64,000 nt of DNA from Halomonas sp. (GTDB lineage Bacteria; Pseudomonadota; Gammaproteobacteria; Pseudomonadales; Halomonadaceae), in assembly GCF_020832045.1 (NCBI RefSeq), contig NZ_JAFIFK010000010.1:62001-126000 (forward strand). Direction: 5' to 3'. Under the pieces are notes generated by a model. That model made no database searches. It was given only the letters and a program-made list of their open reading frames with translations, and was not told the DNA's origin. A program made the translations under genes and the position numbers. Each line of letters starts with the position of its first letter. The stretch's first letter is position 1. This document shows, one piece after another, positions 1-64,000 of the stretch.

Positions 1-332
1 AAGGCTGCGACACCTTCGGCCCCCTAGGCCCTTGGCTGGTGACACCGGACGAAGTGCCCGACCCCCACGCACTCGGCCTCTGGCTGGAGGTGGACGGCCA
101 CCGCTACCAGGACGGCAACACCCGCACCATGGTCTACCGGATCCCCTTCCTCATCAGCTACCTGAGCCGCTTCATGAGCCTTCAGCCGGGCGACATCATC
201 TCCACCGGCACCCCACCCGGGGTCGGTATGGGCCAGCAGCCGCCGGTCTACCTGAAGCCCGGTCAGCAGATGCGCCTGGGCATCGAGGGTCTCGGCGAAC
301 AGGCGCAACACGTGATCGCCGAGCCGCACTGA
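1..332 (+). CDS. Fumarylacetoacetate hydrolase (FAH) family protein, C-terminal part
   Basis: The gene is cut by the window edge; about 109 codons remain, read in frame from base 3. The visible part carries the typical FAH C-terminal block: a stretch ending GDIISTGTPPGVGMG, then a conserved LKPGQ and a final GIEGLG. This family cleaves C-C bonds in 2,4-diketo acids, using a divalent metal. The version with GTPPGVGMG followed by PPVYLK resembles 2,4-diketo-3-deoxy-L-fuconate hydrolases and ureidoglycolate-lyase-annotated relatives. With an L-fuconate dehydratase and an SDR in the same cluster, I infer it releases pyruvate and L-lactate from the diketo acid. It is followed 26 bp later by the dehydratase gene on the same strand, so probably one operon. 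Family assignment is sure; substrate is inferred. Confidence 0.85.
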   Translation, partial: GCDTFGPLGPWLVTPDEVPDPHALGLWLEVDGHRYQDGNTRTMVYRIPFLISYLSRFMSLQPGDIISTGTPPGVGMGQQPPVYLKPGQQMRLGIEGLGEQAQHVIAEPH

Positions 333-358
333 CGAGCCGCCGTAGGGAGCACCGCCCC

Positions 359-2002
359 ATGACCACCCAGATTCTGGCCAACGATCGCGGCCACCTCGAC
401 AGCCTGCGGGTTCACCCAGCCGACAACGTGCGCGTGGCCCTCAAGGACCTGCCCGTCGGCCATCCCATCGATGACGGCGACAGGCGCCTGCAGCTGGCGG
501 AGGCGATCCCTCACAAGCACAAGTTCACCCTGCAAGACCTCACCCCCGGTGACGCCGTAATCATGTATGGCGTCACCGTGGGTCGCGCCACCCGCCTCAT
601 TCCGGCAGGCACGGCCATCACTACCGACAACACGGCGCACAGCACCGCCACCAGCGTGCCCCAGGCGCGACGCGGCCAGTGGCAGGCACCGGACGTCTCG
701 GCCTTCGTCGACGTCACCTTCGACGGCTATCATCGCCCCGACGGCAAGGTGGGCACCGCCAACCTCTGGCTGGTGGTTCCGCTGGTGTTCTGCGAGAACC
801 GCAACATCGAGGTGCTGCGCCAGTGTGTCGCCGACGCCCTGGGAGAAGATCCCTATCGTGACTACAAGCGCATGGCGCGGGAGCTGCTGCATGGCAGCAC
901 TGGAGCGGCCCCGGTCGAGCCGCCCGGCGAACGCCTCTTTCCCAACGTCGACGGCGTGCGCTTTCTCACTCACACCCTGGGCTGCGGCGGCACTGACGAG
1001 GATGCCCTGGCGCTCTGTCGGCTGCTGGCCGGCTACATCTGCCACCCCAATGTGGCCGGCGCCACGGTACTCAGCCTCGGCTGCCAGAAGGCGCAGATCG
1101 AGATGCTGCAAACCGCCGTGGCCGAGCGCGACCCGCGCGGGCTACGCCCGGTGCATTACCTGGAGCAGCAGGCCAGCGTCAGCGAGGAAGCGCTGATTCG
1201 TGAGGCCCTGACCACCATCTTCGATGGTCTGAGTGAGGCCAACCGCACGCCGCGCGCCCCGGCCCCGCTCTCGGCACTGACGGTGGGCGTGGAATGCGGC
1301 GGCTCCGACGGCTTCTCCGGGCTCTCCGCCAATCCCCTGGTGGGGGCGGTGGTCGACCGCCTGGTGGCACTGGGGGGCAGCGGCATCCTTAGCGAGTTCC
1401 CCGAGCTTTGCGGCGTGGAGCACGAGCTGATCGCCCGCTGCCGCGACGACGCCGTGGCTGAGCGCTTCCGCGCGCTGATGGAAGCGTACCAGCGCCACGC
1501 CGCCCGGGTCGGCGCCGACTTCTCGATGAATCCCTCCCCCGGCAACATCCGCGACGGCCTGATCACCGACGCGATGAAATCGGCGGGCGCCGCCAAGAAG
1601 GGGGGCGACAGCCCGGTGGTGGACGTGCTCGACTACACCGAGCCGCACACCCGGGCCGGGCTGAGCCTGCTCTGCACCCCCGGTAACGACGTGGAGTCGA
1701 CCACCGCTCTGGCCGGCTCCGGGGCCAACCTGATCCTCTTCACCACCGGGCTCGGCACGCCCACCGGCAACCCCGTGACCCCGGTGCTGAAAATCGCCAG
1801 CAACAGCGAACTGGCCGCGCGCATGAGTGACGTCATCGATTTCGATGCCGGCCCCATCATTCGCGGCGAAGCGAACATCGAGGAGTTGGCCGAGCAGCTG
1901 CTCAGGCTGTGCATCGACACCGCCTCGGGGCGATACCTTCCCCGCGCCGTCGAACTGGCACAGTATGATTTCATTCCCTGGAAGCGCGGCGTTTCTCTAT
2001 GA
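359..2002 (+). CDS. uxaA: UxaA-family dehydratase (altronate/galactarate dehydratase type)
   Basis: 547 aa. The N-terminus (about residues 15-90) is a SAF-type domain with the HKHKFTLQDL block typical of UxaA/GarD. The rest is the altronate/galactarate dehydratase C-terminal domain, with LGCGG, LSLGCQKAQIE, VGVECGGSDGFSGLSANP, NPSPGN and TGLGTPTGNPVTPVLKIASN. These cysteines and the CGGSD motif serve Fe-dependent dehydration of hexonates to 2-keto-3-deoxy acids. It is longer than E. coli UxaA (495 aa), mainly from an insertion around residues 155-195. The ATG is chosen because GGGAG lies just upstream; the frame stays open further upstream but overlaps the preceding gene. No KDG kinase is in view, so the physiological substrate may differ from D-altronate. 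Confidence 0.85.
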   Translation: MTTQILANDRGHLDSLRVHPADNVRVALKDLPVGHPIDDGDRRLQLAEAIPHKHKFTLQDLTPGDAVIMYGVTVGRATRLIPAGTAITTDNTAHSTATSVPQARRGQWQAPDVSAFVDVTFDGYHRPDGKVGTANLWLVVPLVFCENRNIEVLRQCVADALGEDPYRDYKRMARELLHGSTGAAPVEPPGERLFPNVDGVRFLTHTLGCGGTDEDALALCRLLAGYICHPNVAGATVLSLGCQKAQIEMLQTAVAERDPRGLRPVHYLEQQASVSEEALIREALTTIFDGLSEANRTPRAPAPLSALTVGVECGGSDGFSGLSANPLVGAVVDRLVALGGSGILSEFPELCGVEHELIARCRDDAVAERFRALMEAYQRHAARVGADFSMNPSPGNIRDGLITDAMKSAGAAKKGGDSPVVDVLDYTEPHTRAGLSLLCTPGNDVESTTALAGSGANLILFTTGLGTPTGNPVTPVLKIASNSELAARMSDVIDFDAGPIIRGEANIEELAEQLLRLCIDTASGRYLPRAVELAQYDFIPWKRGVSL

Positions 2003-2047
2003 GGAAAAACGTGGCTGCGTTCGCTAGGTATGCGATGCAGCTGATCA

Positions 2048-2764
2048 CTACTCCGAAAGGCGCTTCTTGAGCTTCATGTAAGTGCCGTAATGCCGGTCGA
2101 GGTGGCGCCGCATGGCCGCCTCAGCGGCATCGGGGTCGCGTGACTCGATGGCCTCGACGATCTCGATGTGCGCTGCCAGTGCCGCCTTGTCCTCATCCTT
2201 CTGCTGCAGCACCTGGGCGCGGCGGTCGTCGAGCCACTCGGAGAGCGCCACATGAATGGCGTCGAAGATGGGGTTGCGGGAAATACTCGCCAATACGCCG
2301 TGAAAGTCGTTGTCGGAGCGCTTGAAACGCGCCTCGTCACCCACGGCTTCCCGGTTGTCCTGCAGGGCTGCACGCAGGCTCGCCAGATCCTCGTCGCTGG
2401 CATGACGCGCCGCGTAGCGGGCCACGGATATCTCGAACATCGCCCGGGCTTCCTGGAAATACTGCTGACCGTCGGGCTTGGCAAGCAGCTGGCGCGTCAC
2501 GCCGGAGAGGCGTGCCATGACCGATTCCGCCGTGGGCCGAATCACCCGGGCGCGGGTACCGCTGTTGATGGCGATCAGGCCAAGCTGCTGCAGATAGAAC
2601 AGCGCCTCGCGCACCGCCGGGCGCCCGACACCGAACTGTTCCATCAGCTCGCGCTCCGAGGGCAGTTGATCGTTCTCGCTGAGCCGGCCCTCGAGGATTT
2701 CCGCCTCGAGCTGCTCGGCCACTTGCTCGGAGAGCGTCTTACGCTCGACCCGATATCTGGTCAT
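2048..2764 (-). CDS. FadR-subfamily GntR regulator, NanR-like
   Basis: 238 aa. N-terminal winged helix (residues about 5-75) contains the GntR signature LPSERELMEQFGVGRPAVREAL; the remainder is an all-helical FCD ligand-binding domain with the FKRSDNDFHGVLA metal/ligand motif. By recalled sequence it is closest to E. coli NanR, including the recognition helix and the ISRNPIFDAIHVAL stretch, but no sialic-acid genes are present. It is the last gene downstream of the TRAP/Ldh2 genes on the minus strand and converges on uxaA, so it likely senses a sugar acid or a 2-keto-3-deoxy intermediate and represses this cluster. Start: ATG at 2764 has GGAG about 9 bp upstream; a GTG 15 bp earlier is less likely. 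Confidence 0.85.
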   Translation of the reverse strand: MTRYRVERKTLSEQVAEQLEAEILEGRLSENDQLPSERELMEQFGVGRPAVREALFYLQQLGLIAINSGTRARVIRPTAESVMARLSGVTRQLLAKPDGQQYFQEARAMFEISVARYAARHASDEDLASLRAALQDNREAVGDEARFKRSDNDFHGVLASISRNPIFDAIHVALSEWLDDRRAQVLQQKDEDKAALAAHIEIVEAIESRDPDAAEAAMRRHLDRHYGTYMKLKKRLSE

Positions 2765-2786
2765 GGGCTGATGCTCCACTGAATTT

Positions 2787-2798
2787 CGCCAATTGGCG
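2787..2798. promoter_or_regulatory. Perfect 12-bp palindrome upstream of the NanR-like gene
   Basis: CGCCAATTGGCG lies 23 bp upstream of the regulator start, in the 64-bp gap after the Ldh2-family gene. It is the size of a GntR-type half-site pair and could be an autoregulatory operator, but 12-bp palindromes also arise by chance. Confidence 0.35.
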
Positions 2799-2828
2799 CC
2801 AGTTTACCGTATTTGTCCGGCCCTCCGC

Positions 2829-3905
2829 TTACGCCAGGCGCTCCAGCGGCAGGATCTCGAGCCGTTCGGCGAGTTCGCGATAGGCCTGCTGGTTGGCCAT
2901 GTCCAGAGGTATGCCCTCGGCATCGCGGCGGGCCTGACAAGCCCACTCGCGATCGCCAGGGGCCAGCACAGCGCCACCCCCGCGGCCCGGCTGCGCGCGC
3001 AGATCGGCAAGGTAGTCACGCATTCGCTCCGCATAAGGCTCGCCCGGAGCGAAGGCATCGGGCTTCATGGCCAGAAAGAAATGCGCCACGCCCCGTGGCG
3101 TGGCCATGTCGGGCCCGCCCATGGGCAGCAGCCTGAAGCCGTTGGCCATGCCCGCCAGGGTGGAGCTGAGCACTTCCACCATGCCGCCGAGCCCGGCCCC
3201 CTTGAAGCCGAAATCGGCCCCCCCCAACGGCAGCAGTGCCGCCACGTCCGCTGGCGTGCGTGTCACCCTGCCCTCGGCGTCCGCAGCGACCTGATCGGGC
3301 AGCTCGCGGTCGATGGCACCGTACTGCTGCACGCGGTTCCAGGGAATCGCACTGGTCGCCATGTCGAACAGGTAGGGCAAGCCGTCGGCCACCGGCGCGG
3401 CAAAGGCGATGGGGTTGGTGCCGTGGAACGGCTGCACGCCCTCATGCAGCAGCACGAAGGGATCGGAGTTGCACAGGGCCAAGCCGATCAGGCCACGCTC
3501 GGCGGCGGCCAGGGCGTAGCACCCGGCCGCGCCGAAGTGCGATGAATGACCCACGGCCACGGCCCCCAAGCCGACCTGCTCGGCCATATCGACGGCATGT
3601 GCCATGGCGGTGTAACCGGCAAGGTGGCCGAAGCCGTTCCCGGCATCGAGGTAGCCAGTGGCGGGCAGACGCCGCTCGAAGCGTAGCCGAGGCGCACCGG
3701 CGATACGTCCCCCCTGCAGCGCACGGACGTAATGGGGCAGTAGCCGCAGGCCATGGCTGTCGGTACCCATTCGCGAGGCCGTCACCAGGGCGCGAGTCAC
3801 GGCCCTGGCCGAGACCTCATCGGCGCCCGCGCCTTCGAGCACCGCCAGCATGAAGCGCTCCAGTTCACTCCTCGCCACCTTGAAGTCGGCTACGCCTTTA
3901 CTCAT
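2829..3905 (-). CDS. Ldh2 family NAD(P)-dependent dehydrogenase (malate/L-lactate dehydrogenase type)
   Basis: 358 aa, normal family length. Landmarks: the N-terminal SARAVTRALVTASRMGTDSHGLRLLPHY region with the DSHG catalytic histidine motif, GHSSHFGAAGCYALAAAERGLIG in the middle, and GTNPIAFAAP. Members of this fold reduce or oxidise 2-oxo/2-hydroxy acids (L-lactate, malate, sulfolactate, ureidoglycolate, 2,3-diketogulonate). It lies between the TRAP large permease gene (25 bp upstream) and the NanR-like regulator, all on the minus strand, so it is probably co-transcribed with the importer. If the FAH hydrolase makes L-lactate, this enzyme could oxidise it; alternatively it could act on a transported hydroxy-acid. 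Family sure, substrate unknown. Confidence 0.85.
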   Translation of the reverse strand: MSKGVADFKVARSELERFMLAVLEGAGADEVSARAVTRALVTASRMGTDSHGLRLLPHYVRALQGGRIAGAPRLRFERRLPATGYLDAGNGFGHLAGYTAMAHAVDMAEQVGLGAVAVGHSSHFGAAGCYALAAAERGLIGLALCNSDPFVLLHEGVQPFHGTNPIAFAAPVADGLPYLFDMATSAIPWNRVQQYGAIDRELPDQVAADAEGRVTRTPADVAALLPLGGADFGFKGAGLGGMVEVLSSTLAGMANGFRLLPMGGPDMATPRGVAHFFLAMKPDAFAPGEPYAERMRDYLADLRAQPGRGGGAVLAPGDREWACQARRDAEGIPLDMANQQAYRELAERLEILPLERLA

Positions 3906-3930
3906 CGCTCTCTTCCCTTGCGTTCGCCTA

Positions 3931-5310
3931 TCAGCGATAGACCAGAGTGGGCAGCCACATGGAGATGGCCGGCACGAAAGTCACCAGCAGCAGGCAGATC
4001 ACCAGTGGGATCAGGAACGGTATCGTGCCCCGCATGCAACGCTCGAAGCTGACGTTGGAAACCCGCGACAGCACATAGAGCACCATGCCCACCGGCGGCG
4101 TCAGCAGGCCGATCATCAGGTTCAGCACCATGATCACGCCGAAGTGCACCGGATCGATGCCTACCGCCATGACCAGAGGCAGCAGGACCGGCACCAGGAT
4201 GGTGATGGCGGCAATGGTTTCCATGAAGCAGCCGACGAGGATCAGCACCAGATTGACCATCATCAGTACCACGACCTTGCTGTCGGAGAAGGGCCCCATC
4301 AGGGCGATGACATGCTGCGTGACCTGGTTGCTGGTGAGGATCCAGGCAAAGATCGAAGCGGCGGCGACGATGAACAGGATCACCGCCGTGGTTTCGATGG
4401 TTTCCATGCTCACCTTGATCAGCTTGCGCCAGGTCAGGGTGCGATAGACCACTACACCCAAGAGCAGGGCATAGAACACGGCGGCCACGGCAGCTTCGGT
4501 GGGAGTAAAGGCACCGGTGATGATGCCCCCGACGATGATCACCGGTGTCATCAGCGAAAGCAGTGCCCGGCCGAAAGTGTGCCCCAGTACACGCACGGAA
4601 AAGACGGCATCGCGCTGATAGCCGCGGCGCCGTGCGATGAGGAAGATCATCAGCATCAGCATGGCGCCCATCAGCAGGCCCGGCAGCAGCCCGGCGGCAA
4701 ACAGCTGACCCACCGAGGTCGACGCCATGACGCCGTAGATCACCATCGGCAGGCTGGGCGGGATGATCGGGCCTATGGTGGACGACGCAGCAGTGATGCC
4801 GACGGCAAACTCCTCATCGTAGCCGGCATCCTTCATGGCCTTTACCTCGATCATGCCTAGGCCGCCGGCATCCGCCACCGCCGCTCCCGACATTCCAGAA
4901 AAGACGATGCTGGCGCCCACGTTGACGTGGCCCAACCCCCCGCGCATCCACCCCATCAGCGCTTTGGCGAAGTTGAAGATGCGCTCGGTGATCCCGGCGT
5001 TGTTCATCAGGCTGCCGGCGAAGATGAAAAAGGGGATGGCCAGCAATGGGAAACTGTCGATGCCGTTGATCATGCGGTGAGCCACGACGATGTCGGGCAC
5101 CTGACCGCTGATCAGCACGAACATCAGACACGAGCCGGCCAGGCTGATGGCGATCGGCACGCCCAGCACCAGCATGGTGAACAGCGAGAAGAACAGAAAG
5201 GAGAGGTAATGTCCCATCACCGCCAGGATCACGCAGCCGAGCACGGCCAGCGCCGAGAGCGTGGGCGTGACGATGGGCTTATGCCAGCGCATCACGGAGA
5301 GTCGAGCCAT
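3931..5310 (-). CDS. dctM: TRAP transporter large permease (DctM)
   Basis: 459 aa inner-membrane protein with about 12 hydrophobic segments, matching the DctM/SiaM family. Typical motifs: an N-terminal LGVPIAISLAGS, PLLAIPFFIFAGSLMNNAGIT, VFSGMSGAAVADAGGLG and SSTIGPIIPPSLPMVIYG, and in the C-terminal half GCFMETIAAITILVPVLLP and LNLMIGLLTPPVG. It carries the ion-coupled transport pathway, probably Na+-driven in a halophile. Order on the minus strand is dctP-dctQ-dctM-ldh2-regulator. ATG at 5310 has GAGG six bases upstream and is preferred over a GTG 12 bp further upstream. Confidence 0.93.
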   Translation of the reverse strand: MARLSVMRWHKPIVTPTLSALAVLGCVILAVMGHYLSFLFFSLFTMLVLGVPIAISLAGSCLMFVLISGQVPDIVVAHRMINGIDSFPLLAIPFFIFAGSLMNNAGITERIFNFAKALMGWMRGGLGHVNVGASIVFSGMSGAAVADAGGLGMIEVKAMKDAGYDEEFAVGITAASSTIGPIIPPSLPMVIYGVMASTSVGQLFAAGLLPGLLMGAMLMLMIFLIARRRGYQRDAVFSVRVLGHTFGRALLSLMTPVIIVGGIITGAFTPTEAAVAAVFYALLLGVVVYRTLTWRKLIKVSMETIETTAVILFIVAAASIFAWILTSNQVTQHVIALMGPFSDSKVVVLMMVNLVLILVGCFMETIAAITILVPVLLPLVMAVGIDPVHFGVIMVLNLMIGLLTPPVGMVLYVLSRVSNVSFERCMRGTIPFLIPLVICLLLVTFVPAISMWLPTLVYR

Positions 5311-5343
5311 GCGTTGCCTCACGAAGGAATCTTGTCGTTGTCG

Positions 5344-5925
5344 TCACTGCGGATCGGGTGGTGCGGGTCGGCAAGAGGCCTGGCGGCGCTCTGCCAGGAT
5401 GCGACCTACCAGCCGCTGCAGCCCCCGCAAGGCCATCAACACGAAGGCCGCGCACACGGCGTAATAGAGCACGCTCTTGGGCACGTCCACGGAGATCATC
5501 ATGCCCCCGGTTCGCCCGCCGAGCTTGAACGTGATCCAGGCGAGCATGGTGTAAAAGGCGATACTGACGGCCTCGACGGCGACATTGAGCAGCCATGACA
5601 GCCAGCCGGGCATGTAGTGGTAGAAGAACTCCACCATGATATGGGTGCCGCGCCGGACCGCCATGACGCTGCCGATGAAACCGACCAGGATCAGCAGATA
5701 GCGAGCGATCTCCTCGGTCCAGGTGGTGGAGTCCCCCAGCACGTAGCGGGTGAAGAACTGCAGGAACACGACGAAGATCAGCGCCCAGAACACAACCAGA
5801 GTGACGTAATCCTCCACGGCGTAGTCGCTGAAGCGGAAGTCGTCGTCATCGAAAGCCAGATGGAAATCGATCTCGGGCTCATGGAACTCGGGGCTCGACG
5901 TCTTGGGAGGGCGGGGATGAGACAT
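5344..5925 (-). CDS. dctQ: TRAP transporter small permease (DctQ)
   Basis: 193 aa with four predicted membrane helices (about residues 40-60, 75-95, 110-135, 150-170), preceded by an acidic cytoplasmic tail of about 37 residues rich in Asp/Glu/Phe. The ARYLLILVGFIGSVMAVRRGTHI block, with the conserved Glu-Glu-x-x-Arg before it (TEEIARY), is characteristic of DctQ. It forms the membrane complex with DctM. It starts 50 bp after dctP, and that gap is filled by a strong GC hairpin (see separate entry). AAGGAGACCCGACCC precedes the ATG. Confidence 0.9.
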   Translation of the reverse strand: MSHPRPPKTSSPEFHEPEIDFHLAFDDDDFRFSDYAVEDYVTLVVFWALIFVVFLQFFTRYVLGDSTTWTEEIARYLLILVGFIGSVMAVRRGTHIMVEFFYHYMPGWLSWLLNVAVEAVSIAFYTMLAWITFKLGGRTGGMMISVDVPKSVLYYAVCAAFVLMALRGLQRLVGRILAERRQASCRPAPPDPQ

Positions 5926-5941
5926 GGGTCGGGTCTCCTTG

Positions 5942-5969
5942 GCATCCCGCCCCGAACGGGGCGGGATGC
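5942..5969 (-). promoter_or_regulatory. Intercistronic hairpin between dctP and dctQ
   Basis: A 13-bp perfect GC-rich stem (arms 5942-5954 and 5957-5969) occupies the dctP-dctQ gap. There is no following T-run, so it is more likely an mRNA-stabilising or partial-termination element that keeps the binding protein more abundant than the permeases, as is common in binding-protein operons. Confidence 0.7.
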
Positions 5970-5975
5970 TTGCCT

Positions 5976-6971
5976 TTACTGGCCGATGGCCTGCAGTCGG
6001 TCGTACGTCTCCTCGTCCCAGGTCGCGGCATCACCCAGGTGGTGGGGCATGACGACCTCACGGAAGGGCTCGCGGTCGACCTGGTTGACCGTGGTACCCT
6101 GCTCCTCGAACCATGCCACCAGGTCCTGCTCGGCCTGAACGATCTCCTCGGTGTTGTTGCGCGCCGCCTCCTCGAACACCTCACGGAAGATCTCGCGGTC
6201 TTCTTCGGAGAGCTGGTTCCAGCGCGGCCCGCCGACGATGGTGATCAATGAATCGGTAATGTGGCCGGTCAGGTTGATGTAATCCTGCACCTCATGGAAC
6301 GCCTTGGCCCGAATGGTGGGCAGCGGATTCTCCTGGGCATCCACCACGCCCTGCTGCAGGGCCAGGTAGACCTCGTCGAAGGCGATCGGTGTCGGATTGG
6401 CGCCCGCGGCGCGGGGGAACATCATGTAGAGCGGTGCATTGGGCACGCGTATGCGCAGGTTGCGCATGTCGTCAGGCGTATTGATCGCCTTGTTGGCGGT
6501 CACGTGGCGCTCGCCGTAATAGTTGAGCGCCAGGGGCACGTTACCGGTGGCATCCTGGTAGCCCTCGGCGATCTCCTGGAAGAGGTCGCTGTCCGCGTAG
6601 GCCTGCCAATGATCGAAGTCGCGGAACATGTAGGCGGCACCGGCAATGCCCATGGGCCCATAGGAGCGACCCGCGAACTGCGTGCCGGTATAAATGACGT
6701 CGATGGTACCGAGCTGGAGCCCCTCGTTGATGTCCTCTTCCTTGCCCAGCGATGACGCGGGGTGAACCTGCATCGTGTAGCGGCCTTCGGTTCGCTGCTC
6801 GATTTCGTCGGCCGCCCACAGCGCCCACTCGTGGAATGGCTCTGAGGTTTCGTAGACATGGGCGAATCGCAGGCTCTGCTGGGCATTCGCCGCCATGCTG
6901 ATGCCCGCCGCCGCAAGGGCAATGACGGTCATGCGCAGGAGCTTGGGCTGGCGTTGGCGCGTGTGGCTCAT
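5976..6971 (-). CDS. dctP: TRAP transporter substrate-binding protein (DctP)
   Basis: 331 aa periplasmic binding protein. N-terminal Sec signal: positive start (RQRQPKLLR), hydrophobic VIALAAAGISMAANA, cleavage after ANA-Q near residue 30. The mature part has DctP hallmarks: the VHPASSLGKEEDINEGLQLG region, LRIRVPNAPLYM with the conserved Arg that pairs with a substrate carboxylate, and GVVDAQENPLPTI. A sugar-acid or hydroxy-acid ligand is expected. It is the first gene of the minus-strand transporter operon, with AAGGAGAATAAG in front of the start and a 200-bp promoter region upstream. Confidence 0.92.
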   Translation of the reverse strand: MSHTRQRQPKLLRMTVIALAAAGISMAANAQQSLRFAHVYETSEPFHEWALWAADEIEQRTEGRYTMQVHPASSLGKEEDINEGLQLGTIDVIYTGTQFAGRSYGPMGIAGAAYMFRDFDHWQAYADSDLFQEIAEGYQDATGNVPLALNYYGERHVTANKAINTPDDMRNLRIRVPNAPLYMMFPRAAGANPTPIAFDEVYLALQQGVVDAQENPLPTIRAKAFHEVQDYINLTGHITDSLITIVGGPRWNQLSEEDREIFREVFEEAARNNTEEIVQAEQDLVAWFEEQGTTVNQVDREPFREVVMPHHLGDAATWDEETYDRLQAIGQ

Positions 6972-7097
6972 CTTATTCTCCTTACAACCTGTCGGTTTAT
7001 TCTGCTTGTCGAGTTAGGGTGCAGGCCTTGGGCAGCAGTGTCGCACCGGGGCGAAGCGTTCCCGCGAACGCTCGGCCCGGCGTCAGACTGTCTTGTT

Positions 7098-7112
7098 GTA
7101 TACGTATCATAC
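7098..7112. promoter_or_regulatory. Candidate operator in the dctP promoter region
   Basis: An AT-rich palindromic patch GTATACGTATCATAC sits about 127 bp upstream of the dctP start in otherwise GC-rich DNA. It includes ATACGTAT (7100-7107) and ends, read on the minus strand, in GGTATG, close to the GGTATA repeat recognised by NanR proteins. It is a plausible site for the NanR-like regulator. The remainder of 6972-7174 shows no gene. Confidence 0.4.
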
Positions 7113-7174
7113 CACCCTGTCCAAACTTAGACGCTCGCCAACATGCACGCAACCGATAATCGCGCCGGCCGGGT

Positions 7175-8383
7175 TCAGGCCCGACGGGCGGGCTCGGGCC
7201 CCGTGATCTCGGCATACAATTGCAGCAGCAGCTCCGGGTCGCCGAAGCCACCTGCCTTGGTCATCACCATGCGCAGCGGCTCGCCGTCGAGGTAGCCCAA
7301 TGCCACTCCGGGGCGCCACTCCGCCACCACCTCGATGAAGCGTCCCCCCAGGCGGCCGAGTGCCGCCATCGCCGTATCACCGCCGGTCAGAAATATCAGC
7401 TGCACGCTCGAGCGCGGCCACTCGGCAACGATTGCCGCTATACGCTCCCCCATCACCCGGGCCACCTCGGCAGGGTTGCGGGTATGACCGTCCTGGTCGC
7501 CAGGTATCAGCAAGCGCTGCGCCGGGGCCGGCTCCGTGGGGGTGTCAGCAGGAGTGGCGCCTGCCGGGAGAACCTCCTCCCAGCCAAGCCCGGGCGCTCC
7601 CTGCCGCAGCCGTCGGCACTGCTCCAGCGCGCGCGGGCTGCGCGAGCCCACCGCATAGAGGCCATGGCGCACGTTGCTCAACCACGGGGCCGAACCATGC
7701 ATCAGCCCAAAACTGCGCCGGGCTGCCTCGCAGGCCAGGCCGGCGGCCCCCACCAGCAGCCAACGCTCCGGCGCGCGTGCAACGGCGTCATAAAGGTGGG
7801 ACAGGTCTTGCTGGGTCGAGGCGTCGACCACAACATGCCCCTGCTCGAACCCGAGGCCCGGTGCGGCACGCCGGCGCGCCATCGTCACCCCCGCCGCGAG
7901 AAAGGCCGCATCCAGCGGTCCCTGCAGGGCGCACGAACGTGCATCGTCCCCGTAGGCGGTATGCGCCAGCGGCTGCCCCTCCACCCATACCTCGGCATCA
8001 CGCACTTCGCGCCCCTGGGCAGGCACGGCGGGAGCCAGCAGCAACTGACGCCCGGTCACGCCAAGCATGGCGATACTCTCCGCCACGACGTGGCCGCGCA
8101 GGGTGGAGTCGATCTTCTTGAACCATATGGCAGGCGAGAGTCGCGCCAGCAGCCGAGTGGCCTGAACGACACGTGCTGCCGCCTCTGGGGCCGGCAGGTG
8201 ACGCGATTCGGTGTTTACCGCAATTACCTGCGGAGCACGCTCCCGCCATGCCTCGAGGCTGCTCGCCAGATGCTCCAGCGCGATCACCACCCGTGTCTGC
8301 GCCCCGCGCGCCGCAAAGGGAGCCGCCGCATCCAGGGCGCCGGTGAGATCGTCAGCGACAATGGCGACCCGGCAGCGGCTCAT
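7175..8383 (-). CDS. Four-carbon acid sugar kinase family protein (DUF1537; D-threonate/erythronate kinase type)
   Basis: 402 aa. The N-terminal half opens with the family signature VAIVADDLTGALDAAAPFA, and an ATP-binding C-terminal half carries FLTGGDTAMAAL, then GVALGYLDGEPLRMVMTKAGGFGD, matching the OtnK/DtnK/LtnK group. These kinases phosphorylate the C4 hydroxyl of four-carbon aldonates. Its start codon overlaps the stop of the PdxA-type gene (ATGA), so the two are translationally coupled; kinase plus PdxA2 is the known pair for D-threonate or D-erythronate degradation to DHAP. Which tetronate is used cannot be read from sequence. Confidence 0.88.
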   Translation of the reverse strand: MSRCRVAIVADDLTGALDAAAPFAARGAQTRVVIALEHLASSLEAWRERAPQVIAVNTESRHLPAPEAAARVVQATRLLARLSPAIWFKKIDSTLRGHVVAESIAMLGVTGRQLLLAPAVPAQGREVRDAEVWVEGQPLAHTAYGDDARSCALQGPLDAAFLAAGVTMARRRAAPGLGFEQGHVVVDASTQQDLSHLYDAVARAPERWLLVGAAGLACEAARRSFGLMHGSAPWLSNVRHGLYAVGSRSPRALEQCRRLRQGAPGLGWEEVLPAGATPADTPTEPAPAQRLLIPGDQDGHTRNPAEVARVMGERIAAIVAEWPRSSVQLIFLTGGDTAMAALGRLGGRFIEVVAEWRPGVALGYLDGEPLRMVMTKAGGFGDPELLLQLYAEITGPEPARRA

Positions 8384-9387
8384 GAGCGTGAGCCCGTGGC
8401 CAGGCGGCGGGCGTAGGCAATGGCTGCCGTCATGTTGGTGGCGTCCGCCCGACCCTGCCAGGCGATATCGAAGGCCGTACCGTGATCGACCGAGGTGCGC
8501 AGGATAGGCAGACCGAGGCTCACGTTGACCGTGGTATCGAAGGCGATCAGTTTCACCGGGATATGGCCCTGGTCATGATACTGGGCCACGACCAGATCGA
8601 ACTCACCACGAGTGGCACGATAGAAGACGCTATCGGCCGAGATCGGCCCTATCACGTCGAAGCCGTGCTGCTGCAGCTGGCGCACCGCCGGGGCAATGAT
8701 GCGCTCGTCCTCGTCGCCGAAGATACCGCCTTCACCGCAGTGGGGGTTGAGGCCGGCCACGGCGATTCGCGGCTGGGATATGCCCATCTTCACCAGATGC
8801 TCGTGCCCCACCTCCACGGTGGCGGCGATACGCGCCTCGCTGACGCGCTCGATCGCCTCGCGCAGAGACACGTGGGTAGAGACATGCAGCGTCGACAGCC
8901 GCTCGGAGGCCAGCAGCATGAACGAGGAGGGCGCCCCGGTGAGCGCCGCCAGCATGCCGGTGTGGCCGTCGTAGTGATGGCCAGCCGCATGCAACGCCGC
9001 CTTGTTCAGCGGTGCGGTGACGATCACCTGCGCACGACCGCTCTGGACCAGCTCCACGGCACGCCTGACGCAGCGAAACGCCAGGTCGCCGCCGGCGGCA
9101 CTGATGCATCCGTCGGGCATGGATTGCGCCTCGAGCGCGTCGACCTCGGCCACGGCCACGCGCCCGTCGCCGGGGCGGGCCTCCTCCAGCGGGGCGAAAT
9201 CGAACGCAGCGCCTACCAGCGCAGCGGCCCGACGATAGATCGCGGCATCCCCCACCAGCAGGAGGCTGTCTCGCTCCCGCTCCGTCATGTCGCCCAGGGC
9301 GCGGCAAATTATCTCCGGGCCGATGCCGGCAGGGTCGCCCATGGTGATGACGAGCTCATAGTCGGGTACGAGCGTTATCTTGCTCAT
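8380..9387 (-). CDS. pdxA2: PdxA2-type 4-phospho-D-threonate/erythronate dehydrogenase
   Basis: 335 aa of the PdxA fold. Motifs: ITMGDPAGIGPEI near the N-terminus, VTAPLNKAALHAAGH and HYDGHTGMLA in the middle, GLNPHCGEGG, and YHDQGHIPVKL near the end; the histidines of these blocks bind the catalytic divalent metal. Paralogues of the pyridoxal pathway enzyme that sit beside DUF1537 kinases oxidise 4-phosphotetronates, followed by decarboxylation to DHAP. Genes upstream and downstream both overlap by ATGA, giving a tight SDR-pdxA2-kinase operon. A true B6-biosynthetic PdxA is normally beside ksgA/surA, which are absent here. Confidence 0.88.
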   Translation of the reverse strand: MSKITLVPDYELVITMGDPAGIGPEIICRALGDMTERERDSLLLVGDAAIYRRAAALVGAAFDFAPLEEARPGDGRVAVAEVDALEAQSMPDGCISAAGGDLAFRCVRRAVELVQSGRAQVIVTAPLNKAALHAAGHHYDGHTGMLAALTGAPSSFMLLASERLSTLHVSTHVSLREAIERVSEARIAATVEVGHEHLVKMGISQPRIAVAGLNPHCGEGGIFGDEDERIIAPAVRQLQQHGFDVIGPISADSVFYRATRGEFDLVVAQYHDQGHIPVKLIAFDTTVNVSLGLPILRTSVDHGTAFDIAWQGRADATNMTAAIAYARRLATGSRS

Positions 9388-10148
9388 GGCATCAACTGGC
9401 CGCCGTTGACCTCGACGATCTGCCCGGTCACGTAGCCGCTCATGCTATCGGTACCGAGGAACACGTAGGCGCCTACGCACTCCTCCGCGACCCCCGTGCG
9501 CCCCATGGGGATGGAAGCGGACACTGCGGCCAGCTGCTCCTCGGTGGAGTGACGCACGTGGAAATCGGTGGCGATGACCCCCGGCGCCACGGCGTTGACA
9601 CGGACGTTGTCGTCCATCAGCTCCTTGGCCATATTGCGGGTCATGGTACTGACGAAACCTTTTGCCGCAGCGTAGAGCCCTGCACCCGGCCCACCGCCAT
9701 TGCGGGCCGCAATCGACGTGGTATGAATGATGTTGCCGCCGCCGGCACGCTTGAAGTGCGGCAGCGCAGCCCGGGAGACCATCACCACCGAGCGCACGTT
9801 GAGGTCCATTACCCGGTCGAAATGCTCGTCGTCTATCTCGGCCAGCGCGACCCGTCCCAGCATATCGCCGGCGTTGTTGATCAACAGATCCAGTCCACCC
9901 AGCTGCTCGGCGGCCTCGTCGACGACACGCCGCGCCTGCTCGGAGCGGCTGACATCGCCCCTGATGACCACGGCCTCCCCGCCTGCCGCCCGTATGTCGC
10001 GGGCCACCGCCTCCGCCGCGTCGGCGCTGGCGTGATAATGCACTGCAACCCGCGCCCCCAGCGCACCGAGCTGGCGCGCCACGGCCGCACCGATACCGCG
10101 GCTGGCCCCGGTGATCAAAACACGCTTTCCCTTCCACTCATCCAACAT
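9384..10148 (-). CDS. SDR family oxidoreductase (candidate 2-keto-3-deoxy-L-fuconate dehydrogenase)
   Basis: 254 aa classical short-chain dehydrogenase. Cofactor motif ITGASRGIGAAVA near residue 15, NNAG (INNAGDMLG), catalytic Ser in HTTSIAA and YAAAK with the Tyr-Lys pair, and the C-terminal GYVTGQIVEVNGG. The absence of an acidic residue after the second strand (HYHASAD) suggests NADP preference. Start ATG 10148 is chosen for its GGGAG upstream. It leads the operon with pdxA2 and kinase and is divergent from fucD. The SDR could therefore either oxidise KD-fuconate for the FAH hydrolase or feed the tetronate branch. Confidence 0.85.
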   Translation of the reverse strand: MLDEWKGKRVLITGASRGIGAAVARQLGALGARVAVHYHASADAAEAVARDIRAAGGEAVVIRGDVSRSEQARRVVDEAAEQLGGLDLLINNAGDMLGRVALAEIDDEHFDRVMDLNVRSVVMVSRAALPHFKRAGGGNIIHTTSIAARNGGGPGAGLYAAAKGFVSTMTRNMAKELMDDNVRVNAVAPGVIATDFHVRHSTEEQLAAVSASIPMGRTGVAEECVGAYVFLGTDSMSGYVTGQIVEVNGGQLMP

Positions 10149-10261
10149 GCCCGCTCCCCTTCGCTGTTCGTCTGTGCCGGCCCACACTCATCGCCTGTCC
10201 ACACTGCCGGTCACGCCTGTCGACCCGGCTTGCGTAGATACGCTAAAGTGAACCGCACTGG

Positions 10262-10299
10262 CATACCTGTCATACATCACGACACATACCATGATAGGT
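10262..10299. promoter_or_regulatory. Candidate shared operator between the SDR operon and fucD
   Basis: In the 208-bp divergent promoter region, ACCTGTCAT (10265-10273) and ATGATAGGT (10291-10299) form an inverted repeat with one mismatch. The block also contains CATACC twice (10262-10267 and 10285-10290) plus CATAC at 10271-10275, i.e. GGTATG-like units on the minus strand, the same unit seen before dctP. A NanR-like regulator could control both directions from here. Confidence 0.4.
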
Positions 10300-10356
10300 G
10301 AGCCCTGGCCAAACGCCAGACCCTCGAAACGCCAGTCCCCCCCGCAAGGAGGCCGC

Positions 10357-11658
10357 ATGACCACTATCACCCGGGTCGAAGTTCAGGATATCCGCTTTCC
10401 CACTTCCCGCTCCCTCGACGGTTCGGATGCCATGAACGCCGCGCCGGACTACTCCGCCACTTACGTGATACTGCACGTTGATGACAATGGCCCGGAGGGG
10501 CACGGCCTCACCTTTACCATCGGCCGTGGCAACGAGATCGTCGTCGCGGCGGTCAATGCCCTGGCCCACCTGGTCGAGAGCCGCACGCTGGCCTCGATCA
10601 CCACCGACATGGGCAGCTTCTGGCGCGAGATCACCGGCGACAGCCAACTGCGCTGGATTGGCCCCGACAAGGGCGCGATCCACCTGGCTACCGCGGCCCT
10701 GGTCAATGCGGTATGGGACCTATGGGCCAAGCGCGAAGGCAAACCCATCTGGAAACTGCTGGTCGACATGTCGCCAGAACAGCTGGTGCGCTGTCTGGAC
10801 TTCCGCTTCGTCACCGACGCTCTCACCCCCGAGGAAGCTATCGCACTACTGCGCAAGCGGAAGGCTGGCAAGGCCGAGCGCGAAGCCGAGATGAAGCGCG
10901 ACGGCTTTCCCGCCTACACCACTTCGGCCGGCTGGCTCGGCTACTCCGACGACAAGGTTCGCCGCCTGGCGCGGAAAGCGCTCGCCGAGGGCTGGACCCA
11001 CTTCAAGCAGAAGATCGGTGGCGATCAGGAGGAAGACGTTCGCCGTGCCGCCCTGCTGCGCGAGGAGATCGGTTGGGACAACGTGCTGATGATGGATGCC
11101 AACCAGGTCTGGGACGTCGACGAAACGATCACCAAGATGCGCCGCCTGGCCGAATTCGATCCGCTGTGGATCGAAGAGCCCACCAGCCCCGACGACATCC
11201 TCGGCCACGCCGAGATTCGCCACCGCGTCGCCCCCATCGGAGTGGCAAGCGGCGAGCATTGCCACAACAAGGTGATGTTCAAGCAGTTCTTCCAGGCCGA
11301 GGCGCTCGACTACTGCCAGCTCGATGCAGCGCGCCTGGGCGGGCTCAACGAGGTAATTCTGGTAGCACTGATGGCCGCCAAGTTCGGCGTGCCGGTCTGC
11401 CCCCATGCCGGTGGCGTTGGGCTGTGTGAATACGTCCAGCACGTCTCACTGTTCGACTATATCGCTGTGGCGGGCAGCTTGGAGGGGCGCGTGCTGGAGT
11501 ATGTCGACCATCTTCACGAACACTTCGTCGACCCGGTAATCATCGAGCAGGGACGTTATCGCGTGCCCGAGGCCCCGGGCTACAGCATTACGATGCACCC
11601 TGAGTCCCTGGTCCGGCACCGCTTCCCGGGTGGCACCGCCTGGCACGAGGAGAGCTGA
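10357..11658 (+). CDS. fucD: L-fuconate dehydratase (enolase superfamily)
   Basis: 433 aa, matching FucD length. Begins with the family-specific VEVQDIRFPTSRSLDGSDAMN. In the barrel the catalytic Lys lies in HFKQKIGG, the Mg ligands in MMDANQVWDV, WIEEPTSPDD and ASGEHCHN, and the catalytic His in CPHAGGVGLCEYVQH. It dehydrates L-fuconate to 2-keto-3-deoxy-L-fuconate. A perfect AAGGAGG six bases before the ATG marks the start. The stop and the next gene's ATG are separated by one base, so fucD and the FAD oxidase are coupled. High confidence in family and likely function. Confidence 0.92.
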   Translation: MTTITRVEVQDIRFPTSRSLDGSDAMNAAPDYSATYVILHVDDNGPEGHGLTFTIGRGNEIVVAAVNALAHLVESRTLASITTDMGSFWREITGDSQLRWIGPDKGAIHLATAALVNAVWDLWAKREGKPIWKLLVDMSPEQLVRCLDFRFVTDALTPEEAIALLRKRKAGKAEREAEMKRDGFPAYTTSAGWLGYSDDKVRRLARKALAEGWTHFKQKIGGDQEEDVRRAALLREEIGWDNVLMMDANQVWDVDETITKMRRLAEFDPLWIEEPTSPDDILGHAEIRHRVAPIGVASGEHCHNKVMFKQFFQAEALDYCQLDAARLGGLNEVILVALMAAKFGVPVCPHAGGVGLCEYVQHVSLFDYIAVAGSLEGRVLEYVDHLHEHFVDPVIIEQGRYRVPEAPGYSITMHPESLVRHRFPGGTAWHEES

Positions 11659-11659
11659 C

Positions 11660-13087
11660 ATGGAGCGAGACGCCTTTCTCGAAGTGCTCGCCGGATGCCT
11701 CGGCGAGCGAGGCCTGCTACGCGAGCCTGAAAGCATGGTCCGCTACGTGTCGGACTGGGCCGGTATCAGGCTCGGCATGCCGCTGGCGGTAGCGCGCCCC
11801 GCCAGCACGGCGGAGGTCGTCGCGACAGTGCGCCTGTGCCGGGAGCACGGCGTGCCCATGGCGCCCCAGGGCGGACACAGCGGCCTGGTGGCTGGCGCCC
11901 TGCCTGCCGCCGAGGGCAACGAACTGGTGATCAGCCTCGAACGCATGAACCGCGTGCGCAGCGTCGATGCGATCAACTTCACCATGAGCGTGGATGCCGG
12001 CTGTATTCTCGACAGCGTCAAGCAGGCCGCGGCGGAGCACGAGTGCGACTTCCCGCTGGCTCTCGGCGCCCAGGGCAGCTGCCAGATCGGTGGCAATGTC
12101 GCCACCAACGCCGGCGGGCTCAACGTGCTGCGCTACGGCATGATGCGCCAGCTGGTGCTCGGCCTCGAAGTGGTACTGCCGGACGGTCGCCTGTGGAGCG
12201 CCATGACCGAGCTGCACAAGGACAATCGCGGCTACGCTCTCAGGCAGCTCTTCCTCGGCAGCGAGGGTACGCTGGGAATTGTCACCGGGGCCGTGCTCAA
12301 GCTCACCCCGCGGGCCGTTCAGTCACGCACAGCGCTGCTCGGCCTGGACTCCCTGGAAGCGGTGATCGAGCTCTACGGCCTCGCCCGGCGCGACTGCAGC
12401 GACCTGCTCAGCGCCTTCGAACTGATTCCGCGGCGCTGCATCGAGCTCGCCATGGAGGCCACCTCCACGCTCAGCGATCCCATGCAGCAGCACTACCCCT
12501 GGTATGTGTTGCTGGAGGTCAGCGCCAGCGGGTCGCTGGATCTCGGCGGCATGCTAGAACACCTGCTGGAGCGAGGCATGGCCCGCAACCTGATACTGGA
12601 CGGTGCCCTGGCCGCCAGCGAGAGCCAGTCGCAACAGCTGTGGCAATTCCGCGAGAGCATGCTGGAGGGCCAGCGCCGCCGCGGCGAGCACCTGCGCACC
12701 GACATATCGGTGCCCATTTCGGCGATCCCGGCCTTCGTCGACGCGGCCAGCCGCCGCATCAGAGAATCCTCGCCCGACTGCGAGATCATCGCCTATGGTC
12801 ACGTCGGCGATGGCAATCTGCATTTCAACGTCCTGCCACCGCCGACAATGCCCGAGGCCGAGAAGTACGATCATCTCCACGCCCTGGAGGTGCAATTGTT
12901 CTCCCTGCTCGACGATTTCGGCGGCAGCATAAGCGCCGAACACGGCATCGGTCGCACCAAGCAACCCGCCTATCTGGCCCGGCTCTCACCGGTAGAGCGC
13001 GAGCTGGTGGTAGGCATCAAGGCGCTGTTCGATCCCGATGACCTGATGAACCCGGGGCGTATCCTGCCGCGGCGGCAGCGAGAGTGA
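11660..13087 (+). CDS. FAD-linked oxidase, GlcD/D-lactate dehydrogenase family
   Basis: 475 aa two-domain flavoprotein of the VAO/PCMH type. The FAD-binding half has MAPQGGHSGLVAGALP and GAQGSCQIGGNVATNAGGLNVLRYG; the C-terminal half has YGHVGDGNLHFNVLPP and the closing SAEHGIGRTK. The family oxidises D-2-hydroxy acids (D-lactate, glycolate, D-2-hydroxyglutarate) and passes electrons to quinone or ETF. Being one base after fucD, it probably handles a hydroxy-acid product or an alternative entry substrate of the sugar-acid pathways. The following 75 bp before dgoD carry no gene. Confidence 0.85.
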   Translation: MERDAFLEVLAGCLGERGLLREPESMVRYVSDWAGIRLGMPLAVARPASTAEVVATVRLCREHGVPMAPQGGHSGLVAGALPAAEGNELVISLERMNRVRSVDAINFTMSVDAGCILDSVKQAAAEHECDFPLALGAQGSCQIGGNVATNAGGLNVLRYGMMRQLVLGLEVVLPDGRLWSAMTELHKDNRGYALRQLFLGSEGTLGIVTGAVLKLTPRAVQSRTALLGLDSLEAVIELYGLARRDCSDLLSAFELIPRRCIELAMEATSTLSDPMQQHYPWYVLLEVSASGSLDLGGMLEHLLERGMARNLILDGALAASESQSQQLWQFRESMLEGQRRRGEHLRTDISVPISAIPAFVDAASRRIRESSPDCEIIAYGHVGDGNLHFNVLPPPTMPEAEKYDHLHALEVQLFSLLDDFGGSISAEHGIGRTKQPAYLARLSPVERELVVGIKALFDPDDLMNPGRILPRRQRE

Positions 13088-13162
13088 CCCGCAGGCCGAC
13101 AGGATACGCCCCCACGCCGACGAAGCCGTATCCCGCGGCCGCATGTACCGAGGAGACCGCTG

Positions 13163-14311
13163 GTGAGAATCACTCGACTCAAGACCTGGCAGGTGCCGCC
13201 ACGCTGGCTGTTCCTCAAGATCGAGACCGACGAGGGCTGCTACGGCTGGGGCGAACCGGTCATTGAGGGGCGCGCCGCCACCGTCGAAGCCGCCGTGCAT
13301 GAGCTTGCCGACTACCTGGTCGGCGAGGATCCGCACCGTATCGAACACCTGTGGAACACGATGTACCGCGCCGGCTTCTATCGCGGCGGCCCGATCCTGA
13401 TGAGCGCCATCGCCGGTATCGACCAGGCGCTGTGGGATCTCAAGGGACGCGACCTCGGGGTGCCGGTGCATCAGCTACTTGGCGGCGCGGTGCGCGAGCG
13501 CATGCGCATGTACGCCTGGACCGGCGGCGACCGGCCAAGCGACGTGGGAGCGGGAGCCAGGGAATTGGTGGAGCGCGGCTTCACCGCCTTCAAGATGAAC
13601 GGCACCGCCGAGATGCAGATCGTCGACTCGCACCGCAAGATCGACGAGGCGGTGGCGCGCGTGGCCGAAGCGCGCGAGGCGGTGGGGCCCGAAGTGGGCA
13701 TCGCTATCGACTTCCACGGCCGGGTGCATCGGCCCATGGCCAAGGCGCTGCTGCGCGAGCTGGAGCCCTACCATCCGATGTTCGTCGAGGAGCCACTAGC
13801 GCCCGAGCATTTGCCGGCACTCAAGCACATTGCCGGGGGCCTGAGTTACCCGCTGGCTACCGGCGAGCGGCTGCACACCCGCTTCGAATTCCGCGACCTA
13901 TTGGCCGCGGGCATGATCGACATCGTGCAGCCCGACCTTTCCCACTGCGGTGGCATCAGCGAGGGGCTGAAGATCGCCACGCTGGCCTCGGCTCACGACG
14001 TGGCCCTCGCGCCGCACTGCCCGCTCGGCCCTCTGACCCTGGCCGCCTCGCTGCAGCTGGATGCGGTGTGCCACAACGCCTTCATCCAGGAGCAGAGCAT
14101 GGGCATTCACTACAACCAGGGCAACGACGTGCTCGACTATCTGGTCGACAAGTCGGTGCTGGCCATTGCGGAGGGCTTCTGTACCATTCCCCAGGGACCG
14201 GGGCTCGGCGTGGAGATCGACGAGGCGTTCGTCGAGGAGCGGGCCAAGGTCGGCCATCGCTGGCGCAACCCGGTATGGCGCCATGAAGACGGCTCCATTG
14301 CCGAGTGGTGA
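13163..14311 (+). CDS. dgoD: D-galactonate dehydratase
   Basis: 382 aa, the same length as E. coli DgoD and close to it throughout. Shared blocks include [54 protein letters not shown] with the metal-binding Asp, [35 protein letters not shown] and the C-terminal GLGVEIDEA. It converts D-galactonate to 2-dehydro-3-deoxy-D-galactonate. GTG start at 13163 follows GAGGAG at the right distance. Head of the dgoD-dgoK-dgoA set; the gene order differs from E. coli, and the aldolase is not fused to the dehydratase. Confidence 0.95.
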
Positions 14312-14322
14312 GGAGAGCGGAC

Positions 14323-15303
14323 ATGAACGGTGAGGTGCATGCACGGCTGGCGTGGGTTGCGGTGGACTGGGGCTCGAGCCATCTGCGCACCTGGGCCATG
14401 GACGCACGGGGCGAGGTATTGGCCCGGGCAGGCAGCGGCATCGGCATGCTGGCCCTGAGCCCGGAACACTACGAGCCCGCGCTGCTCGAGGCGATCGGCG
14501 ACTGGCTGCCGGTATCCGGCCACGTGCCGGTGTGGATCTGCGGCATGGCCGGTGCCCGCCAGGGCTGGCGTGAGGCGGCCTATCTACCGGTGCCGACACG
14601 CCTGGACCAACTGACCCGTGGCGCCGTCGCGCCGACGGTGCGCGACCCGCGCTTGCACGTGCGCCTGCTGCCAGGACTGTGCCAGCATGCCGATGACGCG
14701 GCGCGAGGCTTCGACGTGATGCGCGGCGAGGAGACCCAGTTGGCCGGGCTGGTGGCGCTCGAGCCCGACTTCACGGGGCTGGTCTGCCTGCCAGGCACTC
14801 ACGCCAAGTGGGTCTGGCTCGAGGCGGGCACGGTGATGCGCTTCGCCACTTCGCTCACCGGCGAGCTGTATGCGCTACTGGCCAGCCAGTCGGTGCTCAA
14901 GCATTCGGTGAGCGCAGCCCGGCTCGACGAGCCCGGCTGCAGCGAGGCGTTCGCCACCGCGGTACACGAGGCAGCTACCGACCCCGGACGCTTCAGCCAG
15001 CGGCTGTTCGCCCTGCGCGCCGCCGATCTGCTCGACGACTCGCTGCCCCACGGCCAGGCCAGGCGACTCCACCTGGACGCGCGCCTTTCGGGGCTCGTCA
15101 TTGGCCTGGAGCTGTCCGTCCTTGCCGACGAGCTGAGGCATGACGCCCCCGTCACGCTGATCGGCAGCACGGAGCTCTGCTCCCGCTACGCACTGGCGCT
15201 GGAAGCCCTGGGTTGCAGCAGCCGGCGCTTCGACGGCGAGGCCACGGTGCTGGCCGGCTTGGGTTTGGCCGAAGCCAATTCGCGACACCGCGCCCGTGAC
15301 TGA
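14323..15303 (+). CDS. dgoK: 2-dehydro-3-deoxygalactonokinase
   Basis: 326 aa ASKHA-fold sugar kinase. N-terminal phosphate loop VAVDWGSSHLRTWAMD, MAGARQGWREAAYLPVP, the MRGEETQLAGL block and GLVCLPGTHAKWVWLE are characteristic of DgoK; GSTELCSRYALALEALG near the end matches the family. It phosphorylates 2-keto-3-deoxy-D-galactonate at C6. Somewhat longer than E. coli DgoK (292 aa). Start ATG 14323 has GAGGAG upstream; it begins 11 bp after dgoD and is followed 18 bp later by dgoA. Confidence 0.92.
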   Translation: MNGEVHARLAWVAVDWGSSHLRTWAMDARGEVLARAGSGIGMLALSPEHYEPALLEAIGDWLPVSGHVPVWICGMAGARQGWREAAYLPVPTRLDQLTRGAVAPTVRDPRLHVRLLPGLCQHADDAARGFDVMRGEETQLAGLVALEPDFTGLVCLPGTHAKWVWLEAGTVMRFATSLTGELYALLASQSVLKHSVSAARLDEPGCSEAFATAVHEAATDPGRFSQRLFALRAADLLDDSLPHGQARRLHLDARLSGLVIGLELSVLADELRHDAPVTLIGSTELCSRYALALEALGCSSRRFDGEATVLAGLGLAEANSRHRARD

Positions 15304-15321
15304 CTTACTCAAGGAGAGACC

Positions 15322-15939
15322 ATGAGCCTGCCCCTGATCGCCATTCTGCGCGGCGTCACTCCCGACGAGGCGGTAGCGGTGGGCGAGGCGGTGCTCGCCG
15401 CCGGCATCACTACCCTCGAAGTGCCGCTCAACTCACCCCAGCCCCTGAACAGCATACGCCGCCTGAGCGAAGCGCTGGGCAACCGCGCCCTGGTGGGTGC
15501 CGGCACGGTGCTCACGGAAAGGGAGGTCCATGAGGTCCACGCTGCCGGTGGCCGGCTTGCCGTCTCGCCCAACTGCCGCCCGGCGGTGATCGCGGCGGCC
15601 AGCCGTCTGGGCCTGCAGAGCTGGCCGGGCGTGCTCACGCCCAGCGAGGCCTTCGACGCCCTGGATGCCGGCGCCACCGGGCTCAAGCTCTTTCCCGCCG
15701 TTCAAATGGGCATCGCCGGGATGCAGGCGATGCGCGCCGTGCTGCCCACCGGCACCCTGCTTTACGCCGTAGGGGGTATCGATACCGAAACCATGCCAGC
15801 CTGGCGCGCCGCCGGCATCGACGGCGCCGGCCTGGGCAGCGCCCTCTATCGGCCAGGTCAGACGCCCGAACGGGTCGGCGAACAGGCACGCGCCCTAGTG
15901 GCGGCCTGGAAGGCCGCGAAAAGTGGTGGTTCCAGATAA
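15322..15939 (+). CDS. dgoA: 2-dehydro-3-deoxy-6-phosphogalactonate aldolase
   Basis: 205 aa class I aldolase of the KDPG/KDPGal family. IAILRGVTPDEA at the N-terminus, catalytic Glu in TTLEVPLNSPQPLNSI, GAGTVLT, SPNCRP, and the Schiff-base lysine in GLKLFPA. The ending VGGIDTETMPAW plus GAGLGSALY is the KDPGal rather than KDPG pattern. It cleaves the product of DgoK to pyruvate and glyceraldehyde-3-phosphate, completing D-galactonate breakdown. AAGGAGAGACC precedes the start. A hairpin begins seven bases after the stop. Confidence 0.93.
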   Translation: MSLPLIAILRGVTPDEAVAVGEAVLAAGITTLEVPLNSPQPLNSIRRLSEALGNRALVGAGTVLTEREVHEVHAAGGRLAVSPNCRPAVIAAASRLGLQSWPGVLTPSEAFDALDAGATGLKLFPAVQMGIAGMQAMRAVLPTGTLLYAVGGIDTETMPAWRAAGIDGAGLGSALYRPGQTPERVGEQARALVAAWKAAKSGGSR

Positions 15940-15940
15940 G

Positions 15941-15970
15941 AAAAAAGCCCCACGGCATGGCCGTGGGGCT
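15941..15970. terminator. Terminator shared by dgoA and the tRNA-Arg gene
   Basis: An 11-bp perfect stem (15946-15956 and 15960-15970, loop ATG) is preceded by six A residues. Read on the minus strand this is a stem followed by TTTTTT, a textbook intrinsic terminator just downstream of the tRNA. On the plus strand it can end dgoA transcripts but lacks a T-run. Confidence 0.85.
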
Positions 15971-15979
15971 TCGAATTCG

Positions 15980-16056
15980 TGGCGCGCCCGGCTGGATTCG
16001 AACCAGCGACCTTTGGCTTCGGAGGCCAACACTCTATCCAACTGAGCTACGGGCGC
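15980..16056 (-). tRNA. tRNA-Arg (anticodon CCG)
   Basis: 77-nt tRNA with encoded CCA. Acceptor strands GCGCCCG and CGGGCGC pair fully; D arm GCTCAGTTGGATAGAGT, anticodon stem TTGGC/GCCAA around loop CTCCGAA (anticodon CCG, reading CGG), and T arm GCTGGTTCGAATCCAGC are all intact. A run-on terminator lies directly downstream. A 5-prime remnant of the same tRNA lies 100 bp upstream. Confidence 0.96.
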
Positions 16057-16116
16057 TTTGGGTGGTCGACGCTAGCCTCATCGGCTTCCGCCTACCGGCA
16101 GCGCGTTGCGCTGCAC

Positions 16117-16156
16117 AACACTCCCTTTCGGCTACGCCCAACCGAGCTACGGGCGC
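16117..16156 (-). pseudogene. Remnant of a tRNA-Arg 5-prime half
   Basis: Positions 16138-16160 match 16038-16060 (tRNA 5-prime end plus leader) in 22 of 23 bases, exactly 100 bp apart, giving GCGCCCGTAGCTCGGTTGG. A further AGTGTTG, which follows the D loop in the real tRNA, occurs at 16117-16123. The anticodon arm and 3-prime half are missing, so it cannot be functional. The spacer between the two copies shows no gene. Confidence 0.7.
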
Positions 16157-16223
16157 TTTGCTTGCTGAGAAGCGGCCAACATCGTAACCGTCGCCGCCCA
16201 GGCTGTCCAGCCCGACGCACCGC

Positions 16224-17342
16224 TTACCGGCTTCCCAGAATACGATACTGCGACGGCACTTGCGCCGACGCTTCGGCGTCCTGAATGGCTTGCTCCAAGC
16301 TCTGCCCCAGCGCCTGGGACCTGGCATGTGCGGCCGACTCGAATGCATGCCGCGTCTCGGCCTTGGCGCGCGCTATCTCGGTTTCCAGCTCGGCATGCAT
16401 CTCGTCACGGTAGCGGCTCTCTTCGGCCTTGAGCAGGGCATACTCGGTGCCGACGAGGCCCGCCAGGGCGACAGCCATAGCGGCGGTGCCTGCCACCAGT
16501 GCCCCAGGGCCGGTGGGCGAGGTGGCGGCCGTGGTGGCCGCACCGGTGCCCAGCGAACGGGCCGCATGCATGCCCAGGCGCGGTGCGACACGGGCTACCA
16601 AGGCCTGCGAGCCCCGCATGGCCGGGCCAGCCACCAGGCGCTGGGCCAGCGCTCGGCCGGCGAGCATTCCGGCGGCGCCGCCGGCTCCCGCCGCGCTCCA
16701 GCGAACTTCATCCCAACCACCGCTAAGGGTACGTTCGAGCACCAAGTCGAGGTCCAGGGTGGGTGCCGTTTCCGCAGCACCCTGCGAGATTTGCCGATGG
16801 CTGTAGCTTGCCTGCAGGGTACTGCCTATCTCCTCCACGACCCGCTGCTGTACCTGAACGATCCTCTCGCCGAACTCCTCTTCCAGGGATTCCAGCGCCA
16901 CTGCAATGTCACTGCGCTCCACCACCCGCTCGAGGAACTGCGCCTCCAGCCAATCGTCGAGATCGCCACCGATTGCCATGGCCAGACGCAGGTAGCTACC
17001 CCGTAGCGAAAAGTGCCAGTCGAGATAGTCCGACACCGCACTCTCCAGCGGCAAGAAAGCCGTGTCGAGACGCGCATCGAGCCATGCCTGCATTTCGTTG
17101 CGTAGATGCAGGTCCAGCCTGCCGGCAAGCACGTTGAACTCCTGGCCCAAGGCAGCGCGGGCTTCGCCATCGAGCACCAGCGTCTCGCCATTGATGACGA
17201 CTCGGAATAGCGGCGCTTCGCTGCGCTCCTGCAGTTGCTGATGGGCGTACCCGAGCCCCGCCAGCAGCAGCAATAAGAGCAGCAGCGTCAGGCCCCAGGA
17301 AGCGGCCGGAAGTCGCCGCATGGGCTCGACCAGGGTCTTCAT
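16224..17342 (-). CDS. Uncharacterised single-span membrane protein with coiled-coil tail
   Basis: 372 aa, not recognised. One strong N-terminal membrane anchor (TLLLLLLLLAGLGYA, residues 19-33), then a mostly helical region of about 180 residues rich in Leu/Glu, a Gly/Ala-rich stretch with two weaker hydrophobic segments (about 220-245 and 275-300), and a charged helix near 300-355 (KAEESRYRDEMHAELETEIARAK), likely coiled coil. Its start overlaps the stop of the upstream membrane protein gene by ATGA, so the pair is translationally coupled and probably forms a complex in the inner membrane. No catalytic motif seen. Confidence 0.75.
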   Translation of the reverse strand: MKTLVEPMRRLPAASWGLTLLLLLLLLAGLGYAHQQLQERSEAPLFRVVINGETLVLDGEARAALGQEFNVLAGRLDLHLRNEMQAWLDARLDTAFLPLESAVSDYLDWHFSLRGSYLRLAMAIGGDLDDWLEAQFLERVVERSDIAVALESLEEEFGERIVQVQQRVVEEIGSTLQASYSHRQISQGAAETAPTLDLDLVLERTLSGGWDEVRWSAAGAGGAAGMLAGRALAQRLVAGPAMRGSQALVARVAPRLGMHAARSLGTGAATTAATSPTGPGALVAGTAAMAVALAGLVGTEYALLKAEESRYRDEMHAELETEIARAKAETRHAFESAAHARSQALGQSLEQAIQDAEASAQVPSQYRILGSR

Positions 17343-18166
17343 GACATGTCCTTCGATTCAGCATCGTGTGTTCGCTCGACCATATCGCGCAGGGTATCGG
17401 CACCGATCAACACTCTGATGAATGCCCAGGCAAAGGCGCTATGGGTGAACAGCAGTAACAGCCAGCCGAGCAGGGCCAGGCCTTGACCGAACCCGCTCCA
17501 TTCCAGAGCGTTCTGCATGGCCCAGTACTGGGTCAACTCCAGCGCCTGCCCAAGGCGCTCGAGCATACCCAGAAGACTATCGCCCGCAGCGGTCGAGATG
17601 TGGCGAATCAGGCTCTCCTCCCAGCCCAGGCCAACCAGGTAGGGTTGCGGTAGCCATACTGCGGTGAGTACCAGCAGCAACATTAGCAGCAGGCCCGCCG
17701 GCCACATCACCAGACGTCGCGAAAGCGCTGAAACGAAGTTGCCCACGACATGGCGCCGCACCCGCCTGCGGATGGCTTTCTGGCTCACCACCAAAATCAC
17801 TATCGCTGTGCAGAGTATGAGCCAATAGACCGATGGAACGAGCCGCAGTTTCACTAGCAGAAGCAGTGACAGGACAATGGCGACCAATTGATGGCCTAGC
17901 GCCATCAGCACACCTCCGCGCAACCAGCGATGCCATGGCGAGGCAGTAAGCAAGTACTGTCCTAGCCAGGCCCGGCGCCGCTGGCGTGCCGCCTCGAAGC
18001 TGCCGGCAAAGATCAGCTGCGCCGAGACTATCCAGAATGGCAATAGCAAGGGCGCGGCAAGTCCTGGTTTCAACAGAGTCCATATGGCCAAAAGCCCTGC
18101 TGCGAGCAGGATATGCCCCTGCCGGAACAGAGCCCGGCGCCAGGCGATGGGTAAGCGCTTGGCCAT
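17339..18166 (-). CDS. Uncharacterised polytopic membrane protein
   Basis: 275 aa, not recognised. About five to six hydrophobic segments (near residues 17-32, 36-55, 85-108, 112-127, 155-172, 228-246) separated by Arg-rich cytoplasmic loops such as RRRVRRHVV. C-terminus is hydrophilic and acidic. Coupled to the downstream 372-aa gene by a 4-bp overlap. The start ATG lies 62 bp beyond the lhgO stop, so it may be read from the lhgO transcript. No family motif is visible; function unknown. Confidence 0.75.
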   Translation of the reverse strand: MAKRLPIAWRRALFRQGHILLAAGLLAIWTLLKPGLAAPLLLPFWIVSAQLIFAGSFEAARQRRRAWLGQYLLTASPWHRWLRGGVLMALGHQLVAIVLSLLLLVKLRLVPSVYWLILCTAIVILVVSQKAIRRRVRRHVVGNFVSALSRRLVMWPAGLLLMLLLVLTAVWLPQPYLVGLGWEESLIRHISTAAGDSLLGMLERLGQALELTQYWAMQNALEWSGFGQGLALLGWLLLLFTHSAFAWAFIRVLIGADTLRDMVERTHDAESKDMS

Positions 18167-18228
18167 GGGCTTGCCTCGCGTTGCTCAATAGACGTCAGGG
18201 GGCGCACTCCCTGCGAACGAGATTGGCG

Positions 18229-19428
18229 TCAGTTGGACTGCACCATCTCGCAGACCTTTTCGCGTATGTGCCGTCCGATCGGCAGAGCCGAGGTCGCCGC
18301 CGGCGATGGGGCGTTGCAGACGTTGACGGTGCGCCGAGTATTGACGAAGAGGAAATCGTCGATCAGTCGGCCGTCGCGGGAAACCGCCTGAGCGCGCACG
18401 CCGGCGGGCCAGGGCTCCAGGTCGTCCAGGGTCAGGCTGGGGCAGTACTTGCGTACCTCTTCCAGGTAGCCACGGCGCCAAAGCGAGTTCTTCATCTCGT
18501 GCATGCCCGGGCGCAGGTTGCGTCCCAGCACCTTGAGAATTCCAGGGTTGCTGAACATTCGCGCCATATCGAGAAGGGAGGCGTCCGTCTTGCGGTAGCC
18601 TTCGCGCTTGAAGGCCAGCACGGCGTTGGGGCCCACGGTCACGGAGCCATCGATCATACGGGTCAGGTGGACACCGAGGAACGGCATGCTGGGATCAGGA
18701 ATGGGATATATGAGGTGCTTGACGATATCGCTGTGCCGGTCGGACAAGCGATAGTATTCGCCCCGAAACGGGCAGATGGTGAAGCCCGGGTCGCGGCCCA
18801 GCAGCCGCACCACCCGATCGGCCATCAGCCCGGAGCAGGTCACCAGATAGCGGCTGTTGAATTCTCCCTGCGAGGTGCTGACGATCACCTCACCGGTGCG
18901 CTCGGAAAGGCCGATAACTTGATGTTCGTAGCGGACCTGGCCGCCGTGCCGCTGGAACTCTTCGGCCATGGCCTCGGCCACACGAGCGTAGCTGACGATG
19001 CCGCTCGAAGGCACGAAAATGGCCCCCAGGCCGGTGATATTCGGTTCGCGCTCCTGCAGCTCCCCTGCCGATAGCCACTCTCGCTCGAGGCCGTTGGCAG
19101 CGGTCCGCTCCCACAGCGCTTCCATGCGCTGCACCTCCTGCTCATTGGTGGCCACCAGCAGCTTGCCGCAGACATCGTAAGCGATGGCATGCCGGTCGCA
19201 GAAGTCCCGCGTGGCGCGATTGCCCTCAAGGCAGAAGCGAGCCTTGAGGCTGCCAGGGGTGTAGTAGACCCCGGCATGAATGACACCGCTGTTATGCCCG
19301 GTCTGGTGCTGCGCGGGGCCACTCTCCTTCTCCAGCAGCAACATCTTCTTGTCGGGATAGCGCTCGATGAGTTGCATGGCGGTGGAGAGGCCGAGGATGC
19401 CGCCACCCAGGATGATGAAATCGTACAC
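18229..19428 (-). CDS. lhgO: L-2-hydroxyglutarate oxidase/dehydrogenase
   Basis: 399 aa DAO-family flavoprotein. Starts directly with the FAD Rossmann motif FIILGGGILGLSTAMQL, followed by QHQTGHNSGVIHAGVYYTPGSLKA, the LhgO signature. Also CSGLMADRV, CPFRGEYYRL, VTVGPNAVLA and a C-terminal NAPSPAATSALPIG. It oxidises L-2-hydroxyglutarate to 2-oxoglutarate at the membrane and passes electrons to quinone; in enterobacteria it belongs to glutarate catabolism, but no csiD or gab genes are here, so it likely acts in metabolite repair. Confidence 0.93.
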   Translation of the reverse strand: MYDFIILGGGILGLSTAMQLIERYPDKKMLLLEKESGPAQHQTGHNSGVIHAGVYYTPGSLKARFCLEGNRATRDFCDRHAIAYDVCGKLLVATNEQEVQRMEALWERTAANGLEREWLSAGELQEREPNITGLGAIFVPSSGIVSYARVAEAMAEEFQRHGGQVRYEHQVIGLSERTGEVIVSTSQGEFNSRYLVTCSGLMADRVVRLLGRDPGFTICPFRGEYYRLSDRHSDIVKHLIYPIPDPSMPFLGVHLTRMIDGSVTVGPNAVLAFKREGYRKTDASLLDMARMFSNPGILKVLGRNLRPGMHEMKNSLWRRGYLEEVRKYCPSLTLDDLEPWPAGVRAQAVSRDGRLIDDFLFVNTRRTVNVCNAPSPAATSALPIGRHIREKVCEMVQSN

Positions 19429-19666
19429 GCGGGCCTCGCGTCGTCAGTGGCAATCGCTTAAAAGATGCCCACTACGATACCCTTGGCCCGCAGGGCTTGC
19501 CAGCCGTAACGGGAGCCCCTCATGCCAAAGGCGTGGGCAACGGCGTTTTCCAGCGGTTTGCGATGTCGGTATACTAGTGCGCATTGTGTTCAACGGCGCC
19601 CGGCCGTCGCGTACCGACATCGCCATGGGCAGATAACGATTACAGGACCGTCGAGAGGTGGTGAGA

Positions 19667-20572
19667 GTGAAATCCAGCAAACTGATCTTGGGGTGTCTGG
19701 CCACCATGGGCCTGACCGCGGGCGCTGCGTCCGTTCAGGCTGAAGTGGACCGCGATGCCATTGCCGAACGTCTGCGTCCGGCAGGCCAGCTCTGCCTGGT
19801 AGGCGGCGACTGCGGTACTGCCGCTGCGGCAGCCAACGGCAATGGCGAGGCTGAAGCCAACGGCATCGATGGCGGCGCCATCTACCAGCGTGTGTGCATG
19901 GCCTGTCACGATACCGGCGCTGCCGGCGCCCCGCGTCGCGACAACGAAGACGAGTGGGCCGACCGCATCGACAAGGGCTGGGATACGCTGCTGGATCACT
20001 CCATCAACGGTTTCAATGCCATGCCGGCCCGTGGTGGCAACCCCAACCTCTCCGATGAAGAAGTCGCAGCCTCTACCGCTTACCTGCTCGAGCCGGTAAT
20101 GGACGTACCGGAAGTGGGTGGCGAGGAAGCCGCTGATGAAGCGCCGACTGAAGACGAAGCCCCCGCCGAAGAGGCTGCTGCAGATGAAGAAGCCGTGACC
20201 GAAGAGGGTCCGGTGGACGAAGAAGCGGAAGCCGCTGCCGTTGCAGCTGACGAAGCCGTGGAAGACGAAGCTGTCGCGGAGGCCACTACTGAAGAGGCCG
20301 CCGCAGCCGATGATGAGCCGGCATGGGCCGGTATCGACGGCGAGGCCATCTACAACCAGGCTTGCATGGCCTGCCACATGACCGGTGCTGCCGGTGCGCC
20401 GATTCGTGGCAATGACGGCCACTGGGCCGAGCGCCTGGAGCAGGACATGGACACCATCTATGAGCATGCCATCAACGGCATCGGTGCCATGCCACCCAAG
20501 GGTGGTCATGCCAACCTCTCCGACGACGAAGTCCGTGCAGCCACCGACTTCCTGGTAGAACCGACTCTCTAA
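19667..20572 (+). CDS. Dihaem c-type cytochrome (cytochrome c5 family, duplicated domain)
   Basis: 301 aa with a Sec signal (LILGCLATMGLTAGAASVQA). Two homologous c5-type domains, each with IDGxAIY, a CMACH haem site, TGAAGAP, a distal methionine in NAMPARGG or GAMPPKGG, and LSD(D/E)EV, lie at about residues 65-145 and 222-300. Between them is a roughly 70-residue linker made almost only of Glu, Asp, Ala, Thr and Val. It should be periplasmic, carrying electrons to terminal oxidases. Start GTG at 19667 is chosen because GAGG lies eight bases upstream; two earlier in-frame GTGs overlap that site. Single-domain c5 is the usual form in relatives. Confidence 0.9.
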   Translation: MKSSKLILGCLATMGLTAGAASVQAEVDRDAIAERLRPAGQLCLVGGDCGTAAAAANGNGEAEANGIDGGAIYQRVCMACHDTGAAGAPRRDNEDEWADRIDKGWDTLLDHSINGFNAMPARGGNPNLSDEEVAASTAYLLEPVMDVPEVGGEEAADEAPTEDEAPAEEAAADEEAVTEEGPVDEEAEAAAVAADEAVEDEAVAEATTEEAAAADDEPAWAGIDGEAIYNQACMACHMTGAAGAPIRGNDGHWAERLEQDMDTIYEHAINGIGAMPPKGGHANLSDDEVRAATDFLVEPTL

Positions 20573-20592
20573 CCCGAGAGTCACAACACACG

Positions 20593-20617
20593 AACGGGGC
20601 GCCTGTGGCGCCCCGTT
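20593..20617. terminator. Terminator after the dihaem cytochrome gene
   Basis: An 11-bp perfect GC-rich stem (20593-20603 and 20607-20617) with TGT loop lies 20 bp after the stop and is followed by a short T stretch. It can also act in the opposite direction on rep read-through. Confidence 0.8.
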
Positions 20618-20634
20618 TGCGTTGGTGAGAAGGA

Positions 20635-20700
20635 GCCCTCAGCCCAATGAGGGTGCCCTCAGCCTAATAGCTAATAGAGAGCCCTCAGCCCAATAGAGAG
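20635..20700. repeat. Three imperfect copies of the rep 3-prime end
   Basis: GCCCTCAGCC(C/T)AAT(A/G) occurs at 20635, 20655 and 20681. The 20681 copy contains the rep stop codon and its last codons (read on the minus strand as ...TTGGGCTGAGGGC); the other two lie beyond the stop. The spacing of 20 and 26 bp, the latter with an extra CTAATAG, points to slipped-strand duplication. Confidence 0.7.
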
Positions 20701-22748
20701 CGCAGCCCGGCGATGGCGTCCTGACCCCGCGCCTGCTTCTTCTCCGGGTCCTCGCGGTCCGGCCGCCCTTCCCACTCCAGGTCATCTGCCGGCAGCTCGT
20801 CGAGAAAGCGGCTCGGCGCACAGTCCATCAGCTCACCGAAGGCCTTGCGCTGGCGCGCCAGGGTCAGGGTCAGGGTCTGGCGCGCCCGTGTAATGCCGAC
20901 ATAGGCCAGGCGACGCTCCTCCTCCACCGTGCCGGCCTCGATGGCGTTGCGGTGGGGCAACAGCTCTTCCTCGAGGCCCATCAGGTAGACGTGGGGGAAC
21001 TCGAGTCCCTTGGAGGCGTGCATGGTCAATAGCTGCACCTTGTCGGTATCGTCCTCTTCAGCCTGCTGTTCGAGAATATCGCGTAGCACCAGCCGCGAGA
21101 TGGCCGCTTCCACGTCATCGGTCTCGGCGCTGTCTTCCGCCTCGATCTCCTCGGGATCGCGTTTCATCGACTTTTCGAGCTGGTCGATCAGCGTCCAGAC
21201 GTTGGCCATGCGTTTTTCGGCAATGGTCGGTGCGCTGGCGTTCTGGTAGAGCCACGCCTCGTAGTCCATCTCGTGCAACATGCCGCGTATCGCGGCCAGG
21301 GCATCGCCCTCATCCATACGCCGGCGCACGCCGTCGATGAAATGGGTGAAGCGTGCCAGGCGCTCGACCGCCCGCGCCGGAAGCACTTGTTCCAAACCCA
21401 GCTCATGACAGGCATCGAACAGCGAGATGCCGCGTCCGGTGGCCGGGTCGTTGGCATAGTTGGCGAGCTTTTCCAAGGTGCCGGGGCCGATCTCGCGGCG
21501 CGGTACGTTGACGATGCGCAGGAAGGCGTTATCGTCGGCCGGATTGATCAGCAGGCGCAGGTAGGCCATGGCGTCCTTGATCTCGTTGCGCGAGAAGAAG
21601 GAGGTGCCGCCAGAGAGCTTATAGGGAATCTGGTAGTGCTGGAGTTTCAGTTCGAGCAGGCGGGCCTGGAAGTTGCCGCGATAGAGCACGGCGAAGTCGC
21701 GCCACTCGGCACGCTCCTTGATGCGTCGGGTGAGGATCTCGCTGGCCACGCGCTCGGCCTCGGCCTCCTCATGGCGGTTCACTACCACACGGATCGGCGC
21801 CCCCTGGCCCATCTCCGACCACAGCGTCTTCTCGTAGACGTGTGGATTGTTGGCGATCAGGGTATTGGCGGCCCGCAGGATGGTCCCGGTGGAGCGGTAG
21901 TTCTGCTCCAGCTTGATCACGTTGAGGCGTGGGAAGTCCTCGCCCAGGGTCACCAGGTTCTCCGGCCGCGCTCCGCGCCAGGCATAGATCGACTGATCGT
22001 CGTCGCCCACCACGGTGAAGGTCTTGCGCTCCTCCATCAGCAGCTTGACCAGCAGGTACTGGGAAACGTTGGTGTCCTGGTACTCGTCCACCAGCATGTA
22101 GTGGATCTTGCGCCGCCAGCGCGCCAACACCTCAGGATTGTCCTTGAGCAGCACTACCGGCAGCAGGATCAGGTCGTCGAAGTCCACCGCGTTGTAGGCC
22201 TTTAGGTGGCGCACATAGGCCTCGTAGACACGGGCGGCGTACTGCGCATCCTCATCCGCTGCGTGAGAAAGCGCCTGGCCCGGCAGCACCAGGTCGTTCT
22301 TCCATTCCGAGATCTGATGCTGCACGGCGTTGATCTGCTCGGCATCGACCTGGGCATCCTTGTTCATCAGGTCGCGCAGCAGCGCCTTGGCATCCTCGGG
22401 ATCGAACAGCGAGAAGCCCGGCTTGTAGCCCAGCGCCTTGAGTTCGCCGCGGATGATGTTGAGGCCCAGGGTATGGAAAGTCGAAACGGTGAGGCCGTGC
22501 CCCTCCTTGCCCTTGAGCATCTGCCCCACCCGCTCCTTCATCTCCCGGGCGGCCTTGTTGGTGAAGGTCACTGCAGCGATGCGTCGGGCGCTCATGCCGC
22601 ACTCCTGCACCAGATAGGCGATCTTGGTAGTGATCACACTGGTCTTGCCCGACCCGGCGCCCGCCAGCACCAGGCAGGGGCCGTCGATGTAGCGCACCGC
22701 CTCCTGCTGGCGGGGGTTGAGCTTGGCAAGACGCTGCTGAATGCTCAT
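20685..22748 (-). CDS. rep: ATP-dependent DNA helicase Rep
   Basis: 687 aa superfamily 1A 3-prime to 5-prime helicase. Walker A AGAGSGKT (residues 31-38), motif Ia TFTNKAA, Walker B VDEYQDTN, motif [16 protein letters not shown], motif [10 protein letters not shown], then motif [12 protein letters not shown] and [15 protein letters not shown]. The order and the [14 protein letters not shown] stretch fit Rep rather than UvrD, and a separate uvrD is present near 61.5-63.7 kb. Rep helps replication forks past bound proteins. Its stop overlaps... trmL begins inside its first codons: the 4-bp ATGA overlap at 22745-22748 couples trmL (downstream gene on this strand is rep; trmL stop meets rep start). 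Confidence 0.95.
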
Positions 22749-23239
22749 GGGTGTGCCTCGCTGCGCAGTTCGTGATCCACTGCGCCGGCAAAGCCCAGTT
22801 GGCGCCAGGCCTCGAATACCAGGATGGCGCAGGCGTTGGAGAGATTCAGGCTGCGGCTGTCCGGCAGCATGGGAATGCGCAAACGCTGGTCGTGTGGCAG
22901 GGAATCGAGCATGGCCTGGGGCAGGCCGCGGGTCTCGGGGCCGAATAGCAGCGTATCACCGGGGCGATAGCTCGGTTCGTGGTAGCCGGTGCGGCCACGG
23001 GTCGAAACGGCGAAAACACGCTGGGGCTTCACGGCCTCAACAAAGGCCGGCCAGTCGCGGTGTACCCGCACTGCCGCCCACTCATGGTAGTCGAGCCCGG
23101 CGCGGCGCAGCCGCTTGTCGTCGAGCACGAAGCCCAGCGGTTCGATCAAGTGCAAGCGAAAGCCGCTATTGGCACAGAGCCGGATCAAATTGCCCGTGTT
23201 GGGCGGAATCTCGGGTTCGAAGAGCACGACATCGAGCAT
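22745..23239 (-). CDS. trmL: tRNA (cytidine/uridine-34 2'-O)-methyltransferase
   Basis: 164 aa SPOUT methyltransferase. N-terminal [21 protein letters not shown], middle [10 protein letters not shown], and the trefoil-knot SAM site [18 protein letters not shown] are diagnostic. The enzyme methylates the wobble ribose of tRNA-Leu isoacceptors as a homodimer. Its stop overlaps the rep start by four bases, so rep is probably translated by coupling from this transcript. A GC-rich hairpin upstream separates it from the YfaZ-type gene. Confidence 0.93.
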
Positions 23240-23257
23240 GGCAGCTGCCTCAACGCA

Positions 23258-23281
23258 GGCGGGCCCCCGCAGGGGCCCGCC
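23258..23281 (-). terminator. Hairpin terminator after the YfaZ-family gene
   Basis: Perfect 10-bp GC stem (23258-23267 and 23272-23281) with a four-base loop lies 16 bp past the stop of the YfaZ-type gene. No T-run follows, so termination may be partial or Rho-assisted. Confidence 0.55.
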
Positions 23282-23297
23282 GGTACAGCGGGGGCGA

Positions 23298-23864
23298 TCA
23301 GAAGCTCAGACGAACCCCGACCTGGGCGCCACGGTCCAGGGTGCGGTTGCCGTGGCGGTTGTCGAAATCGGCCGCCGCCTGGCGCAAACCGACGTAGCCG
23401 TCGACATTGGGCGTGAAGGCGTAGCGCGCGCGCACGCCGAATTCGTAGCCATCGTCGAGGTCGCCACTGGTGACTACCGAAGGGGTGTAGAACCCGTAAC
23501 CGCCCAGTGAAACCGCTGGCGCCTGGGGCAGATAGACGTAGCCGTAGCCACCCAGGCCCAAGCCGCCGCCGTTGCCGTAGTCGGTGTCGTACTGAGTCCA
23601 GCGGGCGCCGATGCCTACGTCGCGCTCACGGGTGCGCTGCGCGCCGAGCAGCTGGGCATGATAGATGGTGGCGTCTTCACGGTAGTCGCTGTGGAGAATG
23701 CCGCCACCCAGTGCCACGCCGTGAGCGATCTCACCCGCCGCCTCGAACTGCACGGCATCGGGGCCGAGGTTGAGGTCCAGGCTACCGGCAGCATGGGCTC
23801 CGGCGGCAGCGAACAGAATGCCGGTGGCCAGCGCGGCCTTGGCGAAGTGTCCAAGCGTTTTCAT
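23298..23864 (-). CDS. YfaZ-family outer membrane protein
   Basis: 188 aa with a Sec signal ([17 protein letters not shown]). The mature part alternates polar and aromatic residues as expected for a small beta-barrel and ends in Phe (VGVRLSF), the usual last residue recognised by the Bam machinery. Gly/Tyr-rich loops ([14 protein letters not shown]) are notable. The pattern fits the YfaZ family, whose role is unknown. ATG 23864 is preferred since GAGGAG lies just upstream; the frame is open further but would overlap the pyrE end. Confidence 0.75.
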
Positions 23865-23905
23865 CGACGACTCCTCAAAAATGCGCTTGAATCGCGCTTC
23901 ACAAA

Positions 23906-24562
23906 TCACTGGGCAGCGACGCCGTAGCGCGCACGATAGTCGCGTATGGCGGCCGCGTGACCCTGTAGTTCTTCGCTCGACTGCTGCTCGAGATAGGCCA
24001 GCACCATGTTCAGCGTGACGATGCTGATCACCGGCATGTCGTAGCGTGCCTCGACCTCCTGGATGGCGCTCTGCGCACCCTCGCCGCGCTCCTGGCGGTC
24101 GAGAGCGATGACCACGCCTGCGGCGTCGGCACCGGCAGCCTCGATCAGCGACATCACTTCACGGATGGCGGTACCTGCGGTGATCACGTCATCGATGATC
24201 AGGATACGCCCGGCAAGCTCGGCGCCGACGATGTTACCCCCTTCGCCGTGCGCTTTCGCCTCCTTGCGGTTGAAGGCGAAGGGCAGATCGCGCCCGTGAT
24301 GATCGGCCAGCGCCACCGCAGCGGTCGCGGCAAGGGGAATGCCCTTGTAGGCCGGTCCGAACAGCACGTCGAACGCTAGTCCGCTTGACTCGATGGCATT
24401 GGCGTAGAAACGGCCGAGGCGAGCCAGCGCACTGCCGGTGCGAAACAGGCCGGCATTGAAAAAGTAGGGGCTGACGCGGCCAGACTTGAGGGTGAACTCG
24501 CCGAACTTCAGCACGCCCTGGTCGATTGCGAACTCGATGAATTCTCGCTGATAGGCTTTCAT
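23906..24562 (-). CDS. pyrE: Orotate phosphoribosyltransferase
   Basis: 218 aa, normal length (E. coli 213). [25 protein letters not shown] opens the enzyme, [10 protein letters not shown] binds the base, [13 protein letters not shown] is the flexible catalytic loop, and [16 protein letters not shown] is the PRPP-binding motif. It makes OMP in pyrimidine synthesis. Divergent from the crc-like gene, as in Pseudomonas. A GTG four codons upstream (24574) has a better-placed GGGGAG and may be the true start. Confidence 0.95.
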
Positions 24563-24706
24563 GCTGGCCGTCACGGCGCTCCCCCTGCTATCCATAAGCC
24601 CTATGGCATGGAATCCTGGCGTATTAACACGAATATCCATGCGGGCCATTTACCCAAACGTCGAAACGTCGGGTATCATACACGCGCGACGTCAAAGGGA
24701 CCATGT

Positions 24707-25474
24707 ATGAAAATTGCCACCATCAATGTCAACGGCATTCGTGAAGCCGTCGGACGAGGTTTTCTCGACTGGCTGGCGGAACAGGATGCCGACGTCATTT
24801 GCGTACAAAACCTCAAGGCCAAGAGCTTCGAGCTGGATGACAGCATCCTCTACCCGGAAGGCTACGAAGGCTACTTCCTGGATGCCGAAGAAGACGGCTT
24901 CTCCGGCGTAGGCATCTACTGCCGCAAGATTCCCAAGGCGATCATGTACGGCCTCGGTTTTCCCCAGTGCGATCACGAGGCGCGCTTCCTGCAGGCCGAC
25001 TATGACCGCTTCAGCATTGCCAGCTTCCTGATGCCCGACGGTAGCGACTATGCCGCCAAGCAGGCGTTCATGGCCCAGTATCAGGAATACCTGAACAAGA
25101 TGGCCCGCAAGCGTCGCGAGTACATCATCTGCGGTACCTGGCACATCGCTCACAAGACCATCGACCTGGAAAACTGGGCCGACAACCAAACCACGCCTGG
25201 CTTCAAGCCCGAAGAGCGCGCCTGGATGGACCAGGTGTTCGGCCCCACAGGCTTCATCGACACCTTCCGCGAGATCAACCGCGACGCCGGCGAATATACC
25301 TGGTGGCCCAAGCTCGAGCAGGACGAGCCGCGTTCACGTCAGGAAGGTTGGCGTATCGATTATCAGATCGTCGGGCCCAACCTGCGCCGCCACGTGGTCG
25401 ATGCCTGGATCGACTACGACGCCACCTTCAGCGAGTTCGCTCCGCTGTTTGTCGAGTACGATCTTACGCTCTGA
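24707..25474 (+). CDS. crc: Crc-type catabolite repression control protein (degenerate ExoIII fold)
   Basis: 255 aa with the endonuclease/exonuclease/phosphatase fold of ExoIII. Start MKIATINVNGIR and the GWRIDYQIVGPNLRR block keep the fold, but most catalytic residues are replaced: the metal-binding Glu is Asn35 (ICVQNLKA), the Asp and Asn of the GDxN motif are Thr144 and His146 (CGTWHIAHK), and the C-terminal Asp-His is Glu243-Phe244 (FSEFAP); only Asp218 remains. This is the pattern of Pseudomonas Crc, which works with Hfq to repress catabolic mRNAs and has no nuclease activity. The pyrE-crc-rph neighbourhood is the same as in Pseudomonas. I infer a Crc orthologue; exonuclease activity is unlikely. 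Confidence 0.85.
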   Translation: MKIATINVNGIREAVGRGFLDWLAEQDADVICVQNLKAKSFELDDSILYPEGYEGYFLDAEEDGFSGVGIYCRKIPKAIMYGLGFPQCDHEARFLQADYDRFSIASFLMPDGSDYAAKQAFMAQYQEYLNKMARKRREYIICGTWHIAHKTIDLENWADNQTTPGFKPEERAWMDQVFGPTGFIDTFREINRDAGEYTWWPKLEQDEPRSRQEGWRIDYQIVGPNLRRHVVDAWIDYDATFSEFAPLFVEYDLTL

Positions 25475-25510
25475 CGCTTTCCCTTATCGTCGCGACCGGG
25501 CTCTGCCCTG

Positions 25511-25550
25511 AACGCATAGCGCCGGCCTTGGTAGGCCGGCGCTATGCGTT
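25511..25550. terminator. Long perfect hairpin between crc and rph
   Basis: Arms 25511-25528 and 25533-25550 pair over 18 bp without mismatch around the loop TGGT. It lies between two convergent genes and most likely ends both transcripts, though T-runs are short on either side. Confidence 0.8.
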
Positions 25551-25624
25551 TGAAGCTATATCGTCGCTCGGTAGATGGATGAGCTTTCCCGGCGCTCATC
25601 TCATCCGGCGCCGTGCAGGCAGAC

Positions 25625-26362
25625 TTAGCGACGAATGCCCAGGGCCTCGCGCTGGTGCTCGAAGAGCTGGGCCCCGGCGTTCTCGGCCAGCTCCAGCATG
25701 GCGTTGAGCTCTTCCCGCGAGAACACGCCCGTCTCGGCGGTGCCCTGCACTTCGATCAACCCACCCGATTCGGCCATCACCACGTTCATGTCGGTTCCCG
25801 CGGCGCTGTCTTCCGGATAGTCGAGATCTACCACCGGAACGCCCTTGTAAACCCCTACCGACACCGAACTGACCAGCTGCTGGAAAGGGTCGCCCTTGAT
25901 CAGCTTCTTGCGCTGCAGGTAGCGAATGGCATCTATCAGTGCCACACATCCACCGGTGATCGAGGCGGTACGAGTGCCGCCATCGGCCTGAATGACATCA
26001 CAGTCCACGGTGATGGTGAATTCGCCCAGCTTCTTCAGGTTTACCGCGGCACGCAGCGAGCGACCGATCAATCGTTGGATCTCCAAGGTGCGACCGCCCT
26101 GCTTGCCATGCGATGCCTCACGGCCGCTGCGGGTATGCGTGGCGCGTGGCAGCATGCCATATTCGGCGGTGACCCAGCCCTGCCCCTTGCCGCGCAGCCA
26201 GCGCGGCACGCCGGCTTCGACGCTGGCATTGCACAACACCTTGGTGTCGCCAAACTCCACCAGTACCGAGCCCTCGGCGTGGCGGGTATATTCGCGTGTC
26301 AGACGAATCTCGCGGGGCTGGTCGGGGCGCCGTCCGCTCGGGCGTTTCAGGTCGGAAGCCAT
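25625..26362 (-). CDS. rph: Ribonuclease PH
   Basis: 245 aa phosphorolytic 3-prime exoribonuclease. Start [19 protein letters not shown], then [76 protein letters not shown] and [19 protein letters not shown] are all conserved. It trims tRNA 3-prime ends and degrades structured RNA using phosphate. Full length, with no frameshift of the kind found in E. coli K-12. Divergent from yicC with a 175-bp promoter region. Confidence 0.96.
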
Positions 26363-26537
26363 ACTACCTCTCGAATCGATACGAACTATGTGACGCCGTG
26401 CCAGGCTGGCCGCTACCGGCTGTCGGCGTCGAATGGCTGGCCATTCTACACGGTCGAGGCGGGGAATCGGTTAAACTCCTCGTCTCACATGGCGTCCGTG
26501 CCGCCTGAAACGCCACCGACCGAACGAGGGATCCACG

Positions 26538-27416
26538 ATGGTTGACCAAAGCAAGGTTCACAGCATGACCGCTTTTGCCCGCCAGAGTCGGGAAGACGAC
26601 TGGGGCAGCCTGCAGCTGGAACTGCGCTCGGTGAATCAGCGCTATCTGGAACCTTTCTTCCGCCTGCCCGAGGCTTTGCGCGACCTTGAGCCCGCCTTTC
26701 GTGAGGCACTGCGTACGCGTCTGACGCGGGGCAAGGTGGAGTGTCACCTGCGCTTCGAGCCCACCGACGCCAGCGAAACTCTAGCCGTCAATCGCTCCCG
26801 ACTGGTCGCCCTGGCCGCGGCACTGGGTGAGATCCGCGAGGCACTGCCTCAAGTTGCCATGCCGGATGCGCTCTCGCTACTGGAGCATCCCGGCGTGCTC
26901 GAATCACAGGGCATCGACCTCGATCTGGTGAAAGCGGAGGCAACGGCACTGTTTCAGGCCGCCCTCGACGAGCTGATCGATGCCCGCGCTCGCGAAGGCG
27001 ACAAGCTCGCCGTGATGATTTGCGAGCGCCTGAGCGGCGTACGCGAGCAGATCGCCGAGGTGCGGCGGCTGATGCCGACCATTCTAGAGCGTCAGCGCAC
27101 TCTGCTGTTGGAGCGCCTGGAGACGGTCAAGGCGGAGCTCGACCCTCAGCGCCTTGAAGGCGAGCTGGTACTGCTCGCTCAGAAAGCCGACGTCGACGAG
27201 GAGCTCGATCGGCTCGAGGCCCATGTCAGCGAAGTGGAACGTCAGCTCGGTCAGAATGGCCCCAAGGGGCGCCGGCTCGACTTCCTGATGCAGGAGCTGA
27301 ACCGCGAGGCCAACACGCTTTCGTCCAAGTCGGCGGTGGCCAGCACGACCCGCTGTGCGGTGGAACTCAAGGTGCTGATCGAACAGATGCGGGAACAGAT
27401 CCAGAACATCGAGTGA
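26538..27416 (+). CDS. yicC: YicC-family endoribonuclease
   Basis: 292 aa. N-terminal SMTAFARQSREDDWGSLQLELRSVNQRYLEPFFRLPE and the C-terminal DUF1732 block GRRLDFLMQELNREANTLSSKS are the family hallmarks; the middle is helical. E. coli YicC is a hexameric endoribonuclease implicated in small-RNA turnover. Starts after GAGGGATCCACG. In Pseudomonas gmk follows directly; here a GNAT gene on the opposite strand and about 880 bp intervene. Confidence 0.93.
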   Translation: MVDQSKVHSMTAFARQSREDDWGSLQLELRSVNQRYLEPFFRLPEALRDLEPAFREALRTRLTRGKVECHLRFEPTDASETLAVNRSRLVALAAALGEIREALPQVAMPDALSLLEHPGVLESQGIDLDLVKAEATALFQAALDELIDARAREGDKLAVMICERLSGVREQIAEVRRLMPTILERQRTLLLERLETVKAELDPQRLEGELVLLAQKADVDEELDRLEAHVSEVERQLGQNGPKGRRLDFLMQELNREANTLSSKSAVASTTRCAVELKVLIEQMREQIQNIE

Positions 27417-27538
27417 TGGCCACGGGCTCCCTCGATGAAGTCTATCCAAATCCAGCTCTAGCCAGCGCCAAGCGGGGAGTACAAGGGGAGTAAACCTAAG
27501 TGCGCCCCACAAGGCTTATCAACAGTCTGCCTCCGAGG

Positions 27539-27967
27539 TCAATCTTGGCGCCGAGGCAACATCAAATCCATGATTAGAGTGCCGTTATTAGCGTCAGTCA
27601 CCTCGAAGCCCTCCCGGCGATAAAAGTTGATGGCACGATGATTTTCGGCAAGCACTTCCAACTTGAGATGGCGAAATCGCCTACTTTCCATAATGCGGAT
27701 GACGGCATCTAGTAATTCATGTGCAAAACCCGAACCGCGCGCCTCCGGCGACACCCACATTAGCGACAGGTACCCGCACAGCGTTTCGACATCATTGCAG
27801 TAGAAGGCGACGATACCGAGTACCTCGCTCCCTCGATAATGCACCAGCAGCTCCGCCTTTTGCAGCAGTTTGTCTGCATAGGCTTCCAAGTCGACGCCAT
27901 GGAAGAAGTCACCATCCGGACGGTGATGTTCCTCCCGCAATATTGCAGCCAATTCATGAACCATCAT
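27539..27967 (-). CDS. GNAT family N-acetyltransferase
   Basis: 142 aa, single GNAT domain. The acetyl-CoA loop is VSPEARGSGFAHELLDAVI (Arg/Gly-x-Gly pattern), followed by LKLEVLAENHRAINFYRREGFEV, the usual motif B. Substrate unknown. Its base composition is visibly lower in GC than neighbouring genes, and it breaks the conserved yicC-gmk order, suggesting an acquired gene. Either of two adjacent ATGs could be the start. Confidence 0.82.
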   Translation of the reverse strand: MMVHELAAILREEHHRPDGDFFHGVDLEAYADKLLQKAELLVHYRGSEVLGIVAFYCNDVETLCGYLSLMWVSPEARGSGFAHELLDAVIRIMESRRFRHLKLEVLAENHRAINFYRREGFEVTDANNGTLIMDLMLPRRQD

Positions 27968-28912
<945 letters not shown>

Positions 28913-29030
28913 CCCCAGCTGAGGGCGCTTGTCAGGGTAGCCGAACGTCGAGTAATCTAGTCTGTCATGTTCCATTTTCGGATTTCCGGCGACAGCCGGG
29001 AGACCTTCACAGTTTCGGGATGTACCCAAT

Positions 29031-29291
29031 ATGGCACGTGTCACCGTCGAAGATTGTCTGGAAAACGTCGAAAACCGCTTCAAGCTGGTGATGATCTCCA
29101 CCCAGCGCGCGCGTCAGCTGTCGCGCGGTTCACGCGATGCCCAGCTGCCGTGGGAAAACGACAAGCCTACCGTGATGGCGCTGCGCGAAATTGCCGCAGG
29201 ACTGGTCGATCACACCGTGCTGGACGAGCCGATCGAGGCACCTGTCAGGATTCGCCGCGAAGGCGATCCGGGCATGTCCTTCGAGGAGTAA
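29031..29291 (+). CDS. rpoZ: RNA polymerase omega subunit
   Basis: 86 aa. [20 protein letters not shown] and the [11 protein letters not shown] stretch are the classic omega signature, and the acidic tail ends in SFEE. Omega assists beta-prime folding and forms part of a ppGpp site. It sits 22 bp before spoT, the standard rpoZ-spoT arrangement. Confidence 0.96.
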
Positions 29292-29313
29292 GGCTGTCAA
29301 TCAAGGCGCGCTA

Positions 29314-31449
29314 ATGTTCACCATCGACGACCTGGCCGACAGACTTGGCGGCTATCTTCCCCCCGACGAGATTCAACAGGTCAAGCGCGCCTTTTACTAC
29401 GCCGAGCAGGCCCACGACGGTCAGCGACGGCGCTCCGGCGAACCCTACGTCACCCATCCGCTCGCCGTGGCCAATATCCTCGCCAATATGCACATGGACC
29501 ATCAAAGCCTGATGTCCGCCATGCTGCACGACGTGATCGAGGATACCGGCGTCTCCAAGGAGGCGCTTGCCGAGCAGTTCGGCAAGCCGGTGGCGGAGCT
29601 GGTCGACGGCGTCTCGAAGCTGACCCAGATCACCTTCGAAGACAAGGCGGTCGCCCAGGCCGAGAACTTCCAGAAAATGGTGCTGGCGATGTCGCGCGAT
29701 ATCCGCGTGATCATCGTCAAGCTCGCCGACCGCCTGCACAACATGCGCACCCTGGGTGCGTTGCGCCCGGAAAAGAAGCGCCGCATCGCCCGCGAAACTC
29801 TCGAGATCTACGCCCGTATCGCCAGCCGCCTGGGCATCAACACCATTCGCGTCGAACTCGAGGACCTGTCGTTTCAGGCGCTTCACCCGATGCGCGCCGA
29901 ACGCATCAAGCGCGCCGTTTCCAGCGCACGGGGCCACCGACGTTCGGCGATTCGTCAGGTCCAGACCACGCTGCAAAAAAGCCTCGACGACGACGGCCTT
30001 GCCGGCACCGTTGTGGGTCGTCAGAAGCATCTTCTGTCGATCTACAAGAAGATGCGCGACCAGCGCAAGCCGTTCGCGGAAATCATGGACGTATTCGGCT
30101 TTCGCATCATCACCGAGGACGTCGACAGCTGCTATCGCATTCTCGGCGTGGTGCACAACCTCTACAAACCGGTGCCCGGGCGTTTCAAGGACTACATCGC
30201 CATTCCCAAGGCCAACGGTTACCAGAGCCTGCATACCACCCTGTTCGGCAGCGGCGGCATGCCCATCGAGGTGCAGATCCGCACCCGCGAGATGGAGGCC
30301 ATGGCCAACAACGGCATCGCCGCCCACTGGCTCTACAAGGCCGGCCAGACCGACCATCCCATCGCCGAGGGCAGCCATGCCAGAGCCAGGGAGTGGGTCA
30401 AGGGGCTGCTGGAGATGCAGCGCCATGCCGGCGACTCGCTGGAGTTCATCGAACACGTCAAGAACGACCTGTTCCCCGACGATATCTACGTGTTCACACC
30501 CCGCGGCGACATCATGGAGCTGCCTCAGGGCGCCACGGTGATCGACTTCGCCTATACGGTGCATACCGACATCGGCAACAGCTGTATCGCCTGTCGCATC
30601 GACCGTCATCTGGCGCCACTCTCCACCCGGCTGGAGAGCGGCCAGACGCTGGAGATCATTACCGCGCCGGGGGCTCGGCCCAATCTTGCCTGGCTCAACT
30701 TCGTGGTCACGGCAAAGGCGCGCTCGGCCATTCGCCATGCTCTCAAGCACCAGCAGCAAACCGAAGCGGTGCAGCTCGGACGACGCCTGCTCAACAAGGC
30801 CCTGGCCGATTTCGAAACCAGCCTCGAGGAGCTACCGGAGAACGTGCTGCCGGACCTTCTGGCGGAGCTGTCACTGAAGGGTGACGAAAGCCTACTCGAA
30901 TCGATCGGGCTCGGTACGCGGGTGGCCCACGTGGTGGCGCGCCGCCTGGTCGATCTGTTGCACGGCGACATGGCCGACGCCAGCGAGCGAACGCTCACGA
31001 CCCAAGGGCCCATCATGATCAGCGGTGCCGAGGGCATGGTGATCAAGTTCGCCCGCTGCTGCCATCCGTTACCGGGCGACCCTGTAGTGGGCCATCTTTC
31101 GGTAGGCAAAGGCATCGTGGTGCACCGGGACGAATGCCGCAACCTGGACGAGCTGAAGGGCGACCCTGACAAGCTGTTCGCCCTGGAATGGTCCGACGAG
31201 ATCGAGGAAGACTTCCCTGTCGCCCTGCGCATCGAGATCGAGAGCCGCCGCGGATTGGTAGCAGAGCTCGCCAGCCTGGTCACCGATGCCGATGCCAACA
31301 TCGAGCGTATCGGCATCGAGGAGCGCGATGCGCGCCTCTCCATCGTTCACCTGACCCTGGCGGTTCGCGACCGCGTTCACTTGGCGCGTATCATCAAGCG
31401 CATTCGCAATCTGTCGCACGTCGGCAAAATCACTCGCGTCGGAAACTGA
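29314..31449 (+). CDS. spoT: Bifunctional (p)ppGpp synthetase/hydrolase SpoT
   Basis: 711 aa. Hydrolase HD domain with HDVIEDTG (His72-Asp73) and YVTHPLAVA; synthetase domain with [47 protein letters not shown] and EVQIRT; TGS domain from [22 protein letters not shown]; a CCHPLPGD zinc-finger-like segment and a C-terminal ACT domain ([20 protein letters not shown]). Intact motifs in both catalytic domains indicate it can make and degrade the alarmone. Start ATG 29314 fits the conserved N-terminus. Confidence 0.96.
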
Positions 31450-31458
31450 CTCCGTTTC

Positions 31459-31499
31459 GGCTCGTTCGCCACCCACGGTGGCTAACGAGCCTTTCCTTT
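31459..31499 (+). terminator. Terminator after spoT
   Basis: A 15-bp stem with one mismatch (31459-31473 and 31477-31491, loop CAC) followed by TTTCCTTT is a good intrinsic terminator ten bases past the spoT stop; ridA has its own ribosome site beyond it. Confidence 0.85.
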
Positions 31500-31540
31500 G
31501 TCATTGCCACCAAGCACACGCACCTCGCAAGGAGAACGTC

Positions 31541-31930
31541 ATGAGCAACAAGGCCGTCATCAACACCGACAAGGCGCCTGCCGCCATCGGCCCCTACTCT
31601 CAAGCCATCAAGGCCGGCAACACCGTCTACCTTTCCGGCCAGATTCCGCTCGACCCGGCCACCATGGAGCTGGTCTCCGACGATTTCGAGGCCCAGGCGC
31701 GTCAGGTATTCACCAACCTCAAGGCAGTATGCGAAGAGGCCGCCGGCTCGCTGGGCGAAATCGTCAAGATCAATCTCTATCTGGTGGACCTGGGCAACTT
31801 TGCCATCGTCAACAAGGTGATGGAGGAGTTCTTCGAAAAGCCCTACCCGGCCCGCGCCGCAGTGGGCGTGAAGGCACTGCCCAAGGGAGCACAGTTCGAG
31901 GCGGAAGCGGTAATGGTAATAGGAGATTGA
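31541..31930 (+). CDS. ridA: RidA family 2-iminobutanoate/2-iminopropanoate deaminase
   Basis: 129 aa. [24 protein letters not shown] at the N-terminus and the Arg-containing [23 protein letters not shown] near the end are the RidA signature; Arg in PARAAV binds the imine. It removes reactive enamine/imine by-products of PLP enzymes. AAGGAGAACGTC precedes the ATG. Follows spoT, as in Pseudomonas. Confidence 0.95.
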
Positions 31931-31937
31931 GGAGAGC

Positions 31938-32450
31938 GTGCGACTCTTCCTGGCGCTGAATCCGCCGCCCGTGCTGCGTGAGCGGCTCGGCGCGCTGGCG
32001 GATATCGCCCATGCCCGCTGCGGCGGAAGACGCATGCCCGACCATAGCCTGCATCTGACGCTGGCCTTTCTCGGCGAGGTTCAGGAGACCAAGGCCACCG
32101 AGCTCGTCGAGTGGGTCCAGGACCTGACCATCGAACCCGGCGAGTGGCGCCTCGACGGCTGGGGCTGCTTCCGGCGCCCCAGCATCGTCTGGGTAGGCGG
32201 TCGGCAAACCGACCACGGCCTGGCACGGCTGCAGGGCCGGCTGTGGGACGCGCTCGAAGCACGCGGGTTCGGTATTCGTCCCGGCGGCTTCACGCCTCAC
32301 GTCACCCTGCTGCGCCGCGCCGTCTCTCTCCAACTGACCCATCTGCCTGCCCTTGATCTGCATTGGTTCTATAATCAGCTTGAACTGATTGAATCGTTCA
32401 CCGATGCGCGGGGCGCTCATTACCGGACCCTGGCGGTATCGCAGAGCTGA
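31938..32450 (+). CDS. thpR: RNA 2',3'-cyclic phosphodiesterase (LigT/ThpR family)
   Basis: 170 aa of the 2H phosphoesterase superfamily, with both HxTx motifs: HLTLAFLGEV near residue 40 and HVTLLRRAV near residue 125. The enzyme opens 2',3'-cyclic phosphates to 2'-phosphates and can ligate tRNA halves in vitro. GTG start, GGAG five bases upstream, 7 bp after the ridA stop, so likely translated from the same message. Confidence 0.9.
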   Translation: MRLFLALNPPPVLRERLGALADIAHARCGGRRMPDHSLHLTLAFLGEVQETKATELVEWVQDLTIEPGEWRLDGWGCFRRPSIVWVGGRQTDHGLARLQGRLWDALEARGFGIRPGGFTPHVTLLRRAVSLQLTHLPALDLHWFYNQLELIESFTDARGAHYRTLAVSQS

Positions 32451-32516
32451 ACTTCAAGGATGAAGGCGAACCATTGGTTGGCTTAACGACCAGTGTCGCT
32501 TGGATGAAAGGAGAGC

Positions 32517-33026
32517 ATGGTGTTTTCTTCACCGCCCCGTATTGGCAGAAATTTGGCTTTCCTAGCCTTGGCGGTCAGCCAGGCCAGCATGGCCGATCTC
32601 TATGTGGCAGTCGGTATGACCAGTGAATCGACCGCTGCCCTCCGTCTCGAAGTCGATAGAACGTATGGCCTCGCACGCCTCCATCCTCAGCTCGATCTGC
32701 GGCTGGCCACCGGCCTGTTACTGCTTGAGGGTCAGGAGCGCGACCATAACGGCGCTTGGCTCGTAACGCCGACATTGCGCTGGAGCTTCGGCGACAGCGG
32801 TAATGTATTTTTGGAAGGCGGTATCGGCGCGGCAGTGTTCCTCAACACGCGCTACGAGTCGAGCGATCTGGGCAGCGCCTTCCAGTTTCAGGACCGTATC
32901 GCAATTGGCAGCAGGCTGGGGGCAGGTGAGCTGGTTTTGAGCGCAACCCACTATTCCAACGCAGGAATAAAATCGCCCAACAATGGCTTCGAGGTGCTAG
33001 CTCTGGGCTATCGTTGGACGCTTTAG
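32517..33026 (+). CDS. pagL: Lipid A 3-O-deacylase PagL
   Basis: 169 aa with an N-terminal signal (AFLALAVSQASMA). The strongest evidence is the C-terminal ATHYSNAGIKSPNNGFEVLALGYRW: His145, Ser147 and Glu159 have the spacing of the PagL His-Ser-Glu triad. FLEGGIGAAVFLNTRYESSDLGSAFQF also matches the family, and the last strand ends in an aromatic/Leu pair of an outer-membrane barrel. It removes the 3-linked acyl chain from lipid A. AAGGAGAGC lies in front of the ATG. Confidence 0.9.
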   Translation: MVFSSPPRIGRNLAFLALAVSQASMADLYVAVGMTSESTAALRLEVDRTYGLARLHPQLDLRLATGLLLLEGQERDHNGAWLVTPTLRWSFGDSGNVFLEGGIGAAVFLNTRYESSDLGSAFQFQDRIAIGSRLGAGELVLSATHYSNAGIKSPNNGFEVLALGYRWTL

Positions 33027-33050
33027 GGTTATACTCAAGCTTGCCGAGGG

Positions 33051-33923
33051 TTACACCGGCTCGGGCAGAAAGCCGCCCTCTTTCATGACCTGGGCATAGC
33101 CCTCACGATAGCTGGGGAAGCGGAAGGTATACCCCGTTGCAAGCAGACGCGAATTGTCACAGCGCTTGCTGGCACGTTTGCGCAGCGGCGCCTGGATCAC
33201 CTCGGTGGGTTCCACCTTGAGCTGTCCGGCCAGCCACGCCATGACATCGTGAAGCGGCTCGGGAGCGCAGTCACTGGCCAGATAGAGGTCATCGAGCGTA
33301 TGACCTGCCACATCGAGTCCGATCAAGTGCGCCAGTACGCCCGCACAGTCGTCGCGGTGTATGCGGTTGGAGTACATGGGCGGCGTTTTCGGTGAAATGC
33401 GACCTTCAAGAACCTGACGGATGAGGCGATCTCGTCCCGGCCCGTAGATCCCGGAAAAACGCACCGCGGTGCCCACCAGCGAACTCTTGCTCAGCGCCTG
33501 CTCGGCCTCGCGCATCAGCGCGCCGGCAAAGCCTGGCGACTCGGCCGGAGTCGTTTCGTCGACCTGCTCGCCCTCCTTCTGGCCATAGACACTGGTGGAG
33601 GAAACGAAGAACAGGCGCTTCGGTGTGACGTCGCGCTCCTCGTAGGTGCGCAGTACGGCCTTCAACCCATCGGGATAAGCAGCCCGATAGGCGGCTTCAT
33701 CGAAGCGGTCGGCGCTGAGGATGTAGACCACGTAATCGACGTCGGGAAGCGCCGCCAGCGCTTCCTCGTCGTACAGGTCCAACGGCAGCGGCTCGATGCC
33801 GCTGGCCTCCAACGCCGCGACACTGCGACGGGCCCCGATCACGCGATGCCCGGCTGAGAGCAGCTCTCCGCCAAGGGCCATTCCAATGTCACCGCAGCCC
33901 AGAATCAGTGTAGTTTTCTTCAC
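33051..33923 (-). CDS. NAD(P)-binding epimerase-like protein (YeeZ type SDR)
   Basis: 290 aa atypical extended SDR. Nucleotide site TLILGCGDIGMALGGELLSAGHRV begins close to the chosen GTG start. VSSTSVYGQKEGEQVDETTPAES contains the Ser and Tyr positions, but the YxxxK lysine is not evident, as in YeeZ relatives. RFSGIYGPGRDRLI and NRIHRDDCAGVLAHLIG match nucleoside-sugar epimerase-like proteins. Role unknown. An upstream ATG at 33965 would add 14 residues before the Rossmann motif and lacks a ribosome site. Divergent from oxyR. Confidence 0.82.
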   Translation of the reverse strand: MKKTTLILGCGDIGMALGGELLSAGHRVIGARRSVAALEASGIEPLPLDLYDEEALAALPDVDYVVYILSADRFDEAAYRAAYPDGLKAVLRTYEERDVTPKRLFFVSSTSVYGQKEGEQVDETTPAESPGFAGALMREAEQALSKSSLVGTAVRFSGIYGPGRDRLIRQVLEGRISPKTPPMYSNRIHRDDCAGVLAHLIGLDVAGHTLDDLYLASDCAPEPLHDVMAWLAGQLKVEPTEVIQAPLRKRASKRCDNSRLLATGYTFRFPSYREGYAQVMKEGGFLPEPV

Positions 33924-34000
33924 CTTTCTCTCGCCCCCTGATAAAAAGTCCCTATTGAAAGTCATCTATCGTCCGAGAGGATGCCCAAAGGGCACCAGTC

Positions 34001-34921
34001 ATGACTCTAACAGAACTTCGCTACATCGTAACCTTGGCGCAGGAGCGTCACTTCGGCAGAGCGGCCGAGCGCTGCTTCGTTTCCCAGCCCACGCTGTCGG
34101 TAGCGGTCAAGAAACTCGAGGAGGAACTTGGCGTTGCGCTGTTCGAACGCTCAAAGTCCACCGTTCAGGTCACCCCGCTGGGCGAGAAGATCGTCGAGCA
34201 GGCCCAGCGCGTGTTGGAGCAGAGCAGCGTGATCAAGGAGCTGGCCAATGCCGGCAAGGACCAGCTGGCAAGCCCGCTGCGCATCGGCGCCATCTACACC
34301 ATCGGCCCCTACCTGTTCCCGCACCTGGTGCCCGCCTTGACCCGCAGCGCCCCGCAGATGCCGCTCTACATCGAGGAGGGATTCACCGCCAACCTGCGGC
34401 GCAAGCTTCGCAGCGGTGAGCTCGACGCGATTCTCATCGCCCTGCCGTTCACCGAGACGGATGTGGTGACCAAGCCGCTCTACGAGGAGGAGTTCGAGGT
34501 ACTGATACCCGCCGATCATGCTTGGAACCAGCGTGAATTCATCGAGAAGGAGGACCTGCTCAAGGAGCGTCTGCTGCTCCTGGGTGAAGGCCACTGTTTC
34601 CGCGACCAGATCCTCGAGGCTTGCCCCGCCATCAGCCATCAACTCAATAGCCCCAGCAACACCCTGACAGCGGAAGGCGGCTCGCTGGAGACGATCCGGC
34701 ATATGGTCGCCTCGAAGCTGGGCATCACCGTATTGCCGCGCTCGGCCATCGGCACCGTGCACTATGAGAGCGGTCTGCTCACCAGCTTGCCGTTCAAGAG
34801 CCCGGCGCCTTCACGCACCGTTGCCATCGCCTGGCGTGCCAGCTTTCCGCGCCCCAAGGCGATCGATGCGGTCACCGAGGCCATCCAGCAGTGTCATGAG
34901 GCGCTTCCCGAACCCACATGA
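34001..34921 (+). CDS. oxyR: Hydrogen-peroxide-sensing LysR regulator OxyR
   Basis: 306 aa. N-terminal LysR helix-turn-helix MTLTELRYIVTLAQERHFGRAAE and the effector domain with redox cysteines in LLLLGEGHCFRDQILEACPA, at Cys199 and Cys208, exactly the E. coli numbering. EEGFTANLRRKLRSGELDAILIALPF also matches OxyR. Oxidation forms the Cys199-Cys208 disulfide and activates peroxide-defence genes. The stop overlaps recG by ATGA; oxyR-recG coupling is also found in Pseudomonas. Confidence 0.96.
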   Translation: MTLTELRYIVTLAQERHFGRAAERCFVSQPTLSVAVKKLEEELGVALFERSKSTVQVTPLGEKIVEQAQRVLEQSSVIKELANAGKDQLASPLRIGAIYTIGPYLFPHLVPALTRSAPQMPLYIEEGFTANLRRKLRSGELDAILIALPFTETDVVTKPLYEEEFEVLIPADHAWNQREFIEKEDLLKERLLLLGEGHCFRDQILEACPAISHQLNSPSNTLTAEGGSLETIRHMVASKLGITVLPRSAIGTVHYESGLLTSLPFKSPAPSRTVAIAWRASFPRPKAIDAVTEAIQQCHEALPEPT

Positions 34922-37008
34922 GCGACATCAATGCGCTGGACGCGCCAGTCACCTCCCTGAAAGGCGTTGGGGAAGCAGTAGCGGTGAAGCTGGCGCGTCT
35001 GCGCATCGAGAGCGTGGCCGACCTGCTGTTTCACCTGCCGCTACGCTATCAGGACCGTACCCGAATTACGCCGATCGGCACCCTGAGGGCCGGACACGAG
35101 GCCGTGGTGGAAGGCGATGTCTCGGCCAGCGATGTGGTAAAAGGACGTCGGCGCAGCCTCCTGGTTCGCCTGCGTGACGGCTCCGGCATCATCAGCCTAC
35201 GCTTCTTTCATTTCTCCCCGGCACAGCAGCAGCAGTTTCGCCCCGGCGCGCGGGTACGCTGCTTCGGCGAGGCTCGCGCCGGCGCCACTGGGCTGGAGAT
35301 CTATCACCCCGAGTATCGTCTGCTCAGCGCAGACATTCCGCCGGTCGAGGATCACCTGACACCGATCTATCCCACCACCGAAGGGCTGAACCAAGCGCGC
35401 CTTCGGGCGCTGATCGAACAGGCCTTGGCCCGGCTCGACGAGAACCCGGCGGCCCTGCCCGATTGGATCGGTGACGATCTGCGCATACGCTTCGACCTGC
35501 CCGAGCTGCACCACTGTCTTCATGTACTTCATCAGCCACCACCCGACGCCGACCCCGAACGGCTCGCCAGCGGCAAGCATCCGGCAACCCGCCGCCTGGC
35601 CCAGGAGGAGCTGCTGGCCCACCGCCTCAGTCTGCAGCAGGTACGCCAACAGATTCAGCAAGACGGGGCCCCGGCATTGCCCAGCGGACGCGGCCTTCAG
35701 GCGCGCTTCCTCACCCAGCTGCCGTTCTCGCTGACCGGCGCCCAGCGTCGCGTGCTCGATGAGATAAGTGCGGATCTGGCTCGTGAAGTCCCCATGCTGC
35801 GGCTGGTACAGGGTGACGTGGGGTCGGGCAAGACGGTGGTGGCCGCCATGGCGGCCCTCTCGGCCATCGCCGGCGACTGCCAGGCGGCGATGATGGCCCC
35901 CACCGAGATCCTTGCCGAACAGCACTACCGCACGCTCAAGGCGTGGTTCGCACCGCTCGGCATCGAAGTGGCCTGGCTGGCGGGCAAGCTCAAGGGCAAG
36001 ACGCGGCTCGATACCAAGGCCGCCATTCTGGACGGCCGTGCACGCATGGTGGTAGGCACCCATGCGCTATTCCAGGGCGACGTACATTTCCAGTGCCTGG
36101 GGCTTGCCATCATCGACGAACAGCACCGCTTCGGCGTACACCAACGCCTGGCACTGCGCGAGAAGGGCGAGGCCGGGGGGCTGACGCCCCACCAGCTGGT
36201 GATGACAGCCACCCCCATCCCTCGCACCCTGGCCATGAGTGCCTATGCCGACCTCGATGTCTCGATCATCGACGAGCTGCCGCCCGGTCGCACCCCGGTG
36301 AAGACGGTGGCGATGCCCGATGAGCGGCGTCCCGACGTGGTCGCCCGTATCCGCCACGCCTGCGCCGAGGGGCGTCAGGCTTACTGGGTCTGTACGCTGA
36401 TCGAAGAGTCGGATGCGCTGCAGTGCCAGGCCGCCGAGGCGACTCGCGACGAGCTTACCGAGGCGCTGCCGGAACTCGCCATCGGGCTGGTTCATGGCCG
36501 CATGAAGCCCGCCGAGAAAGCGGCGGTGATGGACGCCTTCAAGAGCGGAGACCTCGACCTACTGGTAGCCACTACCGTGATCGAAGTGGGGGTCGACGTG
36601 CCCAATGCCAGCCTGATGATCATCGAGAATCCCGAGCGCCTGGGACTCTCTCAGCTGCATCAGCTGCGCGGTCGGGTCGGGCGCGGCTCCAGCGAGAGCT
36701 TCTGTGTGCTGCTCTACCATGGGCCGCTGTCGGCCCACTCCCGCGAACGTCTGGCGGTGATGAGAGAAACCACCGACGGTTTTCGCATTGCCGAAAAGGA
36801 TCTGGAGCTGCGCGGCCCCGGCGAGGTACTGGGCACCCGCCAGACGGGCCTGGCACAGATGAAGATTGCCGACCTGGAACGCGATGCCGATCTGCTGGAG
36901 CGCATCGCCCCGCTGGCCGAGGCGTTGCTCGCGCGCCATCCCGAGGCGAGCCAACCGCTGATTCGGCGCTGGCTCGGTGAAGAAGCCGGTCGCTACGGTC
37001 AGGTGTAA
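34918..37008 (+). CDS. recG: ATP-dependent DNA helicase RecG
   Basis: 696 aa, typical length. N-terminal wedge domain (VTSLKGVGEAVAVKLARLRIESV, then LPLRYQDRT) and two helicase domains: Walker A QGDVGSGKTVVA, DEQH box IIDEQHRFGVHQR, TATPIPRTLA, VHGRMKPAEK, VIEVGVDVPNA and the QLRGRVGRG motif VI, followed by the TRG-like RETTDGFRIAEKDLELRGPGEVLGTRQTG. It reverses stalled forks and resolves R-loops. Translationally coupled to oxyR. Confidence 0.96.
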   Translation: MSDINALDAPVTSLKGVGEAVAVKLARLRIESVADLLFHLPLRYQDRTRITPIGTLRAGHEAVVEGDVSASDVVKGRRRSLLVRLRDGSGIISLRFFHFSPAQQQQFRPGARVRCFGEARAGATGLEIYHPEYRLLSADIPPVEDHLTPIYPTTEGLNQARLRALIEQALARLDENPAALPDWIGDDLRIRFDLPELHHCLHVLHQPPPDADPERLASGKHPATRRLAQEELLAHRLSLQQVRQQIQQDGAPALPSGRGLQARFLTQLPFSLTGAQRRVLDEISADLAREVPMLRLVQGDVGSGKTVVAAMAALSAIAGDCQAAMMAPTEILAEQHYRTLKAWFAPLGIEVAWLAGKLKGKTRLDTKAAILDGRARMVVGTHALFQGDVHFQCLGLAIIDEQHRFGVHQRLALREKGEAGGLTPHQLVMTATPIPRTLAMSAYADLDVSIIDELPPGRTPVKTVAMPDERRPDVVARIRHACAEGRQAYWVCTLIEESDALQCQAAEATRDELTEALPELAIGLVHGRMKPAEKAAVMDAFKSGDLDLLVATTVIEVGVDVPNASLMIIENPERLGLSQLHQLRGRVGRGSSESFCVLLYHGPLSAHSRERLAVMRETTDGFRIAEKDLELRGPGEVLGTRQTGLAQMKIADLERDADLLERIAPLAEALLARHPEASQPLIRRWLGEEAGRYGQV

Positions 37009-37033
37009 GCTCCGCGTGTCAGCCCGAAGCGAC

Positions 37034-39241
37034 CTAGCTGGCGGCAATCGCTGGCCGTTTGTCCGACTCGACCAGGCGGTTGGCGGCTTCGACCAGCGGT
37101 TCCATCAGGCTGGCAATCAGCTGCAGCTGAGTCTTCAGCGGCCGGTGCTCTCCCTCTTCCAGCTCCTCTGACACGTCTATCGGCTCGGCCGGAAGTCGCT
37201 CACGCCACTCTTCGCTCAATTCACTCATGCTAAGTGGCACGCGTCGTGCCAGAGCGTCCGCCAGTTGCCCCAGGGATTCGGCGATCTGCCGCGCAGCAGA
37301 CAACAACGCCACATCGCTACCCGTAGGCTCGATCCGGTGCCGGTGAGCCCCAAGCGCCGACAGGTAGCCCAGCAGCGTATGCGACAGCACCAGGAAACGA
37401 AAACCGTCGTCGGCGTATTGCCGCCGGTAGTGCTCGGGCTCCTGGAGCATGTTCGCCAGCAGCGTGGAGAGTGCTGCATCGGCATTGTGAGCGTCGCGCC
37501 GCGCCAGCCGATAGGCGAGGTCATCCTGCTTGCCGCTCTCGTACTGATGCAGGATCTCTTCGAGATAGCAGCGACCGGCCAGCAGCGCCGCAGCGGCCTC
37601 GCGATGCACTCCTCTCCCCTGCCAGTCGGGCAGGATGAGGAACACCGCAGCGCCGGCGATCATGGCACCGATCAGGGTGTCAAACAGCCGTGGCCAGATC
37701 AGGTCGAAGCCGTCCCCCACCTGATTGAAGCTGCACAGCACCAGCAGCGTGATGGCCGATGTGGCAAGTACATAGTGCTTCTCGCGGGCGGCGAAAAAGG
37801 TCACCCCGGCAAGCACTGCAATCATCGTCTGCAGCAAGGCGCCAGGAAACAGGGTGATCGAGACCCAGCCTGCCACCAGCCCCAGGATGGTGCCGATGAT
37901 GCGCTGGGAGAGGAATCGCCGAGTGGCCGCGAAGTTGGGGCGGCACACGAATAGCGTGGTGAGCAGGATCCAGAAGCCTTGGGTTGGCTGTATCAGGTGC
38001 AGCAAGCCGTAGCCCGTGAGCAGGGCAATGGGCAGCCGGAGCGCGTGACGAAAAGTGGGGGAGCCCACCGTGAGGTTGAGGCGGATGCGTTCCCAGGCGT
38101 CTTTCACGCTTCCAGGCGACCGATCGAACAGGCTCGCATCGCCGGGGCTGGGGTCGCTGTCGGGATTGTGAGCCAGCACGAGTTGGCCCTCGAGCGTGGT
38201 GAGGTTGTCGGCCAAGGCGTTGAGCGGGCTCATCAGCTCACGCCACGCCGGATTGCGCATGGCGCGAAGATGATCGATGGAAGCGCGCAGATCGGACAGG
38301 GCCTGCTCGCTCTGGTCGTGCTCGAAGGATTGGTTGAGCAACAGCGCCTTGCCCAGCCGCTTGCACGCCTCTCCCTGCTGGTCGAGCAGGCGCTGACAGC
38401 GGAACAGTACGTCCTGATGGAAAAAGGCTTCGGTCAACCGAGCATAGGGGTAGTGCGATGAACTGGCACGCTCATGGATATCCTGGGCGATGAAATAGAT
38501 GCGCAGATAGCGGTTGAGCTTTCCCTCGCCACGCTGCCCCTCGAGGCGTCGGAAAATGGTCTCCTTGGCCAGATTCAACGCATCCACCACCCGGCCGTTC
38601 TGGCGCGCCAGGGCAAGCCGGCGCGCTTCGATGTCAACGCCACGCAACGGCTCGAACAGGGTGGCCTTGAGCATCAGGTACCTGCCCAGCTCGCGATAGA
38701 GCTGAGCCATGCTCTGCTTGACCGGCTGACGCGAGAAGAGGGCGCACCACAGCACCGAGATCACCCCGTACCAGGCCGCGCCGGAGAGAATGAGCAGCGT
38801 CTGCCCCCAGTCCCCCGCCTGCGGTACGCCGCCATGGTGCTCGATGTTGATCATGGTATAGATCGCCAGGATAAGCGTACCGGAAGCGATGGTGGCGTAG
38901 CGCTGCCCGATGGCGCCCAACATGATCAGTACGAAGGTCGAAAGCCCAAGCCCGAGGGCGAACAGCCAGGGCCAGGGAAACAGCCAGCGCACGATGAGCG
39001 CTGCCGCAGCGAAACAGAGCAGCGTAACTGCCAAGGCCTGCAGGCGGCCCTGCCAGCTATCGTCGGTTTCCGACAGCGCGCTGGCAATGATGCCGAGGAA
39101 CAGCGGGATCACCAGGGCGATATCGGCCAGAGCCCAACTCAGCAGCAACGCCCCACTGAGAGCGATGAACACTCGCAGGCTGTAGGCGAATCTGTCCAAC
39201 GTCCACAAACGTCTTAGTGATAGTGATAGCGAGCTCGGCAT
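37034..39241 (-). CDS. yccS: YccS-family inner membrane protein (FUSC domain)
   Basis: 735 aa. Two clusters of about five to six membrane helices (residues about 20-190 and 395-530), each followed by a large cytoplasmic helical region. RVFIALSGALLLSWAL and the second-cluster GFWILLTTLFVCRPNFAATRRFLSQRIIGTILG are typical of the YccS/FUSC group related to aromatic-acid efflux proteins. Substrate unknown. The start at 39241 aligns with E. coli YccS; a GTG/ATG option at 39289 would add 16 residues. It converges on recG. Confidence 0.88.
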   Translation of the reverse strand: MPSSLSLSLRRLWTLDRFAYSLRVFIALSGALLLSWALADIALVIPLFLGIIASALSETDDSWQGRLQALAVTLLCFAAAALIVRWLFPWPWLFALGLGLSTFVLIMLGAIGQRYATIASGTLILAIYTMINIEHHGGVPQAGDWGQTLLILSGAAWYGVISVLWCALFSRQPVKQSMAQLYRELGRYLMLKATLFEPLRGVDIEARRLALARQNGRVVDALNLAKETIFRRLEGQRGEGKLNRYLRIYFIAQDIHERASSSHYPYARLTEAFFHQDVLFRCQRLLDQQGEACKRLGKALLLNQSFEHDQSEQALSDLRASIDHLRAMRNPAWRELMSPLNALADNLTTLEGQLVLAHNPDSDPSPGDASLFDRSPGSVKDAWERIRLNLTVGSPTFRHALRLPIALLTGYGLLHLIQPTQGFWILLTTLFVCRPNFAATRRFLSQRIIGTILGLVAGWVSITLFPGALLQTMIAVLAGVTFFAAREKHYVLATSAITLLVLCSFNQVGDGFDLIWPRLFDTLIGAMIAGAAVFLILPDWQGRGVHREAAAALLAGRCYLEEILHQYESGKQDDLAYRLARRDAHNADAALSTLLANMLQEPEHYRRQYADDGFRFLVLSHTLLGYLSALGAHRHRIEPTGSDVALLSAARQIAESLGQLADALARRVPLSMSELSEEWRERLPAEPIDVSEELEEGEHRPLKTQLQLIASLMEPLVEAANRLVESDKRPAIAAS

Positions 39242-39328
39242 GGGTTCGTGCGCATTATCGTCGATGAAGGATGCACCTACTCTACCCATCCGTTCGACTT
39301 TCGTATATTGACGGAACGCCGTATCGGC

Positions 39329-39931
39329 TCAATCCCCCACACGTCCCAACAATGCGTCGGCCTCTGCCTGCAATGCATGACGTTCTTGCGCCAATACGTT
39401 ACGCAGCGCTGCATCATCGATATCGGCAAGATTGTCGTCGAACCCTATCAGAACGGCATTGAGCCCGGCATGCATGAGGCGTAGCCCGGCTTGGGTGTCG
39501 CTCCGCAATCGTGCGCTCGTCTGCTCCAAAGCTTCCACACCCAACGCCAAGCCGTCGCGACTGGCGCAGGCGATCTCCAGCGGTACGCGGCAGGTCTTCT
39601 CGATGGCACGCGCCAATTGATCATGCCGACGGGCCTGCTCCGGCTTGGCGTGAGGCTGCTTCATGATCTCCAGATACCGCTCGAAAGCAGCAACATCGGC
39701 GTCGCCCAGACGCGCCAGGGTATCCCTCAGATCGTCACCACGCTCGATCAGCGCGACCCGAACCGGCACTGACGAGCGGGCCTCGCTCAAGCGCAGCCCC
39801 TTGAGTACCAGCGCCAGCCCCAATCCCGCGCATACCGCTGCCGCAGCGCCGCAGCCCGGCATGGCACGAGCCTCGATGGCATTGCGGAAATCCGTCAGCG
39901 ACGCTTGCCAGATGCTACGTGAACGGTTCAT
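39329..39931 (-). CDS. Cyclodeaminase/cyclohydrolase family protein (FTCD_C type)
   Basis: 200 aa. N-terminal SLTDFRNAIEARAMPGCGAAAAVCAGLGLALVLKGL matches the PGGGS-type loop of formiminotransferase-cyclodeaminase C-terminal domains, with Cys in place of the middle Gly. The rest is all-helical with VPLEIACASRDGLAL. Such domains act on formimino-THF or methenyl-THF. No folate or histidine-degradation genes adjoin, so the substrate is unclear. Divergent from the DUF3100 operon. Confidence 0.75.
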   Translation of the reverse strand: MNRSRSIWQASLTDFRNAIEARAMPGCGAAAAVCAGLGLALVLKGLRLSEARSSVPVRVALIERGDDLRDTLARLGDADVAAFERYLEIMKQPHAKPEQARRHDQLARAIEKTCRVPLEIACASRDGLALGVEALEQTSARLRSDTQAGLRLMHAGLNAVLIGFDDNLADIDDAALRNVLAQERHALQAEADALLGRVGD

Positions 39932-39949
39932 GGCGCTCTCATTCGGACG

Positions 39950-39966
39950 CTACGCCTACAGCGTAG
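39950..39966. promoter_or_regulatory. Inverted repeat in the DUF3100-operon promoter region
   Basis: CTACGC (39950-39955) and GCGTAG (39961-39966) flank five bases about 110 bp before the DUF3100 gene and 19 bp before the cyclodeaminase-like gene. It could be a regulator site or a small hairpin. Confidence 0.3.
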
Positions 39967-40075
39967 ACCGCGATGCTGGGCGCTGTGTATCAATAAACAG
40001 AACACCAAGCATCTACCATTGGTACAACACCCTTTCGATACTCAGGAAGTCCCATAACATGACAAGGATAAATCG

Positions 40076-40897
40076 ATGGACATGAAGCTATTGCTCAACT
40101 GGCGCCTTCACCTGACGGTGATACTGGCGTCGTTACTTGCCGAGTGGATCGGCATTCTGCGTATTCCTCTGGGTCCGGGAACGCTGCTGCTGCTGCCGCT
40201 GTTCTACGCTTTCATTATCGGCGTGCTATTCAATCCGCACCTTTTCTCGAGTATGCAGAAGATCATTCCCAAGCCGGTCAGCAACGCCGCCGGGCCGCTT
40301 ATCCTGATCTCCATACTGCCCTTCATCGCCAAGTTCGGCTCCACCATCGGGCCGGCCATCGAACAGATCATCGCCGCCGGTCCGGCCCTGATCCTGCAGG
40401 AGCTGGGTAATCTCGGCACCATGCTGCTGGCCCTGCCCTTCGCCGTGCTGGTGCTGCGCATGGGGCGCGAGGCCATCGGCGCCACCTACTCCATCGCTCG
40501 CGAGCCCAACATCGCCATCATTTCCGACCGCTACGGCCTGAGAAGTCCGGAGGGCATCGGCATCATGGGCGTTTATGTGGTGGGCACCATGTTCGGTACG
40601 CTCTACTTCGCCCTGATGGCAGGCTATCTGGCCTCACTGGACGTTCTCGACATTCGTGCCCTGGCCATGGCCTGCGGTGTAGGAAGCGGCAGCATGGTGG
40701 CAGCCTGCTCCGGTGTCCTGGTCGAAGCGGCCCCCCATCTGCGCGACGAACTGCTGGCCTTCTCCGGCGCAAGCAATCTGCTGACCTACGCCACCGGCCT
40801 CTACGTTTCCCTGTTCATCGCCCTGCCCACGGCCGAATGGCTCTACAAGCGCCTCGGCGGCGCCAAGTTCGAGGAGGTCCGCAATGAAACCCTCTGA
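40076..40897 (+). CDS. DUF3100-type multispanning membrane protein
   Basis: 273 aa with about seven to eight hydrophobic segments. Distinct blocks: LRIPLGPGTLLLLPLFYAFIIG, KPVSNAAGPLILISILPFIAKFG, GREAIGATYSIAREPNIAIISDRYGLRSPEGIGIMGVYVVG, and ACGVGSGSMVAACSGVLVE. This is the DUF3100 pattern as I recall it; no biochemical function is established. Charged Arg/Glu residues in the middle and Gly/Ser-rich segments suit a transporter. First of a plus-strand set with the small membrane protein (14-bp overlap), M20 amidohydrolase, dehydrogenase and ALDH. AAGGA lies eight bases before ATG 40076. Confidence 0.75.
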   Translation: MDMKLLLNWRLHLTVILASLLAEWIGILRIPLGPGTLLLLPLFYAFIIGVLFNPHLFSSMQKIIPKPVSNAAGPLILISILPFIAKFGSTIGPAIEQIIAAGPALILQELGNLGTMLLALPFAVLVLRMGREAIGATYSIAREPNIAIISDRYGLRSPEGIGIMGVYVVGTMFGTLYFALMAGYLASLDVLDIRALAMACGVGSGSMVAACSGVLVEAAPHLRDELLAFSGASNLLTYATGLYVSLFIALPTAEWLYKRLGGAKFEEVRNETL

Positions 40898-41384
40898 TAC
40901 GACCGCACCCGACAACGGTTTCGACACCTCCGCATTGCAGGAGCTGCGCCCCGAGCAGCAGCTGGGCAAGACCGCGCTGCTGCTGGCCGTGGTGTGCGTG
41001 GCCGCCTGGATCGCCAACATCGTCAACGGCGCCCCGTTGCATCAGGCACTGCCCGGCATGATCCTGCTCTACCTCATGGTCATGATCGGACTGACCATCG
41101 GCCGCTTCGCACCGTTCTATCTGCCCAGCGTGGCCTGGGTGTCGCTGGTCAGCATCATCATGACGCTGCCCTTCTTTCCCGGCAACGCCTGGGTCGTCGG
41201 CCACCTCGCCCACGTGAACTTTCTCGCGGTGGTGACACCGGTACTGGCCTATGCCGGCCTGGCGCTGACCGGCCGCGAGTTCACCATGTTCCGGCAGACC
41301 GGCTGGAAGCTGGTCATCATCTCGTTGTTGGTCTTCACTGGGACCTTCGTCGCGTCGGCATTCATTGCCCATCTGATTCTTTGA
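40884..41384 (+). CDS. Small integral membrane protein, partner of the DUF3100 protein
   Basis: 166 aa with four to five membrane segments (about residues 30-46, 56-75, 80-95, 105-125, 140-163) after a polar 27-residue N-terminus. Not recognised as a named family. The gene overlaps the DUF3100 gene by 14 bp and ends 11 bp before the amidohydrolase, so it almost certainly works with them. I infer a two-component permease, by analogy with other split transporters; a regulatory subunit is also possible. Confidence 0.75.
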   Translation: MKPSDTTAPDNGFDTSALQELRPEQQLGKTALLLAVVCVAAWIANIVNGAPLHQALPGMILLYLMVMIGLTIGRFAPFYLPSVAWVSLVSIIMTLPFFPGNAWVVGHLAHVNFLAVVTPVLAYAGLALTGREFTMFRQTGWKLVIISLLVFTGTFVASAFIAHLIL

Positions 41385-41395
41385 GGAGCCCGTTC

Positions 41396-42556
41396 ATGGA
41401 TGACAGCCAACTGCCGACTTTGGAGCGTCTCACGGCCTGGCGCCACGACTTCCATCGCCATCCGGAAACCGCCTTTCAGGAGCATCGCACCGGGGCCCGG
41501 ATTGCCGAGCTGCTGCGTGAAGCCGGCCTGGAGGTCGTCACCGGGCTGGGCAGGGGCACGGGGGTGGTGGCGATACTCGACGGGAGGCGAGGCCCCGGAC
41601 GCGCCATTGGGCTGCGCGCCGACATCGATGCCCTCGACGTGGAAGAGGCCAACCGCTTTGACCATGTCTCCAGCGTACCGGGCAAGATGCACGCCTGCGG
41701 CCATGATGGGCATACCACCATGCTGCTGGGGGCGGCCCATGCGCTGGCCGCCGACCCCGATTTTGCCGGGCGGGTGGTCTTCATCTTCCAACCGGCGGAA
41801 GAGAGCGAAGGCGGCGGCCGTGTGATGGTCGAGGAAGGACTCTTCGAGCGCTTCCCCATGGACGCCGTCTACGGCCTGCACAACTGGCCGGGGCTGGCCG
41901 TGGGCGAGGCGGCGGTGCACGACGGCGCGGTGATGGCGGCCTTCGATGTCTTCACCTTGAAACTCAGTGGGCGTGGCTGTCATGCCGCCATGCCGCATCT
42001 GGGCAGCGACACCATCCTGGCCGCCTGCCAGTTGGCCAGCCAACTGCAAGGGCTGATAAGCCGCGAGACACCGGCCCACCAGAGTGCGGTGCTCAGCGTC
42101 ACTCAGTTTCATGCCGGCGACGCCTTCAACGTGATCCCCGAAACGGTGGAGCTGCGCGGCACCCTGCGCTGCTTCGACGGCGAGCTGCGCGCCTACCTGG
42201 AGCGCCGCTTCCGTGAAGCCGTCGATGCACTGGCCGGTTTTCACGGCCTCAGGGTCGAACTCGACTATCAGTCGCGCTATCCGGCCACGATCAACGCGCC
42301 TGAGCATGCGGCACGCTGCGCCGAGGTACTCGAGACGCTTCCGGGTGTCACCCGCGTGCATCGTGACCTGCCGCCGAGCATGGCCTCGGAGGACTTCGCC
42401 TTCATGCTAGAGGCCTGTCCCGGTGCCTACATCTGGCTCGGCAACGGCGTGGACAGCGCAGCGCTGCACAACCCGCACTACGACTTCAACGACGCCATCG
42501 CCCCGCTCGGCGTGGCCTACTGGCAGGCCCTGGTCAAGACCCTGCTCGACGACTGA
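41396..42556 (+). CDS. M20 family amidohydrolase (N-acyl-amino acid / hippurate hydrolase type)
   Basis: 386 aa. Metal-site motifs are intact: DFHRHPETAFQEHRT, MHACGHDGHTTMLLGAAH with the zinc/manganese ligands, FIFQPAEESEGGGRVMVEEG with the catalytic Glu pair, GLHNWPGLAVGE, and LHNPHYDFND near the end. The lid domain lies at about residues 180-290. The family hydrolyses N-acylated amino acids, peptides or conjugates. Position after two membrane proteins suggests it acts on whatever they import; the downstream dehydrogenases would process the acid or amino-acid product. Confidence 0.9.
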   Translation: MDDSQLPTLERLTAWRHDFHRHPETAFQEHRTGARIAELLREAGLEVVTGLGRGTGVVAILDGRRGPGRAIGLRADIDALDVEEANRFDHVSSVPGKMHACGHDGHTTMLLGAAHALAADPDFAGRVVFIFQPAEESEGGGRVMVEEGLFERFPMDAVYGLHNWPGLAVGEAAVHDGAVMAAFDVFTLKLSGRGCHAAMPHLGSDTILAACQLASQLQGLISRETPAHQSAVLSVTQFHAGDAFNVIPETVELRGTLRCFDGELRAYLERRFREAVDALAGFHGLRVELDYQSRYPATINAPEHAARCAEVLETLPGVTRVHRDLPPSMASEDFAFMLEACPGAYIWLGNGVDSAALHNPHYDFNDAIAPLGVAYWQALVKTLLDD

Positions 42557-42653
42557 CAGCGCTTCGCGCCACGTCTCTTACGGCCGCAGCAACGTTGCGG
42601 CACGGGTCGACGCGCCTGGCAAACGACATCTTGCATGCTATTGAGGAACGACA

Positions 42654-43541
42654 ATGAGAATCTGCGTTATCGGCCTCGGCCAGATGGGCGGCAACATGGC
42701 CCTGACCCTGCAAACCGCTGGTTTCGACGTTACCGGCAGCGACCTGTTCGAGAGCGCCCGCCAGCGCTTGTCCGAGCGAGGGCTACCTGTGGTCGCACCC
42801 GACCAGCTTCCACTCAGCGACGTCTATCTGCTGTCGCTGCCCACCTCGGCTCAGGTGCGGGAGGTTATCGAGGCCTCACCCGGCCTGCTCGGCCTGGCGC
42901 CAAGGGGCAGTGTCATCGTCGATACTTCCACGTCAGACCCGGCGGTCAGCCGGGAACTCGCGACCAAGGTCCAGGCTGCCGGCCTGGCATGGCTCGACGC
43001 GCCGGTCAGTGGCGGCCCCAAGGGAGCGGCAACAGGCAGGCTCGGCATGCTGCTCGGCGGCGAGACGGCCACCATCGAACGCCTGGCGCCGATGCTCGAG
43101 GCGATGTCGGCCCGCTACACCCACGTCGGCGGGCCGGGCAGTGGCCATGTGGTCAAGCTGGCCAACAACTATCTCTGCGCCGCCCATCTGCTGACCACCG
43201 CCGAGGCCGTGGCCATGGCCGCCCGCGCCGGGGTCGACCCTGCGGCCTGCTTGGCCGGGCTCAACAGCGGCTCGGGGCGCAGCGCGGTGAGTGAGGTCAA
43301 CTTCCCCGAGTGGATCCTCTCCGGGCGCTTCGACTCCGGCTTCACCACCGGCCTGATGCGCAAGGACCTGCGCCTGGCCCGCGACGCCGCCAAGCGTCTC
43401 GACATGCCGCCGGGCCTGCTCGATGCCGTGGTCGAGGCATGGCACGCCGACCCCGAACATCCCGCCGACGGCGACGACTTCAATCGCATCGCCGGCGCGC
43501 TGCTGGCCGCCGCCACCCCTGCCGAGGAGACCGCGTCATGA
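42654..43541 (+). CDS. 3-hydroxyisobutyrate dehydrogenase family oxidoreductase
   Basis: 295 aa beta-hydroxyacid dehydrogenase. Cofactor motif ICVIGLGQMGGNMALTLQTAGF, substrate motif WLDAPVSGGPKGAATGRLGMLLGG, and catalytic-lysine motif GPGSGHVVKLANNYL are conserved; the C-terminal helical domain includes MRKDLRLARDAAKRL. The acidic residue after strand 2 (GSDLFES) suggests NAD. It oxidises a beta-hydroxy acid to a semialdehyde or ketoacid, which the ALDH (ATGA overlap) could then oxidise. Substrate not defined. Confidence 0.88.
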   Translation: MRICVIGLGQMGGNMALTLQTAGFDVTGSDLFESARQRLSERGLPVVAPDQLPLSDVYLLSLPTSAQVREVIEASPGLLGLAPRGSVIVDTSTSDPAVSRELATKVQAAGLAWLDAPVSGGPKGAATGRLGMLLGGETATIERLAPMLEAMSARYTHVGGPGSGHVVKLANNYLCAAHLLTTAEAVAMAARAGVDPAACLAGLNSGSGRSAVSEVNFPEWILSGRFDSGFTTGLMRKDLRLARDAAKRLDMPPGLLDAVVEAWHADPEHPADGDDFNRIAGALLAAATPAEETAS

Positions 43542-45088
43542 ACCGCCTCAATCAACAGGCCCGGGAGCGCCTCGCGGCGCTGCTCGACGGCTTCGACCTG
43601 CAGGGCGAGATGCCGCTTTCCAACTGGATCGATGGCTCGCCCTGCCCGGGCGAGGGCGAGACGATCAGGCTGATCGATCCTGCCACCGCCGAGCCGCTGC
43701 TCGAGTACCGCGATGCTGGCCCGGCCCTGGTCGAGCGCGCCGTCGTCGCCGCTACGCGAGCGCAGCAGGCGTGGATGGCACTCACCGCCAGCGAGCGCGG
43801 CCGGCGCATGAACGCCGCCGTACGTGGCCTGGAAGGCCATGAGGAAGCCCTGGCCCAGCTCGAGAGCGTGGTGGCCGGCAAACCGATCCGCGACTGCCGC
43901 GGCGAAGTGGGCAAGGTGCGCGAAATGTTCGAGTACTACGCCGGCTGGTGCGACAAGCAGCACGGCGAGGTGATCCCGGTGCCCACCAGTCACCTCAATT
44001 ACGTGCGTCATGTCCCTTACGGCGTCGTGGGCCAGATCACGCCGTGGAACGCGCCGATGTTCACTTGTGCCTGGCAACTCGCTCCCGCCATCGCCGCCGG
44101 CAACGGCGTCGTGCTCAAGCCTTCGGAGCTCACCCCCTTCACCTCGGTGGTGATCGCCCGGCTGCTGGAGCAAGGCGGCCTGCCCGAGGGGCTGATCAAT
44201 ATCGTCAATGGGTTGGGGCCGAGCACCGGCAAGGCCCTTACCGACAGTGAAGGCATCAGCAAGCTGGTGTTCGTCGGCTCGCCACAGAGCGGACGCATGA
44301 TCGCCGAGGCCGGTGCCCGGCGGCTGGTGCCCAGCGTACTGGAGCTGGGCGGCAAGTCGGCCAACATCGTCTTCGCCGACGCCAGGCTCGACGCCGCCGT
44401 GGCCGGCGCACAGGCAGCGATTTTCGCCGCGGCAGGCCAGAGCTGTGTGGCCGGCTCGCGACTGCTGGTTCAACGCGAGGCCTTCGCCGAGGTGACCGAG
44501 CGGCTGGCGCGTGCCGCGGCCGAAATCGCCGTTGGCCTGCCCAGTGACGAGACGACCCGCATGGGACCACTGCAGAACGCCCGCCAGTTCGCTCACGTGA
44601 CGCGTATGATCGACGCTGCCGTGGCTGCCGGGGCGCGGGTCATCGTCGGGGGTGGCCGCCCGGCGGGGCTGCCCGAAGAGGCTCAGGGCTACTTCCTAGC
44701 ACCGACCGTGCTGGTCGACGTCACCCCGGAAATGGAGATCGCGCGCGAAGAGGTGTTCGGCCCGGTGCTGGTGGCAATGCCCTTCGACGACGAAGCGGAT
44801 GCCGTGCGCCTCGCCAACGCCACCCGCTTCGGTCTCGCCGGCGCAGTGTGGACCCAGGACCCGGCGCGCGCGCACCGTGTCGCCGGCCAGCTGCGCGCCG
44901 GTACGGTATGGATCAACGGCTACAAGGCGATCAGCGTGATGTCGCCCTTCGGCGGCTTCGGCGACAGCGGCTTCGGTCGCTCCAGCGGCCTCGACGGCCT
45001 GCGTGAGTACACCCTGCCGCAGAGCGTATGGGTGGAGACCGCCACTGACGCCAGCGTGGCAATGGGTTACGGCAGCGGCGTGGGTTAA
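43538..45088 (+). CDS. NAD(P)-dependent aldehyde dehydrogenase
   Basis: 516 aa, full-length ALDH superfamily enzyme. ITPWNAPMFTCAWQLAPAIAAGN, KPSELTPFTSV, catalytic Glu in LELGGKSANIVF, nucleophilic Cys in AAGQSCVAGSRLL, and EEVFGPVL are present; the C-terminus has PFGGFGDSGFGRSSGLDGLREYT. Coupled to the dehydrogenase gene by a 4-bp overlap, so it likely oxidises its aldehyde product. The 3-prime end overlaps the convergent lysR gene by four bases. Confidence 0.92.
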   Translation: MNRLNQQARERLAALLDGFDLQGEMPLSNWIDGSPCPGEGETIRLIDPATAEPLLEYRDAGPALVERAVVAATRAQQAWMALTASERGRRMNAAVRGLEGHEEALAQLESVVAGKPIRDCRGEVGKVREMFEYYAGWCDKQHGEVIPVPTSHLNYVRHVPYGVVGQITPWNAPMFTCAWQLAPAIAAGNGVVLKPSELTPFTSVVIARLLEQGGLPEGLINIVNGLGPSTGKALTDSEGISKLVFVGSPQSGRMIAEAGARRLVPSVLELGGKSANIVFADARLDAAVAGAQAAIFAAAGQSCVAGSRLLVQREAFAEVTERLARAAAEIAVGLPSDETTRMGPLQNARQFAHVTRMIDAAVAAGARVIVGGGRPAGLPEEAQGYFLAPTVLVDVTPEMEIAREEVFGPVLVAMPFDDEADAVRLANATRFGLAGAVWTQDPARAHRVAGQLRAGTVWINGYKAISVMSPFGGFGDSGFGRSSGLDGLREYTLPQSVWVETATDASVAMGYGSGVG

Positions 45089-46029
45089 GGTCGCACCTCG
45101 TCCGGGGCTTGTGCCGGATCGACGCCTTGGAAGGCCTGCATCCAGCGCTGCAGATGGCGCAGCAGCAGAATGCTGGCCTTGGGCTGCTGGCGGCCGATGC
45201 GGGTGACCATGTGGGCCTGGGAGCGCTGGAACAGCGGGACGTCGACGGGGCGCGCCACCAGGCGCCCCTCGGCCAGGTCGGCAGCCACGGCAAAGGCCGG
45301 CAGCAGGGTGATGCCCATGCCGCTGCGCACGTACTGGGCCAGGATGGCCATGGAGTTGGTGTTCATGGCCATGCGCGGCCGCAGCCGCGCCTGATGGAAC
45401 GCTTCGTCCACCATCTGGCGTACCTGATGGCTGGGGTCCCACATCGCCATGGGTGCCTCGCTCAGCTGAGCCAGGGTCAGGGGTCGCGTCTCTGCGGCCA
45501 GCGGATGGTCAGGCGGCAATATGGCCATCAACGGCTGCGGGCTCGATACCCAGAAACGCAGCTGGTGATGGGTGCGCTCGTGAAACATCAGGCCGATATG
45601 CGCCTGCTCGTCGATGATCGCCTCGATGATGCCCGAAGTGCCGGCCAGGTGGATGTCGATCTGAATACCGGTATAACGCTCGGTGAATTCGCGCAGCGGC
45701 TTGGCCACCAGATCGCCGACGAAGCCTTCTCCCACTACCAGCGCAACGGTGCCGGTCTCCAGCCGCTGATAGGCTTCCAGCGAGGCGACGAAGCTCTCGT
45801 CCAGCGCACCGCGTCGCTCGCAGTACTCCAACAGCATCTCGCCCACCGGGGTGGGCCGGATACCGGTGCGCTTGCGCTCGAGCAGCGTGGCGCCAAGCGC
45901 ATCTTCCAGCAGCATGATCTGGCGGCTCACCGCCGATGGGGCGATATCCAGGCGTGCGGCGGCCTGGCGAACCGAGCCCGACTCCAGGGTGACTCTGAAA
46001 TAGACCAGACGCTGGTGGGGAATATCCAC
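45085..46029 (-). CDS. LysR family transcriptional regulator
   Basis: 314 aa. N-terminal helix-turn-helix RLVYFRVTLESGSVRQAAARLDIAPSAVSRQIMLLED, and a LysR effector domain with GVVxG-like VALVVGEGFVGDLVAKPL and a NSMAILAQYVRSGMGITLLP motif. Convergent with the ALDH gene and next to the DUF3100 operon, so a likely regulator of that pathway. GTG start at 46029. A 12-bp tandem repeat begins 29 bp upstream, inside its leader or promoter. Confidence 0.88.
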   Translation of the reverse strand: MDIPHQRLVYFRVTLESGSVRQAAARLDIAPSAVSRQIMLLEDALGATLLERKRTGIRPTPVGEMLLEYCERRGALDESFVASLEAYQRLETGTVALVVGEGFVGDLVAKPLREFTERYTGIQIDIHLAGTSGIIEAIIDEQAHIGLMFHERTHHQLRFWVSSPQPLMAILPPDHPLAAETRPLTLAQLSEAPMAMWDPSHQVRQMVDEAFHQARLRPRMAMNTNSMAILAQYVRSGMGITLLPAFAVAADLAEGRLVARPVDVPLFQRSQAHMVTRIGRQQPKASILLLRHLQRWMQAFQGVDPAQAPDEVRP

Positions 46030-46057
46030 GTCGTATACGCCGACTCGAGGCTCGATG

Positions 46058-46125
46058 GTTCTTGAGAAAGTACTTGAGAAAGTACTTGAGGAAGTACTGG
46101 TGATAGTACTTGAGATGGTACGGGA
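46058..46125. repeat. 12-bp tandem repeat (consensus GTACTTGAGAAA)
   Basis: Units begin at 46058, 46070, 46082, 46094, 46106 and 46118 (the last partial). Units 1-3 are nearly identical, later ones diverge (GTACTGGTGATA, GTACTTGAGATG). Each junction makes AGTACT-like palindromes. The array fills the gap between the SCP2-like gene stop and the lysR start region. Confidence 0.92.
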
Positions 46126-46482
46126 TCAGAGGTGCTTGAGCAGCTTCTGCAGCTTATTGAGATCGGCCGAGTCGCCCACCAGCCTTACTTTTCCCTCCAT
46201 CATGCCGTCGAGAAAGGCCTGCTGGGTCGGCTTGCGCAGTACACGAATGGCAGTGGCTTCGTCATCGAAACGCAGCTCGAGATCGAGATCCACCGGCAAC
46301 CCGGCGCCGACCTGAATGCCTTCCGGCGACATGCGGTAGTGGCGGGCAATGGAGAGATCTTCGGTGGCGATGCCCCAGTCGAGACTGCGCGTCTCGGAGA
46401 GCAGTTGGCGAAAGCGCGGCTTGCGACGCAGCGCGCGTTTCAGCATCCACCCAAGCAGCCAGAGCATCAAACGCAACTTCAT
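46126..46482 (-). CDS. Small conserved protein, SCP2-like fold suspected
   Basis: 118 aa. A basic, Leu-rich N-terminal helix (LRLMLWLLGWMLKRALRRKPRFRQ) is followed by a small alpha/beta region including VDLDLELRFDDEATAIRVLRKPTQQAFLDGMMEGKVRLVGD, which resembles SCP2 sterol-carrier-type proteins that sit beside an HU gene in pseudomonads. The N-terminal helix may be membrane associated. ATG 46482 chosen; the longer open frame upstream is Arg/Pro-rich shadow sequence over the HU region. Function unknown. Confidence 0.72.
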   Translation of the reverse strand: MKLRLMLWLLGWMLKRALRRKPRFRQLLSETRSLDWGIATEDLSIARHYRMSPEGIQVGAGLPVDLDLELRFDDEATAIRVLRKPTQQAFLDGMMEGKVRLVGDSADLNKLQKLLKHL

Positions 46483-46514
46483 GTCGAATCCGTTTCGAGC
46501 TGGTGGAGTGATAC

Positions 46515-46538
46515 CGCGGCCTGACGAGGCAGGCCGCG
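46515..46538 (-). terminator. Hairpin downstream of the HU gene
   Basis: CGCGGCCTG (46515-46523) and CAGGCCGCG (46530-46538) form a 9-bp stem 24 bp after the HU stop. No T-run follows; likely partial terminator before the SCP2-like gene. Confidence 0.5.
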
Positions 46539-46561
46539 CCGGGTGTGGATCCGATGTCGGA

Positions 46562-46840
46562 TCACCCCTTGCCGACGGCGTCCTTGAGTCCCTTGCCCGG
46601 CTTGAAGGCAACGGTCTTGCTGGCCGGGATGGCCAGCGGCTGGCCGGTCTGCGGGTTCTTGCCGGTGCGAGCGGCACGCTCACGCACGGTGAAGGTACCG
46701 AAACCGATCAGGGAAACGTCCTGCCCCTGGGCCACGCTGCCGGTGATTTCGTCGAGGATCACGTTGAGCACCTGGCTGGCCTTGTCCTTGGATAGTTCCG
46801 CACGCTCGGCAATTGCCGCGGCAAGTTCTGGCTTACGCAT
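46562..46840 (-). CDS. HU-family nucleoid DNA-binding protein
   Basis: 92 aa. Starts MRKPELAAAIAERAELSKDKA; the DNA-binding arm carries LIGFGTFTVRERAARTGKNPQTGQPLAIPASKTVAFKPGK with the conserved Arg/Lys and Pro at the arm tip. Bends DNA as a dimer. GGAGGG lies seven bases before ATG 46840. It occupies the same place, before rubredoxin reductase, as an HU-like gene in Pseudomonas. Confidence 0.95.
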   Translation of the reverse strand: MRKPELAAAIAERAELSKDKASQVLNVILDEITGSVAQGQDVSLIGFGTFTVRERAARTGKNPQTGQPLAIPASKTVAFKPGKGLKDAVGKG

Positions 46841-47035
46841 ACAGCCCTCCTGGTATTGGCTATATCCCGGCGAAAGTGCCGGTCTTTTGTTATTCACGTT
46901 CGAATCAAGTTGGTGACGCCTGTCACTCTCCCGGGAGAGCCCGTTCCCTTGTCTGGATCTTCCCCTGCTCCTGGAGCGGCAAGCGTGGCGGTCATCGCGC
47001 GTCGAGCTGTCAAGCCGGCCGAAACGATGACGACA

Positions 47036-48196
47036 CTAGCCTAGCAACGGCGGCGTGGCCCGCGCCAGCTCAACTTTCCGCTTCACACAGCTTCCTGTCA
47101 ACGCAAAGCCGATCAAACGTTCGTCTTGGTCTTCGGCGAAGGCCGCCAGATCCTGTCCCGCCCCTTCGACCCGCCAGCGCGCTGGGGTCTGCAGAGGCGG
47201 CATGGCTACCACCGGCAACAAAGGGGTCTTGACCAACACCGGCCAAGCGCCGTAACTCACCGGCGTGGGTGTGCCACAGAGCGTGCGCGCCAGGGCCTTG
47301 GCGCCAGCCTGCAATGGCTGTACGTACATGGCATTGACCCCATCCACACAGGCCACGTCGCCCAGTGCGAAAACACCCTCAATAGAGCTCTGCAGGTAGC
47401 GGTCTACCTGGATGCCGGCAGCCCCCGCCTCGATGCCTGCCTCTCGCGCCAGCTCGATACGCGGCTGTAGGCCGGTGGCGAGCAGTACCAGATCGGCTTG
47501 AACGCAGCTGCCGTCTTCGAGTAATAGCCCCACATCACTACCGCTCTGCGCCAGCCGCCGAATGCCGTGGCCCAGATTCAACACCATGCCGGCCTCGACG
47601 AAGGCTTCCCCCAGCACCCTGCCCAGGGGGTCGGGCAACAGGCGCGATAACGGCGCCTTCTCCGGAGCGATCAGCGTCACTTCATGGCCGCCAGCGGTAA
47701 GGTCGTTGGCGAATTCACAGCCCACCAGGCCGGCACCCACGATGGCGACCCGCGCAGGCCTGCCCAGCGTTCCCAGCGTGGAATGAAAGCGCCGGTAGTC
47801 GTCCAGGTCGTTGATGCTGAATACGCGTCCCACGATCTCGTCGGGCAGGGTGAATGGCATGGCGGGGGCAGCGCCCGTGGCCAGCACCAGTTCGCTCCAG
47901 GCCAGGCGTTCTTCGCCGATGACTAGGACTCGCTCCTGGGTGTCGATGCTGGTAACGCGGGTATGGGTTCGCACCACTGCGCTCAGTTGGTCGGCCACGT
48001 CCAGAGCTGTGCGTGCCGCCAGCCGCTGCGGTGGCAGACGCTTGGAGAAGCCGGTGGAGAGCAGCGGCTTGGAGTAGTCGTCACCGCTGTCGGCAGTGAT
48101 CAGCGTCACGGGGCGCTCGGCGTCCAGCGCGCGTATCTGTTTGAGCAGGCCGATGCCTGCCATGCCGGAACCGATGATGATCAGGGGAGCGGTCAT
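47036..48196 (-). CDS. rubB: Rubredoxin-NAD(+) reductase-type FAD oxidoreductase
   Basis: 386 aa pyridine-nucleotide-disulfide oxidoreductase fold without a redox disulfide. FAD motif LIIIGSGMAGIGLLKQI, NAD motif VAIVGAGLVGCEFANDL, and second FAD motif GVFALGDVACVDG; C-terminal rubredoxin-reductase domain near VSYGAWPVLVKTPLLPVVAMPP. It transfers electrons from NADH to rubredoxin for alkane hydroxylation or oxygen detoxification. No rubredoxin gene is adjacent in this window, unlike Pseudomonas where rubA genes follow. Confidence 0.9.
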   Translation of the reverse strand: MTAPLIIIGSGMAGIGLLKQIRALDAERPVTLITADSGDDYSKPLLSTGFSKRLPPQRLAARTALDVADQLSAVVRTHTRVTSIDTQERVLVIGEERLAWSELVLATGAAPAMPFTLPDEIVGRVFSINDLDDYRRFHSTLGTLGRPARVAIVGAGLVGCEFANDLTAGGHEVTLIAPEKAPLSRLLPDPLGRVLGEAFVEAGMVLNLGHGIRRLAQSGSDVGLLLEDGSCVQADLVLLATGLQPRIELAREAGIEAGAAGIQVDRYLQSSIEGVFALGDVACVDGVNAMYVQPLQAGAKALARTLCGTPTPVSYGAWPVLVKTPLLPVVAMPPLQTPARWRVEGAGQDLAAFAEDQDERLIGFALTGSCVKRKVELARATPPLLG

Positions 48197-48305
48197 GGGG
48201 CTCCTTGATGGCTTGCGGAGCCGTCGTTTCGTGCCACGGCTCGGTCAGGTTTCGTGAAGACCGCATGTTACACTATGCACCCCTAGTTCGACCCGGAGAG
48301 TGCAG

Positions 48306-48860
48306 GTGACCCACCTCACGGCGCGCCACGGCCACCCCCACCTGTCCCTACCCTGGCGCCCCTTGGCCGCGGGCCGGCCGGCCATTAGCCCCGACTGGTG
48401 GGCATGGGTCGCAACCCGCGACTCGCTTACAGCACGGCTCATCGAAGCCGGCACCGGCCGTACCTTCCGCGTACGACTGCTCGATCAGCGTCTGGGACGC
48501 CCGCGGCCCGACGAGGCTCACGCCCTGGGCCTGCCCCTCGACCGCCTGGCTTGGCTGCGTGAGGTCGCACTATGTCTGGACGAACGGCCCTGGGTGGTTG
48601 CCCGTTCGGTGGCGCCGCTGGCACAGCTACGCGGACAGCGTCTCGAGCGACTGGGTGAGCGCTCTCTGGGTAGTTGGCTGTTTCGTCAGCCCGGTCTCGA
48701 GCGCGGCCCCATCGAGATTACCGCCGCACCGGCCCCCTTCCATCCCTTGCCCGGTCCTTGGGGGCGGCGCTCCGTGTTTCGCCACCGCCGCTTTGCGGTG
48801 CTGGTGCAGGAGTTCTTTCTCGATGCGATGGCGGATGAACTGGGACTGGCAACACGCTAG
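48306..48860 (+). CDS. ubiC: Chorismate pyruvate-lyase
   Basis: 184 aa. LRRREVAL-like core LAWLREVALCLDERPWVVARSVAP with the active-site Arg, and LGSWLFRQPGLERGPIEI plus WGRRSVFRHRRFAVLVQEFFLDAM are UbiC hallmarks. It makes 4-hydroxybenzoate, first ubiquinone precursor. I choose GTG 48306 because GGAG is seven bases upstream; GTG at 48300 lies too close to it. ubiA follows after 29 bp. Confidence 0.9.
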   Translation: MTHLTARHGHPHLSLPWRPLAAGRPAISPDWWAWVATRDSLTARLIEAGTGRTFRVRLLDQRLGRPRPDEAHALGLPLDRLAWLREVALCLDERPWVVARSVAPLAQLRGQRLERLGERSLGSWLFRQPGLERGPIEITAAPAPFHPLPGPWGRRSVFRHRRFAVLVQEFFLDAMADELGLATR

Positions 48861-48889
48861 GATGACCGGCATCGAATGAGGAGACACCG

Positions 48890-49783
48890 ATGGATCGCTC
48901 CCTGATGCGCCCCAAGGGGCTGGCTCGCCTGCCCGATTTCCTGCACCTCATGCGGCTGGACCGTCCTATCGGCACCTGGCTGTTGATGTGGCCGACGCTG
49001 TGGGCTTTGTGGGTCGCTGCCGCCGGTATCCCGGAGCGGCACCTGCTGCTGATATTCGTTGCCGGTGTCTACCTGATGCGTGCCGCTGGCTGCGTGATCA
49101 ACGATTACGCCGACCGCCACTTCGATGGCCACGTCAAACGCACCAAAAACCGCCCGCTGGCCACCGGACGCATCAGCGAACGTGAAGCCAAGTTGCTGTT
49201 CGTGATCCTGGTGGCGGCGGCCTTCGTGCTGGTGCTCTTCACCAACCTCTTTACCGTGATGCTCTCCCTGGTGGGCGTGGTGCTCGCCTTCATCTATCCC
49301 TTCATGAAGCGCTATACCCACCTGCCCCAAGCGTTCCTAGGTGCTGCCTTCTCCTGGGCCATTCCCATGGCCTTCGGCGCGGTGCTGGGCCACGTGCCGC
49401 TGGAAGCCTGGCTGCTGTTCGCCGCCAACGTGGTCTGGACCGTGGCCTACGACACCCAATACGCCATGGTCGACCGGGACGATGACCTGAGGATCGGCAT
49501 CAAATCCACCGCGGTTCTGTTCGGCCGTGCCGACCGCGCCATGATCGGTCTGCTGCAACTAGTTACCCTGGGGCTGCTGGGTTGGACCGGATTGCGCCTG
49601 GGGCTCGGCGTGTTCTTCTGGCTGGGGCTGGCGGGCATGGCAGCGACCTTTCTGCACCAGCAGGTTCTGATCCGAGGCCGTGAACGGGAACGCTGCTTCC
49701 AGGCCTTTCTCAACAACCACTGGTCGGGCCTGCTGGTTTTCGCCGGCATTGCACTGAGTCTATGGCCAGCAGCGGGCCTGTAG
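48890..49783 (+). CDS. ubiA: 4-hydroxybenzoate octaprenyltransferase
   Basis: 297 aa with about eight to nine membrane helices. Two Asp-rich motifs bind the polyprenyl pyrophosphate via Mg: [20 protein letters not shown] and [13 protein letters not shown]-terminal [20 protein letters not shown] is typical. It prenylates the UbiC product in the inner membrane. Directly after ubiC, as in many gammaproteobacteria. Confidence 0.96.
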
Positions 49784-49799
49784 CGCAGCGCTAGCGGCA

Positions 49800-49818
49800 G
49801 TGTCACGCAAATGTCATG
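49800..49818 (+). promoter_or_regulatory. Pho box upstream of phoB
   Basis: Two TGTCA repeats 11 bp apart (49801-49805, 49812-49816) with an A-rich spacer fit the PhoB-binding Pho box and lie about 50 bp before the phoB ATG, indicating autoregulation under phosphate limitation. It differs from the box before pstC at one base in the 17-base core. Confidence 0.88.
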
Positions 49819-49868
49819 ATGCCATGGTGAGATCGTCACCGACCCGTCACTGACCGCGAGGCTTCGGG

Positions 49869-50558
49869 ATGACCGCCAAGACCGTTCTTATCGTCGACGA
49901 CGAAACGCCGATTCGCGAGATGATCGCGGTGGCGCTGGAGATGGCCGACTATCGCGTGCTGGAGGCTGCCAACGCTCAAAGCGCCCACGCCATGATCGTC
50001 GACAACCAGCCCGACCTGCTGCTGCTGGACTGGATGATGCCCGGCACCAGCGGCATCGAGCTGGCACGCCGTCTGAAGCGTGAGGAAGCCACCCGCGAAC
50101 TGCCCATCATCATGCTCACCGCCAAGAGCGAAGAGGACAACAAGATACTGGGCCTCGAAGCCGGTGCCGACGACTACATCACCAAGCCCTTCTCGCCGCG
50201 GGAACTCGTGGCCAGGCTCAAGGCGGTGCTGCGACGTACCACCCCCAAGGGCGTCGAGGAGCCGGTAGAGGTGGACGGTCTGATGCTCGATCCCGTCAGC
50301 CATCGGGTCAGTGCCAACGGCCGCGCGCTGGAAATGGGGCCTACCGAGTATCGTCTGCTGCAGTTCTTCATGACCCATCAGGAGCGGGCCTACACCCGGA
50401 GCCAGCTGCTCGATCAGGTGTGGGGCGGCAACGTTTACGTCGAGGAGCGCACCGTGGACGTGCATATTCGTCGCCTGCGCAAGGCGCTGGGCGAAGCCCA
50501 TCAGCATCTGGTACAGACCGTGCGCGGTACCGGCTACCGATTCTCCAGCAAGGGCTGA
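49869..50558 (+). CDS. phoB: Phosphate regulon response regulator PhoB
   Basis: 229 aa. Receiver domain with acidic pocket [10 protein letters not shown], phosphorylated Asp54 in [12 protein letters not shown], and Lys in [14 protein letters not shown]-terminal OmpR/PhoB winged helix with [31 protein letters not shown] and [17 protein letters not shown]. Binds Pho boxes when phosphorylated by PhoR. phoR begins one base after the stop. Confidence 0.97.
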
Positions 50559-50559
50559 C

Positions 50560-51864
50560 GTGCGCCTCTGGAGCCATGAACTCTGGCGCCTCGGCCTGCT
50601 TGCCATCGCCGGGCTCGCTGTCGGCTGGCTGTTCTCAGTCCCTTGGCTCGGGCTTGCCCTCGGCATTGCCCTGCGCCTGGCCTACCATCTACGACAGCTG
50701 CATGCCCTGCGCCGTTGGCTCGCGCGTAACCCCCACAGCGAACCGCCCGCGGCCACCGGTCTGTGGGGCGATCTGTTCGACCGTCTCTACCGCTATCAAA
50801 AAGGCCAGCGCCACACCCAGCATCGTCTGCAGACGACCCTGAAGCGCATACAGGAGTCGTCGGAAGCGATGCGCGACAGCGTGGTCATGCTCGACCCCCA
50901 TGGCGACCTGGAGTGGTGGAACAGCGCCGCCGAGCGCATGTTGGGGCTCAAGGCCGCACATGACCGCGGTCAGCACATCACCAACCTGATTCGCGACCCG
51001 CGCTTCGTTGCCTATTTCAATGCACGGGATTACCGCGAGCCGCTGACGCTGAATTCACCGGTGAGCGAGCGTATGGTGCTGCAGTTCCAGATCACCCTCT
51101 ACGGAGACGACGAACGCCTGGTGATGGCCCGTGACATTACCCGATTGCATCGCCTGGAAGAGATGCGCCGCGACTTCGTCGCTAACGTCTCCCATGAGCT
51201 GAGAACCCCATTGACGGTGCTGGCAGGCTACCTCGAGACCTACGCTACCTACGCCGAGCAGCTTCCGCCGCGGCTGGCGCAAGGACTGAGTCGCATGCAG
51301 GAACAGACCAGCCGTATGCAGAATCTGGTCAACGACCTGCTGCTGCTGTCGCGCCTTGAGATAGACCGCGGTGGAGAGGACCATTCACCCCTGGCCATGG
51401 CCACGCTGCTCGAGGAAGTGCGCCGCGACGCCGAGGCGCTAGCGGGAGGCCGTCAGCAGGTGAGCGTCGAGGTGGCTGAGCCCAGCCGGCTAGTCGGCAG
51501 CGATACCGAGATACACAGCGCGCTCTCCAATCTGGCCTTCAACGCGGTGCGCTACACTCCGCCGGGCAGCCAGGTCGTGCTGCGCTGGAAGAAGCACCCC
51601 AAGGGGGCATGCCTGGAGGTGGCGGACAATGGAGAGGGCATCGACCCGGTGCATATTCCCCGCCTCACCGAACGCTTCTATCGGGTCGACAAGGGTCGCA
51701 GCAGCGAAACCGGCGGCACCGGCCTAGGGCTTGCCATCGTCAAGCACGTGCTGCTGCGCCACGACGCCTATCTGGAAATCGAATCCCACCCCGGCCAGGG
51801 CGCGCTGTTCCGCTGCGTCTTCCCCGCCGAGCGGCTGGTGGCGGCCGAAACCGTGACCAACTGA
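50560..51864 (+). CDS. phoR: Phosphate regulon sensor kinase PhoR
   Basis: 434 aa. Two N-terminal membrane segments with a minimal periplasmic loop (residues about 9-45), a PAS domain (about 100-190, SVVMLDPHGDLEWWNSAAERMLGL), phospho-acceptor His212 in FVANVSHELRTPLTVLAGYLE, and an HATPase domain with N, G1 and G2 boxes (SNLAFNAVRYTP, VADNGEGIDP, GGTGLGLAIVKHVL). It senses phosphate through PhoU/Pst. GTG start one base after phoB. Confidence 0.96.
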   Translation: MRLWSHELWRLGLLAIAGLAVGWLFSVPWLGLALGIALRLAYHLRQLHALRRWLARNPHSEPPAATGLWGDLFDRLYRYQKGQRHTQHRLQTTLKRIQESSEAMRDSVVMLDPHGDLEWWNSAAERMLGLKAAHDRGQHITNLIRDPRFVAYFNARDYREPLTLNSPVSERMVLQFQITLYGDDERLVMARDITRLHRLEEMRRDFVANVSHELRTPLTVLAGYLETYATYAEQLPPRLAQGLSRMQEQTSRMQNLVNDLLLLSRLEIDRGGEDHSPLAMATLLEEVRRDAEALAGGRQQVSVEVAEPSRLVGSDTEIHSALSNLAFNAVRYTPPGSQVVLRWKKHPKGACLEVADNGEGIDPVHIPRLTERFYRVDKGRSSETGGTGLGLAIVKHVLLRHDAYLEIESHPGQGALFRCVFPAERLVAAETVTN

Positions 51865-51926
51865 GATAGAGCGGCTCCGGCGAAGGCAGCGTTTAGACGG
51901 AATCCGCACCACATCGCCACAGCCTT

Positions 51927-52418
51927 TCATGTCTCGTCATCTTCGACTTTGGGCTCTCGCTCCAACCGATAGAACCAGCCATCGATAAAAGCCCAAAGTT
52001 CATCGTCGACGAATTCGAATGACAAACGCGCTCCATCCTGTTCTGAAGGAACGATATCGAGAGTGACAATGGTGTTCCTATCGACTCCGAAGCCGTAAAA
52101 ATACCCCCACCTTTCTGACGGAGCCGCCACCTCCCCCTCTTCCTGACGTTGGGAATGGCAAACCACCTCGTAGCTCGGTGCTTCGTAGTAAACTTCATTC
52201 CAAAGGGAAAAAGCATGCTCAGTCACTCGGGTACTTACCCCGATGCGTCTTTCTGCTTGCTCCGGAGAGGTCAGACCCCCGCGATAGCGAGCGATCTCGG
52301 TAGTGATGTATTCACCCGCAATGTCTTGCAGGCTTGGGCAGTCGCAATTAGCCAATGCAGCCGGTTGAGCAAAGCTCAGGGAAACCGGAAGAAAAAACAG
52401 TAGGGACTTTTTCACCAT
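51927..52418 (-). CDS. Small exported protein, candidate immunity protein for the PAAR-lysozyme
   Basis: 163 aa, family not recognised. Clear Sec signal KKSLLFFLPVSLSFAQPAALA with cleavage near residue 23, so it should act in the periplasm. Mature protein is acidic, with cysteines at NCDC and EVVCHS that may form disulfides. Its ATG overlaps the end of the PAAR-lysozyme gene by 7 bp on the same strand, so it is made with it. An exported product next to a peptidoglycan hydrolase is the expected arrangement for an immunity factor protecting the producer's wall. Lower GC than its neighbours. Function is inferred from position only. Confidence 0.7.
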   Translation of the reverse strand: MVKKSLLFFLPVSLSFAQPAALANCDCPSLQDIAGEYITTEIARYRGGLTSPEQAERRIGVSTRVTEHAFSLWNEVYYEAPSYEVVCHSQRQEEGEVAAPSERWGYFYGFGVDRNTIVTLDIVPSEQDGARLSFEFVDDELWAFIDGWFYRLEREPKVEDDET

Positions 52419-53290
52419 CTTTCATAAATTCCTTGTGAATACATTTTCCACTCGGCAGCCCGCCTGTTTACCAAACCACGATTGACGACACCCTGAGATC
52501 TATTCCAAGCCTTCCAGGCTTCCTCCAGGGTAGGGTAAGGAGTAACAGCCCAAGGATCGTTCATCAGCTTGACCGCAGATGAAGAGGAAAAGGCACCAAT
52601 ACCGATGTTGTACGCAAGCATGACAGCGGCATCGAATTGATGCTGAGCCAATGGGATTTCTACCGATCTATTCACTGCCCTGACGAATGGAGCCAAGTCT
52701 TCTTCAAAGAGACGCTCGGCTTGCTCACGATCGATTCCCTCACGATATAAATCCCATTCGGCCTCAGAAACAAGATGGCCGTAACCAATCGTGGCACCTT
52801 TCACCCAAGAGGTTATGTCACGCCCGGTCTGGTCGTCGTAGGGCATTAAACGCAGTTGCTCGACATCCTTCAGCCACTGCTTTCCAGCTTCGCTCATGGT
52901 GAGGGCTTCTGTTTGCGGGTCAGGTCTTTCAGTGGAGATGGAAACGACGTTAGTTGAAAGGGCCGGCCCTACAGGAGTGGATGACGTCGCTCCTGCGGAC
53001 AAATCATCTCCTACTGCGCTGGCGCTTCCAATCACCACGCCACCACAACTCACAGCGTGGCCGGTGAGTGCCGCCGGCTTGCCATCTAAAAGAATGGTAT
53101 CCGAACATTCACTTATGAAGCGCGGATGAGTGGGATGGTCGGACTTCTCATGTGGCGCCAGCGGATCGCCCAAGCGAGCCACCGATTTGCCATCAATTAG
53201 TACGGTAGGGCTACCGGCGGTGACCAGGGTCGGTGGAAAGCCATCATGGCCGGTGCCAATGTCACCCACGAGCACGAGTTTTTTGCTCAT
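52412..53290 (-). CDS. PAAR-domain protein fused to a T4-type (GH24) lysozyme; candidate type VI secretion effector
   Basis: 292 aa. Residues 1 to about 95 are a PAAR domain, the sharp tip that caps VgrG spikes (LVGDIGTGHDGFPPTLVTAG, ARLGDPLAPHEKSDHP, GKPAALTGHAVSCGGVVIGSA). After a Ser/Thr/Pro linker (96-130), residues 135-292 are a GH24 lysozyme: Glu144 in EQLRLMPYDD, Asp153 nine residues on, and Thr167 in ATIGYGH match the Glu-Asp-Thr triad of T4 lysozyme, with an eight-residue insertion before the Thr. NIGIGAF and NRGLVNRRAAEWKMY also fit. It would be delivered to a rival's periplasm to cut peptidoglycan. No VgrG or T6SS core genes are in the window. Two-gene unit with the exported protein. 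Confidence 0.87.
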   Translation of the reverse strand: MSKKLVLVGDIGTGHDGFPPTLVTAGSPTVLIDGKSVARLGDPLAPHEKSDHPTHPRFISECSDTILLDGKPAALTGHAVSCGGVVIGSASAVGDDLSAGATSSTPVGPALSTNVVSISTERPDPQTEALTMSEAGKQWLKDVEQLRLMPYDDQTGRDITSWVKGATIGYGHLVSEAEWDLYREGIDREQAERLFEEDLAPFVRAVNRSVEIPLAQHQFDAAVMLAYNIGIGAFSSSSAVKLMNDPWAVTPYPTLEEAWKAWNRSQGVVNRGLVNRRAAEWKMYSQGIYERW

Positions 53291-53621
53291 ACCTCGCTCT
53301 CCTTGCTATGCGGCCGCCGCCACACTTACTCCGCAGACACCTCAGCCTGGTGATGACGTCATTCATGACGCTACCCAGAGAGCCACCTTAGATTTGGGTG
53401 TAACAGGGAGTCAGCATTGGGCTGCTGCTTTACATGTCATGTATGCCCCTAAAGGCATCCAGCAAGAGCAGAAACCATGCCCAAGCAAATTAATATTAAT
53501 AAAAACAAACAAATACTTAAAAATCCGCACGAAGATAAAATTTAATTAGGCAAAAACTTGCCCGTCACGGGCAAGTTTTTGCTCCTTAAGCAATAAGTTG
53601 CCTAATTTAAATTAATGCCTT
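53291..53621. other. AT-rich 331-bp gap beside the PAAR cassette
   Basis: No gene found. 53480-53550 is strikingly A/T rich compared with the rest of the window. It holds the upstream region of the PAAR gene and a strong hairpin that ends the cysZ transcript (separate entry). Confidence 0.7.
53552..53580. terminator. Bidirectional terminator downstream of cysZ
   Basis: A 13-bp stem AAAAACTTGCCCG / CGGGCAAGTTTTT (53552-53564, 53568-53580, loop TCA) has A- and T-tails on both sides, a classic two-way terminator. An outer inverted repeat TTAATTAGGCAA (53542-53553) and TTGCCTAATTTAA (53598-53610) encloses it. Confidence 0.9.
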
Positions 53622-54362
53622 TTATCGGCCGTGCGAGTCGGGAACCATCACACCGCCCCGGTAGTGACTGTCCCACATCAGCACGGCGCCGGCCACGGCG
53701 CCGGGGAGCAAGAAAAGGTTGGCCAGGGGAATCCAGGTGATCAGTGTCACCCAGCCGCCGAAGGTGAGGGTTTGCCAGGAGTGCAAACTGAGGCGGCGAC
53801 GCATGTCGGCGAAGCTCACCTTGTTGTTGTCCATGGGATAGTCGAGGTAGGTGATCGCCATCATCCAGGCCGAAAAGAGGGCCCAAAGGAAAGGGGCAAA
53901 TACGTTTAGCGCGGGCACCCAACTGAGCATGAACAGCGCCACTGCACGCGGCAAGATATAGCCGAGCTTGACCAGCTCACGCCCCAGGGCATCCACGGCG
54001 GTGCGTGCCAGACCGCGGTCGTCCAATGGCGGACGGCCGGTCACGATGACTTCTACCTTGGCCGCCAGGAAGCCGTAGAAGGGGGCTGCGATCAGGTGGG
54101 TCACTAGGGTGAAGGTAAAGAATACGATCAGCGCCAGACTCACCACGAACAGCGGCCAGATTAGCCATTCCAGCCAGCCGAGCCAGGCCGGCACCATCGC
54201 CATCCAGGCCTCGAGCCAGCCACCGAAACCGGTTACCACGTAGTAGAGCATGACCGTATAGACCGTCAGGTTGACGGCAATCGGCGCGTAGACGTAGCGA
54301 CGCAGGCCGCGACCGTAGACCAGCCGCGTCCCGCGATTGAGAGCCGTGAAGGCGTCCAGCAT
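53622..54362 (-). CDS. cysZ: CysZ-type sulfate transporter family protein
   Basis: 246 aa. About four long hydrophobic segments, with conserved LIAAPFYGFLAAKVE, LPRAVALFMLSWVPALNVFAPFLWALFSAWMMAITYLDYPMDN and the matching PxDNxK(V)xF motif; these blocks align with E. coli CysZ. CysZ conducts sulfate into the cell for cysteine synthesis. No other cys genes are nearby. It lies 22 bp downstream of phoU, possibly read with it. Confidence 0.88.
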   Translation of the reverse strand: MLDAFTALNRGTRLVYGRGLRRYVYAPIAVNLTVYTVMLYYVVTGFGGWLEAWMAMVPAWLGWLEWLIWPLFVVSLALIVFFTFTLVTHLIAAPFYGFLAAKVEVIVTGRPPLDDRGLARTAVDALGRELVKLGYILPRAVALFMLSWVPALNVFAPFLWALFSAWMMAITYLDYPMDNNKVSFADMRRRLSLHSWQTLTFGGWVTLITWIPLANLFLLPGAVAGAVLMWDSHYRGGVMVPDSHGR

Positions 54363-54384
54363 CTGTATCCTCTTGCGGTGACAG

Positions 54385-55110
54385 TTACTTGCGCTTCAAG
54401 GCATCCTCGTCGATCTTATTCGGATCCATATGGCGGATGTCGAGCCCCTTGACCAAATAGATCACGTACTCGGCGAGGTTGTCGGCATGATCGCCGACCC
54501 GCTCCAGGGCACGCAATATCCACATCACGTTGAGCACCGGGCCGATGGCACGGCTGTCCTCCATCATGAAGGTCATCAGCGAGCGCATCGCACTGCTGTA
54601 CTCGTCGTCCACCGACTCGTCCTCATGCACGACCTGCAAGGCCAATTCGGTATCGAAGCGGGCGAAGGCGGTCAAGGCATCGCGCAGCATACCCCGCACA
54701 TGCTCGCTGATATGGCGAACCTCGACCAGGCCGCGCACATTGTTTCCGTTATCGATCAGGGTCAGGGCATTGCGTGCGATCTTGCTCGCCTCGTCACCGA
54801 TACGCTCAAGGTCGGCGGTAGCACGTATTACCGCCAGGACCAGACGCAGGTCGGAGGCGGCGGGCTGACGCCGCGCCAGCACTCGGGTACATTCATCGTC
54901 GATCTTGAGCTGCATTTCGTTGACGTCACGGTCGCGGTCGCGCACCTTCTCGGCCAGACGGCTGTCGCCTTCGAGTAGCGCCTGGATTGCCTCCTGCACC
55001 TGTTGCTCGACCAGTCCACCCATGGTCATCAGTTGGGTCTTGAGGGCTTCAAGCTCCTGGTTGAACTGGCGGGATATGTGCTGACTGTGGGTTTCACTGG
55101 TGATATCCAT
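54385..55110 (-). CDS. phoU: Phosphate signalling regulator PhoU
   Basis: 241 aa all-helical protein with two PhoU repeats. Each has the metal-binding E-x-x-x-D motif: LVLAVIRATADLERIGDEASKIA and VMWILRALERVGDHADNLAEYVIYLVKG. It links the Pst transporter to PhoR and restrains phosphate import. Order pstS-pstC-pstA-pstB-phoU on the minus strand is the usual one. Confidence 0.96.
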   Translation of the reverse strand: MDITSETHSQHISRQFNQELEALKTQLMTMGGLVEQQVQEAIQALLEGDSRLAEKVRDRDRDVNEMQLKIDDECTRVLARRQPAASDLRLVLAVIRATADLERIGDEASKIARNALTLIDNGNNVRGLVEVRHISEHVRGMLRDALTAFARFDTELALQVVHEDESVDDEYSSAMRSLMTFMMEDSRAIGPVLNVMWILRALERVGDHADNLAEYVIYLVKGLDIRHMDPNKIDEDALKRK

Positions 55111-55132
55111 CTTGCACTCCTCGGGCGGCCTT

Positions 55133-55948
55133 TCAAGCCATGCGGCCGGTAATGTAATTCTCGGTACTGCGCAGGCTGGGGTTGGTGAACAGGGTATCGG
55201 TGGGGGCGTATTCCACTAGCTGCCCGTCCTGCAGAAAGGCGGTGTAGTCGGAGACCCTCGCCGCCTGCTGCATATTGTGGGTAACCAGTATCAATGTGAG
55301 CTGCGATTTCAGGCTGCGAATCAGCTCCTCTATCTTGAGCGTAGAGATCGGATCCAGCGCCGAGGCCGGCTCATCGAGGAGCAGCACCTCAGGGCGTACC
55401 GCCAGCGAACGGGCAATGACCAGACGCTGCTGCTGTCCACCGGATAGCGACCAGGCCGAAGCGCGAAGGCGATCCTTCACCTCGTCCCACAGAGCCGCCG
55501 ACTGCAGCGCCCACTCGACGATGTCGTCCATGCGCCGGCGCGTCAGTCCGCCCTGCAGACGCAGGCCGAAGGCCACGTTCTCGTAGATCGACATGGGAAA
55601 CGGGTTGGGCACCTGAAACACCATGCCGACCCGCCGACGCAGTTCGTCCACGGCTACCTCGGGCGCGTGAATGTCCTCGCCTTCGAGCAGTATCCTGCCT
55701 TCATGACTCACATCCTCATTGAGGTCGTGAAGACGGTTAAGCATGCGCAGCAGCGTCGACTTGCCGCATCCCGATGGACCGATGAATGCCGTGACGCGAT
55801 GGCGCGGCACCCGCAACGAAATGTCGCGCAGCGCAGGTTTACCATGATAGGCCAGACTCAGCCCCTCGAGCTGAAAGCAGCTGACGTCCGGGGCGAATTC
55901 GGTGATCGAGCCCTGAGCGGTTGGCTGGAGTCGCGGCGGCGTGTTCAT
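55133..55948 (-). CDS. pstB: Phosphate ABC transporter ATP-binding protein PstB
   Basis: 271 aa. Walker [21 protein letters not shown], PstB-specific [26 protein letters not shown], signature [17 protein letters not shown], Walker [14 protein letters not shown], and [15 protein letters not shown]. Energises phosphate uptake with PstA and PstC. Confidence 0.97.
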
Positions 55949-55964
55949 CGTTCGGCGTTCCTCA

Positions 55965-57548
55965 TCATGGACGCGACTGCACGTCGTGACGTGCGCGTAA
56001 ATAATGACGCAGGAATATGGCAGTCAGGTTAAGCACCAGTATTACCATGACAAGCAACAGCGCTGTGGCATATACGAGCGGCAGCGCCGCCTGTACATCG
56101 TTGCCGTGAAAGGCCGTATCGAAGATGTGATAGCCGAGGTGCATGAACTTGCGATCGAGATGGAGGAAAGGAAACTCGGTGTCCACCGGCACCTGAGGTG
56201 CCAACTTGGCCACGCCAACCAGCATCAGCGGTGCGACTTCGCCGGCGGCGCGCGCCACGGCCAGGATCACGCCGGTGAGCATGGCCGGTACCGCCATTGG
56301 CAGCACCACTCGCGTGAGAGCCTCCAGACGCGTGGCGCCCAATGCCAGTGCGCCCTCGCGCTGCTGTACCGGAATCCGCGCCAGACCCTCTTCGGTGGCT
56401 ACGATCACTACCGGCAGGGTCAGCAGCGCCAGCGTCAGCGAGGCCCACAGCAGCCCCCCGGTACCGAAGGTCGGCGAAGGCAGCGATTCGCTGAAGAACC
56501 ATTCATCCAGCGAGCCACCGATACCGTAGACGAATACCCCCAGACCGAACACGCCATAGACGATCGAAGGCACCCCCGCCAGATTGCGCACGGCGATGCG
56601 CACGAGATTGGTCAGCCGTCCCTGATGCGCCACCTCGTTGAGATAGACCGCCGCCAATACGCCGAAGGGCGTGACCAGTAGCGACATCAGCAGCACCATC
56701 AGCACGGTTCCGAAGATGGCCGGCCATACTCCCCCCTCCGTATTGCCATCCCGCGGCCCCTCGGAGAGAAAACGCCACACCCCCTGCGCCCAAGCCGCTA
56801 CTTTCTCACCGATTGACATGCCATTGGGTTGCCAGGCGCGAAGCACATCATCGAGCGGCTGGACCAGCTGGCGGCCATCGGCGCTTTCGAGCAGCGCCAC
56901 CTGGTTGCGCATGGCCTGCTGCAGCTGGCGCACGCGCTCGTTGGCTTCGGCCAGCGCCTGGCGTGCTGCTGTGTCGTCCGGCCTGTCGTCCAGTTGCCGA
57001 ATCAGCGGCCGCAACAGTTCCCTGCGCAATCGCTCGCGCTCGCCACGCAGATCGTGAAGCACGGCCAGCTGCTCCTGCAGGCTGGCCCACGCCGCTTCCT
57101 GCGTCTGGGCGATCGGCAGACTATCGGTTTCACCCACTGCTAGCAGCCGACCGATGAAATGGCCGTGTCGACGGCGCTCCAGCACCACCAGATCGGCAGG
57201 TCGCTCGCTGGCCACGATGGCATCGACCGGCAGCCAATGCCACACATGACCATCGAGGTCACGATTGCCAGTGAAATAGAGTCGCTCTCGCCCGGCCTCT
57301 CCCTCCAGCGGTAGCTCGCGTACGGCGCGGCCTGCAAGTATGCGACCGTCATCGAGTTCGACCAGCACGACTGACGCCGGCCAGAAGTGCCCCAGGCCGC
57401 GAGTAGCAAGCAATAACAGCAAACCACCCAGCATCAGAAGTGACAGCGCCACGCTGCCCGCGGCCAGCCAGGCCCATGGCCCCTCCGTTCGCGGCAGGCG
57501 CCGCTGCGAGAAGGGCAGCCAGACACTAATTGACGAATACCTGCTCAT
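55965..57548 (-). CDS. pstA: Phosphate ABC transporter permease PstA, long form
   Basis: 527 aa, well beyond the roughly 290 aa of E. coli PstA. The C-terminal half (about 265-520) is the permease core with six helices, EAA-like [41 protein letters not shown]. The N-terminal half has one membrane segment (about 25-48) and a large soluble region with a helical, Arg/Leu/Gln-rich part around residues 160-225, likely coiled coil. Long PstA proteins are known in Pseudomonas. 4-bp overlap with pstC. Confidence 0.94.
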
Positions 57549-58681
57549 GCGGCGCCACCACCGATCCAGCGATAGCGCCGCCGCAGACGGCTTCTCACCA
57601 CTTCGGCCAGGGTATTGACCAGGAAGGTAAACAGAAACAGCAGCAGTGCCGCCAGCATCAGCAGCGCGTAGGCTTCACTGCCGGGTACGGCCTCGGGCAA
57701 TTCGACGGCGATTCCTGCCGCCATGCTACGCATGCCCTCGAACGGACTGAAACTCATCAGGGCAGCGTTACCACTGGCCATCAGCACGATCATGGTTTCG
57801 CCCACGGCCCGTCCGGCGCCAATCATGACGGCCGCAAAGATGCCGGGCGACGCCGCCGGTAGCACCACCCGCCACAGGGTCTGCCAGCGCGTTGCTCCCA
57901 GCGCATGAGCACCCTCGCCAAGTCGTCCGGGCACGCCTGAAAGGGCATCTTCGGCCAGGGCATAGATGCTTGGCATCACGGCAAAGCCCATGGCCAGGCC
58001 CACGATCATGGCGTTGCGTGTGGCGTAATCGAGGCCCAGTTCGCGATCCAACCAGAGGCGTAGATTGCCGTCGAACAGCAGCCTCTCGACCTCAGGAGAT
58101 AGCCAAAAGGTCATCAGCACCAGCAGCAACAGCCAAGGGACCAGCCACAGCCCGGCACGAGACAGCGGCAGCTGCCGCCGCCAGAGTGACGGTAGTCGGC
58201 GCCACACGCCGGCCGCAAGCAGCACCCCCAAGGGCAGCATCAGCAGAAGTGTCAGCGCTCCGGCCAGATGGCGCTCGACCCAGGGGGCCAAGATCAGGCC
58301 GGCTACGAAGCCGACCACCACCCCCGGCATGGCTTCCATCATTTCCAGGGTAGGCTTCATGCGGCTGCGCAGCCGCTGGCTCATGAACAACGATGAATGT
58401 ATGGCGGCCCCCAGTGCCAAGGGTACGGCAAAGACCATGGCCCACAGCGCCGCCTTCAGCGTGCCCCAGGCCATTGGCGTCAGGGCGGTACGCACCCGCT
58501 GCGTCTCCAGCCTTCCCCCAAGCAGCGCCGGCAGCACCTCGACGACGAGAAAGGCACCTATCGCCATGAGGGCGAGGATCACGCCAATGCCACCCGCAGC
58601 GATCATTCCCGTGGCCAGCCGATCGAGCCATCGGCGCCAGGGAGATCGGGTAGCGGAGTGAAGACGTGAGGGTTCTATCAT
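57545..58681 (-). CDS. pstC: Phosphate ABC transporter permease PstC
   Basis: 378 aa. Six helices with the EAA loop LGATRWQTLWRVVLPAASPGIFAAVMIGAGRAVGETMIVLMASGN. A soluble insertion lies between the first helices (about 120-215). ATG 58681 is the likely start, as it gives the normal basic N-terminus; a Pho box lies 23 bp upstream. A frame extending past 58681 would run into the Pho box. Confidence 0.94.
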   Translation of the reverse strand: MIEPSRLHSATRSPWRRWLDRLATGMIAAGGIGVILALMAIGAFLVVEVLPALLGGRLETQRVRTALTPMAWGTLKAALWAMVFAVPLALGAAIHSSLFMSQRLRSRMKPTLEMMEAMPGVVVGFVAGLILAPWVERHLAGALTLLLMLPLGVLLAAGVWRRLPSLWRRQLPLSRAGLWLVPWLLLLVLMTFWLSPEVERLLFDGNLRLWLDRELGLDYATRNAMIVGLAMGFAVMPSIYALAEDALSGVPGRLGEGAHALGATRWQTLWRVVLPAASPGIFAAVMIGAGRAVGETMIVLMASGNAALMSFSPFEGMRSMAAGIAVELPEAVPGSEAYALLMLAALLLFLFTFLVNTLAEVVRSRLRRRYRWIGGGAA

Positions 58682-58703
58682 GTTCGGCAGCCTATAGCGG
58701 CTT

Positions 58704-58722
58704 GATGACAATTGCGTGACAG
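58704..58722 (-). promoter_or_regulatory. Pho box between pstS and pstC
   Basis: Read on the minus strand, CTGTCACGCAATTGTCATC has two TGTCA units 11 bp apart, 23 bp before the pstC ATG and ending two bases after the pstS stop. It implies a separate PhoB-dependent promoter for pstCAB-phoU. Confidence 0.85.
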
Positions 58723-58724
58723 CC

Positions 58725-59684
58725 TCAAGGTAGCGGGTCGAGCCCCAGACGCAGGCGCTGGTCCTTCAGCAGTCGCTCCGACAGCGCGACGAAACCCAGC
58801 TCCACCACCGTCTGCTGCCCCTGCGGGGACAGCACCAGTTCCAGCAGAGCCCGCTCCGGTCCGGAAAGCGTCTCATAAGGGGGTAGATTGACATAGAGAT
58901 AGAGCGCGCGACCCAGCGGATACTCACCCTGCTGGACCGGTTCGGCGTGCGGAAAATGCAGACGGCCGTCGCGGTCTTCAATGGAAAGCGGCTTCACGCC
59001 AGGTGTCAGATGATTCAGGCCGACATAACCAATGGCTTCCAGGCTCTCGGTCACCGCTGCCACCACTGCCGCCGACCCCGGATGCTCGTTGAGTCGGGGG
59101 CTGTAGTCTCCGCCACAGAGTGCCTGCTGGCGAAACAGGCCAAAGCTGCCGGAGGCGGGGTTGCGTCCGTTGAGTTCGATCTGTCCCGCTCGGCCAGCAA
59201 TACCCAGCTGCTCCCAGCGCACAATGGCCTGGCCGGCACCGCAGCGCCGCGTGGTCGAAAAGATGGCGTCAAGCTCATCGAGGCGCAGCGACTCGAGCAA
59301 GTGGTGGCGGTGCACGATGACCGCCAAGGCGTCCCGCGCCACCTCCACTTCCACCGGCGCATAACCCTGCCGCTCGATAAAGGATTGACGTTCCGATTCG
59401 CTCATCGGTCGTGACATCGGCCCGAGACGGGTGGTGCCGGCCACCAACGCCGGTGGCGCACTGGCAGAGCCGCCAGCCTGGAGTTGCAAGCGAATGCCAG
59501 GGTGTTGCTCGCTGAGCTGTTCGCCCCAGCGCAGCATCAGCCCGGCCATGGTATCCGACCCCACGATACCCAGCGTGCCGAGCGGCTCATCGGCCTGGGC
59601 ATTGGCCATCACCAATGCCAGCACGAACGCCATGCAACCTTGCAGCAGCCTGGGCCGGCTCAAGATCATGCCGGAAGCGATCAT
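58725..59684 (-). CDS. pstS: Phosphate ABC transporter substrate-binding protein PstS
   Basis: 319 aa. Signal LLQGCMAFVLALVMANAQA, cleavage near residue 31. Phosphate-contact loops: GIVGSDTMAGLMLRW and GGSASAPPALVAGTTRLGPMSRPMS; then NGRNPASGSFGLFRQ, the conserved R-x-x-x-S-G phosphate-binding region. Start ATG 59684 follows AAGGAG by seven bases. Belongs to the Pst system, but no TGTCA-type Pho box is seen in the 150 bp upstream. Confidence 0.9.
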   Translation of the reverse strand: MIASGMILSRPRLLQGCMAFVLALVMANAQADEPLGTLGIVGSDTMAGLMLRWGEQLSEQHPGIRLQLQAGGSASAPPALVAGTTRLGPMSRPMSESERQSFIERQGYAPVEVEVARDALAVIVHRHHLLESLRLDELDAIFSTTRRCGAGQAIVRWEQLGIAGRAGQIELNGRNPASGSFGLFRQQALCGGDYSPRLNEHPGSAAVVAAVTESLEAIGYVGLNHLTPGVKPLSIEDRDGRLHFPHAEPVQQGEYPLGRALYLYVNLPPYETLSGPERALLELVLSPQGQQTVVELGFVALSERLLKDQRLRLGLDPLP

Positions 59685-59837
59685 AATGGACTCCTTACGG
59701 GTGCCAGGCAGCATATCGCTCAGGCGCGGCTCGCTGCAGCGCTGGTGAGGGCAGAGCTTGGCGTATAAGATGGCGCTCTGCTATCGCTGCAACGCAATAC
59801 CGCCACCCACAACAACAAGCCGAGCTTACGACATTCC

Positions 59838-60245
59838 ATGACCGACCTCGACGATGTTCCCGCCCCCCAGGGACAACTGACCCTCAAACTACTGGCCAAC
59901 CGGCAGGATACCAACCTCTATGGGGACATTCCCGGAGGCTGGCTGGTAAGCCACATGGATCAGGCCGCCGAACTCGCGGCGGGACGTGAGGCTCACGGCC
60001 GCACCGCTACCGTCGCCATCGAGACCATGGATTTCCTGTGTCCGGTACGAGTCGGTTCGATGGTCAATATCTTCACCGCGGTGCGCGAAATCGGCCATAG
60101 CTCGATCAAGATCGACGTCGAAGTATGGATTCGCCAGCCTCATGAACGTGAGAATAGCGAACTCCACAAGGTGACCGAAGCCCGCTTCGTGATGGTGGCG
60201 CTCGACGACAAGGGACGCATACGCGCAGTACGCCAGGCCGGGTGA
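59838..60245 (+). CDS. Acyl-CoA thioesterase, YciA-type hotdog protein
   Basis: 135 aa single hotdog domain. TLKLLANRQDTNLYGDIPGGWLVSHMDQAAELAAG carries the family catalytic Asp and the Gly-rich turn, with FLCPVRVGSMVNIFTAVREIGHSSIKIDVEVW on the central sheet. Hydrolyses acyl-CoA thioesters in the cytosol. Divergent from pstS. Confidence 0.88.
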   Translation: MTDLDDVPAPQGQLTLKLLANRQDTNLYGDIPGGWLVSHMDQAAELAAGREAHGRTATVAIETMDFLCPVRVGSMVNIFTAVREIGHSSIKIDVEVWIRQPHERENSELHKVTEARFVMVALDDKGRIRAVRQAG

Positions 60246-60256
60246 CCTCACAACGC

Positions 60257-60284
60257 AACGAGGGCGCCATCGGGCGCCCTCGTT
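60257..60284. terminator. Terminator between the thioesterase and TRAP-protein genes
   Basis: A 12-bp perfect GC stem (60257-60268 and 60273-60284, loop ATCG) lies between two convergent genes, 12 bp after the thioesterase stop; it can serve both. Confidence 0.82.
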
Positions 60285-60303
60285 ACGGTATTGCTCTCGC
60301 CAA

Positions 60304-61392
60304 TCAGGTGACGACGGTGTCACGCGTCTTCAGATATTCGAACTCACCCACGTCGCTGAACGGGCGCAGCAGCGCCTGGAAGGCACTGTATGATTCGTAG
60401 ACCTTGGCCGAGTCGGGGTCATTTTCCACCTGCTGCTGAATGACCCGCTGCGAGGATTCGTACAGCGCCTCGATCACGTCCTGCGGGAAGGAACGCAGCT
60501 GAACGCCATGTTCTTCCACCAGTGTGGCCAGGGCCTGAGCGTTGCGATAGGCGAACTCGCTGATCATGCTCAGGTTGGAGGCCTTGGCCGCTTCACGCAC
60601 CACGTCCTTGAGGTCGTCGGGCAGAGCGTTCCAGGCGTCCAGGTTGACGGTACCCTCGAGCACGGCGGTGGGCTCGTTCCACGGGGAGGTGTAGTAGTAA
60701 TCCGCCACCTGATGCAGACCGAATGCCATATCGTTATAGGGTCCGACCCAGTCGGCGGCATCGAGTACGCCGGTCTGCATCGAGGTGAAGATCTCTCCCC
60801 CCGGCATGTTCACCGTGGTCACGCCGATACCGTTCATGGCCTCGCCGGCCAGACCCGGCAGACGCAGGCGAATGCCCTGCATGTCGGCCAGAGAGTTGAT
60901 CTCGCGCTTGAACCAGCCAGCCATCTGCGCGCCGGTGTTGCCAACCGGGAACGGCTTGAGGTTGTGCTTGGCGTAGATCTCGTCCCACAGCTCCTGGCCG
61001 CCGCCATGATAGAGCCACGCATTCATTTCGGTGGTGTTCATGCCGAAGGGCACGGCGGTAAAGAACTGCGATGCAGCCACCTTGCCACGCCAGTAGTAGG
61101 CAGCGGAATGGCCCATTTCGGCAGTGCCGGCGGCAACGGCGTCGAACACTTCCATTGCCGGTACCAGCTCACCCGCGCCGTGTACGCGAATACGCATACG
61201 ACCGTTGGAGAGCTGTTCGATGCGCTGAGCGAACTCGTTGGCACCTGTGCCCAGGGCAGGGAAGTTGGTCGGCCAGGAGGTGACCATGTCCCAAGTGATG
61301 GTGTCCTGCGCCTTGGCAGTGGAAACGAAAGGCGCGGCGGCGACGCCGGCGGCACCGATGCCGACGGTCTTGAGAAATTTACGGCGTTGCAT
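60304..61392 (-). CDS. Orphan TRAP-type substrate-binding protein with twin-arginine-like signal
   Basis: 362 aa. The N-terminus MQRRKFLKTVGIGAAGVAAAPFV has the RRxFLK pattern of a Tat signal, with AKA-Q cleavage near residue 27. The mature part belongs to the DctP family that includes TakP (alpha-keto acid binding): TWDMVTSWPTNFPALGTGANEFA, FFTAVPFGMNTTEMNAWLYHGGGQELWDE, RLRLPGLAGEAM and MQTGVLDAADWVGPYNDM. No dctQ or dctM adjoins. Likely ligands are keto or carboxylic acids. ATG 61392 is the start that gives the signal peptide. Confidence 0.88.
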   Translation of the reverse strand: MQRRKFLKTVGIGAAGVAAAPFVSTAKAQDTITWDMVTSWPTNFPALGTGANEFAQRIEQLSNGRMRIRVHGAGELVPAMEVFDAVAAGTAEMGHSAAYYWRGKVAASQFFTAVPFGMNTTEMNAWLYHGGGQELWDEIYAKHNLKPFPVGNTGAQMAGWFKREINSLADMQGIRLRLPGLAGEAMNGIGVTTVNMPGGEIFTSMQTGVLDAADWVGPYNDMAFGLHQVADYYYTSPWNEPTAVLEGTVNLDAWNALPDDLKDVVREAAKASNLSMISEFAYRNAQALATLVEEHGVQLRSFPQDVIEALYESSQRVIQQQVENDPDSAKVYESYSAFQALLRPFSDVGEFEYLKTRDTVVT

Positions 61393-61499
61393 GCGTGCAT
61401 GACTCCGGGTGGTTGTTCTGAGTCGCGTCTTATCAAGCTCAGCGCGATGTGTCCGCCTGTGAGTATGCTTAAAGCGAATTTTGGCAGCAAGCACGCCTT

Positions 61500-61515
61500 T
61501 TGACGTAGACGTCAA
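61500..61515. promoter_or_regulatory. Inverted repeat upstream of the orphan TRAP gene
   Basis: TTGACGT-AG-ACGTCAA (arms 61500-61506 and 61509-61515) is a nearly perfect 16-bp palindrome, 108 bp before the TRAP gene start. A regulator operator is likely. Confidence 0.45.
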
Positions 61516-61523
61516 CGTACTTG

Positions 61524-63731
61524 TCAGAGGGGGGTGAGCTTGGCAAACCCAAGCACCAACCACTTGTCCCCTTCGCCCTCGAAGCTGACCTGCACCCGGG
61601 CACGCGCCCCCTCGCCTTCGGCGTTGAGAATCACGCCTTCACCGAAGACGGGATGCTGCACCCGCTGGCCCAGGCTCAGGCTGGGTAGATCGCCCCCGGG
61701 ATCGACCGAGGTCTGACGCGACAGCCCCACCGCAGGGCGCGAAGCCGTCACTGGCCTCGAAATCTGGCCGCGCAGACGCACCTCCTCAAGATACTCGGCG
61801 GGAATCTCACGCAGGAAGCGCGACGGCCGCTGAAAGGTCTCCTTGCCGTGCAGGCGACGAATCTCAGCGTGGGTGAGATAGAGCTTGCGCATGGCGCGGG
61901 TCAGGCCCACGTAGCAGAGACGGCGCTCCTCCTCGAGGCGGCCGGGTTCTTCCAGTGACATTTTGTGAGGGAATAGCCCCTCTTCGACACCGGCGATGAA
62001 TACCACCGGGAACTCGAGCCCCTTGGCCGAGTGTAGCGTCATCAGCTGCACGCTATCCTCGAACTCGTCAGCTTCGTGTTCGCCGGCATTCAGCGCCGCC
62101 TCGGCCAGGAAAGCCTCCAGCGCTACGGCGCCCTCACCCGCCTCGGGTGGTTCGAAGGATTCGCCCTGGGTGAAGGCACGAGCGGCATTGATCAGTTCTT
62201 CCAGGTTCTCGACCCTGGCTTGCCCCTTCTCACCCTTCTCGTTGCGGTGGTGCTCGATCAACCCTGATATCTCGTTGGCATGGGCGATGATTTCGTGCAG
62301 CGACATGCCGGCGGTGTCATTGTCGAGACCGTCGATGAGATCGGCAAAGGCTTGCAGCGAAGCGCCGGCTCGACCTTTCAGAGAGCCGTCGGCCAAGCCG
62401 TCGTGCAGTGCCTGCCACAGCGAGACACTGGTGAGGCGAGCATGCTCGCGCAGTTGCTCCACGGTACGGGTGCCGATGCCGCGTGGCGGGACATTGATGA
62501 TGCGCTCCAGCGACGCATCGTCGTCGCGGTTGAGCAGCAGCCGCAGGTAGGCCAGAGCGTTCTTGATCTCAAGGCGTTCATAGAAGCGGTGGCCACCGTA
62601 GATGCGATAGGGCATGCCCTGGCGGATCAGCGTTTCCTCGAGCACCCGGGACTGAGCGTTGGAGCGGTAGAGGATGGCCACGTCGCGGCGCCGGTAGCCC
62701 TCATCGACCTTCTCCTTGATGCTGTCGACGATGAAACGCGCCTCATCGAGATCGTTGAACCCGGCATACACCGAGATCGGCTCACCGCGAGCGCCCGCCG
62801 TCCACAACTCCTTGCCCATGCGTTCGGCGTTGTGACTGATCAAGGCGTTGGCGGCATCGAGGATGGCGCTGGTAGAGCGATAATTCTGTTCCAGCCGTAC
62901 TGTCTTGGTCTCGGAGAACTCGCGTTCGAAGCGGCGAATGTTCTCGATCCGCGCTCCGCGCCAGCCGTAGATCGACTGATCGTCGTCGCCGACCACGGTC
63001 ATCGGCGTCTTCGAACCGGTGAGCAGCTTGAGCCAGGCGTACTGCAGGGTGTTGGTATCCTGGAACTCGTCGACCAGCACGTGGGCGAAGCGCTCCTGGT
63101 AGTGAGCCAGCAGTGCCGGATTGTCGCGCAGCAGCTCCAGGCTCCGTAGCAGCAGCTCGCCGAAGTCGACCAGGCCGCCGCGGTCGCAGGTCAGCTGATA
63201 GCGCTCGTAAAGCTCGACCATCTGAGCCATGTAGGCATCGCCATGCACGTCCACCTGATGCGGGCGCAACCCCTCCTCCTTGCAGCCGGAGATGAAATAC
63301 TGCACCTGGCGCGGGGGGAAGCGTTCGTCGTCGATCCGGTGGTCCTTGAGCAGGCGCTTGACCAGTCGCAACTGGTCGTCGGAGTCGATGATCTGGAAGT
63401 GCTGCGGCAGGCGCGCATCCTGCCAGTGCGTTCTTAGCAGGCGATGAGAAATGGAGTGGAAGGTACCGACCCAGACGTTGCGCAGCGACAGCCCCAGCAG
63501 CGCCTCGAGGCGCGTACGCATTTCGCGCGCCGCCTTGTTGGTGAAGGTCACGGCGAGCACGGCATAGGGCGACAGCCCCTCGGCCTGCATCAGCCAGGCA
63601 ATGCGATGCACCAGGACACGGGTCTTGCCCGAGCCGGCGCCGGCCAGCACCAGCATGTTGCCCTGCGGGGCACTCACCGCCTCACGCTGGGCCGGGTTCA
63701 ACTGATCGAGAATCGCCGTGACGTCATCCAT
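61524..63731 (-). CDS. uvrD: DNA helicase II UvrD
   Basis: 735 aa. Walker [23 protein letters not shown], Walker [58 protein letters not shown] and EERRLCYVGLTRAM; C-terminal UvrD extension ends in a Tudor-like domain (about 690-735, QRVQHPVFGEGVILNAEGEG). Repair helicase for nucleotide-excision and mismatch repair. Distinct from rep at 20.7-22.7 kb. Confidence 0.95.
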   Translation of the reverse strand: MDDVTAILDQLNPAQREAVSAPQGNMLVLAGAGSGKTRVLVHRIAWLMQAEGLSPYAVLAVTFTNKAAREMRTRLEALLGLSLRNVWVGTFHSISHRLLRTHWQDARLPQHFQIIDSDDQLRLVKRLLKDHRIDDERFPPRQVQYFISGCKEEGLRPHQVDVHGDAYMAQMVELYERYQLTCDRGGLVDFGELLLRSLELLRDNPALLAHYQERFAHVLVDEFQDTNTLQYAWLKLLTGSKTPMTVVGDDDQSIYGWRGARIENIRRFEREFSETKTVRLEQNYRSTSAILDAANALISHNAERMGKELWTAGARGEPISVYAGFNDLDEARFIVDSIKEKVDEGYRRRDVAILYRSNAQSRVLEETLIRQGMPYRIYGGHRFYERLEIKNALAYLRLLLNRDDDASLERIINVPPRGIGTRTVEQLREHARLTSVSLWQALHDGLADGSLKGRAGASLQAFADLIDGLDNDTAGMSLHEIIAHANEISGLIEHHRNEKGEKGQARVENLEELINAARAFTQGESFEPPEAGEGAVALEAFLAEAALNAGEHEADEFEDSVQLMTLHSAKGLEFPVVFIAGVEEGLFPHKMSLEEPGRLEEERRLCYVGLTRAMRKLYLTHAEIRRLHGKETFQRPSRFLREIPAEYLEEVRLRGQISRPVTASRPAVGLSRQTSVDPGGDLPSLSLGQRVQHPVFGEGVILNAEGEGARARVQVSFEGEGDKWLVLGFAKLTPL

Positions 63732-63815
63732 GGAAGGGGTCTGCCGCTGGAAAATTGATCGCCCAGCTTAGCATATTCGCCAGCCCAATCTGTGGGGCGA
63801 GCGGGGCCGCTCACT

Positions 63816-64000
63816 TCAAGGCTTGCCATCCTGTTCCGGAAACCGTAGCGGCGTCAGACTCTTCTTCACCGCCTTGAGCTGCTCGGCGAGTCTCGGCCCG
63901 CGGGTCTTGGCCACGCCCACCGCGAGCACGTCCACCAGTACCAGATGCGCCACACGGGAACTCATCGGCGTATAGATCTCGGTATCCTCGTGCACGTCGA
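63816..64000 (-). CDS. MurR/RpiR family regulator, HexR-like, C-terminal end only
   Basis: Last 60 or so codons; the start lies beyond the window. TEIYTPMSSRVAHLVLVDVLAVGVAKTRGPRLAEQLKAVKKSL is the C-terminal SIS-domain end and resembles HexR, the repressor of hexose catabolism (zwf, edd, eda) that senses KDPG. Identity as HexR is a guess from this short piece. Confidence 0.7.
   Translation of the reverse strand, partial: DVHEDTEIYTPMSSRVAHLVLVDVLAVGVAKTRGPRLAEQLKAVKKSLTPLRFPEQDGKP

Follow-up and report, generated by a model that had tools for sequence, protein, structure and literature searches.

The nearest described counterpart of the gene studied here is that for Crc of Pseudomonas, for which structures are available (4jg3, and 6o1k for the Hfq/Crc/amiE complex). 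Milojevic et al. 2013, in the part available to us, report that P. aeruginosa Crc retains only two of the four catalytic residues and that no nuclease activity was detected (PMC3662782), and the accessible part of Pei et al. 2019 names the residues of Crc that contact RNA and the partner Crc, with R140, R141 and E142 as RNA-contact and dimer residues and R229 and R230 as a dimer salt bridge (PMC6422490). In Pseudomonas, the CrcZ RNA (Rfam RF01675) lies between cbrB and pcnB, and, according to an excerpt of a 2022 review, the order cbrA-cbrB-crcZ occurs in Pseudomonadaceae alone (PMC8871633). A Crc with a role in catabolite repression has been described outside Pseudomonas, in Acinetobacter (PMC8312277, in the part available). 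In the same fold family, the closest solved structure with an intact set of residues is that of Neisseria NApe, E. coli XthA being a more remote enzyme. Halomonas strains serve as production hosts. No description of carbon-source ranking by Halomonas through a Crc/CrcZ route, and no report on Crc, CrcZ or CbrAB in Halomonadaceae, was found among the literature matches listed, whose coverage mostly leaves out subscription papers; the available part of one PHA review mentions both subjects, Halomonas solely in its reference list (PMC9049629).

The window, that is, the whole stretch of 64,000 nucleotides analysed, comes from a Halomonadaceae genome of 4.08 Mb in 102 contigs (99.85% complete), and its features are collected in the table below. 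We consider, with a probability of about 0.85, that the gene under study encodes Crc, a non-enzymatic partner of Hfq in a carbon catabolite repression circuit of the CbrAB/CrcZ type. The reading frame is open from its ATG, and the Halomonadaceae rows of the alignment share the same start methionine. A domain scan places the product in the exonuclease/endonuclease/phosphatase family, and both NCBIfam models for exodeoxyribonuclease III, TIGR00633 and TIGR00195, score above their curated cut-offs. Both are equivalog models and give this catalytically dead protein an ExoIII name, which constitutes an annotation trap. The solved structures nearest by sequence are those of Crc and not of active ExoIII: the top relative, 2myi (E 7e-76), was deposited as exodeoxyribonuclease III, but its sequence is nearly that of P. 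aeruginosa Crc and we read it as a Pseudomonas Crc, followed by P. aeruginosa Crc 4jg3 (E 1.9e-74), Neisseria NApe 2jc5 (E 1.3e-62) and, far behind, E. coli XthA 1ako (E 2.4e-12). Scanning genome contigs gave 489 confirmed relatives; the best 80 of these all belong to Halomonas or related genera, at 89-98% identity.

Features of the window discussed in the text, with coordinates counted from its first nucleotide
Feature	Position	Strand	Basis
pyrE, divergent neighbour of crc	23906..24649	-	neighbour reading
crc, ExoIII-fold protein of 255 aa with degenerate active site	24707..25474	+	ORF, profile, structure-relative and tree evidence
Codon 35 Asn, for Glu34 of E. coli XthA	24809..24811	+	alignment
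Codon 108 Leu, for Tyr109 of E. coli XthA	25028..25030	+	alignment
Codons 136-138 Arg-Arg-Glu, equivalent to R140 R141 E142 of P. aeruginosa Crc	25112..25120	+	alignment; PMC6422490 (in part)
Codons 144-146 Thr-Trp-His, for Asp151-Met-Asn153 of E. coli XthA	25136..25144	+	alignment
Codons 189-192, Glu189 and Arg192 equivalent to E193 and R196 of P. aeruginosa Crc	25271..25282	+	alignment; PMC6422490 (in part)
Codons 227-228 Arg-Arg, equivalent to R229 R230 of P. aeruginosa Crc	25385..25390	+	alignment; PMC6422490 (in part)
Codons 243-244 Glu-Phe, for Asp258-His259 of E. coli XthA	25433..25438	+	alignment
rph, convergent neighbour of crc	25625..26362	-	neighbour reading
yicC	26538..27416	+	neighbour reading
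AATAACAA, weak candidate site 54 nt before start of 92-aa gene (46840, -; HU/IHF-type by eye)	46887..46894	-	motif scan
AACAACAA, candidate Hfq/Crc site 27 nt before start of thioesterase-family gene (59838)	59811..59818	+	motif scan, Pfam

In order to compare the active site, eight columns were read, for which three sequences guided the numbering (P. aeruginosa Crc, Neisseria NApe and E. coli XthA). Intact enzymes, NApe and XthA included, read NEYDNDDH, P. aeruginosa Crc reads NDLSYDQH and the window protein NNLTHDEF. Six of the eight positions are thus replaced in the latter, which keeps Asn7 and Asp218 (D229 of E. coli XthA) and none of the set E34, Y109, D151, N153, D258 and H259; judged from these residues, its ExoIII active site is lost. 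P. aeruginosa Crc has five of the same columns changed (D, L, S, Y, Q) and keeps Asn7, Asp220 and His246. The five replacements listed in the preliminary description (Asn35, Thr144, His146, Glu243 and Phe244) all agree with the alignment, although a sixth, Leu108, had been overlooked, and its statement that the site is even more degraded than in Pseudomonas holds by one residue only, the Phe found in place of His246; at the Glu34 site the window protein also differs from Pseudomonas Crc, with Asn and not Asp. The degenerate site is shared by all 92 Halomonadaceae loci compared, two partly overlapping sets that include the window itself, and by 12 further members from other Halomonadaceae genera, yet Phe is not universal in the last column (F in 67, Y in 22 and H in 3 of the 92). 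A residual or altered nuclease or phosphatase working with unusual residues would agree with the fold family and with the retained Asn7 and Asp218, but it is hardly to be expected when the equivalents of Glu34, Tyr109, Asp151, Asn153, Asp258 and His259 are all replaced and when the less-changed P. aeruginosa Crc gave no nuclease activity, according to the available part of the report (PMC3662782). The genome carries, on contig C20, a second gene of this type, an XthA with all eight residues intact, and the window protein is therefore not its only ExoIII relative.

Relatives were searched in 293 genomes of the order and found in 280, and the copies read, mostly the best match of a genome, represent 41 of 47 family codes. 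Maximum likelihood on 92 rows groups the 57 degenerate ones, which include Pseudomonas Crc, in a single clade (support 100/100) that contains none of the 35 intact rows. The same division, 53 against 32 rows with support 100/99, was obtained from 85 rows after dropping seven long rows and removing the interface columns and the active-site columns plus or minus two. Since P. aeruginosa Crc falls within f21, this family code was taken as the Pseudomonas-type family. Because all degenerate copies read cluster with Pseudomonas Crc, apart from intact ExoIII, even when the active-site and interface columns are left out, the window gene is, by its phylogeny, a Crc orthologue, and the identity proposed in the preliminary description is borne out. 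Its description as a Crc outside Pseudomonas likewise holds, but is not new as such given the Acinetobacter protein (PMC8312277, in the part available). Degenerate copies were found in 26 of the 41 family codes, the other 15 having intact copies only, among those read. A pseudo-exonuclease that is inert or repurposed, retained because it binds DNA or RNA in a role apart from catabolite repression, would also have lost its active site and would carry the ExoIII name given by NCBIfam; we regard it as very improbable, since the protein falls in one clade with Pseudomonas Crc and the other parts of the circuit are encoded in the same genome.

The order pyrE-crc-rph, which had been taken as evidence for Crc, is indeed present, and among 80 named Halomonadaceae loci the fetched stretch contains pyrE in 80, rph in 79 and yicC in 77. 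However, the same site is occupied by intact ExoIII genes in other families (L201, L213, L214, L217 and L235, of f17, f22, f26 and f29), and synteny was rejected as proof or marker of Crc. The intact copies fit an active enzyme at the pyrE-rph site that lost catalysis once.

Among the interface residues named for P. aeruginosa Crc (PMC6422490, in the part available, whose numbering is used here), the window protein keeps R138, K139, R140, R141, E142, W161, E193, R196, R229 and R230 and changes six positions, R137A, K155T, M156, R162A, F231H and R233V. Over the 92 Halomonadaceae loci, R140, R141, E193 and R196 are found in all, E142 in 89, R229 in 89 and R230 in 90, and the 12 further members of other genera all have E193 and R196, with R229 in five and Gln at that position in seven. 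The trio R140-R141-E142 occurs as well in eight of 36 intact ExoIII rows, from which we infer that this motif predates Crc, and KRRE was rejected as a Crc signature for the same reason. An Arg equivalent to R196 is present in none of the 36 intact rows and is also missing from most other degenerate families; NApe and XthA have equivalents of neither R196 nor R229/R230. In the alignment compared, the full set E193-R196-R229-R230 is restricted to Halomonadaceae (87 of 92) and Pseudomonas-type rows. Pseudomonas Crc and the window protein resemble each other in clade, pyrE-rph site, dead ExoIII fold, KRRE, E193/R196 and R229/R230.

The remaining components of the putative circuit were sought in the same genome. 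It encodes an Hfq (E 2.6e-40 to that of P. aeruginosa) with identical residues I30, K31, L32, Q33, Q52 and T61 and with the distal-face Tyr25 replaced by Phe. On contig C57 the gene order is cbrA, cbrB, an RNA gene and pcnB, as in the known system. Over their full length, CbrA (985 aa) shares 49-51% and CbrB (462 aa) 64% identity with the CrcZ-adjacent pair of two Pseudomonas-type genomes. HisKA/HATPase and Sigma54_activat domains were found in CbrA and CbrB, the sigma54-activation domain in CbrB, and no SLC5-type Pfam domain was matched in CbrA at the cut-off used. Here the pair stands outside Pseudomonadaceae, and some Halomonadaceae loci (L097, L317, L318, L320 and L321) keep the CrcZ-type RNA at pcnB with no cbrB in the stretch read.

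The Rfam CrcZ model RF01675, with matches admitted up to E 10, found none in this genome. Across the order it matches 59 of 293 genomes, 14 of them above cut-off, and of 12 Halomonadaceae genomes one (G176) weakly, at 22.3 bits. As weak matches elsewhere lay between a cbrB-like gene and pcnB, the corresponding interval of the Halomonas genome was inspected, and a predicted gene for a CrcZ-like RNA, of the kind that the preliminary description proposed to look for, was found there. This gene has a sigma54 -24/-12 box, TGGCACATGCCGTGCA (GG-N10-GC), an A-rich run and, as terminator, a GC-rich hairpin followed by T, with pcnB next. The motif AANAANAA occurs in it 11 times in sense and once in antisense, which makes this stretch the densest per 500 nt (11 against 6 for the next) in the 477 kb of the genome read. 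In all of 30 other Halomonadaceae loci, drawn from 91 genomes with pcnB, 13-26 sense and 0-4 antisense motifs precede pcnB, against 11-16 in ten Pseudomonas-type loci (L086-L095); a cbrB tail was recognised in 29 of the 30 and the strict sigma54 pattern in 25. Likeness to CrcZ lies in position, box, many A-rich motifs and terminator, whereas the 3' domain of the Halomonas RNA, with TTGTTTTGAATACGA and a helix of 16+6 bp, is particular to it. TTGTTTTGAATACGA is found without a mismatch in 32 of 32 loci; of six more loci, chosen for a weak or no model match, one has it unchanged, two have it with a single base different and three lack it. A covariance model of the 3' domain, built from 23 sequences, has a single match in each of 89 of the 92 Halomonadaceae genomes. 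The helix has 98.8% of cells paired, as opposed to at most 46% when slid, and both-side changes are confined to three pairs, so that covariation support is modest. Of the three genomes that the model does not match, two carry 10-11 motifs ahead of pcnB; the third, G310, lacks them there, yet retains Crc. CrcZ-type RNAs at pcnB were seen in f1, f2, f8, f20, f21, f35, f38 and f44. This genome speaks against the restriction of cbrA-cbrB-crcZ to Pseudomonadaceae given in the excerpt of the 2022 review (PMC8871633) and, as far as gene content indicates, the switch is probably more widespread than stated there. Six motifs near 45.7 kb of C46 form another A-rich cluster, which was rejected as a CrcY copy, being antisense to a small ORF, with PAAR-type genes beside it (by eye) and no sigma54 box seen before the cluster.

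Candidate targets were searched in 477 kb with 418 script-called genes (C20, parts of C21, C39, C46 and C57, and the window). Within -86..+26 of 416 starts, AANAANAA occurs 15 times in sense and four times in antisense; among the 28 placements of two N in A6N2 it has the most sense matches and ranks third by share of all its own sites. In its AAYAAYAA form the bias is eight to none, the next best giving four to one. Four A-R-N triplets plus A-R were discarded as target pattern, with one sense and two antisense matches in -30..+26, and among the patterns tried only the AANAANAA/AAYAAYAA form is sense-biased at starts. AAYAAYAA has 170 sites in the genome, and context is known for 85, namely the first 30 listed (100 of the 170 being listed), those in the 477 kb and hand-picked stretches. 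These 85 comprise 36 sense and two antisense sites near a start (-75..+12), seven in the RNA gene, 13 sense and six antisense sites inside genes, and 21 elsewhere; two of the 36 (on C89 and C74) were read because they precede paralogues of a target. The 36 sites belong to 31 genes, of which 30 were scanned against Pfam. By raw tally 13 encode transport proteins, i.e. four Peripla_BP_6, two DctP, and one each of DctQ, SBP_bac_1, SBP_bac_5, ABC ATPase, LamB, TonB receptor and MFS protein; DUF4212, two AMP-binding enzymes, an enoyl-CoA hydratase, a urate oxidase, an aminotransferase, a CCG-domain protein and others were also found, and five had no family at the cut-off. The leader of a substrate-binding-protein gene (C39:31566) carries the motif as AACAATAA. 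In the leaders of the Halomonadaceae homologues of one substrate-binding protein, AANAANAA is present in sense in 19 of 30 and in antisense in none (4 of the 9 closest, at 82-100%, and 15 of the 21 at 49-52%), and among 364 starts of six housekeeping genes, namely crc, pyrE, rph, yicC, gmk and pcnB, it is found in sense in none and in antisense in six, although homologous loci share ancestry and neither set of counts represents independent trials.

A transport and sugar-acid catabolism cluster, with TRAP transporter, dehydratase-like, kinase and aldolase-like genes by eye, occupies positions 2048-15939 of the window. The preliminary description had regarded it as a possible target of Crc, and this part of its proposal fails, given that AANAANAA is missing from both strands of positions 1-15937; the motif search that it suggested at catabolic starts does reveal sense-biased motifs before genes, 13 of the 30 scanned being for transport, only elsewhere than in this cluster. 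The window as a whole has seven AANAANAA, against a mean of 3.8 in shuffled sequences, and 10 of 100 shuffles reach seven, which is not clearly above chance; its sole candidate target genes are the thioesterase-family gene and the gene for 92 aa given in the table.

The genome sequence itself provides a Crc orthologue without its catalytic residues, Hfq, CbrAB, an RNA gene with box, motifs and terminator, and motifs before candidate target genes; binding, repression, titration and the signal in Halomonas are proposed by analogy with Pseudomonas. Hfq would bind A-rich (ARN/AANAANAA) stretches at or near the ribosome-binding sites of transport and catabolic mRNAs, and Crc dimers would clamp onto the face of Hfq with its RNA and hold the mRNA in repression. 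Once good carbon sources are exhausted, the sensor CbrA and the sigma54 activator CbrB would turn on the CrcZ-type RNA, whose many A-rich motifs may then titrate Hfq/Crc and free the targets. The suggestion that Crc/Hfq repression operates in this lineage can accordingly be kept as a prediction resting on the Crc tree, Hfq, CbrA/CbrB, the CrcZ-type RNA and the motifs at starts, and no longer on synteny or on the catabolic cluster.

Several observations count against this circuit: the changed interface residues, the Gln at R229 in seven of the 12 members of other genera, the Phe at Tyr25 of Hfq, the occurrence of R140-R141-E142 in eight of 36 intact ExoIII rows, the silence of the RNA model in three of 92 genomes, an f44 RNA locus accompanied by an intact ExoIII as the one relative read, and the motif in only four of the nine closest target homologues. 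Hfq and the CrcZ-type RNA might carry the switch alone, the Crc of Halomonadaceae having lost importance or taken on another function, such as that of another Hfq-RNA scaffold or a structural one. The RNA binder in P. aeruginosa is Hfq (PMC5815094, in the part available), the six interface differences would be understandable, and in f44 (G183) an RNA locus was found and no degenerate Crc seen. For L100 (G183, f44) and L240, a cbrB-RNA-pcnB locus with sigma54 box and 23 A-rich motifs was seen in a genome in which, of two ExoIII-type matches, the one read is intact; a version of the switch based on Hfq only is possible in f44. For Halomonadaceae we nevertheless consider such a drift of Crc unlikely, as Crc was found in every genome searched (12 of 12 at 73-100% identity and 13 of 13 at 63-89%), including the three without RNA-model match, and all copies of both sets compared (92 of 92 and 12 of 12) have E193 and R196.

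Under the preferred reading, with Crc as the Hfq partner, this Halomonas genome is predicted to encode every part of a post-transcriptional switch, with target leaders that can be named. The switch would be a known system in a family for which the searched literature gives no description, with a form of CrcZ that the standard model misses. On balance we lean towards a wider interpretation, in which the CbrAB-CrcZ-Hfq-Crc switch is ancient in a large part of the order and not a speciality of Pseudomonadaceae. The ExoIII at the pyrE-rph site would have lost catalysis once and become Crc (26 of 41 family codes, one clade), a one-time change from enzyme to regulator that has support in the tree. 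The former active site would then have drifted freely (NDLSYDQH, NNLTHDEF, SDLNQDSH, etc.), and CrcZ may evolve too fast for homology searches while remaining recognisable by its place, sigma54 box and motif density.

Three further observations were made. A PAAR-like protein, by eye of the type VI secretion tip type, is encoded at positions 52412-53290 (-) of the window. On contig C39 (28204-36146, L285), a cluster for a branched-chain-type ABC importer and a UPF0261 protein has AAYAAYAA before four gene starts. L105 (G259, f38) has tandem CrcZ-like RNAs before pcnB, at 4977-5079 and 5611-5719, with sigma54-type boxes at -1090 and -459, and both RNAs are weakly matched by the Halomonadaceae 3'-domain model.
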